DNA of 39,026 bases from Neisseria wadsworthii 9715 (GTDB lineage: Bacteria > Pseudomonadota > Gammaproteobacteria > Burkholderiales > Neisseriaceae). Under the pieces are notes generated by a model. That model was not told the origin of the DNA and did not search any database. It worked only from the letters and a program-made list of their open reading frames with translations. Made by a program: the position numbers and the translations under genes. The stretch's first letter is position 1. Every line of letters starts with the position of its first letter. Positions 1-39,026 of the stretch are shown piece after piece. Location of the stretch: positions 1,483,618 through 1,522,643 of the forward strand of contig NZ_JH165159.1 of assembly GCF_000227765.1 (NCBI RefSeq). The letters are read 5' to 3'.

Positions 1-210
1 AAAGATAAAAAATTTAATAATGAAAGTATTATTGAGATGTTAAACTCAGAAACAGAATATCTTACAGTACTTAAATCATGTTGTGATGTTATAGATGAAG
101 AATTAAAAAAACTACCTGAAAAAGAAAAACGAGAAGCATATAGAGTGTCAAAATTTACAGACTCTATTAGAGAAAACATTATTAATCAATTTAACAGTCA
201 GCAAGCGTAG
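1..210 (+). CDS. C-terminal fragment of an unknown protein (starts outside the window)
   Basis: The frame is open from base 1 to a TAG at 208-210 and gives the last 69 residues of a protein whose start lies upstream. The fragment is charged (rich in Lys and Glu), probably helical, and has no motif I recognise. Codon use is strongly AT-biased (AAA, GAA, ATT, TTA), unlike the housekeeping genes to the right, which suggests recent transfer. The last few codons lie inside the left copy of the duplicated intergenic repeat (201-419), so the repeat may have supplied the present stop codon. Function unknown. Confidence 0.55.
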   Translation, partial: KDKKFNNESIIEMLNSETEYLTVLKSCCDVIDEELKKLPEKEKREAYRVSKFTDSIRENIINQFNSQQA

Positions 211-419
211 CCTGCATAAAACCCTGCGTAGGTGTGTGCGGTACACACGCACGCGTTGTTCGGGCTTCTGTTCCAATGCCGTCTGAAACTTTCTTTTCAG
301 ACGGCATTGTTTTGTGCATAAATAATGCGGCGTGATTTTAAAATCTTTGTAGCCGATATGCGCTGTTCCCTTCAAAACCGCGTGCGTGACTGCGCCACAC
401 ATCCTACCGATGGTTTAAC
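201..419. repeat. Duplicated intergenic repeat, left copy
   Basis: About 220 bp recurs at 558-780 with high identity. Both copies hold, in order: a GTAGCCTG start, a GTGTGTG..GTAC..CACGCACGC block, GTTCGGGCTTCT, an inverted pair of ATGCCGTCTGAA (here 76 bp in, at 276-307), a GGCGTGATTTTAAAATCTTTG block, and TTCAAAACCGCGTGCGTG. No convincing gene is encoded on either strand. Confidence 0.75.
276..307. terminator. Inverted pair of ATGCCGTCTGAA uptake sequences (hairpin)
   Basis: ATGCCGTCTGAA at 276-287 and its complement at 296-307 form a 12-bp stem with an 8-base loop. This is the classic meningococcal/gonococcal uptake-sequence dialect, different from the dialect right of base 2683. It lies 66 bases behind the partial gene and could act as its terminator. 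Confidence 0.75.
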
Positions 420-443
420 GTTTGCTGTTTCAAACCTAAATCC

Positions 444-535
444 GTAGGTCGGATTCTCGAATCCGACTTATTCCGCTGATATATCTCGGCATCACAGCAT
501 ATCCTTATTTTGTCGGATACAAGTATCCGACCTAC
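444..535. repeat. Small interspersed element with GTAGGTCGGAT inverted ends
   Basis: A 24-base arm at 444-467 starting GTAGGTCGGATTC is matched in inverted orientation by 512-535 ending ATCCGACCTAC. Each arm is itself palindromic (GTCGGATT..AATCCGAC and GTCGGATA..TATCCGAC). The 44 bp between the arms encode nothing evident. It resembles a miniature inverted-repeat element and separates the two copies of the larger duplicated repeat. Confidence 0.5.
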
Positions 536-557
536 CAAGCTGTTTGAATTTTCAAAA

Positions 558-780
558 GCAAGCCGTAGCCTGTACAAAAGCTAAATCCTATGCGTAGGGT
601 GTGTGGAGTACGCACGCATTGTTCGGGCTTCTTCTCCAATGCCGTCTGAAACTCTCTTTTCAGACGGCATTGTTTTGAACAAAAATAATGTGGCGTGATT
701 TTAAAATCTTTGTAGCCGATATGCGCTGTTCCATTCAAAACCGCGTGCGTGGCTGCGCCACACTCTACCGATAGTTCAAT
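558..780. repeat. Duplicated intergenic repeat, right copy
   Basis: Second copy of the 201-419 sequence, differing by scattered substitutions and short indels. It contains its own inverted ATGCCGTCTGAA pair. The copies are direct repeats about 355 bp apart, so recombination between them could delete the element at 444-535. Confidence 0.75.
639..670. terminator. Inverted pair of ATGCCGTCTGAA uptake sequences (hairpin)
   Basis: ATGCCGTCTGAA at 639-650 and its complement at 659-670 form a 12-bp stem. It is the counterpart of the hairpin at 276-307 in the duplicated repeat. No gene ends close by, so it is more likely a passenger of the repeat than an active terminator. Confidence 0.65.
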
Positions 781-823
781 GTTACCTGCTTAAAAGCAAA
801 CGATCGTTAGTGCTTTAATTTTC

Positions 824-893
824 ATTAGACACCTTTATACAAAGATTGTTTAATTATACATATTATGTATAATTCTGTATAACAGTGTCTAAT
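824..893. promoter_or_regulatory. Nested palindromes upstream of the ATPase gene (possible operator)
   Basis: An outer inverted repeat pairs ATTAGACAC..TTATACA (824-841) with TGTATAA..GTGTCTAAT (876-893), 16 of 18 positions matching. Between the arms lies a perfect 10-bp palindrome, AATTATACAT (852-861) and ATGTATAATT (865-874). The box TTATACA thus occurs four times, twice in each orientation. The outer arm ends 16 bases before the ATG at 910. The AT-rich centre also offers -10-like sequences, so a bound repressor could cover the promoter. The binding protein is unknown. Confidence 0.5.
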
Positions 894-909
894 TCGAGAT
901 TATTCAGCC

Positions 910-1986
910 ATGAAAGACCCTTTGTTTTTCCACCGCAGAGAATATGCCCGCAAGCTGATCAACAGCCTCAAAGACGGCATTACCCACGCTTTTACCTTGT
1001 TTGCACCGCGCCGCATGGGCAAAACGCAGTTTCTATTGCAAGACGTATTGCCGTTGGCGGAAGAAAACGGCTTGAATGTGTTTTATTTCTCATTCATGGA
1101 CAGCGCAAACCCTACCGTTGATTTTCAGACGGCCTTATATCAATTTGCCCAAAATATTCAAACAGGAGGCAAGGCGAAAACTTTTTTAAGCAGCATCAAT
1201 AAAATTGAAATCATGAGCGTAGGTTTGGAGCGTGAAATAAACAAGGTCGAGATTCCCCGCCTATCCGATCTGATCACGCTCATTGCCGCAGACAGCCGCC
1301 CCAGCCTTTTATTGCTGGACGAAATTCAAGAGCTGGCGCGCCTGCCTGATACAGACGGCCTGATCAGGTCATTCAGAACCGGGCTTGATGTGAATCAAAA
1401 CAAAATCAAAGCCATTTTCACAGGCAGCAGCACCAACGGCCTACGAGCCATGTTCAACGACAATAAAGCACCGTTTTTCCATTTCGCTCACGCCTTGGAT
1501 TTTCCTTTGCTGGGAAAAGATTTCACGGACTTTTTGGCAGACGTTTACCACGACAGAACGGGAAACAGCCTAGATAAAACAAAGCTATACAGCCTATTCG
1601 AACGCCTGCATCACACCCCGATGTATATGCGCGCCATCATTCAAGACATGATATTAAGCCCGTCTGTAAGCCTGGAAACGGCAGCGGCAAGCAGAATTGA
1701 AGAGTTGGGAGCGAGCCATGAAGAAGTCGGCCTATGGCAGCAAATGAAGCCGCTGGAACGGGCCATCATCAAAGACATCGCTACCAACCCCGATGCCAGC
1801 CCGTACAGCAACGAAAGCCGTAAACAATACGCTACGCTGCTCGGAGTGGAATCCATCAGCAGCAGCAGTACGCAAGGTGCAATCAGGCGTATGGAAAGAC
1901 ACGATTGGATAAGCCGGGACACAAGCGGCAAATTGATGATCAACAACCCTATATTTAAAATTTGGATTATCGAGAATATCAAATAA
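910..1986 (+). CDS. AAA/STAND-like P-loop ATPase ('archaeal ATPase' type)
   Basis: The 358-residue protein carries a variant Walker A, APRRMGKT, at residues 32-39, a Walker B LLLLDE at 133-138 and a sensor-like FTGSS at 170-174. A C-terminal part (about 265-358) looks like a winged helix. This layout fits the P-loop ATPases called 'ATPase domain predominantly from Archaea' (COG1672-like, MNS/STAND-related). Cellular roles of these proteins are mostly unknown; some belong to mobile or defence loci. No obvious nuclease or effector domain is fused. The gene stands alone between a nested palindrome and gene debris. It contains one AGGCCGTCTGAA-type uptake site (1124-1135, reverse) and another overlaps its stop codon (1986-1997), neither in the dialect of the rest of the window. 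Transfer from another Neisseria is likely. Confidence 0.8.
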   Translation: MKDPLFFHRREYARKLINSLKDGITHAFTLFAPRRMGKTQFLLQDVLPLAEENGLNVFYFSFMDSANPTVDFQTALYQFAQNIQTGGKAKTFLSSINKIEIMSVGLEREINKVEIPRLSDLITLIAADSRPSLLLLDEIQELARLPDTDGLIRSFRTGLDVNQNKIKAIFTGSSTNGLRAMFNDNKAPFFHFAHALDFPLLGKDFTDFLADVYHDRTGNSLDKTKLYSLFERLHHTPMYMRAIIQDMILSPSVSLETAAASRIEELGASHEEVGLWQQMKPLERAIIKDIATNPDASPYSNESRKQYATLLGVESISSSSTQGAIRRMERHDWISRDTSGKLMINNPIFKIWIIENIK

Positions 1987-2018
1987 GGCCGTCTGAATTA
2001 ACTGCGAGGGAGAAGCAA

Positions 2019-2239
2019 ATGGAGAATTGTCTTCCGGAAAATACAAAAACCGGCTTTGTATCGGCGATTAGAGATAGACAGGTGGGTCGGTCGATATTTT
2101 AGGAAATATGGTTGTGAATGCGCTGGCGATGCACAACGAATATGTGATTTATGAAATCGACAGCAGGAATATCCAGAGCAGAATCAAGCTTTTTATCGGC
2201 GGACATACGGATAAATCTGAAAAAAATCATACGGGATAG
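2019..2239 (+). pseudogene. Broken small gene of unknown function
   Basis: A good Shine-Dalgarno (GAGGGAGAAG) precedes an ATG at 2019, but the frame stops at 2100-2102 after 27 residues. Another frame then stays open to the TAG at 2237-2239 and encodes NMVVNALAMHNEYVIYEID and a following basic stretch. It reads like one protein of about 70 residues broken by a frameshift near 2080-2100. The NM..ALAM stretch resembles one in the next broken gene (about 2308-2342), so the two may be relatives. I do not recognise the family. It follows the ATPase gene by 32 bp and might once have been co-transcribed with it. Confidence 0.4.
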
Positions 2240-2262
2240 ATTCAATAAGGCGAGGTGCGATT

Positions 2263-2489
2263 ATGTTCTTGCCAAAGCCATTCTCGCGTTCGATTGATTT
2301 TGAAACCAACATGCAGCGTATCGCCCATGCGTTGGCGATGTGTTTGAATAATGATGATGAAGACAATATCAATTTGTTCCCCCCTTGATTGCTGCGGTTC
2401 ACAACGAGCAAAACCTGATTTTTAAAAACAGACTGCTTTATTATCTGCTGCCGAATGTTATTTTTGTTGGCCTTATGCGTTTTGTTTAA
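2263..2489 (+). pseudogene. Small gene interrupted at a C6 tract
   Basis: The ATG at 2263 is preceded by AAGGCGAGG at a suitable distance. The frame gives 41 residues (MFLPKPFSRSIDFETNMQR and on) and stops at 2386-2388, just after six Cs at 2379-2384. One extra C would join it to the following open frame, which ends at 2487-2489, giving a protein of 75 residues. This is either a decayed gene or a phase-variable gene captured in the OFF state; poly-C tracts are a common switch in Neisseria, though they are usually longer than six. Family and function unknown. Confidence 0.4.
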
Positions 2490-2682
2490 AGTGGCTTCTC
2501 GGGAAGTTTTATCCCGAGCATTTTAACGGAATCGGAATCTGCTATTCTTACTTCTGCATCTTCCAAATAAATATTGCTAATAAATAGGTTATCTGAAATA
2601 TCTTATTCGGGAGATTCTTATTCTGTTTTGATAGGAATGGTATGATTTTATATATATATATCGTTTCGACTTGTTCATGCAA
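2490..2682. other. AT-rich stretch without an intact gene
   Basis: Only one possible remnant is seen. On the minus strand, 2602 to 2486 is open for 38 codons, including NLFISNIYLEDAEVRIADSD and ending EKPL, but it has no start codon. It could be the tail of a decayed gene. The rest is low complexity, including a TATATATATATA run near 2650. Confidence 0.35.
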
Positions 2683-2715
2683 GGCCTGTCTGAAAAAACA
2701 AATTTCAGACAGGCC
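2683..2715. terminator. Inverted pair of GGCCTGTCTGAA uptake sequences (hairpin)
   Basis: GGCCTGTCTGAA at 2683-2694 and its complement at 2704-2715 form a perfect stem. This is the first uptake sequence of the resident dialect when reading from the left, and so marks the right limit of the foreign-dialect region. Confidence 0.7.
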
Positions 2716-2730
2716 TATTCCGTATCAGCT

Positions 2731-2842
2731 TATAGTAAATAAACTTATTTTTTATCATATTTCCGTCATGCTCGGGATTGACTTGAGCATCCCCAGCCTT
2801 ACTGAAACTCGAGATACCTCAGGTCAAGCACGAGTATGACAA
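2731..2842. repeat. Diverged copy of a MITE-like repeat
   Basis: It begins TATAGTAAATAAACTTA (2731-2747), close to the terminal repeat TATAGTGAATCAACTTAA of the copies at 9217 and 34159. Inside is a GTCATGCTCGGG..GAGTATGAC core (about 2767-2836), also shared with those copies. The right terminal repeat is not recognisable, so this copy is truncated or decayed. Confidence 0.45.
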
Positions 2843-2870
2843 ACGCTTGGTATATATGAGAAACAAATAA

Positions 2871-2908
2871 AAAACCGCAGGATTATGTAATCATAATCCT
2901 GCGGTTTT
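2871..2908 (-). terminator. Rho-independent terminator of the potGHI operon
   Basis: A perfect 17-bp stem (2871-2887 with 2892-2908) closes on a TAAT loop, flanked by A and T runs. It lies 22 bp behind the potI stop codon. Unlike most terminators in this window, it is not built from uptake sequences. Confidence 0.85.
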
Positions 2909-2929
2909 GTTTGTATGGATGCAAGCGGT

Positions 2930-3823
2930 TTAATGATAAATGGCTTGTTCTACGGCGAGCTTTTCCTGACGTTCGGCTTCTGCGGTTTCCCGCTCACGTT
3001 TGGTAGCTTGGCGCATCATGTACCAATTGATGACAATCACCAATGTGCCGACGATGGCAATCATGATGGTAGCCAATACGTTCATCTGCGGATCCAAACC
3101 GCGTTTGATTTTAGAGAAAATCACTTGCGGTAGTGTGGATGAGCCGGGGCCGGAAAGGAAAGATGTGATGACCAAGTCGTCCAAAGAAAGTGTAATGCCG
3201 AGCAGGAAGCCGGATACGATTGCGGGGGCAATCAGGGGCAGGGTAATTACGAAGAAAATCTTCAAGGGGCGGGCACCTAAATCCATCGCGGCTTCTTCCA
3301 GCGATTGATCAAGCTCCATCAAACGAGAGCGGATAACCACGGTGATGTATGCCATACACAAGGTGGCGTGACCGAGGAAAATAGTGAAGAATCCGCGGTC
3401 GAGCCATTCGGCAGGGTTGCCTGTGATGCTTTGTATCATGCCTTGCACTTGAATAATCAGCAAAAGCAATGATAAGCCGGTAATCACATCAGGCATCACC
3501 ATAGGAGCCGACACCATGCCTGCAAACAAGGTGCTGCCGCGAAAGCGCTTGATGCGCGCCAACGCGTAGCCTGCCAAAGTGCCGAGAATGACGGCCACGA
3601 ATGAAGAAACCACCGCAATACGTAAAGATAACCACGCGGCTTCCAAAATCTCGCTGTTGTTGAGCAGGCGAGCATACCATTTGGTCGAGAACCCGCCCCA
3701 CACGGTTACGAGGCGGGAATCGTTGAATGAATAAATCACCAATATGATCAAAGGGATATAGAGGAAAGCCATGCCGATAAACAGCATTATCTTGAGGAAC
3801 CAAGACATTTTCTGATTAGCCAT
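2930..3823 (-). CDS. potI: Putrescine/spermidine ABC transporter, inner-membrane permease PotI
   Basis: This 297-residue protein is one of two permease subunits of a polyamine importer. It shows about six membrane segments, starting at residues 10-32, and the cytoplasmic EAA loop (EEAAMDLGARPLKIFF, about 175-190) that docks on the ATPase. Length agrees with E. coli PotI (281) plus a longer charged C-terminal tail. Its start overlaps the end of potH by 8 bp, so the genes are translationally coupled. The PotC-type permease is the nearest alternative name; the PotGHI assignment rests on the gene set and lengths. No periplasmic binding protein (PotF/PotD) lies in the window. Confidence 0.88.
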   Translation of the reverse strand: MANQKMSWFLKIMLFIGMAFLYIPLIILVIYSFNDSRLVTVWGGFSTKWYARLLNNSEILEAAWLSLRIAVVSSFVAVILGTLAGYALARIKRFRGSTLFAGMVSAPMVMPDVITGLSLLLLIIQVQGMIQSITGNPAEWLDRGFFTIFLGHATLCMAYITVVIRSRLMELDQSLEEAAMDLGARPLKIFFVITLPLIAPAIVSGFLLGITLSLDDLVITSFLSGPGSSTLPQVIFSKIKRGLDPQMNVLATIMIAIVGTLVIVINWYMMRQATKRERETAEAERQEKLAVEQAIYH

Positions 3824-4793
3824 GTTTGCCTCCTTCTTCTAATTCGCGGTTTTCATAATGCTGGAACAGGGCAATGGGCACGACCAGCAGCAAAACCATA
3901 ATCACGGCCAGAGCAGCAGCAAGCGGCCAGTTATTGGCATCGAAGAAGGTCATCCAGAGGGTTCTACCGATCATGAGATTATCGGAGCTGCCAACCAAAT
4001 CGGGAATCACGAATTCGCCCACGCAGGGAATAAATACCAACATGGAGCCCGCGATAATACCGGTTTTGGATAAAGGCAGGGTGATGGTAAAAAATGATTT
4101 AATCGGGCCTGCGCCTAAATCGGAAGCGGCTTCCAACAGGCGGCCGTCGAATTTTACCAACTGGGTATAAAGCGGCAGAATCATAAACGGCAGGTAGGCA
4201 TAAACCATCACGAGATTGAGTGAGAAGGTGTTGTAAAACATTTGCAGAGGCTCATCGATAATGCCGTATTTCATCAGCAGATTATTGATGATGCCGTTTT
4301 GGCTCAATAGCCCCATCCATGCATATACGCGCAATAGGAAAGAAGTCCAAAAAGGCAGCATGATGGCCAGCAACAGGGTGTTGCGGTAAGCGGGTTTTGC
4401 ACGGGCTATGCCATAAGCCATCGGATAGCCTAAAAGCAGGCAGATAAGGGTGGTGGTAGCCGCAGTTTTTATCGACAGCCAATAGCTGCGCAGATACATA
4501 TTATTGCCTGTGGCATCGCTCAGGCCGAACATCTGTTTAAGTGTGTCGGTGAAGTTGGCAAAAATTTCCTGATAGTTGTAATACACGAGATGCAGGGTTT
4601 GTTTGCCTGTTTCTTCATCGACTATAAATAGATCACTGTATGGTGGAATTTTCAGCTCTTGCTCGGCAAAGCTGATTTTCAGCACGATAAAAAACGGAAT
4701 CAGGAAAAGCACCAGCAGCCAGATATAGGGTATACCGATAACAAGGCCGCGTCCGGGGCGCAGGCGGCGTTTGATGTTGACAGACATGGGCAT
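3816..4793 (-). CDS. potH: Putrescine/spermidine ABC transporter, inner-membrane permease PotH
   Basis: The 325-residue membrane protein is the second permease of the polyamine importer. It has a basic N-terminus, a first membrane helix at about 18-40, a periplasmic loop with the YSDLF and QEIFANF stretches usual in PotH/PotB, and an EAA loop (LEAASDLGAGPIKSFF, about 220-235). It lies 4 bp behind potG and overlaps potI, fitting one transcription unit potG-potH-potI. E. coli PotH has 317 residues. Confidence 0.88.
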   Translation of the reverse strand: MPMSVNIKRRLRPGRGLVIGIPYIWLLVLFLIPFFIVLKISFAEQELKIPPYSDLFIVDEETGKQTLHLVYYNYQEIFANFTDTLKQMFGLSDATGNNMYLRSYWLSIKTAATTTLICLLLGYPMAYGIARAKPAYRNTLLLAIMLPFWTSFLLRVYAWMGLLSQNGIINNLLMKYGIIDEPLQMFYNTFSLNLVMVYAYLPFMILPLYTQLVKFDGRLLEAASDLGAGPIKSFFTITLPLSKTGIIAGSMLVFIPCVGEFVIPDLVGSSDNLMIGRTLWMTFFDANNWPLAAALAVIMVLLLVVPIALFQHYENRELEEGGKHG

Positions 4794-4797
4794 TTCC

Positions 4798-5916
4798 TCA
4801 GCGGGTTAACGGGGTAGGCTGGTTTTCAGGCCAATCCAGATAAACTTCTTCATCCCAGGTAGGCGGCGTGATATTGCGCACATACCAATAAGGCGCAGGA
4901 ACCTGGCTTTTGATAATGCGGCCGTTTTCCATTTGCACATGGTAGATGGCGAAGCTGCCGAGGTAGGCAATGTCTTTTACGATGCCTTTCGCCCAGTTGT
5001 GGCTATCGCGATGGGCTGGTTTTTCTTTATGCAAATCAATATCTTCTGGTCGGATACTGATCCAGATGGTTTGCCCTTCTTTACCTTCGAATTTTTGATC
5101 GGTGTAGATTTTGCTTGGCAATTCGGGGCAGTTAATTAAGGCATGGTGCTCGTTTATGCTGTCGACGGTGCCTTCAAAAATATTGGTTTCGCCAATAAAT
5201 TCAGCGGTAAAGCGGCTGTTGGGGAAGTCATAAATATTACTGGGCGTGTCGACTTGTTTGAGCTGGCCGTCGGACATAATGGCTACGCGGGTAGCCATGG
5301 TCATGGCTTCTTCTTGGTCGTGCGTAACCATAATGCAGGTTACGCCCACAGTTTCGAGCGTATCCACAAGCTCAAGTTGGGTTTGCTGGCGTAATTTTTT
5401 ATCGAGGGCACCCAATGGTTCGTCAAGAAGGAGGATTTTCGGGCGTTTGGCAAGACTGCGGGCCAATGCTACGCGCTGCTGTTGGCCGCCTGAAAGTTGG
5501 TGTGGCTTGCGTTTGGCAAATTTGGTCATCTGGACTAGGCGCAGCATTTGCTCCACGCGCTCGGCGATTTCGCCTTTGGGCATTTTGTCTTGCTTGAGAC
5601 CGAAAGCGATGTTTTGCTCCACAGTCATATGAGGGAAAAGTGCATAGCTTTGGAACATCATGTTGATAGGGCGGTCGTAAGGAGCGAGTTTGGTAATATC
5701 CTGACCGTCAAGAATGATGCTGCCTTCGGAAGGGGTTTCCATGCCGGCAAGCATGCGAAGAAGGGTTGATTTGCCGGAACCCGAACTGCCCAGCAAAGCA
5801 AAGATTTCATGTTTGTCGATATTAAGGTCGATGTGATCGACAGCGTAATTGTCACCAAATTTCTTAACCAAGCCTTTGATTTGTAGATAGGGTTGATTGG
5901 CAGACGCAGTGGTCAT
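4798..5916 (-). CDS. potG: Putrescine/spermidine ABC transporter, ATP-binding protein PotG
   Basis: ATPase of the polyamine importer. From the chosen ATG (5914-5916) it has 372 residues: Walker [10 protein letters not shown] at 43-51, signature LSGGQ at 141-145, Walker B ILLLDE at 161-166, an H-loop in VTHDQEEA, and a C-terminal TOBE-like regulatory domain (about 290-372). The frame is open 30 codons further upstream to 6006. The inner start is preferred because GGAG lies 8 bases before it and the protein then matches PotG length (377 in E. coli). It is the first gene of the operon; the next ATG is 4 bp away. Confidence 0.9.
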
Positions 5917-6229
5917 GGCAATACTCCGGTAAAACGAGTACCGCAAAGCGGAATTTCGCAGGGGTGAAAATAAAGCTGTTTGATTGCTCTCCGTGGGAAC
6001 CTTCAAGCGTTCGGGCAGCGCGAGAATGATTTTTTCAAAATCTGTGATTATATTTTGTTGTGGTAGGGCGGGGCAATCAAAAATTGATTTTTTCAGTGAA
6101 ATAATCGGTTTAATCTTGATTGGGTGTTTTTTCAGATGGGTATTGTTGTATTTATGTTTGGTGAAATTTATAGTGGTATAAGCACAAGGTTGTTTATAGA
6201 TTAATGAAATAGCTGCGGTATAAAATCAA
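5917..6229. other. potG upstream region with a possible promoter
   Basis: No gene is seen in these 313 bp. On the minus strand TTGCCC (6076-6071) and TATAAT (6052-6047) are spaced 18 bp apart and could form the potGHI promoter, which would give a leader of roughly 125 bases. I found no riboswitch or clear operator. Confidence 0.35.
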
Positions 6230-6260
6230 TGCCTGTCTGAAAATATTTTTCAGACAGGCA
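6230..6260 (-). terminator. Uptake-sequence hairpin behind rfbD
   Basis: TGCCTGTCTGAA (6230-6241) and its complement (6249-6260) form a 12-bp stem with a 7-base loop, 20 bp behind the rfbD stop codon. Confidence 0.75.
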
Positions 6261-6279
6261 TTGTGTTTTGCCGGCTTTA

Positions 6280-7155
6280 TTAAGATTGCTCTTCAGCGAG
6301 CAACACTGGCACGATTTTGTTTAACGCAGCTTGCCAATCGGACACGTTCAGGCCGAGCGACTTGATTTTGTCGCAGTTCATCACGCTGTAAGCCGGGCGG
6401 GAAGCCGGTGTGGGATATTCGCTGGTAGCGATGCCGTTGGTGGTGGGTACTCGGAAATCGCGGCCGCTTTGCGAGGCTGTTTGGAAAGTGGCACGTGCAA
6501 AATCGCACCAGCTTACGGATTTGTCGCCGCAATAATGGTAGAGGCCGATGGGGAAGTTTTGCAGCTTCAGGGCGCCGATAATGGCTTGTGCCAGATCGCC
6601 TGCGTAGGTGGGGTTGCCGATTTGGTCGTCTACCACGCCTAAGGTGTCGCGGTCTTTGGCGAGACGCAGCATGGTTTTGACGAAGTTGTTGCCGTATTCG
6701 GAAAATACCCATGCGGTGCGGATAACCATGCTGTTGGGATTGGCGGATAGGGCAAGCAATTCACCGGCAAGCTTGGATTTGCCGTAGACGCCGACAGGAT
6801 CCGGTGCATCGGTTTCCGTGTAAGGTGTTTTGGCATTACCGGGGAAAACGTAATCGGTGGATACATGTACGAATTTTGCGCCCACAGCTTGCGCGGCGGC
6901 GGCCAGATTGTGGGTGCCGGTGGCGTTGATGGCGAAGGCTTTGTCGCGTTCGCTTTCGGCTTTATCCACAGCGGTGTAAGCAGCTGCGTTGACTACGGCA
7001 TCGGGTTGGAAATTTTTTACCATGTTCATCACTCCGGCAGCGTCGGTGATGTCGAGGGTTTTGGAATCGGTAGCGATTAATTCCCAGTCTTCCGGCAGGC
7101 GGTCTTTAAAGCAGCGGCCAAGCTGGCCTTTGGCTCCGGTGAGCAGAATTCTCAT
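6280..7155 (-). CDS. rfbD: dTDP-4-dehydrorhamnose reductase
   Basis: The enzyme makes the last step of dTDP-L-rhamnose synthesis, reducing dTDP-4-dehydrorhamnose with NAD(P)H in the cytoplasm. The 291 residues show the nucleotide-binding TGAKGQLG at 6-13, the STDYVF motif at 99-104 and the catalytic Tyr124/Lys128 (YGKSK), all typical of RmlD. The other genes of the pathway (rfbA, rfbB, rfbC) are not adjacent, which is unusual: this copy is monocistronic with its own hairpin terminator. Rhamnose would feed a surface polysaccharide. An oligosaccharide-polymerase-like gene lies 2.3 kb away but is not linked in an operon. Confidence 0.92.
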   Translation of the reverse strand: MRILLTGAKGQLGRCFKDRLPEDWELIATDSKTLDITDAAGVMNMVKNFQPDAVVNAAAYTAVDKAESERDKAFAINATGTHNLAAAAQAVGAKFVHVSTDYVFPGNAKTPYTETDAPDPVGVYGKSKLAGELLALSANPNSMVIRTAWVFSEYGNNFVKTMLRLAKDRDTLGVVDDQIGNPTYAGDLAQAIIGALKLQNFPIGLYHYCGDKSVSWCDFARATFQTASQSGRDFRVPTTNGIATSEYPTPASRPAYSVMNCDKIKSLGLNVSDWQAALNKIVPVLLAEEQS

Positions 7156-7280
7156 TTGTTGTATCCTTCTTTTGTGTAATCGTTAGTAATTTGGGCGACT
7201 ATTGTATAGCCTATTGGAAAAATAATACAGTAACAAGTTTGGTTTTGTGCCATATGCAGCGATAAAATGTTTGCGGGAAA

Positions 7281-7292
7281 TGCCTGTCTGAA
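7281..7292 (+). repeat. Single uptake sequence touching the ynfA ribosome binding site
   Basis: TGCCTGTCTGAA runs directly into AAGGTGG, the apparent ribosome binding site of the following gene (ATG at 7302). It is unpaired, so it forms no terminator hairpin. Confidence 0.8.
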
Positions 7293-7301
7293 AAGGTGGA
7301 T

Positions 7302-7631
7302 ATGAATAGTGTGGAAATGTTGCTGCTGTTTGGCATAACGGCGGTGATGGAAATTTTAGGCTGCTGGCTGCCTTATCTGTGGTTGCGGCAAAATGGTTCT
7401 CCATGGCTGTTGTTGCCAGCCGCAATTTGCCTTGCAGTGTTTTCTTGGTTACTCACGCTGCATCCTGAAGCGAGCGGGCGAGTTTATGCTGCTTACGGCG
7501 GGGTGTACGTGAGTACGGCTTTAGTGTGGCTTTGGTTGGTTGACGGCGTACGCCCGCAGCTCACGGATTGGTTGGGTGTGATTTTATGCTTGAGTGGTAT
7601 GTTGGTAATTATGTTGGGTTCGGGCAGATAG
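7302..7631 (+). CDS. YnfA/UPF0060-type small inner-membrane protein
   Basis: The 109-residue, four-helix membrane protein has the E..GCW(L)PY stretch near the end of helix 1, the [10 protein letters not shown] motif in helix 3 and GxxLCLxGMxxI near the end, all characteristic of the YnfA (UPF0060) family. Members have been proposed to be small multidrug resistance-like exporters; the substrate here is unknown. ATG at 7302 is chosen because AAGGTGG precedes it by a few bases; a GTG two codons upstream is in frame. The gene is divergent from rfbD across 146 bp. Confidence 0.85.
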
Positions 7632-7753
7632 GGATTAGGTTGAAATTGCTTAATTTTTAGGCAAATTTTAAATAGTGATATGTTTCAAATGTTAAAGCGG
7701 TTTATCCACATATTGTGCACATGGCTGCCAACATTTACTGTATATAGCCTGTA

Positions 7754-7765
7754 TGCCTGTCTGAA
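7754..7765 (+). repeat. Single uptake sequence
   Basis: One perfect TGCCTGTCTGAA in the 244-bp gap between the ynfA-type gene and the DUF445 gene. A short open frame across it (7680-7865) shows no protein-like features. Confidence 0.85.
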
Positions 7766-7875
7766 AAAGCTGCCGAAGGTTTATTTGAAAGTATATCAAG
7801 GGGTTGAACAAATCTTTTTTGCGACCATGTATAAAATAAGAAACATTGATTGGGATAAATATTAAGGATACCGCC

Positions 7876-9192
7876 ATGCAAACTCTATCTGCCGAAGTGC
7901 GCACTGCCAATGCTCGGGCGCGTTTGCGTAAAAACCGTATGTTTGCAACCGGCTTGCTGGTTTTGGCATGTGTGTTGTTTATTGTTGCTACGATTTTTGT
8001 GGGCCGTTACCCGGCTTTGGGCTATCTGAAAGCCTTTGCAGAAGCGGCAATGGTCGGTGCGCTGGCGGATTGGTTTGCGGTTACCGCGCTGTTCCGCCAT
8101 CCGCTTGGTTTACCGATTCCGCATACGGCGATTCTGCCAAAAAACCAGCACCGTATTGCAGAAGAGCTGGGGCGTTTTATCGAACATAATTTTTTACAGG
8201 ATAAACCGATTGCGCTTAGGGTGTATCAGGCCGAGCCGAGTGAAAAACTGCTTTATTGGTTGAGCAAAAACCGCAAACAATGGTTGCCCAATCTGGCTGC
8301 GCAGATTCCAACTTTGCTGAAAACAGCCAAGCCCGAGCAGGTGGCCCGTTTCGGAAGCCAAATGCTGATGCAGCAATACAGTGGTGACAAAATCGGCAAA
8401 GCGCTGGCGGATATATTGATTTCCGTCAAGCGGCAGGGGTTGGACGATGTGTTGCTTTGCGCTTTGATGAAGCAGATGCGCCGTTGGTTAAAACATCCTG
8501 AAACACGTATGATGCTGGAGCAGAGTTTGAACGAATGGGCGGTAAAAATCGAACGTGATGCGCCGAATACTTGGGATAAAATCAAAGCTTCGCTTAAAGG
8601 TACGCTGCTGGAAAAAGTGGACGGCTGGATTTCGGAAAAAGCTTTGGATTGGGCCGACGGCTATTTGGCTGCAGCATTGGAGAATCCGCAGCACAAGCTG
8701 CGCCGGTCTGCTTCGGAGCAGATTGACCGTATCGCACACGCATTAAGGCATTCTCGCTTATGGCACCGGCGGTTGGAGGCAACCAAACGTGAATTGGCGG
8801 CTTCGTTGGCTTTGCAGGAGGCGGTAACGAGCTTGTGGCAGGGTTTGCAGCAATGGTCGCATGAAGATGTGAAAAAAGCGGATTCGCTGGTTCGGGCGCA
8901 GATGGAAAAATTGCTGGAGCATATGCTGCGGCAGGCGGCGGAATATCCTCAGTTTATGCGGCGGATGGATGTGCGCGTTTCGCTGATAGTGCGTGATTTG
9001 GTAAACAACTATAAAGACCGTGTTGCGGCTTTCGTAACTGAAAAAGTGAAGGGCTGGGACAGCGCGCAGATGGTGGAAAAATTGGAATTGAGCGTGGGAA
9101 AGGATTTGCAGTTTATCCGCATCAACGGTACGCTGGTCGGCGGTTTGGTGGGGCTGGTAATCTATTGCGTGTCGGAGTGGGTGTTGAAGTAG
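7876..9192 (+). CDS. DUF445 family membrane protein (YjiN-like)
   Basis: The 438 residues start with a membrane segment at about 25-47, followed by the family's conserved EAAMVGALADWFAVTALFRHPLG stretch (about 57-79), a long soluble helical region, and a C-terminal membrane helix (about 415-435). Length matches E. coli YjiN (426). The biochemical role of DUF445 proteins is not established. ATG at 7876 is preceded by AAGGAT; ten more codons are open upstream but lack a site. Transcribed alone, ending near a MITE-like repeat and an uptake-sequence hairpin. Confidence 0.85.
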   Translation: MQTLSAEVRTANARARLRKNRMFATGLLVLACVLFIVATIFVGRYPALGYLKAFAEAAMVGALADWFAVTALFRHPLGLPIPHTAILPKNQHRIAEELGRFIEHNFLQDKPIALRVYQAEPSEKLLYWLSKNRKQWLPNLAAQIPTLLKTAKPEQVARFGSQMLMQQYSGDKIGKALADILISVKRQGLDDVLLCALMKQMRRWLKHPETRMMLEQSLNEWAVKIERDAPNTWDKIKASLKGTLLEKVDGWISEKALDWADGYLAAALENPQHKLRRSASEQIDRIAHALRHSRLWHRRLEATKRELAASLALQEAVTSLWQGLQQWSHEDVKKADSLVRAQMEKLLEHMLRQAAEYPQFMRRMDVRVSLIVRDLVNNYKDRVAAFVTEKVKGWDSAQMVEKLELSVGKDLQFIRINGTLVGGLVGLVIYCVSEWVLK

Positions 9193-9216
9193 TTTTTTGG
9201 AATTATTCAGATGGTT

Positions 9217-9349
9217 TATGGTGAACCAACTTAAAAAACGTATGCTTGTTATATTCTGTAGTTAAGTCACTTACATAGTAACAATAACGTCATACTCGGG
9301 TTTGGCTCGAGTATGACGTGTATATTTTTTCTTAAATTGATTGACTATA
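9217..9349. repeat. MITE-like repeat with terminal inverted repeats
   Basis: The left end TATGGTGAACCAACTTAA (9217-9234) is matched in reverse by TTAAATTGATTGACTATA (9332-9349). The core at 9289-9317 is a hairpin: GTCATACTCG pairs perfectly with CGAGTATGAC. The same ends and a related core occur at 34159-34289 (131 bp) and, decayed, at 2731-2842. There is no coding capacity, so any mobility would need a transposase elsewhere. A further end-like sequence, TATAGTTAAACTAAAA, follows at 9375-9390. Confidence 0.65.
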
Positions 9350-9411
9350 GTTTTAAGTCTGAGCATGATGGCGCTATAGTTAAACTAAAATTATCAATAT
9401 CTCTCGTAAAA

Positions 9412-9440
9412 TGCCTGTCTGAAAACTTTTCAGACAGGCA
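9412..9440. terminator. Uptake-sequence hairpin between convergent genes
   Basis: TGCCTGTCTGAA (9412-9423) and its complement (9429-9440), 5-base loop. It can terminate both the DUF445 gene and the minus-strand polymerase gene ending at 9457. Confidence 0.8.
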
Positions 9441-9456
9441 TTATGCTGTCGTATGG

Positions 9457-10644
9457 TTAAGTCCTTTTTCTACTAATCAGCAGCAAGCAGCCTAAAAACA
9501 TTTGAATCCAAGTTGAAATCAGAGTCATATATTGGTCTTGCAGCATTTGGGTTAGCAAGGGGTAAAGCGAGATGGCGTAAATAATCATGCAAAAATCGTT
9601 GGTTTTACGTGCTTGTTTATACAGTATCCAGTGTATCGGCAAAAAAATCAGTGGGATAAAAAAGCCGAACACATAGAAATCCCGCACATACACTTCATAA
9701 ACTGTATAGAGATTGGTTGGTGCGGGTGTGAATTGATAGCCTTTTACAATCGGCCCGGGCGGATCGGTCAAACCGAATGCAGAGAGTATGCTCAAAATAA
9801 AACGCAAGGAATAATCGCCGAAAGCCAGTGTTTTTAATTCATCCGTAATCATGGATAGGGCTACGAAAGGTGCAATGAAATAACTATGTGCGCTTTCAAT
9901 GAAGCTGGCAGCATTCTCGCTCAAAGAAGCATCGGCAGATGCGCCTTTAGAAGTTAGAGCAGCCACTAAAAAGAACATACCCAACAAAACAGAGCTCAAA
10001 ACAGCCAGAGTTTTCAGTCTAATTTTACCCATCACGGCCAAGGGCGTAACCGTGAAGATAAAGATCATCAGGAAGAATGTGCGTCCGGTGGTGAGATAAG
10101 CATAAATCAGGGCGAGCAACACGGCTAACATTGCCTGCCATTTGTTCAGCTCTTTTTTTGCGGCGTAATACACGCCTACTGAAGCGCTCAAAAATGCCAG
10201 CGTATATAAATAGCCCAGTTTACCCATGTCTTTGCCTTCATTATTGAATACATAACGCAAGCGGGTGTAGCCCGAGCTGGTAAAAATACTTTCCCCTGCA
10301 TAATCGACAACCATTTGATAAAACGTTGGCAATGCAGCAATTAATGCCAGCTGTATAATCGTAAATATTTTTTTATTCAATTGGTATTGCGGGGCATTCG
10401 GCATAAAGCCCGGCTTGAATGGCCGTGTACAGACCATCATGAATAAAGCAATCAGCTGTACACATATTTGAATGAATAAATATTCTTCTGAAATCGGTCG
10501 ATAAGTGTGTTGAAAAAAAGCATAAGCCACAAAAATAGCCGACCAAACGCCGAAGTAGAGGGTAAACGGATTAAATGGCCCCAGTCTGAAATATTTAGAT
10601 AGGAAAAATCCGCTTAAAGAAATGAGGGTTAAAATAACCAACAT
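9457..10644 (-). CDS. Oligosaccharide repeat-unit polymerase-like membrane protein (Wzy type)
   Basis: The 395 residues form ten or more membrane helices. LTTGRTFF (about 183-190) and the PAPTNLYTVYEVYVRDFYVFGF stretch (about 308-329, large periplasmic loop) are typical of the O-antigen/oligosaccharide repeat-unit polymerase family (TIGR04370-like). Such enzymes join lipid-linked repeat units in the periplasm. Sequence similarity in this class is weak, so the substrate cannot be named. No flippase or glycosyltransferase genes lie beside it. The 290-bp region upstream is very AT-rich. Its solitary position and AT content suggest acquisition separately from a polysaccharide locus. Confidence 0.7.
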   Translation of the reverse strand: MLVILTLISLSGFFLSKYFRLGPFNPFTLYFGVWSAIFVAYAFFQHTYRPISEEYLFIQICVQLIALFMMVCTRPFKPGFMPNAPQYQLNKKIFTIIQLALIAALPTFYQMVVDYAGESIFTSSGYTRLRYVFNNEGKDMGKLGYLYTLAFLSASVGVYYAAKKELNKWQAMLAVLLALIYAYLTTGRTFFLMIFIFTVTPLAVMGKIRLKTLAVLSSVLLGMFFLVAALTSKGASADASLSENAASFIESAHSYFIAPFVALSMITDELKTLAFGDYSLRFILSILSAFGLTDPPGPIVKGYQFTPAPTNLYTVYEVYVRDFYVFGFFIPLIFLPIHWILYKQARKTNDFCMIIYAISLYPLLTQMLQDQYMTLISTWIQMFLGCLLLISRKRT

Positions 10645-10851
10645 AGAATATCAAATGTGTTTGCCAGGATGAAAGTAAGTAAAAAATGCTTATTCATTAT
10701 AATGCATTTGTTATTAATTTGTAATTTAAATTACGGATTTAAATGAAATTATTTTATATAAATTTACTTTATAAGATATAGTTAGCATAATAATATTTAT
10801 TCTGGTTTTATATACGGTGATATATTTCGTTGCCACATGCTTTAAAAACAA

Positions 10852-10879
10852 TGCCTGTCTGAATCTTTCAGACAGGCAT
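10852..10879 (-). terminator. Uptake-sequence hairpin behind glnD
   Basis: TGCCTGTCTGAA (10852-10863) and its complement (10868-10879) with a 4-base loop, about 60 bp behind the glnD stop codon. The region 10645-10851 to its left is AT-rich, non-coding and probably holds the promoter of the polymerase-like gene. Confidence 0.75.
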
Positions 10880-10937
10880 TGTTTCAAAATTACACTGAAA
10901 AATCAGCCGAATGTTAAAGCATAATCATTTTAAATAT

Positions 10938-13496
10938 TCAAATGCTTAGTTGCTCAAGAAGCCGCTGTTTTAATAGTAGCTGCTGTTTCGGGTTGGCAAG
11001 TTGCGGGCTGTATAGCAGAAAACTGTCTTCCACACGTTCGTCTAAAGTATTGATTTTGGCGTAGCGCAGGCTAATGCCGAGTTCGGCAAACACTTCTGTG
11101 ATGTCGGCCAGCAGAAAAGGGCGGTTGACTGTAATAATCTCCAGCGTAAACCAGCCGGGATAGTCTTCTTCTTCGGAGAGAAACAGGTTGGGCGCAATCG
11201 GTTGATGTCGGGCGCGGCGGCTTTTTATTCCACTTGATAAATTATTGACGCGGAATTTGCCTTGTATAAAGCAGTTTAGTTCTTTTTCCAGCGATGTGCG
11301 GATGCGCGGGTAGTCGTGCGGGCTGTAATGATTGGGAAACTGAACAACGAATGTATCCAGAATATAGTTGTGTTCGGTTACGAAAGCGCGCGCTGCCACA
11401 ATATCCAAGCCGGACCGGCTGAAAATGCGGCACAAGCGGGTAAACAGGCGGTCGGCGTTGGGCATGTATACCATTACTTGCAAAGTAGCGGCATCTTGCA
11501 GGTTGCGTATAGCAATTTGTGATTCTTCCAAATGTTCAATCAGAATCGGCAGATGCCAGAGGATTTCCTGCTCTTCATGCCGCACGAAATAAGCAGGACC
11601 GAGCGCTTGCCACAAGCGGCGCTGCTGCTTAGCATCATAACCGGCTTGAGTGAGCGCTTCGGTGGCACTGTTTTGGCGGATACTTGTAATGGCTTTGCGG
11701 TTTTTTTCCACACCGGCCAGGCGTTGTGCTGTCGAGTGAAACAAATTTTCCAGCAAACCGGCTTTCCATGAATTCCAGATTTTCGGGTTGGTGCCGCGGA
11801 TATCAACTACGGTAAGCAGATAAAGGGCGGTCAACCGCTCTTGTGTTTTAACACGGTCGCAGAAACGGGTAATCACATCAATATCATAAATATCTTCTTT
11901 TTGGGCTACGGTGGACATTAACAAGTGGTCTTCAACCAGCCAAGTGAGCAGGTCACTTTCTTCTTGGTTGAGGAAATGGTCTCGGGCAAATTGTGCCGCA
12001 TCTTTTGTGCCTTCCACGGCATGGTCGCCACCACGGCCTTTGGCAATGTCATGAAACATGGCGGCCAAATAAAGCACGTGTTTTTTCTCAAACGAATACA
12101 TCAATCCCGAAGCAAAAGGTAATTCATGGGCATGGGCGTCTATGGCCAGGCGGCGCATATTGCGCAGCACCATCAGGATGTGGTCGTCAACAGGGTAAAT
12201 GTGGAATAAGTCGTGTTGCAGCAGGCCGGTGATTTTTTCCCAGGCAGGCAGGTATTGGCCGAGCACACCGTAAAGATTGAGAAAACGCATGGTGCGGGTC
12301 AGGCCGTTACCGGTTTTGAAAAAGCCGATGAAGCGCTCGCGGTTAACGGGATTTAGGTAAAAATCTTTATTGATATTGCGGGTTGCTGCCCACCATTGGC
12401 GCAAAGTTTGGGGCGCGATGGTTTTCAAATCGTTGCGATTCTGGATGATTTCGATGATTTTGAAAATATGGGTAGGGTCGTTGCGGAACAGGTTTTTATC
12501 TTTTACCGCGATTTGGTTGTCGACTTGGTAATATTCGTCGTCGATATGGTGTATATGGCGGGGCAATACTGAATAAACACGGCCGCGGAGCATGGGGATA
12601 ATGATGCCGTTAAGTTGTTTAACGGTTTTTGTGGCGCGGTAGAGCCGGTGCATCAGTTTTTCACTTTTTATGCGGTTATTGTCATTTTGAAAACCCATGT
12701 CTGTGGCGATTTTGTTTTGCAAATCAAAAATCAACCTGTCTTCTTCACGGCCCGCGGCCAAATGCAGCTCGATTCGGATGCGTGCCAGCTGCTTGTGGCT
12801 GTTGGAAAGCAAACCGGCTTCCATACGCGTGAGTACACGGTTATGCACCAATGAATGTGCTGATGTTGATAAACCCTGTGCTTTGGCCAGCCACATCATG
12901 GTGTGGATATCGCGCAGGCCGCCGGGGCAGGTTTTGATGTTTGGTTCAAGTAGTGCACCGGAACCTTTTTGCTTATCGTGGCGCTGCTGCATTTCTACCA
13001 ATTTACCTTCGATAAACAGAGCGGCATTGCGTTGCAGGTTGAGTTTTTGAAGCATGGCATTCGCGGTGGCTTGGTCGCCGCAAATAAAGCGTGCTTCGAG
13101 GAACGCTGTTTCGCCGCTAAGGTCGTCTTCAATACTGCGGCATAATTGATCTATGCTGCCAACTTTGGCTGCGGGCGTAAGCTGCATATCCCATAGAGTT
13201 TGAATCAACGCAGTGGCGGCCTCTTGCTGCGCTTCGGTCAGCGCTGTGTTTGAAACCACGGCCAAATCCAAATCGGAATAGGGATACATTTCCCGCCTGC
13301 CGAAACCGCCTGTTGCCAGCAAGCATATGCCGCTATCGTCAAATAATTCCTGCCACAATGAGGAAAGCATGTTGTCTAAAGCTTGGGTGTATTGCTCGAA
13401 AAAAACATTAGGCTGCCGCTTGACCAAATAGGCAGCGATGGCTTGTTCTTTTTTTAGGCTTAATTCTTTTGCAAGGGTTGAGGCAGAGTTAGGCAT
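10938..13496 (-). CDS. glnD: [Protein-PII] uridylyltransferase / uridylyl-removing enzyme
   Basis: Bifunctional sensor of glutamine that adds UMP to, and removes it from, PII proteins, and so controls nitrogen assimilation. The 852 residues hold a nucleotidyltransferase domain (GGFGRRE at 63-69, with Asp75 and Asp77 of the DLD pair), an HD domain for UMP removal (FHD at 481-483), and two C-terminal ACT domains (about 678-755 and 785-852) that bind glutamine. E. coli GlnD has 890 residues. No PII gene is adjacent. A single uptake sequence (13517-13528) lies just upstream of the start. Confidence 0.95.
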   Translation of the reverse strand: MPNSASTLAKELSLKKEQAIAAYLVKRQPNVFFEQYTQALDNMLSSLWQELFDDSGICLLATGGFGRREMYPYSDLDLAVVSNTALTEAQQEAATALIQTLWDMQLTPAAKVGSIDQLCRSIEDDLSGETAFLEARFICGDQATANAMLQKLNLQRNAALFIEGKLVEMQQRHDKQKGSGALLEPNIKTCPGGLRDIHTMMWLAKAQGLSTSAHSLVHNRVLTRMEAGLLSNSHKQLARIRIELHLAAGREEDRLIFDLQNKIATDMGFQNDNNRIKSEKLMHRLYRATKTVKQLNGIIIPMLRGRVYSVLPRHIHHIDDEYYQVDNQIAVKDKNLFRNDPTHIFKIIEIIQNRNDLKTIAPQTLRQWWAATRNINKDFYLNPVNRERFIGFFKTGNGLTRTMRFLNLYGVLGQYLPAWEKITGLLQHDLFHIYPVDDHILMVLRNMRRLAIDAHAHELPFASGLMYSFEKKHVLYLAAMFHDIAKGRGGDHAVEGTKDAAQFARDHFLNQEESDLLTWLVEDHLLMSTVAQKEDIYDIDVITRFCDRVKTQERLTALYLLTVVDIRGTNPKIWNSWKAGLLENLFHSTAQRLAGVEKNRKAITSIRQNSATEALTQAGYDAKQQRRLWQALGPAYFVRHEEQEILWHLPILIEHLEESQIAIRNLQDAATLQVMVYMPNADRLFTRLCRIFSRSGLDIVAARAFVTEHNYILDTFVVQFPNHYSPHDYPRIRTSLEKELNCFIQGKFRVNNLSSGIKSRRARHQPIAPNLFLSEEEDYPGWFTLEIITVNRPFLLADITEVFAELGISLRYAKINTLDERVEDSFLLYSPQLANPKQQLLLKQRLLEQLSI

Positions 13497-13516
13497 GGCG
13501 GTTTCACTTAGTTGGT

Positions 13517-13528
13517 TTCAGACAGGCA
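13517..13528 (-). repeat. Single uptake sequence upstream of glnD
   Basis: Perfect TTCAGACAGGCA 20 bp upstream of the glnD start codon, unpaired within hairpin distance. Confidence 0.85.
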
Positions 13529-13577
13529 TTTTGATTCCGAATTATATAGCGCTATTGTTTCATCATGCATAATACGA

Positions 13578-13606
13578 TGCCTGTCTGAAAAATATTCAGA
13601 CAGGCA
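13578..13606 (-). terminator. Uptake-sequence hairpin behind metF
   Basis: TGCCTGTCTGAA (13578-13589) and its complement (13595-13606), 5-base loop, 22 bp behind the metF stop codon. Confidence 0.8.
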
Positions 13607-13628
13607 TCGTGTAGATAAGCATAGAATT

Positions 13629-14462
13629 TTAATAACCTAAACGCTGGCAAATGGTGGATACCAAACCTGCTTGGTTGAGTGTATAAAAATGCAGTCCCGG
13701 TGCGCCTTCGCGTAACAGGCGTTCACACATTTCGGTAACCACATCCAGAGCCAGCGATTTAATGGCAGCTGTATCGTCGGCATAAGATTGCAGCTTCAAG
13801 CGCAGCCAGCGGGGGATTTCCGCGCCGCAAGTATCGGAGAAGCGGGTCAGCTTGGAGAAGCTGGCAATCGGCATAATGCCGGGAATAATCGGAATATCTA
13901 CCCCACGGCCTTGTACGTCGTCGACAAAGCGGAAATAGGCATCGGTATTGTAAAAATATTGGGTAATGGCCGAATCGGCGCCGGCTTTGACTTTGCGTAC
14001 AAAATTATTCAAGTCGTCTTCCGCGCTGCGTGCTTGCGGGTGAAATTCGGGATAAGCCGCCACTTCAATATGGAAATGGTCGCCGAATTCGTTTTTAATC
14101 AATGAAACCAATTCATTGGCGTAAAACAAGCCGTCCATCCCCGCGCCCATGCCGGAAGGAATATCGCCGCGCAGTGCAACAATATGGCGTATGCCCAAGG
14201 CTTTATATTCGTTCAGCAAATCAACCACTTCTTGCGGCTGCATGCCGATACAGGGTAAATGTGGTGCAGCAGCAATACCTTCGCTTAAAATATCCTGAAT
14301 GGTTTGCATCGTGCCTTCTCTGGTGGAACCGCCTGCGCCGGAGGTGCAGCTGAAGAAATCCGGTGCGTATTGGCTGAGCTGCTTGCGTGTAATTACCTGT
14401 TTGGCACGGCCTTCGGGTGTGCGGGTAGGGAAGAATTCGAAACTGAGTTTGGGCAGCGACAT
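13629..14462 (-). CDS. metF: 5,10-methylenetetrahydrofolate reductase
   Basis: Flavoenzyme that reduces 5,10-methylene- to 5-methyltetrahydrofolate, the methyl donor for methionine synthesis. The 277-residue TIM-barrel protein has the N-terminal SFEFFP motif with the catalytic Glu, the VALRGDIP strand (about 94-101), which carries the folate-binding Asp, and the TQYFYN flavin/folate-site segment (about 166-171). Length is typical of bacterial MetF (296 in E. coli). GGAG lies 10 bases before the ATG. Transcribed alone. Confidence 0.95.
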   Translation of the reverse strand: MSLPKLSFEFFPTRTPEGRAKQVITRKQLSQYAPDFFSCTSGAGGSTREGTMQTIQDILSEGIAAAPHLPCIGMQPQEVVDLLNEYKALGIRHIVALRGDIPSGMGAGMDGLFYANELVSLIKNEFGDHFHIEVAAYPEFHPQARSAEDDLNNFVRKVKAGADSAITQYFYNTDAYFRFVDDVQGRGVDIPIIPGIMPIASFSKLTRFSDTCGAEIPRWLRLKLQSYADDTAAIKSLALDVVTEMCERLLREGAPGLHFYTLNQAGLVSTICQRLGY

Positions 14463-14630
14463 GCTTGTAGCTCCATAATATTTTTAGATGATGCTTAGGT
14501 TATGTGCTTGATTGTGCAAGTGCAAGCAATAAAGGCTATTTTTCTTGTGAAAAATATTCTTTTAGATATGAATTTAATTATTGCTCACATATTTTTCTTA
14601 AAAAATCATATGCTTGCTTAAATACAGTAA

Positions 14631-14670
14631 TGCCTGTCTGAAAACAGGTTGATAAGTTTTCAGACAGGCA
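14631..14670 (-). terminator. Uptake-sequence hairpin behind hemA
   Basis: TGCCTGTCTGAA (14631-14642) extended by AAAAC, pairing with GTTTTCAGACAGGCA (14656-14670). It lies 24 bp behind the hemA stop codon. Confidence 0.8.
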
Positions 14671-14694
14671 TTATTGCTCTTTAGATTTATGCGA

Positions 14695-15954
14695 TTATGA
14701 TTTATCAGAATTGTGCAGGCGGTAAATCCGGGCAACCGCTTCCGATAATTCGTTATTATGGCTGCTGGCTTTGGAAAGCGTTTGTGTGGGTGAATGCAGC
14801 AACTTATTGGTAAGCTGTACGGATAATCGCTCAAGCACTTCTTCCGGAGATGTGCCTTTAGCCAACTGCTTCATTGCGTTTTCCAAAACATAACGGCGGG
14901 CGCGTTCGCCTTCGTCTCGTAATGCTCGAATCAGCGGCACGTTTTGCCGGCTGCGCTGCCAGTCGATAAATTCAGCCACTTTTTGCGCCACCATTGCCTC
15001 GGCTTCCGCTGCCGCACGCTGGCGGGATTCTTTACCTGTTTCAATGATTCCTGTCATATCGTCAACGGTGTAAAGATAAATATCGTCCAGCTCGGTAACT
15101 TGCTCTTCAATATCTCGCGGCACTGCCAAATCCAGCATAAATACGGGCATATGCTGCCGCTCTTTCAAGGCTTTTTCCACCATGCCTTTGCCGATAATAG
15201 GCAATTGGCTGGCCGTAGAAGAAACCACCACATCATAATCGGACAAAACGGAAGGCAAATCACTCAGCAAACAGGGCTCGGCATTCACGCTTAATTTGTC
15301 GCACAGTTCTTGCGCACGAGGCAATGTGCGGTTAGCAACGGTAATAAGGTTAGGTTTTTTAGCGGCGAAATAAGTAGCCACCAATTCGATCATTTCACCC
15401 GCGCCGACGAATAGAACATTTAAATCGCTTACGGAAGGGAAAATCTGTTCGGCCATTTTCACTGATGCAGCCGCCATAGAAACGGAATTTTCGCCTACTG
15501 CGGTAGAGGAGCGGATTTCTTTGGCTACGGAGAATGTTTTTTGAAATAAGGCATTCAGCCAAGTGCTGACAGCGGATTGCTCTTGGGCAATCCGCACGGC
15601 GTCTTTGAGCTGCCCCAGAATCTGCGGTTCGCCCAACACCATGCTGTCCAAGCCGCAGGCTACGCGGAATGCGTGCTGTATGGTTTCGCTGCACCCGTAG
15701 GTATAAAGATAAGGACGGATTTCTTCAATCGCCAAGCCTTGATAGTTCGCCAGCCACTGCACAACGGTTTCCGCATCGCCCACGCAATACAATTCGGTTC
15801 GATTGCAGGTAGATAATATAACTGCTTCTTGCGCGGCGCGGCTGTTTACCAAGTTGCCTACGGCTTCAGGCAATACCGCAGCGGCAAACGCAAGTTTTTC
15901 GCGTATGCTCAAAGGAGCAGTTTGATGGTTCAAACCTACGGCAGTCAGTTGCAT
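14695..15954 (-). CDS. hemA: Glutamyl-tRNA reductase
   Basis: First committed enzyme of C5-pathway heme synthesis: it reduces glutamyl-tRNA(Glu) to glutamate-1-semialdehyde with NADPH. Catalytic Cys50 sits in STCNRTE (48-54), and the N-terminal GLNHQTAPL motif (7-15) is intact. The NADPH domain (GAGEM, about 186-190) and the C-terminal helical dimerisation domain follow. The 419 residues match the family (418 in E. coli). Transcribed alone here, away from prfA or hemB. Confidence 0.96.
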   Translation of the reverse strand: MQLTAVGLNHQTAPLSIREKLAFAAAVLPEAVGNLVNSRAAQEAVILSTCNRTELYCVGDAETVVQWLANYQGLAIEEIRPYLYTYGCSETIQHAFRVACGLDSMVLGEPQILGQLKDAVRIAQEQSAVSTWLNALFQKTFSVAKEIRSSTAVGENSVSMAAASVKMAEQIFPSVSDLNVLFVGAGEMIELVATYFAAKKPNLITVANRTLPRAQELCDKLSVNAEPCLLSDLPSVLSDYDVVVSSTASQLPIIGKGMVEKALKERQHMPVFMLDLAVPRDIEEQVTELDDIYLYTVDDMTGIIETGKESRQRAAAEAEAMVAQKVAEFIDWQRSRQNVPLIRALRDEGERARRYVLENAMKQLAKGTSPEEVLERLSVQLTNKLLHSPTQTLSKASSHNNELSEAVARIYRLHNSDKS

Positions 15955-16314
15955 GGCGGGATTTCTAGCTTGGGAGAATGTGGAATAAATAAACGCACTA
16001 TTGTATCAAAAAAATGGATATAAGTATGCGGGGTTTGAGCAATGACGGATCAACCGGATTATCTGTTTATACTGGTGGCCGCATGAATTTCCGAGTGATT
16101 ATCCTGCTTCGGTTGGCCTGCTGTTGAATGGTAATTGATGTAGATCGCCGATGAATAGGTCGATTGGCAAGATTTCTTGGTAAACAAGACTTAAAGTTAG
16201 TGCTTTTTTATTTTTTTATGATATAAGTATAAAAGCAATTGGGCTAATAAATTATTTTTAGAAATGGCGCGCTTTTGTTACGCAAAAAGCGTTTTACACA
16301 GGAAACTGATAAAC
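15955..16314. other. Intergenic region with two overlapping micro-ORFs
   Basis: This is a divergent gap between hemA and the next plus-strand gene. Two tiny frames overlap as ATGA: 16042-16086 (14 residues, MTDQPDYLFILVAA) and 16083-16127 (14 residues, MNFRVIILLRLACC). Neither has a clear ribosome binding site. In the third frame a fragment (WWPHEFPSDYP and on) stops at an early TGA. The stretch may be the remains of a gene. An AT-rich segment (16200-16260) just before the next gene could hold its promoter. Confidence 0.35.
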
Positions 16315-16767
16315 ATGAGTAAATACCCTCATATTATTTTTGCGTTGCTGATCGGCTGTATGTTCGGCTTAATCGCTTCGCAATTGTTTTTCGCACCTTC
16401 GCGTACATCCGAGCCTTTATTTGACGCGCCGGATGCGCCGGTGGCCGACTTCAAAACATGGCAGAACAATAATTGGAAATTCAAGCTTTCCAGCGACAAT
16501 GATGAAAGTTCGGCGGAGGTGGCTGTATTGGAAAATCAAGTTCTTCCGTTTAAAATTATGATTAACGGCGCTACTTCGCCTAAGTTTTTCCAAATGGATG
16601 TATCAGGCGTGCCGCATGAGCCTTATGGCACGATTACTTTGGTCGGTGATGAGGAAAAAGGATTTATTAAAGAAGTGGAGCTTTGGTCTGCGCAAAAAAT
16701 TTACCGCCTCAAACGCACCAAGGCAGGCGGCAGCTGGACAATGCAGGAAGTGAGCCTGAAAAAATAA
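16315..16767 (+). CDS. Small membrane-anchored protein of unknown function
   Basis: The 150-residue protein has one N-terminal membrane helix (about 6-27, [20 protein letters not shown]), then an outside domain of about 120 residues, predicted mainly as beta strands ([19 protein letters not shown]). ATG at 16315 follows AGGAAA; an in-frame start at 16264 is possible but would add a basic stretch with no site. There is no lipobox cysteine. Its stop is 29 bp before pdxH with an uptake sequence between. It is similar in layout, but not clearly in sequence, to the gene at 20406. Function unknown. Confidence 0.65.
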
Positions 16768-16768
16768 A

Positions 16769-16780
16769 TGCCTGTCTGAA
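16769..16780 (+). repeat. Single uptake sequence between the small anchored-protein gene and pdxH
   Basis: Perfect TGCCTGTCTGAA one base behind the preceding TAA and just before the pdxH ribosome binding site. Confidence 0.85.
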
Positions 16781-16796
16781 CAAAGGAACAACCATC

Positions 16797-17429
16797 GTGG
16801 ATTTGCATGACATACGAGAAGAGTACAGTAAAAAGGAATTGTCGGAACAAGAATGCGACGCCAGTCCGATTGTCCAGTTTGAACAATGGCTTGGAGAAGC
16901 AATGAAAGCGGCGGTCAACGAACCGACTGCGGTCAACGTGGCCACCGTAAGGGTAGACGGCAGACCTTCCAACAGAATGGTGCTGCTGAAAGAAGTGAAT
17001 CCTAAAGGTTTTGTATTTTTTACCAATTATCAAAGCCAAAAAGGGCGCGCGATTGAGGCCAATCCGTTTGCTGCAATGACTTTTTTCTGGCCCGAACTGG
17101 AGCGGCAGGTGCGCATTGAAGGGCGCGTGGAAAAATTGAGCGATAAAGATTCAGACGAGTATTTCGATTCCCGACCTTATACGAGCCGAATTGGTGCATG
17201 GGCTAGCGAACAAAGCAGCGTATTGGAAAGCAAAGCCTTGTTGGTAGCAAAAGCGGCTGCCGTGAGCGTAAAGCATCCGTTCCACGTGCCGCGCCCGCCG
17301 CATTGGGGCGGCTATCTGGTGATTCCCGATGCCGTGGAATTCTGGCAAGGCCGCCCGAGCCGCCTGCACGACCGCATACGCTACCGTTTGGAAAATAATG
17401 TGTGGATTAAAGAGCGCTTGTCGCCTTGA
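16797..17429 (+). CDS. pdxH: Pyridoxamine/pyridoxine 5'-phosphate oxidase
   Basis: FMN enzyme that oxidises pyridoxine or pyridoxamine phosphate to pyridoxal phosphate. The 210-residue protein has the [11 protein letters not shown] start, the FMN-binding RMVLLKEV (about 61-68) and [11 protein letters not shown] segments, and the C-terminal substrate-binding [14 protein letters not shown] signature. The start is a GTG at 16797, with AAAGGAAC before it. This gives the family's usual length and N-terminus. A longer frame from 16683 would overlap the upstream gene and run through an uptake sequence. pdxJ, earlier in the same pathway, lies 1 kb downstream. Confidence 0.95.
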
Positions 17430-17452
17430 TATTTGCGTATTGAAATCATTGT

Positions 17453-17490
17453 GAAGCCGGAAGATTGCCTATCTCCGGCTTCGTTGTTTT
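17453..17490 (+). terminator. Rho-independent terminator behind pdxH
   Basis: GAAGCCGG..AGAT pairs with ATCT..CCGGCTTC (17453-17482, one bulged base), followed by GTTGTTTT. Confidence 0.8.
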
Positions 17491-17552
17491 ATGGATCTAA
17501 AATATTTCTGATTTAAACCGTAGAGCATCCGAATTTAATATGAAGCTTGGGG

Positions 17553-17558
17553 TATAAT
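17553..17558 (+). promoter_or_regulatory. recO: Possible -10 element of the recO operon
   Basis: A perfect TATAAT lies 10 bp before the first recO ATG (17569). Initiation near 17565 would make that ATG almost leaderless, so either the ATG at 17587 is used or transcription starts elsewhere. No good -35 box is seen. Confidence 0.4.
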
Positions 17559-17568
17559 TCGCGCAATT

Positions 17569-18333
17569 ATGCCGACACTGCACACTATGTCCGACAAATC
17601 CCACCGCATCAACCACCAACCGGCTTTTCTGCTTACTGCTACTCCGTGGCGGGAAAGCAGCTTGTGGCTGGAGGTGTTCAGCCGCGATTATGGCCGTGTG
17701 GCGCTGTTGGCGCGTAGTGCGCGCAAACGGCAGAGTGAATTGCGTGGTGTGTTGGTGCCTTTTGTGCCGATGAGTGCGTCGTGGTATGGCAGCGGCGAAT
17801 TGAAAACGCTGCACCGTGCCGAATGGCTCGGCGGCTGGGCTTTGCCGCAAGGTAGGGCGCTGTTTAGCGGGTTGTACGCCAATGAATTAATGCTGAAGCT
17901 GACCGCGCGCGAAGACCCGCATCCAAAGCTTTATGATGCGTTGTTTACTTTGATGAAGGCGGTGGCCGGGCAGCCGAATCATGTGGCAGCTTTGCGCTGT
18001 TTTGAGTGGTCTTTGCTGACCGAGCTGGGTTTTGCGCCGGATTTGCAGCGTGATGAAGCCGGTTGCGCGATTGATGCCGAACGCGATTACTGGCTGCGGC
18101 CGGAGCATGCAGCCTTGCCGCTTGATGGCACCGATGATGTGTATATAAGCGAAGCACAGGGCGTGGTTATAAAAGGCAACAGCTTGATTCAGCTGCGCAA
18201 AGGTGAGTTTGACAGTGGGAACAGTTTGCAGCAGGCTTTGAAACTGACACGTATGCTGATTGATTTCTGCTTGCCGGAAGGCGTGAAATCAAGACAGGTT
18301 TTGCAGCAGATGCAGGCTTTTGAGTTCGAATAA
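17569..18333 (+). CDS. recO: DNA repair protein RecO
   Basis: RecO helps RecR load RecA on SSB-coated single strands (RecFOR pathway). The protein has 254 residues from ATG 17569, or 248 from ATG 17587. The N-terminal OB-fold begins at [25 protein letters not shown], followed by the [14 protein letters not shown] strand-loop and the helical C-terminal domain. The usual zinc cysteines are mostly absent, as in many proteobacterial RecO proteins. Neither start has a clear ribosome binding site. recO-pdxJ-acpS is an order also found in E. coli. Confidence 0.9.
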
Positions 18334-18339
18334 ACGAAA

Positions 18340-18351
18340 TGCCTGTCTGAA
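18340..18351 (+). repeat. Single uptake sequence between recO and pdxJ
   Basis: Perfect TGCCTGTCTGAA, 7 bases behind the recO stop; unpaired, so read-through into pdxJ is expected. Confidence 0.85.
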
Positions 18352-18403
18352 AAATGAAGCAGCATGTAGGGATTGCTGCTTTAGTGAAAGAAAGGAAAAA
18401 CCC

Positions 18404-19135
18404 ATGCTTTTAGGTGTGAATATTGACCATGTGGCCACTCTGCGCAACGCGCGCGGCACAACTTATCCCAGCCCGCTGGAGGCTGCTTTGCTGGCCGAAA
18501 CGCATGGCGCCGACCTGATTACCCTGCATTTGCGCGAAGACCGCCGCCATATTAAAGACGCCGATGTGTTTGCGATTAAAAGCGCCATCCGTACCCGCAT
18601 GAATCTGGAAATGGCGCTCACCGAAGAAATGCTGGAAAATGCTTTGAACGTGATGCCGCAAGACGTGTGCATCGTGCCGGAGCGGCGTGAGGAAGTAACC
18701 ACAGAAGGCGGGCTGGACGTGTTGGCGCAGCAGAAAAAAATCGCCGATTACACCCGCACATTAACCCGTGCAGGCATTCGCGTTTCATTGTTTATCGACG
18801 CCGACGAAGCGCAGATTCAGGCTGCAAAAGATGTAGGTGCGCCGGTGGTGGAGCTGCATACGGGCGCTTACGCAGAAGCGCGTACGCACGAAACGCAGCG
18901 CGAAGAATGCTCGCGTATTGAAGCCGGCGCCCATTTTGCCAGCGAGCTGGGTTTGGTGGTAAACGCAGGCCACGGGTTGACCATACATAATGTAACGTCC
19001 ATCGCCCAAATTCTTGCTATCAGCGAGCTGAATATCGGCCATTCGCTGATTTCGCAAGCCGTGTTTTTAGGCTTGCCGGAAGCCATCCGCCAAATGAAAA
19101 AAGTGATGTTTGAAGCACGCGCTTTACCTTATTAA
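18404..19135 (+). CDS. pdxJ: Pyridoxine 5'-phosphate synthase
   Basis: Condenses 3-amino-2-oxopropyl phosphate with deoxyxylulose 5-phosphate to form pyridoxine phosphate. The 243 residues equal the E. coli length. The N-terminal [15 protein letters not shown] motif with the catalytic His, the catalytic Glu in HLREDRRHI and the VNAGHGL phosphate-site loop (about 186-192) are intact. ATG 18404 is chosen because AGGAAA lies before it and the protein begins at the family's conserved start; the frame is open 28 codons further upstream through an uptake sequence. Lies 70 bp behind recO. Confidence 0.96.
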
Positions 19136-19138
19136 TGT

Positions 19139-19162
19139 TTTTCAGACAGGCCTGTCTGAAAA
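19139..19162. repeat. Two uptake sequences fused into a perfect 24-bp palindrome
   Basis: TTCAGACAGGCC and GGCCTGTCTGAA share their GGCC, giving an uninterrupted palindrome with TTTT/AAAA ends. It begins three bases behind the pdxJ stop and ends just before the acpS ribosome binding site AGAAGGAG. Confidence 0.85.
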
Positions 19163-19176
19163 GAAGGAGATACACC

Positions 19177-19554
19177 ATGATTTACGGAATCGGTACGGAT
19201 ATTATCGCCCTTAAACGCATTGAGCGGCTTTATAAAAAATACGGTCAGACTTTTGCCGAACGCTTATTGAGTCAGGTTGAGCTGCTTGAGTTTGAACAGG
19301 CCGGAAAACCTATCAATTTTCTGGCTAAGCGTTTTGCTGCAAAAGAAGCCTTTTCCAAAGCAGTGGGCACCGGTATCCGAGGTATTGTTTCGTTTTCGCG
19401 CATTACTGTCGGCCACAATCATTTAGGGCGGCCGGAAATTTTATGCGCACCGGATTTGCAGGCTTGGCTGGATGAGCAGGGTATCAAACACGTGCATCTG
19501 AGCGTAAGCGATGAAAAAGATGTTGTTCAAGCTTTTGCTGTGGCGGAAAAATAA
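19177..19554 (+). CDS. acpS: Holo-[acyl-carrier-protein] synthase
   Basis: Transfers the 4'-phosphopantetheine arm from CoA to acyl carrier protein. The 125-residue protein has the N-terminal GIGTDI (Mg-binding Asp8) and RFAAKEAFSKA (52-62, catalytic Glu57), as in E. coli AcpS (126). ATG 19177 follows AAGGAG at an ideal distance. It lies 41 bp behind pdxJ, across the uptake-sequence palindrome. Confidence 0.95.
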   Translation: MIYGIGTDIIALKRIERLYKKYGQTFAERLLSQVELLEFEQAGKPINFLAKRFAAKEAFSKAVGTGIRGIVSFSRITVGHNHLGRPEILCAPDLQAWLDEQGIKHVHLSVSDEKDVVQAFAVAEK

Positions 19555-19575
19555 AAGAGCAAGCCGATTTAAACC

Positions 19576-20397
19576 ATGTTGAAAGAAAACGATATGTTGC
19601 AAGATTCCCGTCCATTGCTGCGCGTGGTTGCCGGCGTTGTATTAAACGGGCAAGGCGATTACTTGCTGGCCTCGCGTCCGGAAGGCAAGCCTTATGCCGG
19701 ATACTGGGAATTTGCAGGAGGCAAAGTCGAGCCGCAGGAAAGCGAACTGGACGCGCTGAAACGCGAGTTTGAAGAAGAGCTGGGCATTCATATCCACCAT
19801 GCAACGCCGTGGTTAACTAAAATCCACATGTATGAACACGCGCATGTTCATTTGCGTTTTTTCCGCGTAAAAGCAGGCGATTGGTCGGGCACTTTGCAGG
19901 CCAAAGAAGGGCAGAGTTGGTCTTGGCAGAAAGCGGGCGATTTTACCGTGTCGCCCATGTTGCCGGCCAACGGGCCGGTGCTCGCTGCATTGGCCGTGCC
20001 GAACGAGCTGGCAGGCAGCGCAGAAGCAGGTTTTACGGGCGAAAACCGTATGGGCGATTATCGTGTGGTGCCGTTTGCCATGTGGGAGCCGGCGCACAAG
20101 CATTGTTTGATTGGTGCGGAAGCTTTGAAACACTACGGCAGGCGGCCGCAGGTAGAGAGTTTGTGGGTGTTGGTTGAGGATGCCGAACAGTTTGCCGAAT
20201 CGTTTGATGCCGATGTGGTGGTATGGCGCGCGGCATGTGAGGAGTCGGCCGAACGGGTTTTACAGGTATTGCAAGAAGGTGTCGGCGTGCCGTTGGTGGT
20301 GCTGGCAGAAGAATGCCTGTCTGAAAAATACCGTTCGACCTGGTTGGAAGCAGGTGCACACGCTGTGGTAAACGAGCGGCAAACCGGGTGGGTGTAG
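19576..20397 (+). CDS. Nudix hydrolase (MutT-like) with an extra C-terminal domain
   Basis: Residues 14-130 form a MutT-type Nudix domain with a complete box at 49-71 (G49, E55, R63-E64, E67-E68, G70), including YWEFAGGK before it. MutT removes 8-oxo-dGTP from the nucleotide pool, and that role is likely. Residues 145-273 are an added domain (WVLVEDAEQF..ADVVVW..VPLVVLAEE..LEAGAHAVVN) with alternating strands and helices. In other proteobacteria MutT can be fused to a ThiE-like barrel; this tail is shorter and may be a reduced relative. ATG 19594 is an alternative start. An in-frame uptake sequence (20314-20325) encodes ECLSE. Follows acpS by 21 bp. Confidence 0.85.
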   Translation: MLKENDMLQDSRPLLRVVAGVVLNGQGDYLLASRPEGKPYAGYWEFAGGKVEPQESELDALKREFEEELGIHIHHATPWLTKIHMYEHAHVHLRFFRVKAGDWSGTLQAKEGQSWSWQKAGDFTVSPMLPANGPVLAALAVPNELAGSAEAGFTGENRMGDYRVVPFAMWEPAHKHCLIGAEALKHYGRRPQVESLWVLVEDAEQFAESFDADVVVWRAACEESAERVLQVLQEGVGVPLVVLAEECLSEKYRSTWLEAGAHAVVNERQTGWV

Positions 20398-20405
20398 GAC
20401 GGCAA

Positions 20406-20837
20406 ATGGATAAAAACAAAAAGTGGATGATGATAGGCGCATTGTTGCTGGCGTTTGCCTCGATAAAACTCGGTATGCTTTATATTTGGAACAAGCAGCA
20501 GCCGCAAGCGCAAAATGTATCGGCAGATTGCGATGTAAGAAAAGGCTGTGTTTTGCCGGGCGGCACAACCGTGAAATTCAGCGAACCGCTCAGTGCTAAA
20601 GCCCCTTTCAATATCGAAATCAACCATGTGCCGCAAGATGTTCAAAGCGTTTACCTCAGCTTCAGCATGAGCAATATGGATATGGGGTTTAACCGCTATG
20701 ATCTGAAAAAACAGGCTGACGGAGCGTGGCGTGCAGAAAACGTGCGGCTGCCTTTGTGTACCGACAACCGGCATGATTATTTGGCCGATATCCACATCAA
20801 CGGAAAAGTTTTTCAAGCAGGCTTTACTGCAGAATAA
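20406..20837 (+). CDS. Small membrane-anchored periplasmic protein of unknown function
   Basis: The protein has 143 residues: a short basic start, one membrane helix (about 7-25), then a domain of about 115 residues with two close cysteines (CDVRKGC) and a third in LPLC. The middle stretch SMSNMDMGFNRYDLKKQADGAW is a candidate family signature and is weakly like YtkA/FixH-type beta-sandwich proteins, but I cannot confirm this. ATG 20406 lies 8 bp behind the Nudix gene and follows a weak site; an in-frame start at 20388 would overlap that gene. Last gene of the recO operon; ends at an uptake-sequence hairpin. Confidence 0.7.
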   Translation: MDKNKKWMMIGALLLAFASIKLGMLYIWNKQQPQAQNVSADCDVRKGCVLPGGTTVKFSEPLSAKAPFNIEINHVPQDVQSVYLSFSMSNMDMGFNRYDLKKQADGAWRAENVRLPLCTDNRHDYLADIHINGKVFQAGFTAE

Positions 20838-20849
20838 ATATTCTGCCTA

Positions 20850-20887
20850 TGCCTGTCTGAAAACAGCAGTATGTTTTCAGACAGGCA
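20850..20887 (+). terminator. Uptake-sequence hairpin closing the recO operon
   Basis: TGCCTGTCTGAAAAC (20850-20864) pairs with GTTTTCAGACAGGCA (20873-20887). Confidence 0.8.
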
Positions 20888-20936
20888 TTTATTCTATACA
20901 ATTCCAAATGAACCCATGCTATGAAAGGAAACCGCT

Positions 20937-21227
20937 ATGATCGGTCAGAAACTGTTTGAAGAAGTGAGCGCAAAAGTGAGCGAAACCATTGCCAACAGCC
21001 CGGCAAAAGACGTTGAAAAAAACGTGAAAGCCATGCTCGGCAGCGCATTCAACCGCATGGATCTGATAACCCGTGAAGAATTTGATATCCAGCAGCAAGT
21101 GCTGATTAAAACCCGCACCAAGCTGGCAGAGCTGGAAGAGCGTGTGGCCAAACTGGAAGCCGCAATCTCAGCCGCAGAAACGCCCGCAGAAACTGCCCGG
21201 CAAACTGATACATCATCTGAAGGATAA
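20937..21227 (+). CDS. ubiK: Ubiquinone biosynthesis accessory factor UbiK
   Basis: The 96-residue coiled-coil protein belongs to the BMFP/YqiC (UbiK) family, which assists aerobic ubiquinone synthesis, reportedly through UbiJ. Conserved points are NVKAMLGSAFNRMDLITREEFDIQQQVL (about 30-57) and the leucine-heptad tail (LAELEERVAKLEA). GAAAGGAAA precedes the ATG. Seven bp separate it from comM, so the two are probably one operon. Confidence 0.88.
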   Translation: MIGQKLFEEVSAKVSETIANSPAKDVEKNVKAMLGSAFNRMDLITREEFDIQQQVLIKTRTKLAELEERVAKLEAAISAAETPAETARQTDTSSEG

Positions 21228-21234
21228 GCCGTTC

Positions 21235-22731
21235 ATGTCTTTGGCGGTGGTTTACAGCCGTGCATTAAGCGGCATGGATGCGCCTTTGGTCGAGGTGGAA
21301 GCCCATCTGGCCAATGGTTTGCCGCAATTTAACATCGTCGGCCTGCCGGATACGGAAGTAAAAGAAAGCCGCGACAGGGTGCGCGCCGCCATTTTGCAAA
21401 GCGGCTTTGACTTCCCCGCTGCAAAAATCACCGTCAATTTGGCACCTGCCGACTTGCCGAAAGAATCCGGCCGTTTTGATTTGCCGATTGCGCTGGGTGT
21501 GTTGGCGGCTTCCGGCCAAATTCTGCAAGATAAACTGGCGCAATACGAATTTGCGGGGGAATTGGCTTTATCCGGTGCCCTACGTCCTGTCCGCGGCGCT
21601 TTGGCGATGGCTTGGCAAGGCGCACAATCGGGCCGCTCTTTCGTGCTGCCTGCACAAAATGCTGCGCAAGCTGCGGTTATGGACAGCATTGCCGTGTTCG
21701 GTGCGAAAAACTTAGCCCAAGTGGCTTCGCACCTTAACGGCATCGAACCTCTAAGCCAAGCTGTGGCGCCGGATCGGCAAGGCCTGTCTGAAAACATAAA
21801 TATGCCCGATATGCGCGATGTTAAAGGTCAACATACCGCTAGATTAGCTTTAGAAATAGCGGCAGCAGGCGGCCACAGCATTCTGATGGTAGGCCCTCCG
21901 GGAACAGGTAAATCAATGTTGGCGCAACGTCTGCCCGGTATTCTACCGCCACTAACAGATGACGAATTAATTTCCGTTTGGACTTTGCGCTCTTTATTGC
22001 CGCAACATCTGCAAAACCTCAGCACGACCCGCCCCTTCAGATCGCCCCATCACAGCGCAAGCGCCGTTGCGCTGGTTGGCGGCGGTTCAGACCCGCGCCC
22101 CGGTGAAATTTCCTTAGCGCACCAAGGCGTTTTATTTTTGGATGAGTTGCCGGAATTTGACCGCAAGGTACTTGAAGTGTTGCGCGAACCTTTGGAGAGC
22201 GGCGAAATCCATATTTCCCGCGCTGCCCGGCAAGCCTCTTATCCGGCCAAATTCCAATTGGTCGCTGCCATGAACCCATGCCCTTGCGGCTATTTCGGCC
22301 ACCCTGTCAAACCCTGCCGCTGTACGCCCGACAGCATACAGCGCTATCGAGATAAAATTTCAGGCCCGCTGCTTGACCGGATTGATCTGACTATAGAAGT
22401 GCCGAGTATCCCTGCCGGAGAGTTAACTCAGGCGCAAGCCGGGGAAAGCAGTGAGCATATCTTGCAGCGTGTTATGGCTGCACGAAGCAGGCAGTTGAAC
22501 CGTCAAGGCAAAACCAATGCCCAATTAAGCGTTACCGAGTTGGACGAAAAAGCGATGATCAGTGAAGAGGCAAAAAAAGCTTTGGGTGATTTGATAGAAA
22601 AGCTTTCTTTGTCGGCACGTAGTTTTCACAGAATTATGCGTGTTGCGCGTACCTTAGCTGATTTGAATGATGATGAAACGGTTAACCGGCAGCATGTATT
22701 GCGCGCGGTCAGCTTCCGTAGAGCTTTATAA
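21235..22731 (+). CDS. comM: YifB/ComM family AAA+ ATPase (natural transformation helicase)
   Basis: ComM is a hexameric helicase that drives branch migration when incoming DNA is integrated during natural transformation. The 498 residues comprise an N-terminal Lon-protease-like fold (1-170), Walker A GPPGTGKS (about 220-227), Walker B VLFLDE (about 299-304), a cysteine cluster (NPCPCGYFGHPVKPCRC) and a C-terminal Mg-chelatase-like domain. ATG 21235 follows AAGGAT at 9 bases; a longer frame from 21142 overlaps ubiK. One in-frame GGCCTGTCTGAA (21781-21792) encodes GLSEN. Its presence fits a naturally competent host. Confidence 0.93.
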   Translation: MSLAVVYSRALSGMDAPLVEVEAHLANGLPQFNIVGLPDTEVKESRDRVRAAILQSGFDFPAAKITVNLAPADLPKESGRFDLPIALGVLAASGQILQDKLAQYEFAGELALSGALRPVRGALAMAWQGAQSGRSFVLPAQNAAQAAVMDSIAVFGAKNLAQVASHLNGIEPLSQAVAPDRQGLSENINMPDMRDVKGQHTARLALEIAAAGGHSILMVGPPGTGKSMLAQRLPGILPPLTDDELISVWTLRSLLPQHLQNLSTTRPFRSPHHSASAVALVGGGSDPRPGEISLAHQGVLFLDELPEFDRKVLEVLREPLESGEIHISRAARQASYPAKFQLVAAMNPCPCGYFGHPVKPCRCTPDSIQRYRDKISGPLLDRIDLTIEVPSIPAGELTQAQAGESSEHILQRVMAARSRQLNRQGKTNAQLSVTELDEKAMISEEAKKALGDLIEKLSLSARSFHRIMRVARTLADLNDDETVNRQHVLRAVSFRRAL

Positions 22732-22865
22732 AATATTATGTAAGCTAAGGTAAAACGGGTTAGGCAGCCGGCCTGATATTTTGTTAGAATAAACAGCTAA
22801 GTTTGTTGAAGGCTATCAGCCGCTTTCGGCTTTTAGAGAACCAGAGAATCTTAAAGGTATCGTAA

Positions 22866-23849
22866 ATGAACGCGAAAAAACAATATGGAAAAGGTTTATC
22901 CGGCTTTTTTGTGGGCCTGCTTTTGGCCACAGCAGTTATTGCCGGAGTGCTGTATTTCCTGAATAAAAACGGCCAGTCTTCGGTAAAAGAACTGCCGAAA
23001 GTTGAAGAGAAAGTGCCCGAACCCGAGATTCTCGTGCCCGGTTCAAGCCCAAGCGCTTCTGCAACAAAAGCCGATTCTGCTTCTCAAATGCAAACTGATG
23101 TAGTGCCCCCCGCTGCCCCGGAAGCAAAAGTAACAACTGAATCGACAACTAAAGAAACTCCGACAGTAACCGAAGCAACGGAAGCAGACAAAACAGCTAT
23201 TGTTCCGCCAACTGCCGGCAGCGAAGCGGTGGAAGAGCCGGTAGCTCATCCGCCCGTTGTCGTTGTTCCGACCAAGCCAAAAATGTCTGCTGAGCAGGAA
23301 AAAGCGGCGAAAGAAGCTCAAAAACAAGCCCAGATTAAAAAACAGGCAGAAGCGAAGAGAGCGGAAGCCGAGCACACTAAAAAACAGGCTCAAGCCAAAT
23401 CTAAAGCCGAGTCTAAAGTGCAACCTACTCCTGAGCAAATTTTGAATAGCGGCAACTTGGAAAAAGCTCGCAAAGAAGCACAAGCCGAAGCGCGCAAAAA
23501 AGCAGAAGCCGATGCAGACAGACAACGTGCTGAAGATGCATTGAGCGGTCGTTCGGGGTCTGAAAAACAAAGCAGTAAATCATCTGTTCAGCCGAAGCAG
23601 CAAATTAGTTCTGCCAAAGGCGGCAAAGTGATTATTCAAGCCGGATCATATAATGATCAACAAGCAGCCGAAGTTCAGCGCGGAAAACTGGCTATGGCAG
23701 GCGTGTCTGCCAGCGTTGTGCAGGCAGAGGTAAACGGCAAAACGGTTTATCGAGTTCAGACAGGCGTTTTAAGTGCTGCGGAAGCGTCAATGGCGCAGAA
23801 AAAATTGAAACAGCGCGGTATTAACAATTTTGCCCGTTCTGTGAAATAA
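22866..23849 (+). CDS. SPOR-domain, FtsN-like cell-division protein
   Basis: The 327-residue bitopic protein has a cytoplasmic start, one membrane helix (about 13-33), a long Pro/Glu/Ala/Lys-rich linker (about 40-250) with a KQAEAKRAEAE-type helical stretch, and a C-terminal SPOR domain (about 252-327: VIIQAGSYNDQQAAEVQRGK and FARSV). SPOR domains bind denuded septal peptidoglycan, so a septal role like FtsN is likely, but orthology to FtsN is not proven by linker-rich sequence. A reverse uptake-like sequence (23755-23766, last base G) is inside the SPOR coding part. dsbA follows by 18 bp. Confidence 0.85.
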   Translation: MNAKKQYGKGLSGFFVGLLLATAVIAGVLYFLNKNGQSSVKELPKVEEKVPEPEILVPGSSPSASATKADSASQMQTDVVPPAAPEAKVTTESTTKETPTVTEATEADKTAIVPPTAGSEAVEEPVAHPPVVVVPTKPKMSAEQEKAAKEAQKQAQIKKQAEAKRAEAEHTKKQAQAKSKAESKVQPTPEQILNSGNLEKARKEAQAEARKKAEADADRQRAEDALSGRSGSEKQSSKSSVQPKQQISSAKGGKVIIQAGSYNDQQAAEVQRGKLAMAGVSASVVQAEVNGKTVYRVQTGVLSAAEASMAQKKLKQRGINNFARSVK

Positions 23850-23867
23850 ATTTTAAGGATATTGTTC

Positions 23868-24566
23868 ATGAAAGTGAAAAAATTCATATTGGCTGTAGGC
23901 TTAGGGGTTGCTTTGGCTGCGAATGCTTCTGCGGCTGTGGTTGAAGGGCAGGATTATAAGGTTTTGGAAAAATCGATTCCGCAAGCGCAAACAGATAAAA
24001 TCGAAGTTTTGGAATTTTTTGGCTACTTCTGTGTGCATTGCTATCATTTCGATCCTATTTTGTTAAAACAAGCCAAGACTTGGCCAAGCGATACTTATCT
24101 GCGTACAGAACATGTGGTTTGGCAGCCTGAAATGCTGGGTTTTGCCAAAGTGGCCGCAGCTGTAAATCAATCCGGCTTAAAATATCAGGCAAATCCGGCT
24201 GTGTTTAAAGCGATTTATGAGCAAAAGATCAATTTGGCTGATTCTGCAACCTTCAAAAAATGGGCTGCCGAGCAGAACTCTTTCGATGCAAAAAAACTGA
24301 TTGCTGCTTATGATTCGCCTGACAATAAAGCTGCGGCTGAAAAAATGGCCCAACTCACAGAGGAATTTAAAATTGAAGGCACACCTATAGTGGTTGTCGG
24401 CGGTAAATATGAAGTAAAATTCCACGGTGATTGGCATGCGGGTGTGAAAACGATCGAAGAGCTTGTTGATAAAGTGCGTAAAGAGCGCGGTATGAAAGCG
24501 CCTAAAAAAGCCGAAAGTAAACTGAAAAGTAAAGGCGCTTTTTTTGCCAAAACGGCTAACCAGTAA
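23868..24566 (+). CDS. dsbA: Periplasmic thiol:disulfide oxidoreductase DsbA
   Basis: Introduces disulfide bonds into exported proteins. The 232-residue precursor has a type I signal peptide (cleavage expected after ANASA, about residue 22) and no lipobox cysteine, so the enzyme should be soluble, unlike the lipoprotein DsbA forms known in meningococci. The active site is CVHC (Cys55, Cys58) in FFGYFCVHCYHF, and the cis-proline loop is GTPIVV. The C-terminus carries a Lys/Ala-rich tail (about 205-232) beyond the fold. ATG 23868 follows AAGGAT. Confidence 0.93.
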   Translation: MKVKKFILAVGLGVALAANASAAVVEGQDYKVLEKSIPQAQTDKIEVLEFFGYFCVHCYHFDPILLKQAKTWPSDTYLRTEHVVWQPEMLGFAKVAAAVNQSGLKYQANPAVFKAIYEQKINLADSATFKKWAAEQNSFDAKKLIAAYDSPDNKAAAEKMAQLTEEFKIEGTPIVVVGGKYEVKFHGDWHAGVKTIEELVDKVRKERGMKAPKKAESKLKSKGAFFAKTANQ

Positions 24567-24606
24567 ACAAATCGTCTGATGGGTGAGGAAACGTAACCCG
24601 TCCTTT

Positions 24607-24629
24607 CAGGCAGTCTTTACGGCTGCCTG
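24607..24629 (+). terminator. Possible hairpin terminator behind dsbA
   Basis: CAGGCAG (24607-24613) pairs with CTGCCTG (24623-24629), but only a weak T-rich stretch follows. The remaining gap to 24842 is AT-rich and shows no gene. Confidence 0.4.
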
Positions 24630-24842
24630 TCTTCATTATCAAGCCGATGGATTGGTTTGTGATATAAATCTCGTTTTTTAAATATAACTTCAAGTAGCCG
24701 GATATAAAAATATTCGATTATTTTATAGCAATAGAGAATTAGGGATGATGTTATAGAGTATCGTCTCTTTAATATGTTGCCGTCGTTATTTAATTAGATT
24801 AAATCATTAAAAAGGATAAAAGGCTGACTGCCGTTTATAGAT

Positions 24843-25670
24843 ATGGATATTGTATTGTTATTTAAGGCCCTGATCCTGGGGATTATTGAAGGTTTAACTG
24901 AGTTTCTGCCGATTTCCAGCACGGGGCACTTGATTGTGTTCGGTAATTTAATGGATTTTAAAAGTAACGGTAAAGTATTCGAGATTGCGATTCAGCTAGG
25001 TGCTGTGTTGGCGGTGATTTTCGAATACCGTATCCGTTTTAAGCATGTGGTTAATTATGTGGGTAAGGACAGAACGGTTAATCGTTTCGTTGTCAATTTG
25101 ATTATTGCCTTTATTCCTGCGGCAATTGTCGGCTTTTTATTCAGCAAACAAATCAAAGCAGTATTATTTAATCCGATTAGTGTAGCAACTATGTTGGTAT
25201 TAGGTGGTTTCTTTATTTTGTGGGTTGAGAAACGGGCCAAAAGCCATCCGCCCAAAGTGACCAGCGTAGATGATATGTCACCTAAAGATGCCTTAATAGT
25301 AGGCCTGGCGCAGATTTGTGCCTTGGTGCCAGGAACTTCACGCTCAGGGAGCACAATTATGGGCGGTATGCTTTGGGGATTGGATAGAAAAGTGGCCACG
25401 GAATTTTCATTCTTTCTGGCTGTGCCGGTGATGATTATGGCCACAACTTATGACATTTTGAAAAACTATAAATTATTCAGTTTGCAAGATATTGGCTTAA
25501 TTGTTGTTGGTTTTGTGGCTGCATTTGTTGCGGGTTTACTGGCTGTGAAAGCTTTGCTGAAATTTGTGAGCGCGAAAAACTATGTACCTTTTGCATATTA
25601 TCGAATCATATTTGGCGGCTTGATTTTGCTGACTTGGCAAATGGGTTGGGTTCATTGGACACTCGACTAA
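24843..25670 (+). CDS. uppP: Undecaprenyl-diphosphatase
   Basis: Integral membrane phosphatase that recycles undecaprenyl diphosphate to the monophosphate carrier for peptidoglycan and polysaccharide synthesis; overproduction gives bacitracin resistance. The 275 residues hold the two family signatures, [14 protein letters not shown] at 16-29 and [10 protein letters not shown] (about 163-172), plus about eight membrane helices. Length matches BacA/UppP (273 in E. coli). Transcribed alone; ends at an uptake-sequence hairpin shared with the convergent antiporter gene. Confidence 0.96.
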
Positions 25671-25767
25671 CTTCTTGTCACCGAAAGGCTTGATATTTAG
25701 AGTGAGGCGACGAGTCGCAGATTATGAAATATTAAGTTTCATATTCCAAAGAAGCGAATACCGAAGA

Positions 25768-25808
25768 TGCCTGTCTGAAAATGACATTAAATCATTTTCA
25801 GACAGGCA
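25768..25808. terminator. Uptake-sequence hairpin between uppP and the antiporter gene
   Basis: GATGCCTGTCTGAAAATGA (25766-25784) pairs with TCATTTTCAGACAGGCATC (25792-25810), a stem of 19 bp. Confidence 0.85.
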
Positions 25809-25824
25809 TCTTTGATTATTTTCT

Positions 25825-27570
25825 TCAATGTGTTGTATCGGTTTGTTGTTTGGGTATTTTCAAACCGAAAGTTTTAATATAACTTTGCTCGTCCAACTCT
25901 TTGACAGTAATGCAGAAATTATCAATCATGATGCGGTCGCCGGCTACGGGTATGTCGCCGAAGCGGGCTCGGAACAGGTCAACAAGGCTGAGATGGGCCT
26001 CGTCTTCTTTTACTGCAATACCATAAACTTGTGCTAAGTCGCCTACTTTTACTTCCGGATTTAGAATAAATTCGCCATAGAATTGCTGCTCCGTTGTGTG
26101 ATCGTTCAAATCTGCAAACTGTTCGGCAAAGGCGTCGCCTTTTTCTTCAGGCAGTATATACCATGCAGTATCGTCTTCCTGCATTCGTGTGTTCATACTT
26201 ACCTGAACAGGCTTGCCGTTGCGGATAAGTGCAAACAGTCGGCTGTCGGCAAACTCTTCGGGGCGGGTCATCACATAAGGGTGGCTGTTTTCTGCTTCCG
26301 AACCGGCGGCTACTTTAAATGATTGTAAGCCAACGGACAGGTTTCGGGCGAGCCAGATTTCGCGGTAAGAAAGCGGTTCCGGTTTCGGTGGCAGCACCAC
26401 TTGCAGTTTATTGGCCAAATAGGGAATGGTCGTACCTTGTATCAGCAAAGAAAGAATCACAACAGCAAAGGCCACATCGAATAACAGCCGGGAATTGGGC
26501 ACGCCCATCATTAAAGGCATAATCGCAAGCGTAATTGGCACGGCACCGCGCAAGCCTACCCAACTGATATAGGCCAGCTCCTTTTTGCTGTAATGAAACC
26601 ATTTAATTGATGAATATACGGCCAGCGGGCGTGCAATCAGCATTAAGAAACCTGCAATTACCAAAGCATCCATGCCGTGTTCCAGCATGCGGGAAGGCGT
26701 TACCAACAGGCCGAGCACTAAGAACATCGCGGCTTGTGCCAGCCATGCCAAACCATCCATGACGTTTAAAACGTGTTCAACCGAGCTATTGCGTGAGTTA
26801 CCGATTAAGACGCCCGCCAAATAAACTGCTAAAAAACCGCTGCCGCCGCTAAGATTGGTTATTGAAAACACCAAAAGCCCGCCCGAGGCAATCAAGATGG
26901 CATATAAACCTTCAGCCAGCCGGATTTGGCTTAGTATAAAAGCCAAAGTTTTGCCGGCCAGCCAACCGAACAACAGCCCCAAGCCGAGTTGCAAAACAAA
27001 CATTTGTACAATAGAAAGAAAGCCTGTGGCTTCAGGCTGCATAATCAGGTTAATCAATACACTGACCAACAGAATCGCCATAGGATCGTTGATACCGCTT
27101 TCCAATTCCAAGGTGGCTTGGATACGGGCGTTTAGTCGAACGCCGCTGTTGCGAAGTAAGGAAAATACGGCAGCCGCATCAGTCGAGCCGACAATGGCGG
27201 CCATCAGAAGGCCGAGTTTCCAGTCGATGCCCATATAAAAAGTGGCGAAGATGCCAAGCAAACCCACACCGGCCAATACGCCCCAGCTTGCAAGAATAGA
27301 TGCGGGTTTGAGGGCGATTCGGAAGGTTTCAAATTTGGTGCGCAAACCGCCGTCCAGCAGAATAATTGCCAATGCCAGCTGGCCGACAAAAGTGGCGCCG
27401 GTGAAGCTGTCGAATTTGATGCCGCCGATGCCGTCTTCCCCGGCCAGCATGCCCACGCCGAGAAAAGCAAGCAATAAGGGCATGCCCACCCGTGCGGAAA
27501 TGCGGCTGGCGATAACGCTGACAAACAGCAAAAGCGCGATGACAAGGAAGAAAATATTAAGCGAGTCCAT
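25825..27570 (-). CDS. nhaP2: K+/H+ (cation/proton) antiporter of the CPA1 family, NhaP2/CvrA type
   Basis: The 581 residues form about twelve membrane helices (1-390) with the conserved GSTDAAAVFSLLR and LESGINDPMA segments that carry the ion-binding acidic residues. A cytoplasmic TrkA-C/RCK-like domain (about 400-490) and a C-terminal CorC-type domain (about 500-575) follow. This composition and length are those of E. coli CvrA/NhaP2 (578), which expels K+ in exchange for H+. Monocistronic, flanked by uptake-sequence hairpins on both sides. Confidence 0.92.
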   Translation of the reverse strand: MDSLNIFFLVIALLLFVSVIASRISARVGMPLLLAFLGVGMLAGEDGIGGIKFDSFTGATFVGQLALAIILLDGGLRTKFETFRIALKPASILASWGVLAGVGLLGIFATFYMGIDWKLGLLMAAIVGSTDAAAVFSLLRNSGVRLNARIQATLELESGINDPMAILLVSVLINLIMQPEATGFLSIVQMFVLQLGLGLLFGWLAGKTLAFILSQIRLAEGLYAILIASGGLLVFSITNLSGGSGFLAVYLAGVLIGNSRNSSVEHVLNVMDGLAWLAQAAMFLVLGLLVTPSRMLEHGMDALVIAGFLMLIARPLAVYSSIKWFHYSKKELAYISWVGLRGAVPITLAIMPLMMGVPNSRLLFDVAFAVVILSLLIQGTTIPYLANKLQVVLPPKPEPLSYREIWLARNLSVGLQSFKVAAGSEAENSHPYVMTRPEEFADSRLFALIRNGKPVQVSMNTRMQEDDTAWYILPEEKGDAFAEQFADLNDHTTEQQFYGEFILNPEVKVGDLAQVYGIAVKEDEAHLSLVDLFRARFGDIPVAGDRIMIDNFCITVKELDEQSYIKTFGLKIPKQQTDTTH

Positions 27571-27599
27571 GAATTATTCTTGTATCAAATGGTTGCCGA

Positions 27600-27627
27600 T
27601 GCCTGTCTGAAAAAATTCAGACAGGCA
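27600..27627 (-). terminator. Uptake-sequence hairpin behind the Gcr-type gene
   Basis: TGCCTGTCTGAA (27600-27611) and its complement (27616-27627), 4-base loop, three bases behind the stop codon of the minus-strand gene that starts at 29685. Confidence 0.8.
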
Positions 27628-27630
27628 TTG

Positions 27631-29685
27631 TTATTGTGTGTGGTCTTTATCTTTGTCTTTAGGCTGTCCCGAAGCCTGCCGCGTTTCTTTGATGACTTGT
27701 CCGGCGGCTTGAACGGGGAACAAGAGGCTGAGCGGGTTGGCGCGGATTTGCGCGATGACGCTGTTTAACAGGTTGCGGAAGCTGTCGATACGCGCATCAC
27801 GCGAACGCAGTGCCACCCAAAGCGTTAAGGTAAAGCTCACCCATAGGTTGACGATGCCGATCAGGAAAATACATATCAGATAAAAACAGAACATGATCGG
27901 ATTGGTCAGATCGCTTGCTGCGGCATAGGCGATGTTGGCCGATGAAAACGCCACATGGCGGATATCCAGCGGCAGCCCGAGCAGATAGCCGATATAGCCT
28001 GTGCTGCCGAGCATCACGCCGAAAATAAAGTTACCCATAATCGCGCCATAATTGTGGTGCACATAGTTGGCTAAATAGGCACGCCATTTCGCGGGCAGTA
28101 TTTTCACCAGAAGGGGGTGTTGGTTGAGGCGGTGGCGCAGATGCAGATAGTCGGCCCGGTTGTCGAAGAAGCCGGAAATAATGCCGGAGCAAAACAGCCA
28201 CACACCGGCAATCCCGGCGTAAATCAGAGAGGGCTGGCTCAAAGGCAGCACGGATTTAAACTGCTTCTGCACGGTTTCGGCATCGAGAATCGGCATGCCT
28301 GTCTGAAAATAATAGACGGCGGCAATCAGCATAGACAAAAGCATGGCCACGCTCACATTGCCGAACACGGCCACACCTTGCGAGCGGATAACGTCTATCG
28401 ACAATTTGGCCAGCTTTTGGTCAACGGCTTTACCCGAGTCGTTGCGCTCCACCTGTTCGGCAATGCTGGAAGCGGTCATCGCGGGCTGCTTGGTGGCTAC
28501 CGTGCAGTGAATCATGTGGATAAACACGAAGCCCAAGCCGTAGTCGAGGCTGGAGAAAACAGCATATTGCAGCTTGCTCAGCCCCATCATGCCGAGTTTG
28601 AGTTTCAAAAGCGCCATGAATGCGATAACCGCACCACCGCCGGCAGCCGCACGCAGCATGCTGAAATATTCGCTGCGCGAGCTGGTGATGTATTTTTCGC
28701 CACGGTAACTGGTGTTTTGGCTGATGCTTTTGGCCAGCATTTTTACGCTGCGTCGCCACAGCAGGGAGGTGCTTTTTTGTTCGGCGGCGGAATAGGCCAT
28801 CGCCTGTAAAAGCTCTATCAAATGCCGCTGGCGCGAAGGATTGTCGGTAGCGGTTTGGATGGTCAGCAGCATGGTTAGCCGGTTGAGCGACTGCTCGAGC
28901 CGCTCCAGCAGGTGTGATACGGCGATGGAAGAGCCTGTGCCGGCGCATACGCCTTTTTTACGCAGCCTTTCAATATGGGAACGGGATTGCTCGAGCATCA
29001 CTTGCAGGTGTGCGTCATCAAACATTTCCGGCTTTTCTTGCTGGTAATGGTCGATTAACAGGGTTACTTCACGCTTGAGAGCGATAAAAGAGGAATCCAC
29101 TTCCAAAAGCTTGGGGTCAAGCCGCATCAAATCGGGGTCGAGCTCTTCGGCGGCAATCCAAATCGACAGCATTTCAAGCGCATGCAGGTTGGCATGTTGG
29201 AAATTGCGGCGGGTTGCCTGCAGAATGTTTTCGGGCGTGTGCTCCGCCAGCAAATCGTAGAGCCGCAGCCATTGGCGCGGCGGAATGGCTTCAAGCCATT
29301 CGATGTCGCTGCTGCGGTAGAAAAGTTTTTCAAACATGTTTTTAATGCTGCGCGGATCGTGGGGCGGCGGGCTGAAGCGATCGTAAACGCGTTTGCCCAA
29401 TTCTTTGCCGAAGCCTTTGCGCGAGAAAATCCCGAGCGAAACGAGTGCGGGATAAATGTGGGTGTTGTTGAGCCAGCGGTAGAATTGGATGCCTATTTCT
29501 TTTGCTGTTTCGGGGTGGTCGGAGAGGGTTTGCAGCAATAGGTCCATGCGGGCGGCTGCGCCTTTGCTTCCGCCTTTGCGCAGCCATTGGGTAACGCTGG
29601 TAAGGACGCTGCCGATGTTGTCGAGCCGGGCAAGCTCTTGCAGCCAATTGGAAATATTCTTTTTAGGTAATATGGTTTTGTACAT
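27631..29685 (-). CDS. Gcr family 'site-specific recombinase' (membrane protein, function unclear)
   Basis: The 684-residue protein matches the family annotated as site-specific recombinase (gonococcal Gcr; SpecificRecomb family). The N-terminal half (1-340) is soluble, helical and charged; the C-terminal half has about six membrane segments (for example 345-372, 455-475, 500-520, 565-590, 605-645). I see neither the Tyr/Arg pattern of tyrosine recombinases nor the N-terminal Ser domain of serine recombinases. The name is therefore doubtful and a membrane role is more plausible. The tail is a polar QPKDKDKDHTQ. An in-frame uptake sequence (28296-28307) encodes FQTGMP. Confidence 0.85.
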   Translation of the reverse strand: MYKTILPKKNISNWLQELARLDNIGSVLTSVTQWLRKGGSKGAAARMDLLLQTLSDHPETAKEIGIQFYRWLNNTHIYPALVSLGIFSRKGFGKELGKRVYDRFSPPPHDPRSIKNMFEKLFYRSSDIEWLEAIPPRQWLRLYDLLAEHTPENILQATRRNFQHANLHALEMLSIWIAAEELDPDLMRLDPKLLEVDSSFIALKREVTLLIDHYQQEKPEMFDDAHLQVMLEQSRSHIERLRKKGVCAGTGSSIAVSHLLERLEQSLNRLTMLLTIQTATDNPSRQRHLIELLQAMAYSAAEQKSTSLLWRRSVKMLAKSISQNTSYRGEKYITSSRSEYFSMLRAAAGGGAVIAFMALLKLKLGMMGLSKLQYAVFSSLDYGLGFVFIHMIHCTVATKQPAMTASSIAEQVERNDSGKAVDQKLAKLSIDVIRSQGVAVFGNVSVAMLLSMLIAAVYYFQTGMPILDAETVQKQFKSVLPLSQPSLIYAGIAGVWLFCSGIISGFFDNRADYLHLRHRLNQHPLLVKILPAKWRAYLANYVHHNYGAIMGNFIFGVMLGSTGYIGYLLGLPLDIRHVAFSSANIAYAAASDLTNPIMFCFYLICIFLIGIVNLWVSFTLTLWVALRSRDARIDSFRNLLNSVIAQIRANPLSLLFPVQAAGQVIKETRQASGQPKDKDKDHTQ

Positions 29686-29770
29686 TAATTTTTTAGATAA
29701 ATGTGTTGTGTGGGGTGTAAGGATAACAAAAAAACGGCGCGCGGTCTTAGGGTGTTGATATTTTAAGGAA

Positions 29771-29801
29771 TGCCTGTCTGAAACAGCGGTTCAGACAGGC
29801 A
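29771..29801 (-). terminator. Uptake-sequence hairpin behind rlmB
   Basis: TGCCTGTCTGAA (29771-29782) and its complement (29790-29801), 21 bp behind the rlmB stop codon. Confidence 0.8.
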
Positions 29802-29821
29802 TTGTTCAGGCGGGCGAAACC

Positions 29822-30574
29822 TTAAGCCTGTTCCGACTGTAAAGTGCGGCGGCGGCGGGTTTCGCTCAGCACCATGCCTGTGCTGACCGATACGTTCATG
29901 CTTTCAACGGTGCCGAACATGGGAATCGACACCAGCATATCGCAATGTTCGCGCGTGAGGCGGCGCATGCCTTCGCCTTCATTGCCCATTACCCAAGCTA
30001 CACTTTCGGGCAGGTCGCAATGGTATAAATCCGAATCGCCGCCCATATCGGTGCCGATAATCCAGATGCCGTATTCTTTCAGCTCACGCAGGGTGCGGGC
30101 GAGGTTGGTCACGGTGATGTAGGGCACGGTTTCTGCGGCGCCGCAGGCCACTTTGCTTACCGTGGCATTCAGGCCGGCGCTGCGGTCTTTCGGCGCAATC
30201 ACAGCGTGCACGCCCATAGCGTCGGCAGTACGCAGGCAGGCGCCGAGGTTGTGCGGATCGGTAATGCCGTCGAGCACCAGCAAAAGTGGCGGCTCGCTCA
30301 GGTTTTCCAATACATCTTCCAAATGTACATGGTTTTTAGAAGCATCGATAAATCCGACCACGCCTTGATGGCGCATGCCTTTGCTGAGTTTGTTCAACCG
30401 GTCGGCATCGGCAAAATGTACGCGCACTTTTTCATCGGCGGCTTTTTGCAGCACATCGCGGGTGCGCGTATCGTTTTTACCTTCCTGAATATAAATTTCC
30501 GTGATGCTTTTCGGGTTTTGCCACAAGCGTGCGTTAATGGCATGGAAGCCGTAAATCAATCTTTGATTAGACAT
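29822..30574 (-). CDS. rlmB: 23S rRNA (guanosine-2'-O-)-methyltransferase RlmB
   Basis: SPOUT enzyme that methylates G2251 (E. coli numbering) in the 23S rRNA P-loop. The 250 residues have the N-terminal L30e-like substrate domain ([10 protein letters not shown] start), and the knotted SAM-binding C-terminus with [32 protein letters not shown] and [13 protein letters not shown] at 30574 follows AGGAAA on the minus strand; a frame open to 30628 runs through an uptake sequence and is rejected. Confidence 0.95.
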
Positions 30575-30590
30575 GGTATTTCCTGATGTT

Positions 30591-30627
30591 TTCAGACAGG
30601 CATTGATACACAAAATGCCTGTCTGCA
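30591..30627 (-). terminator. Outward-facing uptake-sequence pair between lgt and rlmB
   Basis: TTCAGACAGGCA (30591-30602) and TGCCTGTCTGCA (30616-30627; one mismatch to the consensus) can pair into a stem. The order is reversed compared with the other hairpins, so the TTCAGA ends point outward. It lies between the lgt stop (30645) and the rlmB start. Confidence 0.65.
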
Positions 30628-30644
30628 AAAATATAAAGATGAAA

Positions 30645-31499
30645 TCAGCGGCTGTGTTTTTTGCTGCCGAACCAGAAAAAGCCCGCTACACCCAGCACAA
30701 TCATCGGAACGCTCAACCATTGGCCCATAGATAAGCCCAAAGTCAGCAAGCCCAAATGGTCGTCGGGCTGGCGCGCATATTCGGCAATAAAGCGGAAGAT
30801 GCCGTAGCCCGCCAAAAACACCATGGAAACTTGGCCGGTAGGGTGCGGTTTGCGCGAAAACAACCACACAACCACAAACAAAGTCACACCTTCCAGCGCA
30901 AATTGATAAAGCTGGGAAGGATGGCGCGGCAACATGCCGAATTGCTGGAGCCAAGCCATGTATTGCGGATTATTGGCCGCCAGTTGCGCATCTTCATAAG
31001 CGGCTTGCGGAAAACCCATCGCCCAAAATGCCGAAGGGTCGGTAACGCGGCCCCACAATTCGCCGTTGATAAAATTACCGATTCGGCCTGATGCCAAACC
31101 CAGCGGCACGAGCGGCGCAATAAAATCGGTAACCTGCCAAAAGCCCAGATTTCTGCGTTTGGCAAACAACCACATTGCCACCAACACACCTAAAAATCCG
31201 CCGTGGAAAGACATGCCGCCTTCCCAAATTTTAAAAATCGAAACCGGATCGCTGATGTATTCGGAAAATTTGTAAAACAGCACATAGCCCAAGCGCCCGC
31301 CCAAAATGACGCCGAACACGCCGTAAGTCAGCAAATCGTCGAGCATTTCTTTCGTGAAAACCGTATGCCCCTGCTTGATGCGCAGTCGGCCGAGCAACAT
31401 AAACAGGATAAATGCCAAAACATAGCTCAGCGCATACCAGCGGATAACTATAAATCCGAAATCTATCGCGGCGGCATTGAATTGCGGGTGGATCATCAT
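30645..31499 (-). CDS. lgt: Prolipoprotein diacylglyceryl transferase
   Basis: First enzyme of lipoprotein maturation: it moves diacylglycerol from phosphatidylglycerol to the lipobox cysteine. The 284 residues form seven membrane helices. The essential His (MSFHGG, His99) and the Lgt signature [14 protein letters not shown] (138-151, with Arg139) are intact. A conserved HPSQLYQ segment and a second arginine-containing segment ([12 protein letters not shown]) follow. Length matches E. coli Lgt (291). Divergent from ilvD. Confidence 0.96.
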
Positions 31500-31528
31500 A
31501 ATAAAAACAAGCCTTACTTATAATATTT

Positions 31529-31571
31529 TTCAGGCAGGCATTATACTGGAAATGTGCAATGCCTGTCTGAA
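31529..31571. repeat. Outward-facing uptake-sequence pair in the lgt/ilvD divergent gap
   Basis: TTCAGGCAGGCA (31529-31540; one mismatch) and perfect TGCCTGTCTGAA (31560-31571). They could pair, but they sit in front of two divergent genes, so a terminator role is unlikely. A TATAAA at 31612-31617 may be the ilvD -10 box. Confidence 0.6.
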
Positions 31572-31695
31572 AGCTTGCAACGCACATTTCTTAACGCCCG
31601 CCTGCGTTTGGTATAAAATAAGCGGTATTTTTTACCGGTTTATACAAACAGCCGCACACGGCACATACTAAAACTTTTTACGAAGGACACCCACC

Positions 31696-33555
31696 ATGCC
31701 AGCTTACCGCTCCAAAACCTCCACCCACGGCCGCAATATGGCCGGCGCGCGCGCTTTATGGCGTGCCACCGGCGTGACCGACGAAGATTTCGGCAAACCG
31801 ATTATCGCCATTGCCAACTCGTTCACCCAGTTTGTGCCCGGCCATGTGCATCTTCACAATATGGGGCAGCTCGTGGCGCGCGAAATCGAAAAAGCAGGCG
31901 GCTTGGCCAAAGAATTCAACACCATCGCGGTGGACGACGGCATTGCCATGGGCCACAGCGGCATGCTCTACAGCCTGCCCAGCCGCGATTTGATTGCCGA
32001 TTCGGTGGAATACATGGTCAACGCGCATTGTGCCGACGCGCTGGTGTGCATTTCCAACTGCGACAAAATCACTCCCGGCATGCTGATGGCCGCCATGCGC
32101 CTGAACATTCCCACCGTGTTCGTTTCGGGCGGCCCGATGGAAGCAGGCAAAGTAATCGGTGTGGCCAATATCACCGACACCCGCAAGCTGGATTTGGTGG
32201 ACGCAATGGTCGATGCCGCCAACGATGAAGTGTCCGATGAAGAAGTGGCGGCAGTAGAACGTTCCGCCTGCCCGACCTGCGGCTCCTGTTCCGGCATGTT
32301 TACCGCCAACTCGATGAACTGCCTCACCGAAGCCTTGGGCTTGTCGCTGCCGGGCAACGGCTCGCTGCTGGCCACCCACGCAGGCCGTAAAGAGCTGTTT
32401 TTGGAAGCTGGCCGTCTGATTGTGGAAATCACCAAACGCTATTACGAACAAGACGACGAGAGCGTATTGCCGCGCAGCATCGCCACCAAAGCCGCATTTG
32501 AAAACGCCATGAGTTTGGATGTAGCGATGGGCGGTTCCACCAATACCGTGCTGCATCTGTTGGCCGCGGCCAGCGAAGCGCAAGTGGATTTCAAAATGGC
32601 CGACATCGACCGCATCAGCCGCCAAGTGCCGTGTTTGTGTAAAGTCGCACCCGCTACGCAGAAATACCACATGGAAGACGTGCACCGCGCAGGCGGCGTG
32701 ATGGGCATTCTGGCGGAACTCGACCGCGCCGGCTGCCTAAAAACCGACGTTTCCACCGTTCACGAAAAAACCTTGAAAGACGCGCTGGCGAAATGGGACA
32801 TCACCAACCCAGCCAACGAAACCGCGCATGAGCGCTACAAAGCCGCACCCGGCGGCGTGCGCACCACCGAAGCCTTTTCGCAAAACCGACTATGGCCTTC
32901 GCTCGACCTTGACCGCGAAAACGGCTGTATCCGCAGCAAAGCGCACGCTTATTCGCAAGACGGCGGTTTGGCCGTGCTGTTCGGCAACATCGCCGAGCGC
33001 GGCTGCGTGGTGAAAACCGCCGGTGTGGACGACAGCATTCTCAAGTTCACCGGCCGCGCGCGCGTGTTTGAAAGCCAAGATTCCGCCGTGGCGGGCATTT
33101 TGGATAATCAAATCGCTGCCGGCGATATTGTGATTATCCGCTACGAAGGCCCGAAAGGCGGTCCGGGCATGCAGGAAATGCTCTATCCCACCAGCTACCT
33201 GAAATCCAAAGGCTTGGGCAAAGCCTGCGCCTTGCTCACCGACGGCCGTTTTTCAGGCGGCACTTCCGGCTTGAGCATCGGCCACGTTTCGCCAGAAGCG
33301 GCGGAAGGCGGTGCCATCGGTTTGGTGAAAGAGGGCGACACCATCGAAATCGACATTCCCAACCGCAGCATCCGTTTGGCCGTTTCCGATGAAGAATTGG
33401 CCGCGCGCCGCAGCGAAATGGAAGCGCGCGGAGCCAAAGCGTGGAAACCTGAAAACCGCGACCGCCACGTTTCCGCCGCCTTGCGTGCTTACGCTGCCAT
33501 GACCACTTCTGCCGACACCGGCGCGGTGCGTGACGTTTCCCAAGTTGAACGCTGA
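31696..33555 (+). CDS. ilvD: Dihydroxy-acid dehydratase
   Basis: Dehydrates dihydroxy-isovalerate and dihydroxy-methylvalerate in valine/isoleucine synthesis. The 619 residues carry the cluster cysteines Cys122 (CISNCDK, 118-124) and Cys195 (CPTCGSCSG, 192-200). The region where [2Fe-2S] enzymes have a third cysteine reads [10 protein letters not shown] and has none, so this is the oxygen-sensitive [4Fe-4S] type like E. coli IlvD (616). The C-terminal [19 protein letters not shown] signature is present. GAAGGA precedes the ATG. GC content and codon bias are the strongest in the window, suggesting high expression. Confidence 0.97.
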
Positions 33556-33563
33556 CTAACATT

Positions 33564-33597
33564 CAGGGCAATTAGAAACAGTTTCTAGTTGCTCTGA
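33564..33597 (+). terminator. Hairpin terminator behind ilvD
   Basis: CAGGGCAATTAGAAAC pairs, with two weak positions, with GTTTCTAGTTGCTCTG, nine bases behind the ilvD stop. The T tract is poor. Confidence 0.6.
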
Positions 33598-33616
33598 GTT
33601 TCGTATAAATAGTGAT

Positions 33617-34027
33617 ATGGCCAAATATCAAATTCTATCCCGATATACTGATTCAAAAACCAAACCTTCAAAAACCAAACCGAGATGGAAGCGGAAATGG
33701 CAAGCTTGGTTGTTTTTTATTGCATTGAACAGTTGGAATGGTTTTATGACTTGGATTGTCTCGAAACAATACCGTTTTATTTACGGTGATGGGCCGGTTG
33801 GTTTTATTGAGATGATGATTAAGGTTTTGATTTTTTCTCTCTCCGAAGTAATTTTTATGCTGGCGATTATTTTTGTCGGATTGTCATTAATAGCTTACCC
33901 GGAAAAACGGCATATTAAAAAAGTTTGGTTCATGACGACATGTTTGTCTGCTTTTGGTTTCTTGATGATAGATGAAGCTTGTAGCAATACCGTTGGTTTC
34001 TGTCAGAAATGGCGGCTGATTTGGTAG
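33617..34027 (+). CDS. Small membrane protein of unknown function
   Basis: The 136-residue protein has a basic N-terminus (KTKPSKTKPRWKRKWQ) and three probable membrane helices (about 28-48, 62-92, 102-118). It ends in a short tail with two cysteines (SNTVGFCQ and DEACS). No ribosome binding site is obvious before the ATG. Composition is more AT-rich than ilvD. I recognise no family. It is followed by an uptake-sequence hairpin and a MITE-like repeat, so it may be an accessory gene. Confidence 0.6.
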   Translation: MAKYQILSRYTDSKTKPSKTKPRWKRKWQAWLFFIALNSWNGFMTWIVSKQYRFIYGDGPVGFIEMMIKVLIFSLSEVIFMLAIIFVGLSLIAYPEKRHIKKVWFMTTCLSAFGFLMIDEACSNTVGFCQKWRLIW

Positions 34028-34068
34028 TCGGGTTCATAATTTAAGATAACTATCAATATAATTATGAA

Positions 34069-34100
34069 TGCCTGTCTGAACGATATTTTTCAGACAGGCA
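34069..34100 (+). terminator. Uptake-sequence hairpin behind the small membrane protein gene
   Basis: TGCCTGTCTGAA (34069-34080) and its complement (34089-34100), extended by GAA/TTC on the outside. Confidence 0.75.
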
Positions 34101-34158
34101 TTCATATAGGTTAATCAACACATTTTTGATACAAGCAGCCAGCCGGAGATAATACAAG

Positions 34159-34289
34159 TATAGTGAATCAACTTAAAAATAGTACATCGGACTTGCCACG
34201 GGTATCTTGGATTCAGGTAATGTTGGAAGATACCCGGGTCAAGCCCAGGTATGACGGTGATGTTACTACTATTAAGTTGATTGACTATG
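34159..34289. repeat. MITE-like repeat with terminal inverted repeats
   Basis: The left end TATAGTGAATCAACTTAA (34159-34176) is matched in reverse by TTAAGTTGATTGACTATG (34272-34289). Inside, CGGGTATCTT and AAGATACCCG form a second inverted repeat, followed by a partial core (GGTATGAC). It is the same family as the copy at 9217-9349 and of nearly equal length. Its right end overlaps the last codons of the ArsR-type gene and supplies that gene's TAG stop (34285-34287). Confidence 0.7.
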
Positions 34290-34953
34290 AGATTACCTGC
34301 TTCTTAAGCCCATTCACATACCGCTGTCCAGATTCCGTCAATTGTAAGAAACGGGTTTCATGTGACGGTTGGTAAACGTAGCCTCTGGCTACAAATGCGG
34401 CGAGCAGTTCATGCCCGAGCCAACCGGCCAAATGGAAGGATTTTTCTGTCCAGTCCATACAGGCAGCGGTGTAGTGCGGATATTCTCCGGTCTCGATATC
34501 CAGACCCGCCAGCCAGTTTAACCCTTTATCTGTGAGGTTGAAGCGTTCGCGTTTTTCATCTAATTCGATGAAACCGGCATTGCTGAGTGCTTGGCTGATT
34601 TCTATGGCGATTTTGCCTGCCATATGGCCGTAGCATACGCGTAGGGTATGGCTGTTTTGCGGAGTTGAACGTTGTTCTTGGGGCGCCAGCATGGCCAATT
34701 GCTGCAAGGCCTCCATAATGTGTGGGGTGCTGATTCTATATAAGCGGTTTCTGCCTTGTTGCTTCATGCTGATTAACCCGCCGTGGAGCAGCTTGCTTAA
34801 ATGTACGCTGGCGGTTTGCGCGGTAATGCCCGCTGCAGTTGCCAATTCGGTTGCACTTAATTCTTCGCGGCCGATTAAAGCGTCCAGCATCAGGGCCCGG
34901 CTCGGGTGGCCGATCAGGTGGGCGGTGTGGGTGAAATGATGAGCAAGTGACAT
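34285..34953 (-). CDS. ArsR family transcriptional regulator with a C-terminal extension
   Basis: The 222 residues begin with an ArsR-type winged helix (about 10-85): HPSRALMLDALI, ELSATELATAAGITAQTASVHLSKLLHGGLI, then the wing QQGRNRLYRIS. The remaining 130 residues form an added domain of unknown role. The metal-binding ELCVC-type motif of arsenic or cadmium sensors is missing, so the signal is not a classical metal. The gene is divergent from an EamA exporter, and a palindrome lies between them (35046-35065). Its stop codon comes from the terminal repeat of a MITE-like element, so the original C-terminus may have been a little different. Confidence 0.85.
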   Translation of the reverse strand: MSLAHHFTHTAHLIGHPSRALMLDALIGREELSATELATAAGITAQTASVHLSKLLHGGLISMKQQGRNRLYRISTPHIMEALQQLAMLAPQEQRSTPQNSHTLRVCYGHMAGKIAIEISQALSNAGFIELDEKRERFNLTDKGLNWLAGLDIETGEYPHYTAACMDWTEKSFHLAGWLGHELLAAFVARGYVYQPSHETRFLQLTESGQRYVNGLKKQVIS

Positions 34954-34965
34954 GGCGTTCCTTTT

Positions 34966-34977
34966 TTCAGACAGGCA
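34966..34977 (-). repeat. Single uptake sequence upstream of the ArsR-type gene
   Basis: Perfect TTCAGACAGGCA 12 bp upstream of the start codon, unpaired. Confidence 0.85.
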
Positions 34978-35045
34978 TTATAAGGTTTTCTGACGGCGTG
35001 GTGCGGCGCAGGTAGGTTTAATCTTAAACGCATTTTCCGGCGCTT

Positions 35046-35065
35046 ATTTCGTTAAGCAACGAAAT
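35046..35065. promoter_or_regulatory. Palindrome in the regulator/exporter gap (candidate operator)
   Basis: ATTTCGTT (35046-35053) and AACGAAAT (35058-35065) are a perfect 8-bp inverted repeat around AAGC, in the 170-bp gap between the divergent ArsR-type and EamA genes. ArsR proteins bind such dyads. It lies 58 bp before the exporter start codon. Confidence 0.5.
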
Positions 35066-35123
35066 GAGGGTAGGGCGGCTTATGCTAATTTGTTGTGACC
35101 GTTTCATGATAAGGGGCAATGTT

Positions 35124-35996
35124 ATGCGATTGGTCTTCGGCATTGTGTTTAGTTTGTTGTGGTCGTCCGCCTTTATTGCCGGTAAATACTGTTTGGAATA
35201 TCTGCCGCCGCTGGATGTGTTGAGCTTGCGTTTTTTACTGGCGGCCGTACTGCTTTTTGCACTTTGTTGGTGGGTCAAACGCAGCGGGCAGTGTGGTAGT
35301 GGTTGGGCGGATAAGCGCTTGTGGCTGCACGGTATGGCTTTGGGCATGTTGAATTATGTGCTGTACCTCGGCTTTTCCTACACCGGGCTGCAAACGGTAC
35401 CACCAGAGTTGGTGGTGCTTTTGGTTTCGACCATGCCTTTTGTAACCACGCTTGCGGTGTCTTGCGTGAAGCGTAAATGGTCTTGGTTGCAGTGGTTGGC
35501 GATCAGCTTAGGATTTTTGGGGGTGTATATTGTGCTGTCGGTAAGAATGCCGGAAACGGGCTGGAGCATCGGTATTGTGTGGGTTGTGCTCGGTATGTTG
35601 GCGCTGGCCGGCGGCACGCTGTTTTACCAGTTCACAGCTTCCCGCCATCAGGCTTTGCCGCTTACGGGCATTCAGAATCTCTTCAGCGGGCTGATTTTGC
35701 TGCCTTTTTCCAATCCGCTGCAATGGCCTGCCGCTATGGCAGAGCCGGTGTTTGCGTTGTCGCTTTGGTATCAGGTAGTTGTGGTGTCCGGCGTGGCGAT
35801 GGTAATGTGGTTTCAGCTGGTCCGCTGGTTCGGCTCGGACAATGCTTCGGCTTTTCATTTGCTCAACCCGATTTTTGCCGCTGTGTTGGCTTGGTGGTTT
35901 TTCGGTTCGGATTTGGGTATGGCCGATGCTGCGGGCACGGTGTTGGTGGTGCTGGCTTTGGGTATGCTCAACCGGATCAGGCGCAAGGTGGTGTGA
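35124..35996 (+). CDS. EamA/DMT family transporter
   Basis: The 290-residue protein has ten predicted membrane helices in two EamA repeats (about 5-135 and 150-285), with the FSLLWSSAFIAGKY start, PLDVLSLRFLLA and FHLLNPIFAAVLAWWFFG typical of drug/metabolite exporters. Substrates in this family include amino acids and metabolites and cannot be predicted here. ATG 35124 follows AAGGGG; a longer frame from 35064 would begin inside the palindrome. Likely controlled by the divergent ArsR-type gene. Confidence 0.88.
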   Translation: MRLVFGIVFSLLWSSAFIAGKYCLEYLPPLDVLSLRFLLAAVLLFALCWWVKRSGQCGSGWADKRLWLHGMALGMLNYVLYLGFSYTGLQTVPPELVVLLVSTMPFVTTLAVSCVKRKWSWLQWLAISLGFLGVYIVLSVRMPETGWSIGIVWVVLGMLALAGGTLFYQFTASRHQALPLTGIQNLFSGLILLPFSNPLQWPAAMAEPVFALSLWYQVVVVSGVAMVMWFQLVRWFGSDNASAFHLLNPIFAAVLAWWFFGSDLGMADAAGTVLVVLALGMLNRIRRKVV

Positions 35997-36007
35997 TTGA
36001 AAAAGAT

Positions 36008-36037
36008 GCCTGTCTGAAAAAGTTTTCAGACAGGCAT
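36008..36037. terminator. Uptake-sequence hairpin between convergent genes
   Basis: TGCCTGTCTGAA (36008-36019) extended by AA, and its complement (36026-36037). It serves the EamA gene on one side and rnr on the other. Confidence 0.8.
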
Positions 36038-36055
36038 TTGTTTAAACCGCTCGGC

Positions 36056-38491
36056 TTATTTGCGGCTACGGCTTTTCTTGCGCTTGCTGCCGCCTTCGGT
36101 TTTGGCTGCTTTCGTTTTGGCTTTTGCAGGCTGTTGGGTAACCAGCGTGATTTTGCCGTCTACAAGCTTCAGCGATTTGCCGGACTTGCCCGATTTGCCC
36201 GAAGCGCGGGAGCTGGTTTTTTCTTTAGCGGTTTTACCGGCGCTGCGGGATTTTACCGTTTTGGCTGCTGATTTTTCCGTGTCTTTGGCGGCGGTTTTCC
36301 TGCTTCGTTTTTTGCTTTTTTCGCCGCCTCGGATTAGGGTTAAATCAATCCTGCTGGTATCCAAATCGGCGCGTGCCACTTTTACGGTAACCCGGTCGCC
36401 CATCGAGAAACGCACGCCGCTGCGTTCTCCTTCGATCGCCATGATTTCGGGGCGGTAGTTGAAATAATCTTCACCCAAGTCGCTGATGTGGATCAGGCCC
36501 TCGATATGAATATCGTCTAAAGTAACAAACACACCGAAGTTTGCCATGCCGGAAATCCTGCCTTCAAATACTTCGCCTACTTTATCGCGCATGTAATAAG
36601 TTTTGAGCCAGTTTTCAACATCGCGGCTGGCATCATCGGCACGGCGCTCGGTAAACGAAGTATGCACGCCCATTGCCTGCCACGGCTCGTGCGGCTTATA
36701 CATCTCACTTTGTAACACAGCTTTGACGGCGCGGTGTACAGTTAAATCCGGATAACGGCGGATGGGCGAAGTGAAATGGGCATAATGCTCGTAAGCCAGG
36801 CCAAAATGGCCTTCGTTATTGTGTTCATACACTGCCTGCTGCATGGAACGCAACAGCATCACTTGCAGTAGCTCCTGATCAGGCCTGTCTGAAATCTGTT
36901 CGGCCAGCTTGGCGTAGTCTTTAGGCGCGGGTTTGTCTCCGCCACCCAAGTTCAAGCTGAGTAAACTCAGTTGCTCGCGCAGCGCGGTCAGCTTTTCAGG
37001 TGTAGGGCCTAAATGGTTGCGGAATAGAGCGCCATGTTTGTTTTTCAACAAAAAATCCGCCGCGCATACGTTGGCGGCCAGCATGCACTCTTCAATCAGC
37101 TTGTGTGCATCGTTGCGCACCACGGGCACAATCCGCTCGATTTTACCGTTATCATCAAAAAGCATTTGCGTTTCAATACTTTCAAATTCCATCGCGCCGC
37201 GCTGATGGCGTTTCTTTTGCAGGATGCCGAATAGTTTGTATAAGGTATCCAGCTCTTTTTTATGCGGATTGTTTTCACCGCTTTCCAGCCACTGCCAAAC
37301 TTGGGTGTAAGTCAAACGAGCGTGGGAACGCATCACGGCAGGGTAAAACTTATATTCTTTCACATTGCCCAAATAGGAAATCTGCATGTCGCATACCATG
37401 CATAAACGATCAACTTCAGGGTTTAGCGAGCAAATACCGTTGGAAAGCTTTTCCGGCAGCATCGGAATCACGCGGCGCGGAAAATAAACGCTGGTGCCGC
37501 GCTCGTAAGCATCCTTATCCAAATCATCGCCGGGCGTGACATAGTGGCTCACATCCGCAATCGCCACCACCAACCGGTAATTGCGCCCCTGCTTTTCTGC
37601 ATACACGGCATCATCAAAATCCCTTGCGGTTTCACCGTCTATCGTTACCAAAGGCAAATCGCGCAAATCCACACGGCCTTCTATATCTTTTTGAGACACG
37701 CTAGAAGGAATCTTTTCGGCAGCTTTCAGACAGGCATCGCTAAATTGGTGCGGTAAATGGTGCTTGCGCACGGCAATTTCGATTTCCATGCCGCTGTCTG
37801 CATAATCGCCCAAAATTTCAGTCAACCGGCCCACCGCAGGATGAAGCCCTTCGGGATAGCTTTCAATCGCAGCCATAACCACTTGGCCGGATTCCGGCTT
37901 GAACGAAGCCACAGACTCCGGCTCAAGCAGAATCGTTTGGTTAAGCCGCTTATCTTCCGGTACCAGCACGCCGACACCGCGTTCCAAATAGAAACGGCCG
38001 ACCACATCTTTATTGGCACGCTCCAATATTTCCAAAACCTGCCCTTCGCGCCTGCCGCGGCGGTCGACACCGCCCGGGCGCACCATCACAATGTCGCCAT
38101 GCATCAGCCCGCGCATCTGTTTTTCATATAAAACAAAGTCGCCCTGCTTGTTGTTTACCAAAGGCACGGCAAAGCCGAAACCGTCTTTATGCGCATCAAT
38201 CCGGCATTTCACTAAAGCCAGCTTATCGGCCACACACACGGCACCTCGGCGGTTGATCAAAACCTGCCCGTCACGCGCCATCGCTTTGATTCTGCGTTCG
38301 AAAAATTCATATTCATCGGCAGAGATAGATAATTTCTCAGCTAATGTAGCAATTTTCAGCGGCACACCTTCCTGCTCCAGCAGGTCGATTACCCATTCCC
38401 TGCTCGGCAAAGGATGCTCATAGCGTTGTTTTTCACGCTCCAAATAAGGGTCTTTTTCTCTTAAATTTAAAGGTTTAATATTTTTCTTCAT
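36056..38491 (-). CDS. rnr: Ribonuclease R (3'-5' exoribonuclease)
   Basis: Processive exonuclease that degrades structured RNA. The 811 residues have an N-terminal winged helix (about 28-90), two cold-shock domains (about 92-235), the RNB catalytic domain with TIDGETARDFDDAV (283-296; Asp285, Asp291, Asp293, Asp294), and an S1 domain (about 655-735: GEVFEGRISGMANFGVFV). The Lys/Ser-rich tail (about 742-811), as in E. coli RNase R, helps unwind RNA or bind ribosomes. It contains two in-frame uptake sequences (36882-36893 and 37725-37736), the most of any gene here. Divergent from the tRNA genes. Confidence 0.95.
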   Translation of the reverse strand: MKKNIKPLNLREKDPYLEREKQRYEHPLPSREWVIDLLEQEGVPLKIATLAEKLSISADEYEFFERRIKAMARDGQVLINRRGAVCVADKLALVKCRIDAHKDGFGFAVPLVNNKQGDFVLYEKQMRGLMHGDIVMVRPGGVDRRGRREGQVLEILERANKDVVGRFYLERGVGVLVPEDKRLNQTILLEPESVASFKPESGQVVMAAIESYPEGLHPAVGRLTEILGDYADSGMEIEIAVRKHHLPHQFSDACLKAAEKIPSSVSQKDIEGRVDLRDLPLVTIDGETARDFDDAVYAEKQGRNYRLVVAIADVSHYVTPGDDLDKDAYERGTSVYFPRRVIPMLPEKLSNGICSLNPEVDRLCMVCDMQISYLGNVKEYKFYPAVMRSHARLTYTQVWQWLESGENNPHKKELDTLYKLFGILQKKRHQRGAMEFESIETQMLFDDNGKIERIVPVVRNDAHKLIEECMLAANVCAADFLLKNKHGALFRNHLGPTPEKLTALREQLSLLSLNLGGGDKPAPKDYAKLAEQISDRPDQELLQVMLLRSMQQAVYEHNNEGHFGLAYEHYAHFTSPIRRYPDLTVHRAVKAVLQSEMYKPHEPWQAMGVHTSFTERRADDASRDVENWLKTYYMRDKVGEVFEGRISGMANFGVFVTLDDIHIEGLIHISDLGEDYFNYRPEIMAIEGERSGVRFSMGDRVTVKVARADLDTSRIDLTLIRGGEKSKKRSRKTAAKDTEKSAAKTVKSRSAGKTAKEKTSSRASGKSGKSGKSLKLVDGKITLVTQQPAKAKTKAAKTEGGSKRKKSRSRK

Positions 38492-38509
38492 TTTTGTTCG
38501 TTTTTCTGA

Positions 38510-38537
38510 TTGACATTTTTTTTGAAGGTTTTATAAT
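38510..38537 (+). promoter_or_regulatory. Strong sigma-70-type promoter of the tRNA cluster
   Basis: A perfect TTGACA (38510-38515) and a perfect TATAAT (38532-38537) are separated by 16 bp, about 55 bp before the first tRNA-Leu. This is the best promoter match in the window. Confidence 0.8.
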
Positions 38538-38592
38538 CATATGCTTCGTTTCAAGTGTAAGCACTTTAACGTAAATTAGATATTAAAGCAAA

Positions 38593-38679
38593 GCCCAGGT
38601 GGCGGAATTGGTAGACGCGCTAGCTTCAGGTGCTAGTATCTTCACGGGTGTGGAAGTTCGAGTCTTCTCCTGGGCACCA
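38593..38679 (+). tRNA. tRNA-Leu (anticodon CAG), first copy
   Basis: 87 bases with encoded CCA. The acceptor stem GCCCAGG pairs with CCTGGGC. The anticodon loop TTCAGGT gives CAG (reads CUG), and the long variable arm is typical of leucine tRNA. TTCGAGT forms the T loop. Confidence 0.96.
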
Positions 38680-38713
38680 GCTAAAATTTGCTTTGATTAT
38701 AATTTAATTTCAG

Positions 38714-38800
38714 GCCCAGGTGGCGGAATTGGTAGACGCGCTAGCTTCAGGTGCTAGTATCTTCACGGGTGTGGAAGTTCGAGTCTTCTCCTGGGCACCA
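38714..38800 (+). tRNA. tRNA-Leu (anticodon CAG), second identical copy
   Basis: Base for base the same as the copy at 38593, 34 bp downstream, and probably in the same transcript. It also carries CCA. Confidence 0.96.
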
Positions 38801-38842
38801 GATTGAAAGCAGCCTAACTGGATAGGGTTGGGTTGTTTGCTT

Positions 38843-38854
38843 TTCAGACAGGCA
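38843..38854 (-). repeat. Single uptake sequence between tRNA genes
   Basis: Perfect TTCAGACAGGCA between the second tRNA-Leu and tRNA-Ser, unpaired. Confidence 0.85.
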
Positions 38855-38897
38855 TTCTTGCCAAACACTTGAAAAAACAATACAATTTGATTTCCAC

Positions 38898-38988
38898 AGA
38901 GAGGTGGATGAGTGGTTGAAGTCGCACGCCTGGAAAGCGTGTATACGTGAATAGCGTATCGAGGGTTCGAATCCCTTCCTCTCTGCCA
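38898..38988 (+). tRNA. tRNA-Ser (anticodon GGA)
   Basis: 91 bases with CCA. The acceptor arm AGAGAGG pairs with CCTCTCT, the discriminator is G, the anticodon loop CTGGAAA gives GGA, and a long variable arm (TATACGTGAATAGCGTA) is present. The first base is A rather than the usual G. Confidence 0.93.
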
Positions 38989-38996
38989 GATTTTAT

Positions 38997-39017
38997 ATTT
39001 AAACAAATTGTTTAAAT
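38997..39017 (+). terminator. AT-rich hairpin behind tRNA-Ser
   Basis: ATTTAAAC (38997-39004) pairs with GTTTAAAT (39010-39017). It is weak because the stem is nearly all A/T and no T run follows; the window ends nine bases later. Confidence 0.3.
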
Positions 39018-39026
39018 TGCAAAAAA

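Follow-up and report, generated by a model that had tools for sequence, protein, structure and literature searches.

Features of the locus

The window, by which we mean the whole 39,026-nucleotide stretch of Neisseria wadsworthii 9715 DNA that was analysed, begins downstream of uvrA. An AbiU/AIPR-like gene begins 4 bases past uvrA. The readable N-terminal 329 amino acids of its product resemble the AbiU and AIPR abortive-infection proteins (PADLOC AbiU, 4.2e-79; Pfam AIPR, 1.7e-16), a likeness that spans 2-310 of the 537 positions in the AbiU profile, the remaining C-terminal part being unreadable or unmatched; the function is a predicted one. The window itself opens with the end of an AT-rich open reading frame (ORF) at 1..210 (+ strand, GC 0.26). 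Unreadable sequence lies between, and this ORF end is perhaps the tail of the AbiU/AIPR-like gene or of a second cargo gene; its 69 amino acids have no match to the C-terminus of the G004 AbiU.

A repeat block follows at 180..794, with best matches that are 89-92% identical. Site searches place in it two inverted pairs of the AT-type uptake sequence (AT-DUS, ATGCCGTCTGAA), one at 276..307 (276-287 on the + strand, 296-307 on the - strand) and one at 639..670 (639-650 +, 659-670 -). The block also lies 3' of uvrA and its cargo in G005, which uses the wad dialect, and in the AG-DUS users G017, G018 and, in part, G024. The same AT pairs are present in G005 and the AG species, and in all these relatives the block contains AT or AG sites and no wad sites.

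The ATPase cassette (814..1997, + strand) is matched in G017 and G024 over exactly this interval (85-86% identity), at other loci in those genomes. It carries a gene for a AAA ATPase of 358 amino acids (910..1986, + strand), which matches Pfam AAA_14 (8.5e-7), falls under the cut-off of ATPase_2, and has no match among solved structures. One AG-DUS (AGGCCGTCTGAA) lies within this gene (1124..1135, - strand), at a position that corresponds in G017, G024 and G013, and a second overlaps the stop codon (1986..1997, + strand); the matches to the same three genomes all stop at its last base. Twelve relatives of the ATPase were found in one contig scan (2 in Neisseriaceae, 9 in Pasteurellaceae as judged by genus name, and 1 in a Lysobacteraceae record), and no match to it is among those listed for G005, down to about E 6e-6. 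Next comes a broken gene remnant (1998..2597, + strand), which ends in a decayed AG-like site, AGGTTATCTGAA, at 2586-2597. The gene is intact in G017 (about 298 amino acids), and that counterpart matched no PADLOC or Pfam family.

A site search puts the first inverted pair of wad dialect, on the native side of the border, at 2683..2715. Beyond it, a transport operon named pot-like by eye (2930..6123, - strand) serves as a native control, with 89% identity to G005 and 76-78% to G016, G017 and G018. No genome searched carries the whole patch in one piece, and its pieces match separate loci of one relative. The patch is a mosaic of at least four pieces and is not visibly one transfer.

Uptake-sequence dialects

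The original prediction had placed four AT-DUS, as two inverted pairs, and two AG-DUS in the first 2 kb, and the 12-mers are found exactly there. The window holds 6 copies of CCGTCTGAA, all within this 2 kb, and 41 of CCTGTCTGAA, none left of 2683; the leftmost wad-type sites are at 2683 (+) and 2704 (-). More than 35 wad-type or nearly wad-type sites had been predicted from 2683 rightward, which agrees with the 41 counted and with the absence of CCGTCTGAA among them. By comparison, the mean per window over 60 first-order Markov resamples is 0.18 for CCGTCTGAA and 0.08 for CCTGTCTGAA, and the chance that 6 of 47 sites would all be leftmost under random order is 9e-8, a rough guide because the sites are paired. 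The three letters preceding CCTGTCTGAA in the window are ATG in 34 cases, AGG in 6 and ACG in 1.

Positions 1-2682 thus lack the host DUS and are enriched in another dialect (no wad-type and 6 AT or AG sites), as in a foreign-dialect island, and the remainder shows the reverse (41 and none). The predicted change of dialect between 1997 and 2683 is real, but its right border falls at about 2597-2683 and not at 1997, given the decayed AG-like site at 2586-2597. The proposed extent of the patch, bases 1-2700, proved too short: the foreign tract already begins outside the window on its left, within uvrA or ahead of it.

N. wadsworthii 9715 uses wadDUS. Its genome contains 2421 copies of CCTGTCTGAA and 403 of CCGTCTGAA, so that the two dialects are far from even; the longer forms number 2100 for TGCCTGTCTGAA, 272 for AGGCCGTCTGAA and 26 for ATGCCGTCTGAA. 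The same host dialect is given in passages of Frye et al. 2013 (PMC3630211), with 2426 wadDUS compared with our 2421 CCTGTCTGAA. Among 36 same-genus genomes, host included, wad sites occur in bulk only in the host (G000), G005 and G016 (2100, 2095 and 1920 copies of TGCCTGTCTGAA). AG-DUS number 2886, 2549 and 2826 in G017, G018 and G024, which have 31-37 wad sites each, and the main AT-DUS users are four genomes (G003, G004, G008 and G020). An AT-DUS donor was considered and dropped, since these four show only short repeat matches among the matches listed and AT pairs occur in AG species. Belonging as they do to a repeat block that AG-DUS species and another wad species carry as well, the AT pairs do not point to such a donor.

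The patch is not exceptional, because AG-marked tracts recur in the host genome. The tracts examined mostly share 82-97% identity with AG-dialect species, compared with 68-82% for most wad-marked core pieces. The 403 CCGTCTGAA beside 2421 CCTGTCTGAA, taken with these identities, offer a view of how leaky the dialect barrier is, and where, that is drawn from sequence alone. Dialects are presented as efficient barriers between Neisseria lineages in passages of PMC3630211, whereas in this genome exchange appears to have overcome the barrier at several loci.

Two other host tracts were compared in the same way. L020, an AG-marked cluster that resembles a type VI secretion system (T6SS) by eye, is 95-97% identical to G017, G024 and G005 over 12.7-15.7 kb. 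In L023, AG-marked parts are 82-94% identical to G024, and a wad-rich part is 76-80% identical to G024 and 93% to G005; most of L023 has no match in G017.

uvrA and the left border

Leftward, the last wad site lies 3.9 kb outside the window, shortly ahead of uvrA, and the host uvrA itself has one AG-DUS and no wad site. CCGTCTGAA motifs within uvrA occur at the same positions in other species and are therefore weak evidence of dialect. For this reason AG motifs in uvrA were dropped as donor marks, and the case for uvrA rests on identity and trees. Identity to the host uvrA is 96.4% in G017, 95.7% in G005, 94.2% in G018 and 93.6% in G024, and at most 88.6% in 27 others. In four core pieces, the host is 84-89% identical to G005 and 68-81% identical to G017.

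In a uvrA tree of 32 rows, which covers genomes other than G011 and G021 (uvrA not located), G015 (no intact ORF) and G026 (outside the motif filter), the host, G005, G017, G018 and G024 group together with support of 100/99, and the host joins G017 with 98/97. In a nine-row uvrA tree, support for the five-genome group is only 90/99. Nine-row tests, with groupings chosen after identities or a tree had been seen, reject host plus G005 on uvrA (AU p 0.007). On the core, where one piece is missing from G016 and another from G033, G010 and G004, and where the base composition of two rows is odd, they reject host plus G017 (p 0.0008) and the five genomes as a clade (p 0.001). The uvrA tree and the core tree are thus in conflict.

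Genes in the slot downstream of uvrA

We read 34 Neisseria uvrA loci. The cargo of the slot mostly differs among them and is usually AT-rich, G013, G023 and G032 having no AT-rich cargo. Of 31 loci in relatives, 28 have an ORF on the same strand as uvrA that starts no more than 320 bases past the uvrA stop codon; these ORFs have a median GC of 0.30, and few are alike. To the right of the slot there is no single conserved gene, although a RAYT-like ORF lies within 3.5 kb in 15 of the 31 and a DUS block in a few.

The slot behind uvrA alone was scanned for defence families in 30 genomes (all but G013, G015, G023 and G032). As a control, 10 host housekeeping proteins were submitted, and 5 gave PADLOC matches, as strong as 2.8e-100 (UvrA, mad3) and 5.8e-38 (ClpA). 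PADLOC matches were graded after this control and counted as defence where a partner gene or a non-ATPase family was present. By this rule 13 of the 30 genomes have matches beyond generic ATPase similarity, several of the counted families (HEC, PDC) being candidate systems. A specific match is lacking in the other 17: four (G005, G012, G020 and G031) have ATPase or helicase matches only, which were not counted, and 13 (G001, G002, G003, G006, G007, G009, G014, G017, G018, G026, G027, G034 and G035) have no or only weak PADLOC matches. A few of these last carry Pfam domains known from defence proteins.

DNA with foreign tags thus lies behind uvrA, where species keep different and often defence-like genes, which suggests exchange of these genes across species in spite of the tag barrier. 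We see slightly less than an even chance that the slot is a genus-wide hub for exchange of phage-defence genes, in which swaps would homogenize the uvrA allele across DUS dialects, the barrier would be regularly breached, and paired DUS would form the recombination border. The slot is a place to seek new Neisseria defence genes, and offers a test of defence selection as a driver of recombination across the DUS barrier.

Origin of the patch

The patch is probably the right part of an imported mosaic accessory slot 3' of uvrA, in which DNA of AG-DUS Neisseria entered a wadDUS lineage through transformation and homologous recombination. We infer transformation as the route and AG-to-wad as the direction, with donor DNA from kin of G017, G018 and G024. 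The nearly shared uvrA allele would be the left homology arm, and the right arm would be the repeat block with its paired DUS, or sequence past it. The ATPase cassette, with its two AG-DUS, would be one more piece, which AG species have at other places and which is set here between the block and the broken gene. The cargo differs among species and is often a phage-defence gene, here the AbiU/AIPR-like one, so that rare uptake over the barrier is probably repaid by selection for fresh defence genes, which probably also carries the uvrA allele along.

The patch had been predicted to be a scar of transfer from a different Neisseria. Uneven dialect use in the host, longest matches that are mostly in the AG-DUS users G017, G018 and G024 (for block, cassette and debris), and a lack of collinearity in G005, the closest wad relative, whose uvrA is separated from the pot operon by about 74 kb, all uphold this idea; an AT donor, a single transfer and a start at base 1 are not supported. 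Absence from close relatives, also predicted, holds only in part, because G005 has the block and its AT pairs.

This sharing bears on two alternatives. In the first, the block and its AT and AG pairs would go back to a common ancestor of these Neisseria and would simply never have been converted to the wad dialect. In its favour, a block with the same AT pairs lies 3' of uvrA in G005, G017, G018 and partly G024, and mixed AG/wad hairpins occur, accounting for 19 of 162 inverted pairs examined in the host. However, the adjoining uvrA is far too similar for the age of the split (96%, compared with 68-81% for the core), and the uvrA and core trees disagree. Moreover, G017 and G024 carry the ATPase cassette at other loci, and the matches listed for G005 do not include it. 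We regard such shared inheritance as unlikely. Flow from the wad lineage into AG species, or via a third lineage, differs from import only in direction, and we give it a small though appreciable probability. The block is in both G005 and the host, two wad and three AG species intermix in the uvrA clade, and the G005 uvrA holds one wad site; yet the block and cassette sites are AT or AG in the wad carriers and are the same ones as in AG species. Given the block and the high uvrA identity in G005, the wad lineage may have had part of the patch for a long time, or may have been the source rather than the recipient.

Instead of transformation and homologous recombination, an integrative element that encodes its own integrase (an ICE, P4-like island or phage) could have brought the patch in, but this seems to us improbable. 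Foreign-dialect islands in Neisseria have been traced to ICEs, according to passages of PMC7371117, and in G017 and G024 the ATPase cassette has ORFs that resemble element primases by eye at a distance of about 4 kb. Between uvrA and the pot operon, however, we saw no integrase-, conjugation- or phage-like ORF by eye, in a tract with one unreadable stretch and a family search of its main ORFs; the scattering of the pieces over separate loci and the exchange of uvrA itself also speak against an element.

Comparison with known systems

Slots of this kind are already known, but the uvrA slot was found in no paper searched, and nothing on a uvrA defence hotspot was found in the literature searched. 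uvrA is absent from the main text of the minimal-mobile-element papers searched, a set that lies outside the 2007 element list. Minimal mobile elements of Neisseria reportedly go back to Saunders and Snyder in 2002 and Snyder and colleagues in 2007.

The DUS-dialect genomic islands of Hughes-Games et al. 2020 (PMC7371117) likewise lack host DUS and carry another dialect, and are read in passages of that paper as horizontally acquired. The patch described here differs in that it shows no ICE genes, spans a few kb, is mosaic, and lies beside a housekeeping gene. Its host also uses wadDUS, a term that a word search did not find in the main text of that paper. According to passages of PMC10210955, T6SS-B proteins of N. 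dumasiana, N. zoodegmatis, N. canis and N. wadsworthii are 98-100% similar, which is read there as possible transfer. This agrees with AG-marked tract L020, and the passages make no link to DUS dialects.

Minimal mobile elements are described in passages of PMC3082526 as varied whole-gene cassettes beside a conserved gene, thought to integrate via homologous recombination. The uvrA slot likewise holds differing whole-gene cassettes next to a conserved gene, across species and not strains, and the conflict of uvrA tree and identity with the core would be consistent with homologous recombination in the flanks. We interpret it as a defence slot that resembles a minimal mobile element and the contents of which would have crossed a dialect border by homologous recombination. 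Unlike those elements, which have two conserved flanking genes, it has conserved uvrA on the left and no one conserved gene on the right, its exchange appears to cross DUS dialects, and its cargo is often phage-defence-like.

Dialect and borders of the patch

The host genome of Neisseria wadsworthii 9715 (2,467,075 bases) contains the wad-type core CCTGTCTGAA 2421 times and the AT/AG-type core CCGTCTGAA 403 times. Counts of the 12-mers TGCCTGTCTGAA (wad), AGGCCGTCTGAA (AG) and ATGCCGTCTGAA (AT) are 2100, 272 and 26, respectively, and an excerpt of Frye et al. (PMC3630211) gives 2426 wadDUS for this strain. Seven host stretches not chosen for CCGTCTGAA carry 152 wad-type, 10 AG and no AT sites; in stretches chosen for CCGTCTGAA, AG and wad sites are intermixed. 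Among 60 genomes searched, only the host, G005 and G016 use the wad dialect in bulk, and G022, G025 and G035 have 52-78 wad sites each.

The window, at G000:C1:1483618-1522643, contains CCTGTCTGAA 41 times and CCGTCTGAA 6 times (chance means 0.08 and 0.18 in 60 resamples), and every CCGTCTGAA lies inside the first 2 kb. The original prediction of six AT/AG sites followed by a switch to wad-type sites is confirmed, with the same positions. On the left, the nearest wad site is at -3899 in window coordinates, immediately before uvrA, which itself contains one AG-DUS and one GTG-type CCGTCTGAA. (The names uvrA, pot, clpA, lolD and T6SS were given by eye from translations, without family search.)

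Besides uvrA, left of the window, the patch includes a block (180-794) that is also found behind uvrA and its cargo in the AG-using G017 (89%, 180-794), G018 (92%, 181-651) and G024 (89%, 200-347), and in G005 (89%, 206-762). G005 and G017 carry both AT pairs of the block; G018 has one pair plus an additional arm, and G024 a single pair. Bases 442-535 include short repeats with many copies in the host and relatives. The ATPase cassette (814-1997) matches other loci of relatives, with 85-86% identity to G017 and G024 and 69% to G013 (835-1997). Its two AG-DUS occupy corresponding places in these three genomes, and all three alignments stop at the final base of an AG-DUS, 1997. The host also has a broken paralogue of the ATPase gene (66%) at C1:2006390 (L075:4390-5448), flanked by wad DUS pairs. 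The remnant (1998-2597; 83% to G017) aligns to a gene that is intact in G017, where an AG pair follows the gene's end. The host has AGGTTATCTGAA at this place, apparently a decayed AG-DUS, and the right border of the patch thus lies between 2597 and 2683.

uvrA and core genes

Host uvrA is 96.4% identical to that of G017, 95.7% to G005, 94.2% to G018 and 93.6% to G024, and the next best value is 88.6% (31 others). In four core pieces of the window, identity to the host is 84-89% for G005, 68-81% for G017, 69-82% for G018 and 68-80% for G024. The three AG species show 73-83% identity among themselves in the core and 94-96% in uvrA. A 20-kb window search of eight relatives agrees with the core pieces (AG species mostly 67-82%; G005 81-86%, save one 67% row).

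A 32-row uvrA tree unites the host, G005, G017, G018 and G024 (100/99) and pairs the host with G017 (98/97); the five have support of 90/99 in a nine-row uvrA tree. With groups chosen after identities or tree were known, the nine-row uvrA test rejects host plus G005 (p 0.007), and the nine-row core test rejects host plus G017 (p 0.0008) as well as a clade of all five (p 0.001). The core set lacks one of the four pieces for G016 and another for G033, G010 and G004, and two rows have odd base composition. G005 uvrA has one wad site inside.

Cargo behind uvrA

uvrA was found in 34 same-genus genomes, host included, with a broken ORF in G015; G011 and G021 gave scraps only. Among 31 loci of relatives, 28 have an ORF on the uvrA strand, 130 amino acids or longer, that starts at most 320 bases from the uvrA stop. 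These ORFs have a median GC of 0.30, and the one in G023 looks permease-like with GC 0.50. Only six alike pairs exist among 29 first-cargo proteins (E 1e-5). In the host, an AT-rich gene begins 4 bases behind uvrA, and its readable 329 amino acids match AbiU (PADLOC, 4.2e-79) and AIPR (Pfam, 1.7e-16). Window bases 1-210 share the strand of this gene (GC 0.26 versus 0.28), an unreadable stretch separates the two, and these bases did not match the end of G004 AbiU.

The defence scan covered the cargo of 30 genomes, namely the host and 38 proteins from 29 others. Five of 10 housekeeping control proteins were also hit, and because housekeeping ATPases match ATPase models strongly, we counted hits only with a partner gene or to a non-ATPase family. 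Specific matches occur in 13 of the 30 genomes: AbiU (host, G004, G022), HEC-01A+B (G024), TIR-TM (G016), AriA+AriB (G010), a type II methylase with restriction enzyme (G008), KwaA with part of KwaB (G019), HEC-06/GmrSD (G025), PDC-S33 (G028), SoFic (G029), ThsB TIR with PDC-S60 (G030) and PDC-S47/Abi_alpha (G033). Four others have ATPase or helicase matches only, and 13 weak or none. Pfam alone detects NB-ARC/NACHT (G035), HATPase (G034) and NERD (G001) domains. In our judgement, defence genes may be enriched behind uvrA.

Other AG-marked tracts

Bases 1-15709 of host stretch L020 (G000:C1:465001-485000) have 8 AG, 1 AT and no wad sites, and identities of 96% to G005, 95% to G024 and, over 12.7 kb, 97% to G017. 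By eye, a T6SS-like cluster is succeeded there by large Rhs-like ORFs; an excerpt of PMC10210955 describes T6SS-B as common to four species, and the tract is in line with that sharing. In L023, the mainly-AG parts (1-3484, 4587-8234, 9053-14873) are 82-94% identical to G024, with G005 about equally close; a 0.6-kb part is at 79%, the wad-rich part (14993-20000) is 76-80% identical to G024 and 93% to G005, and G017 matches only little. AG-marked host DNA elsewhere resembles the uvrA patch in behaviour. G005, a wad user, matches the AG-marked parts as closely as the AG species do, so identity is compatible with transfer in either direction.

Among the matches listed, CCGTCTGAA is dense in patches at about 310-600 kb of the host contig, with wad sites among them, which suggests many imports. 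Some inverted DUS pairs in host stretches L011-L029 are mixed-dialect hairpins with one AG and one wad arm (for example, L023:7269 and L017:2305). They make up 19 of 162 pairs (119 wad-wad, 24 AT/AG only) in the host stretches analysed, partly chosen for AG sites, and two lie behind G016 uvrA (L072:6494, L072:6714). Such hairpins may be recombination borders inside DUS pairs, or ongoing dialect conversion.

Possible mechanism and relation to known elements

In N. meningitidis, according to an excerpt of PMC3868556, DUS-less transformation is lowered yet fairly efficient, and ComP-dependent. Nearly identical uvrA could supply the homology for recombination, and we infer that the observed pattern would result from rare uptake together with selection for defence genes as cargo.

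A RAYT-like (Y1 transposase-like) ORF behind the uvrA cargo lies at most 3.5 kb from uvrA in 15 of 31 loci (for example, L066:5704-6234), partial in some, and the G017 copy has Pfam Y1_Tnp. The right arm is therefore variable. Minimal mobile elements, as defined in an excerpt of PMC3082526, have two conserved genes, and the uvrA slot corresponds to this definition by half.
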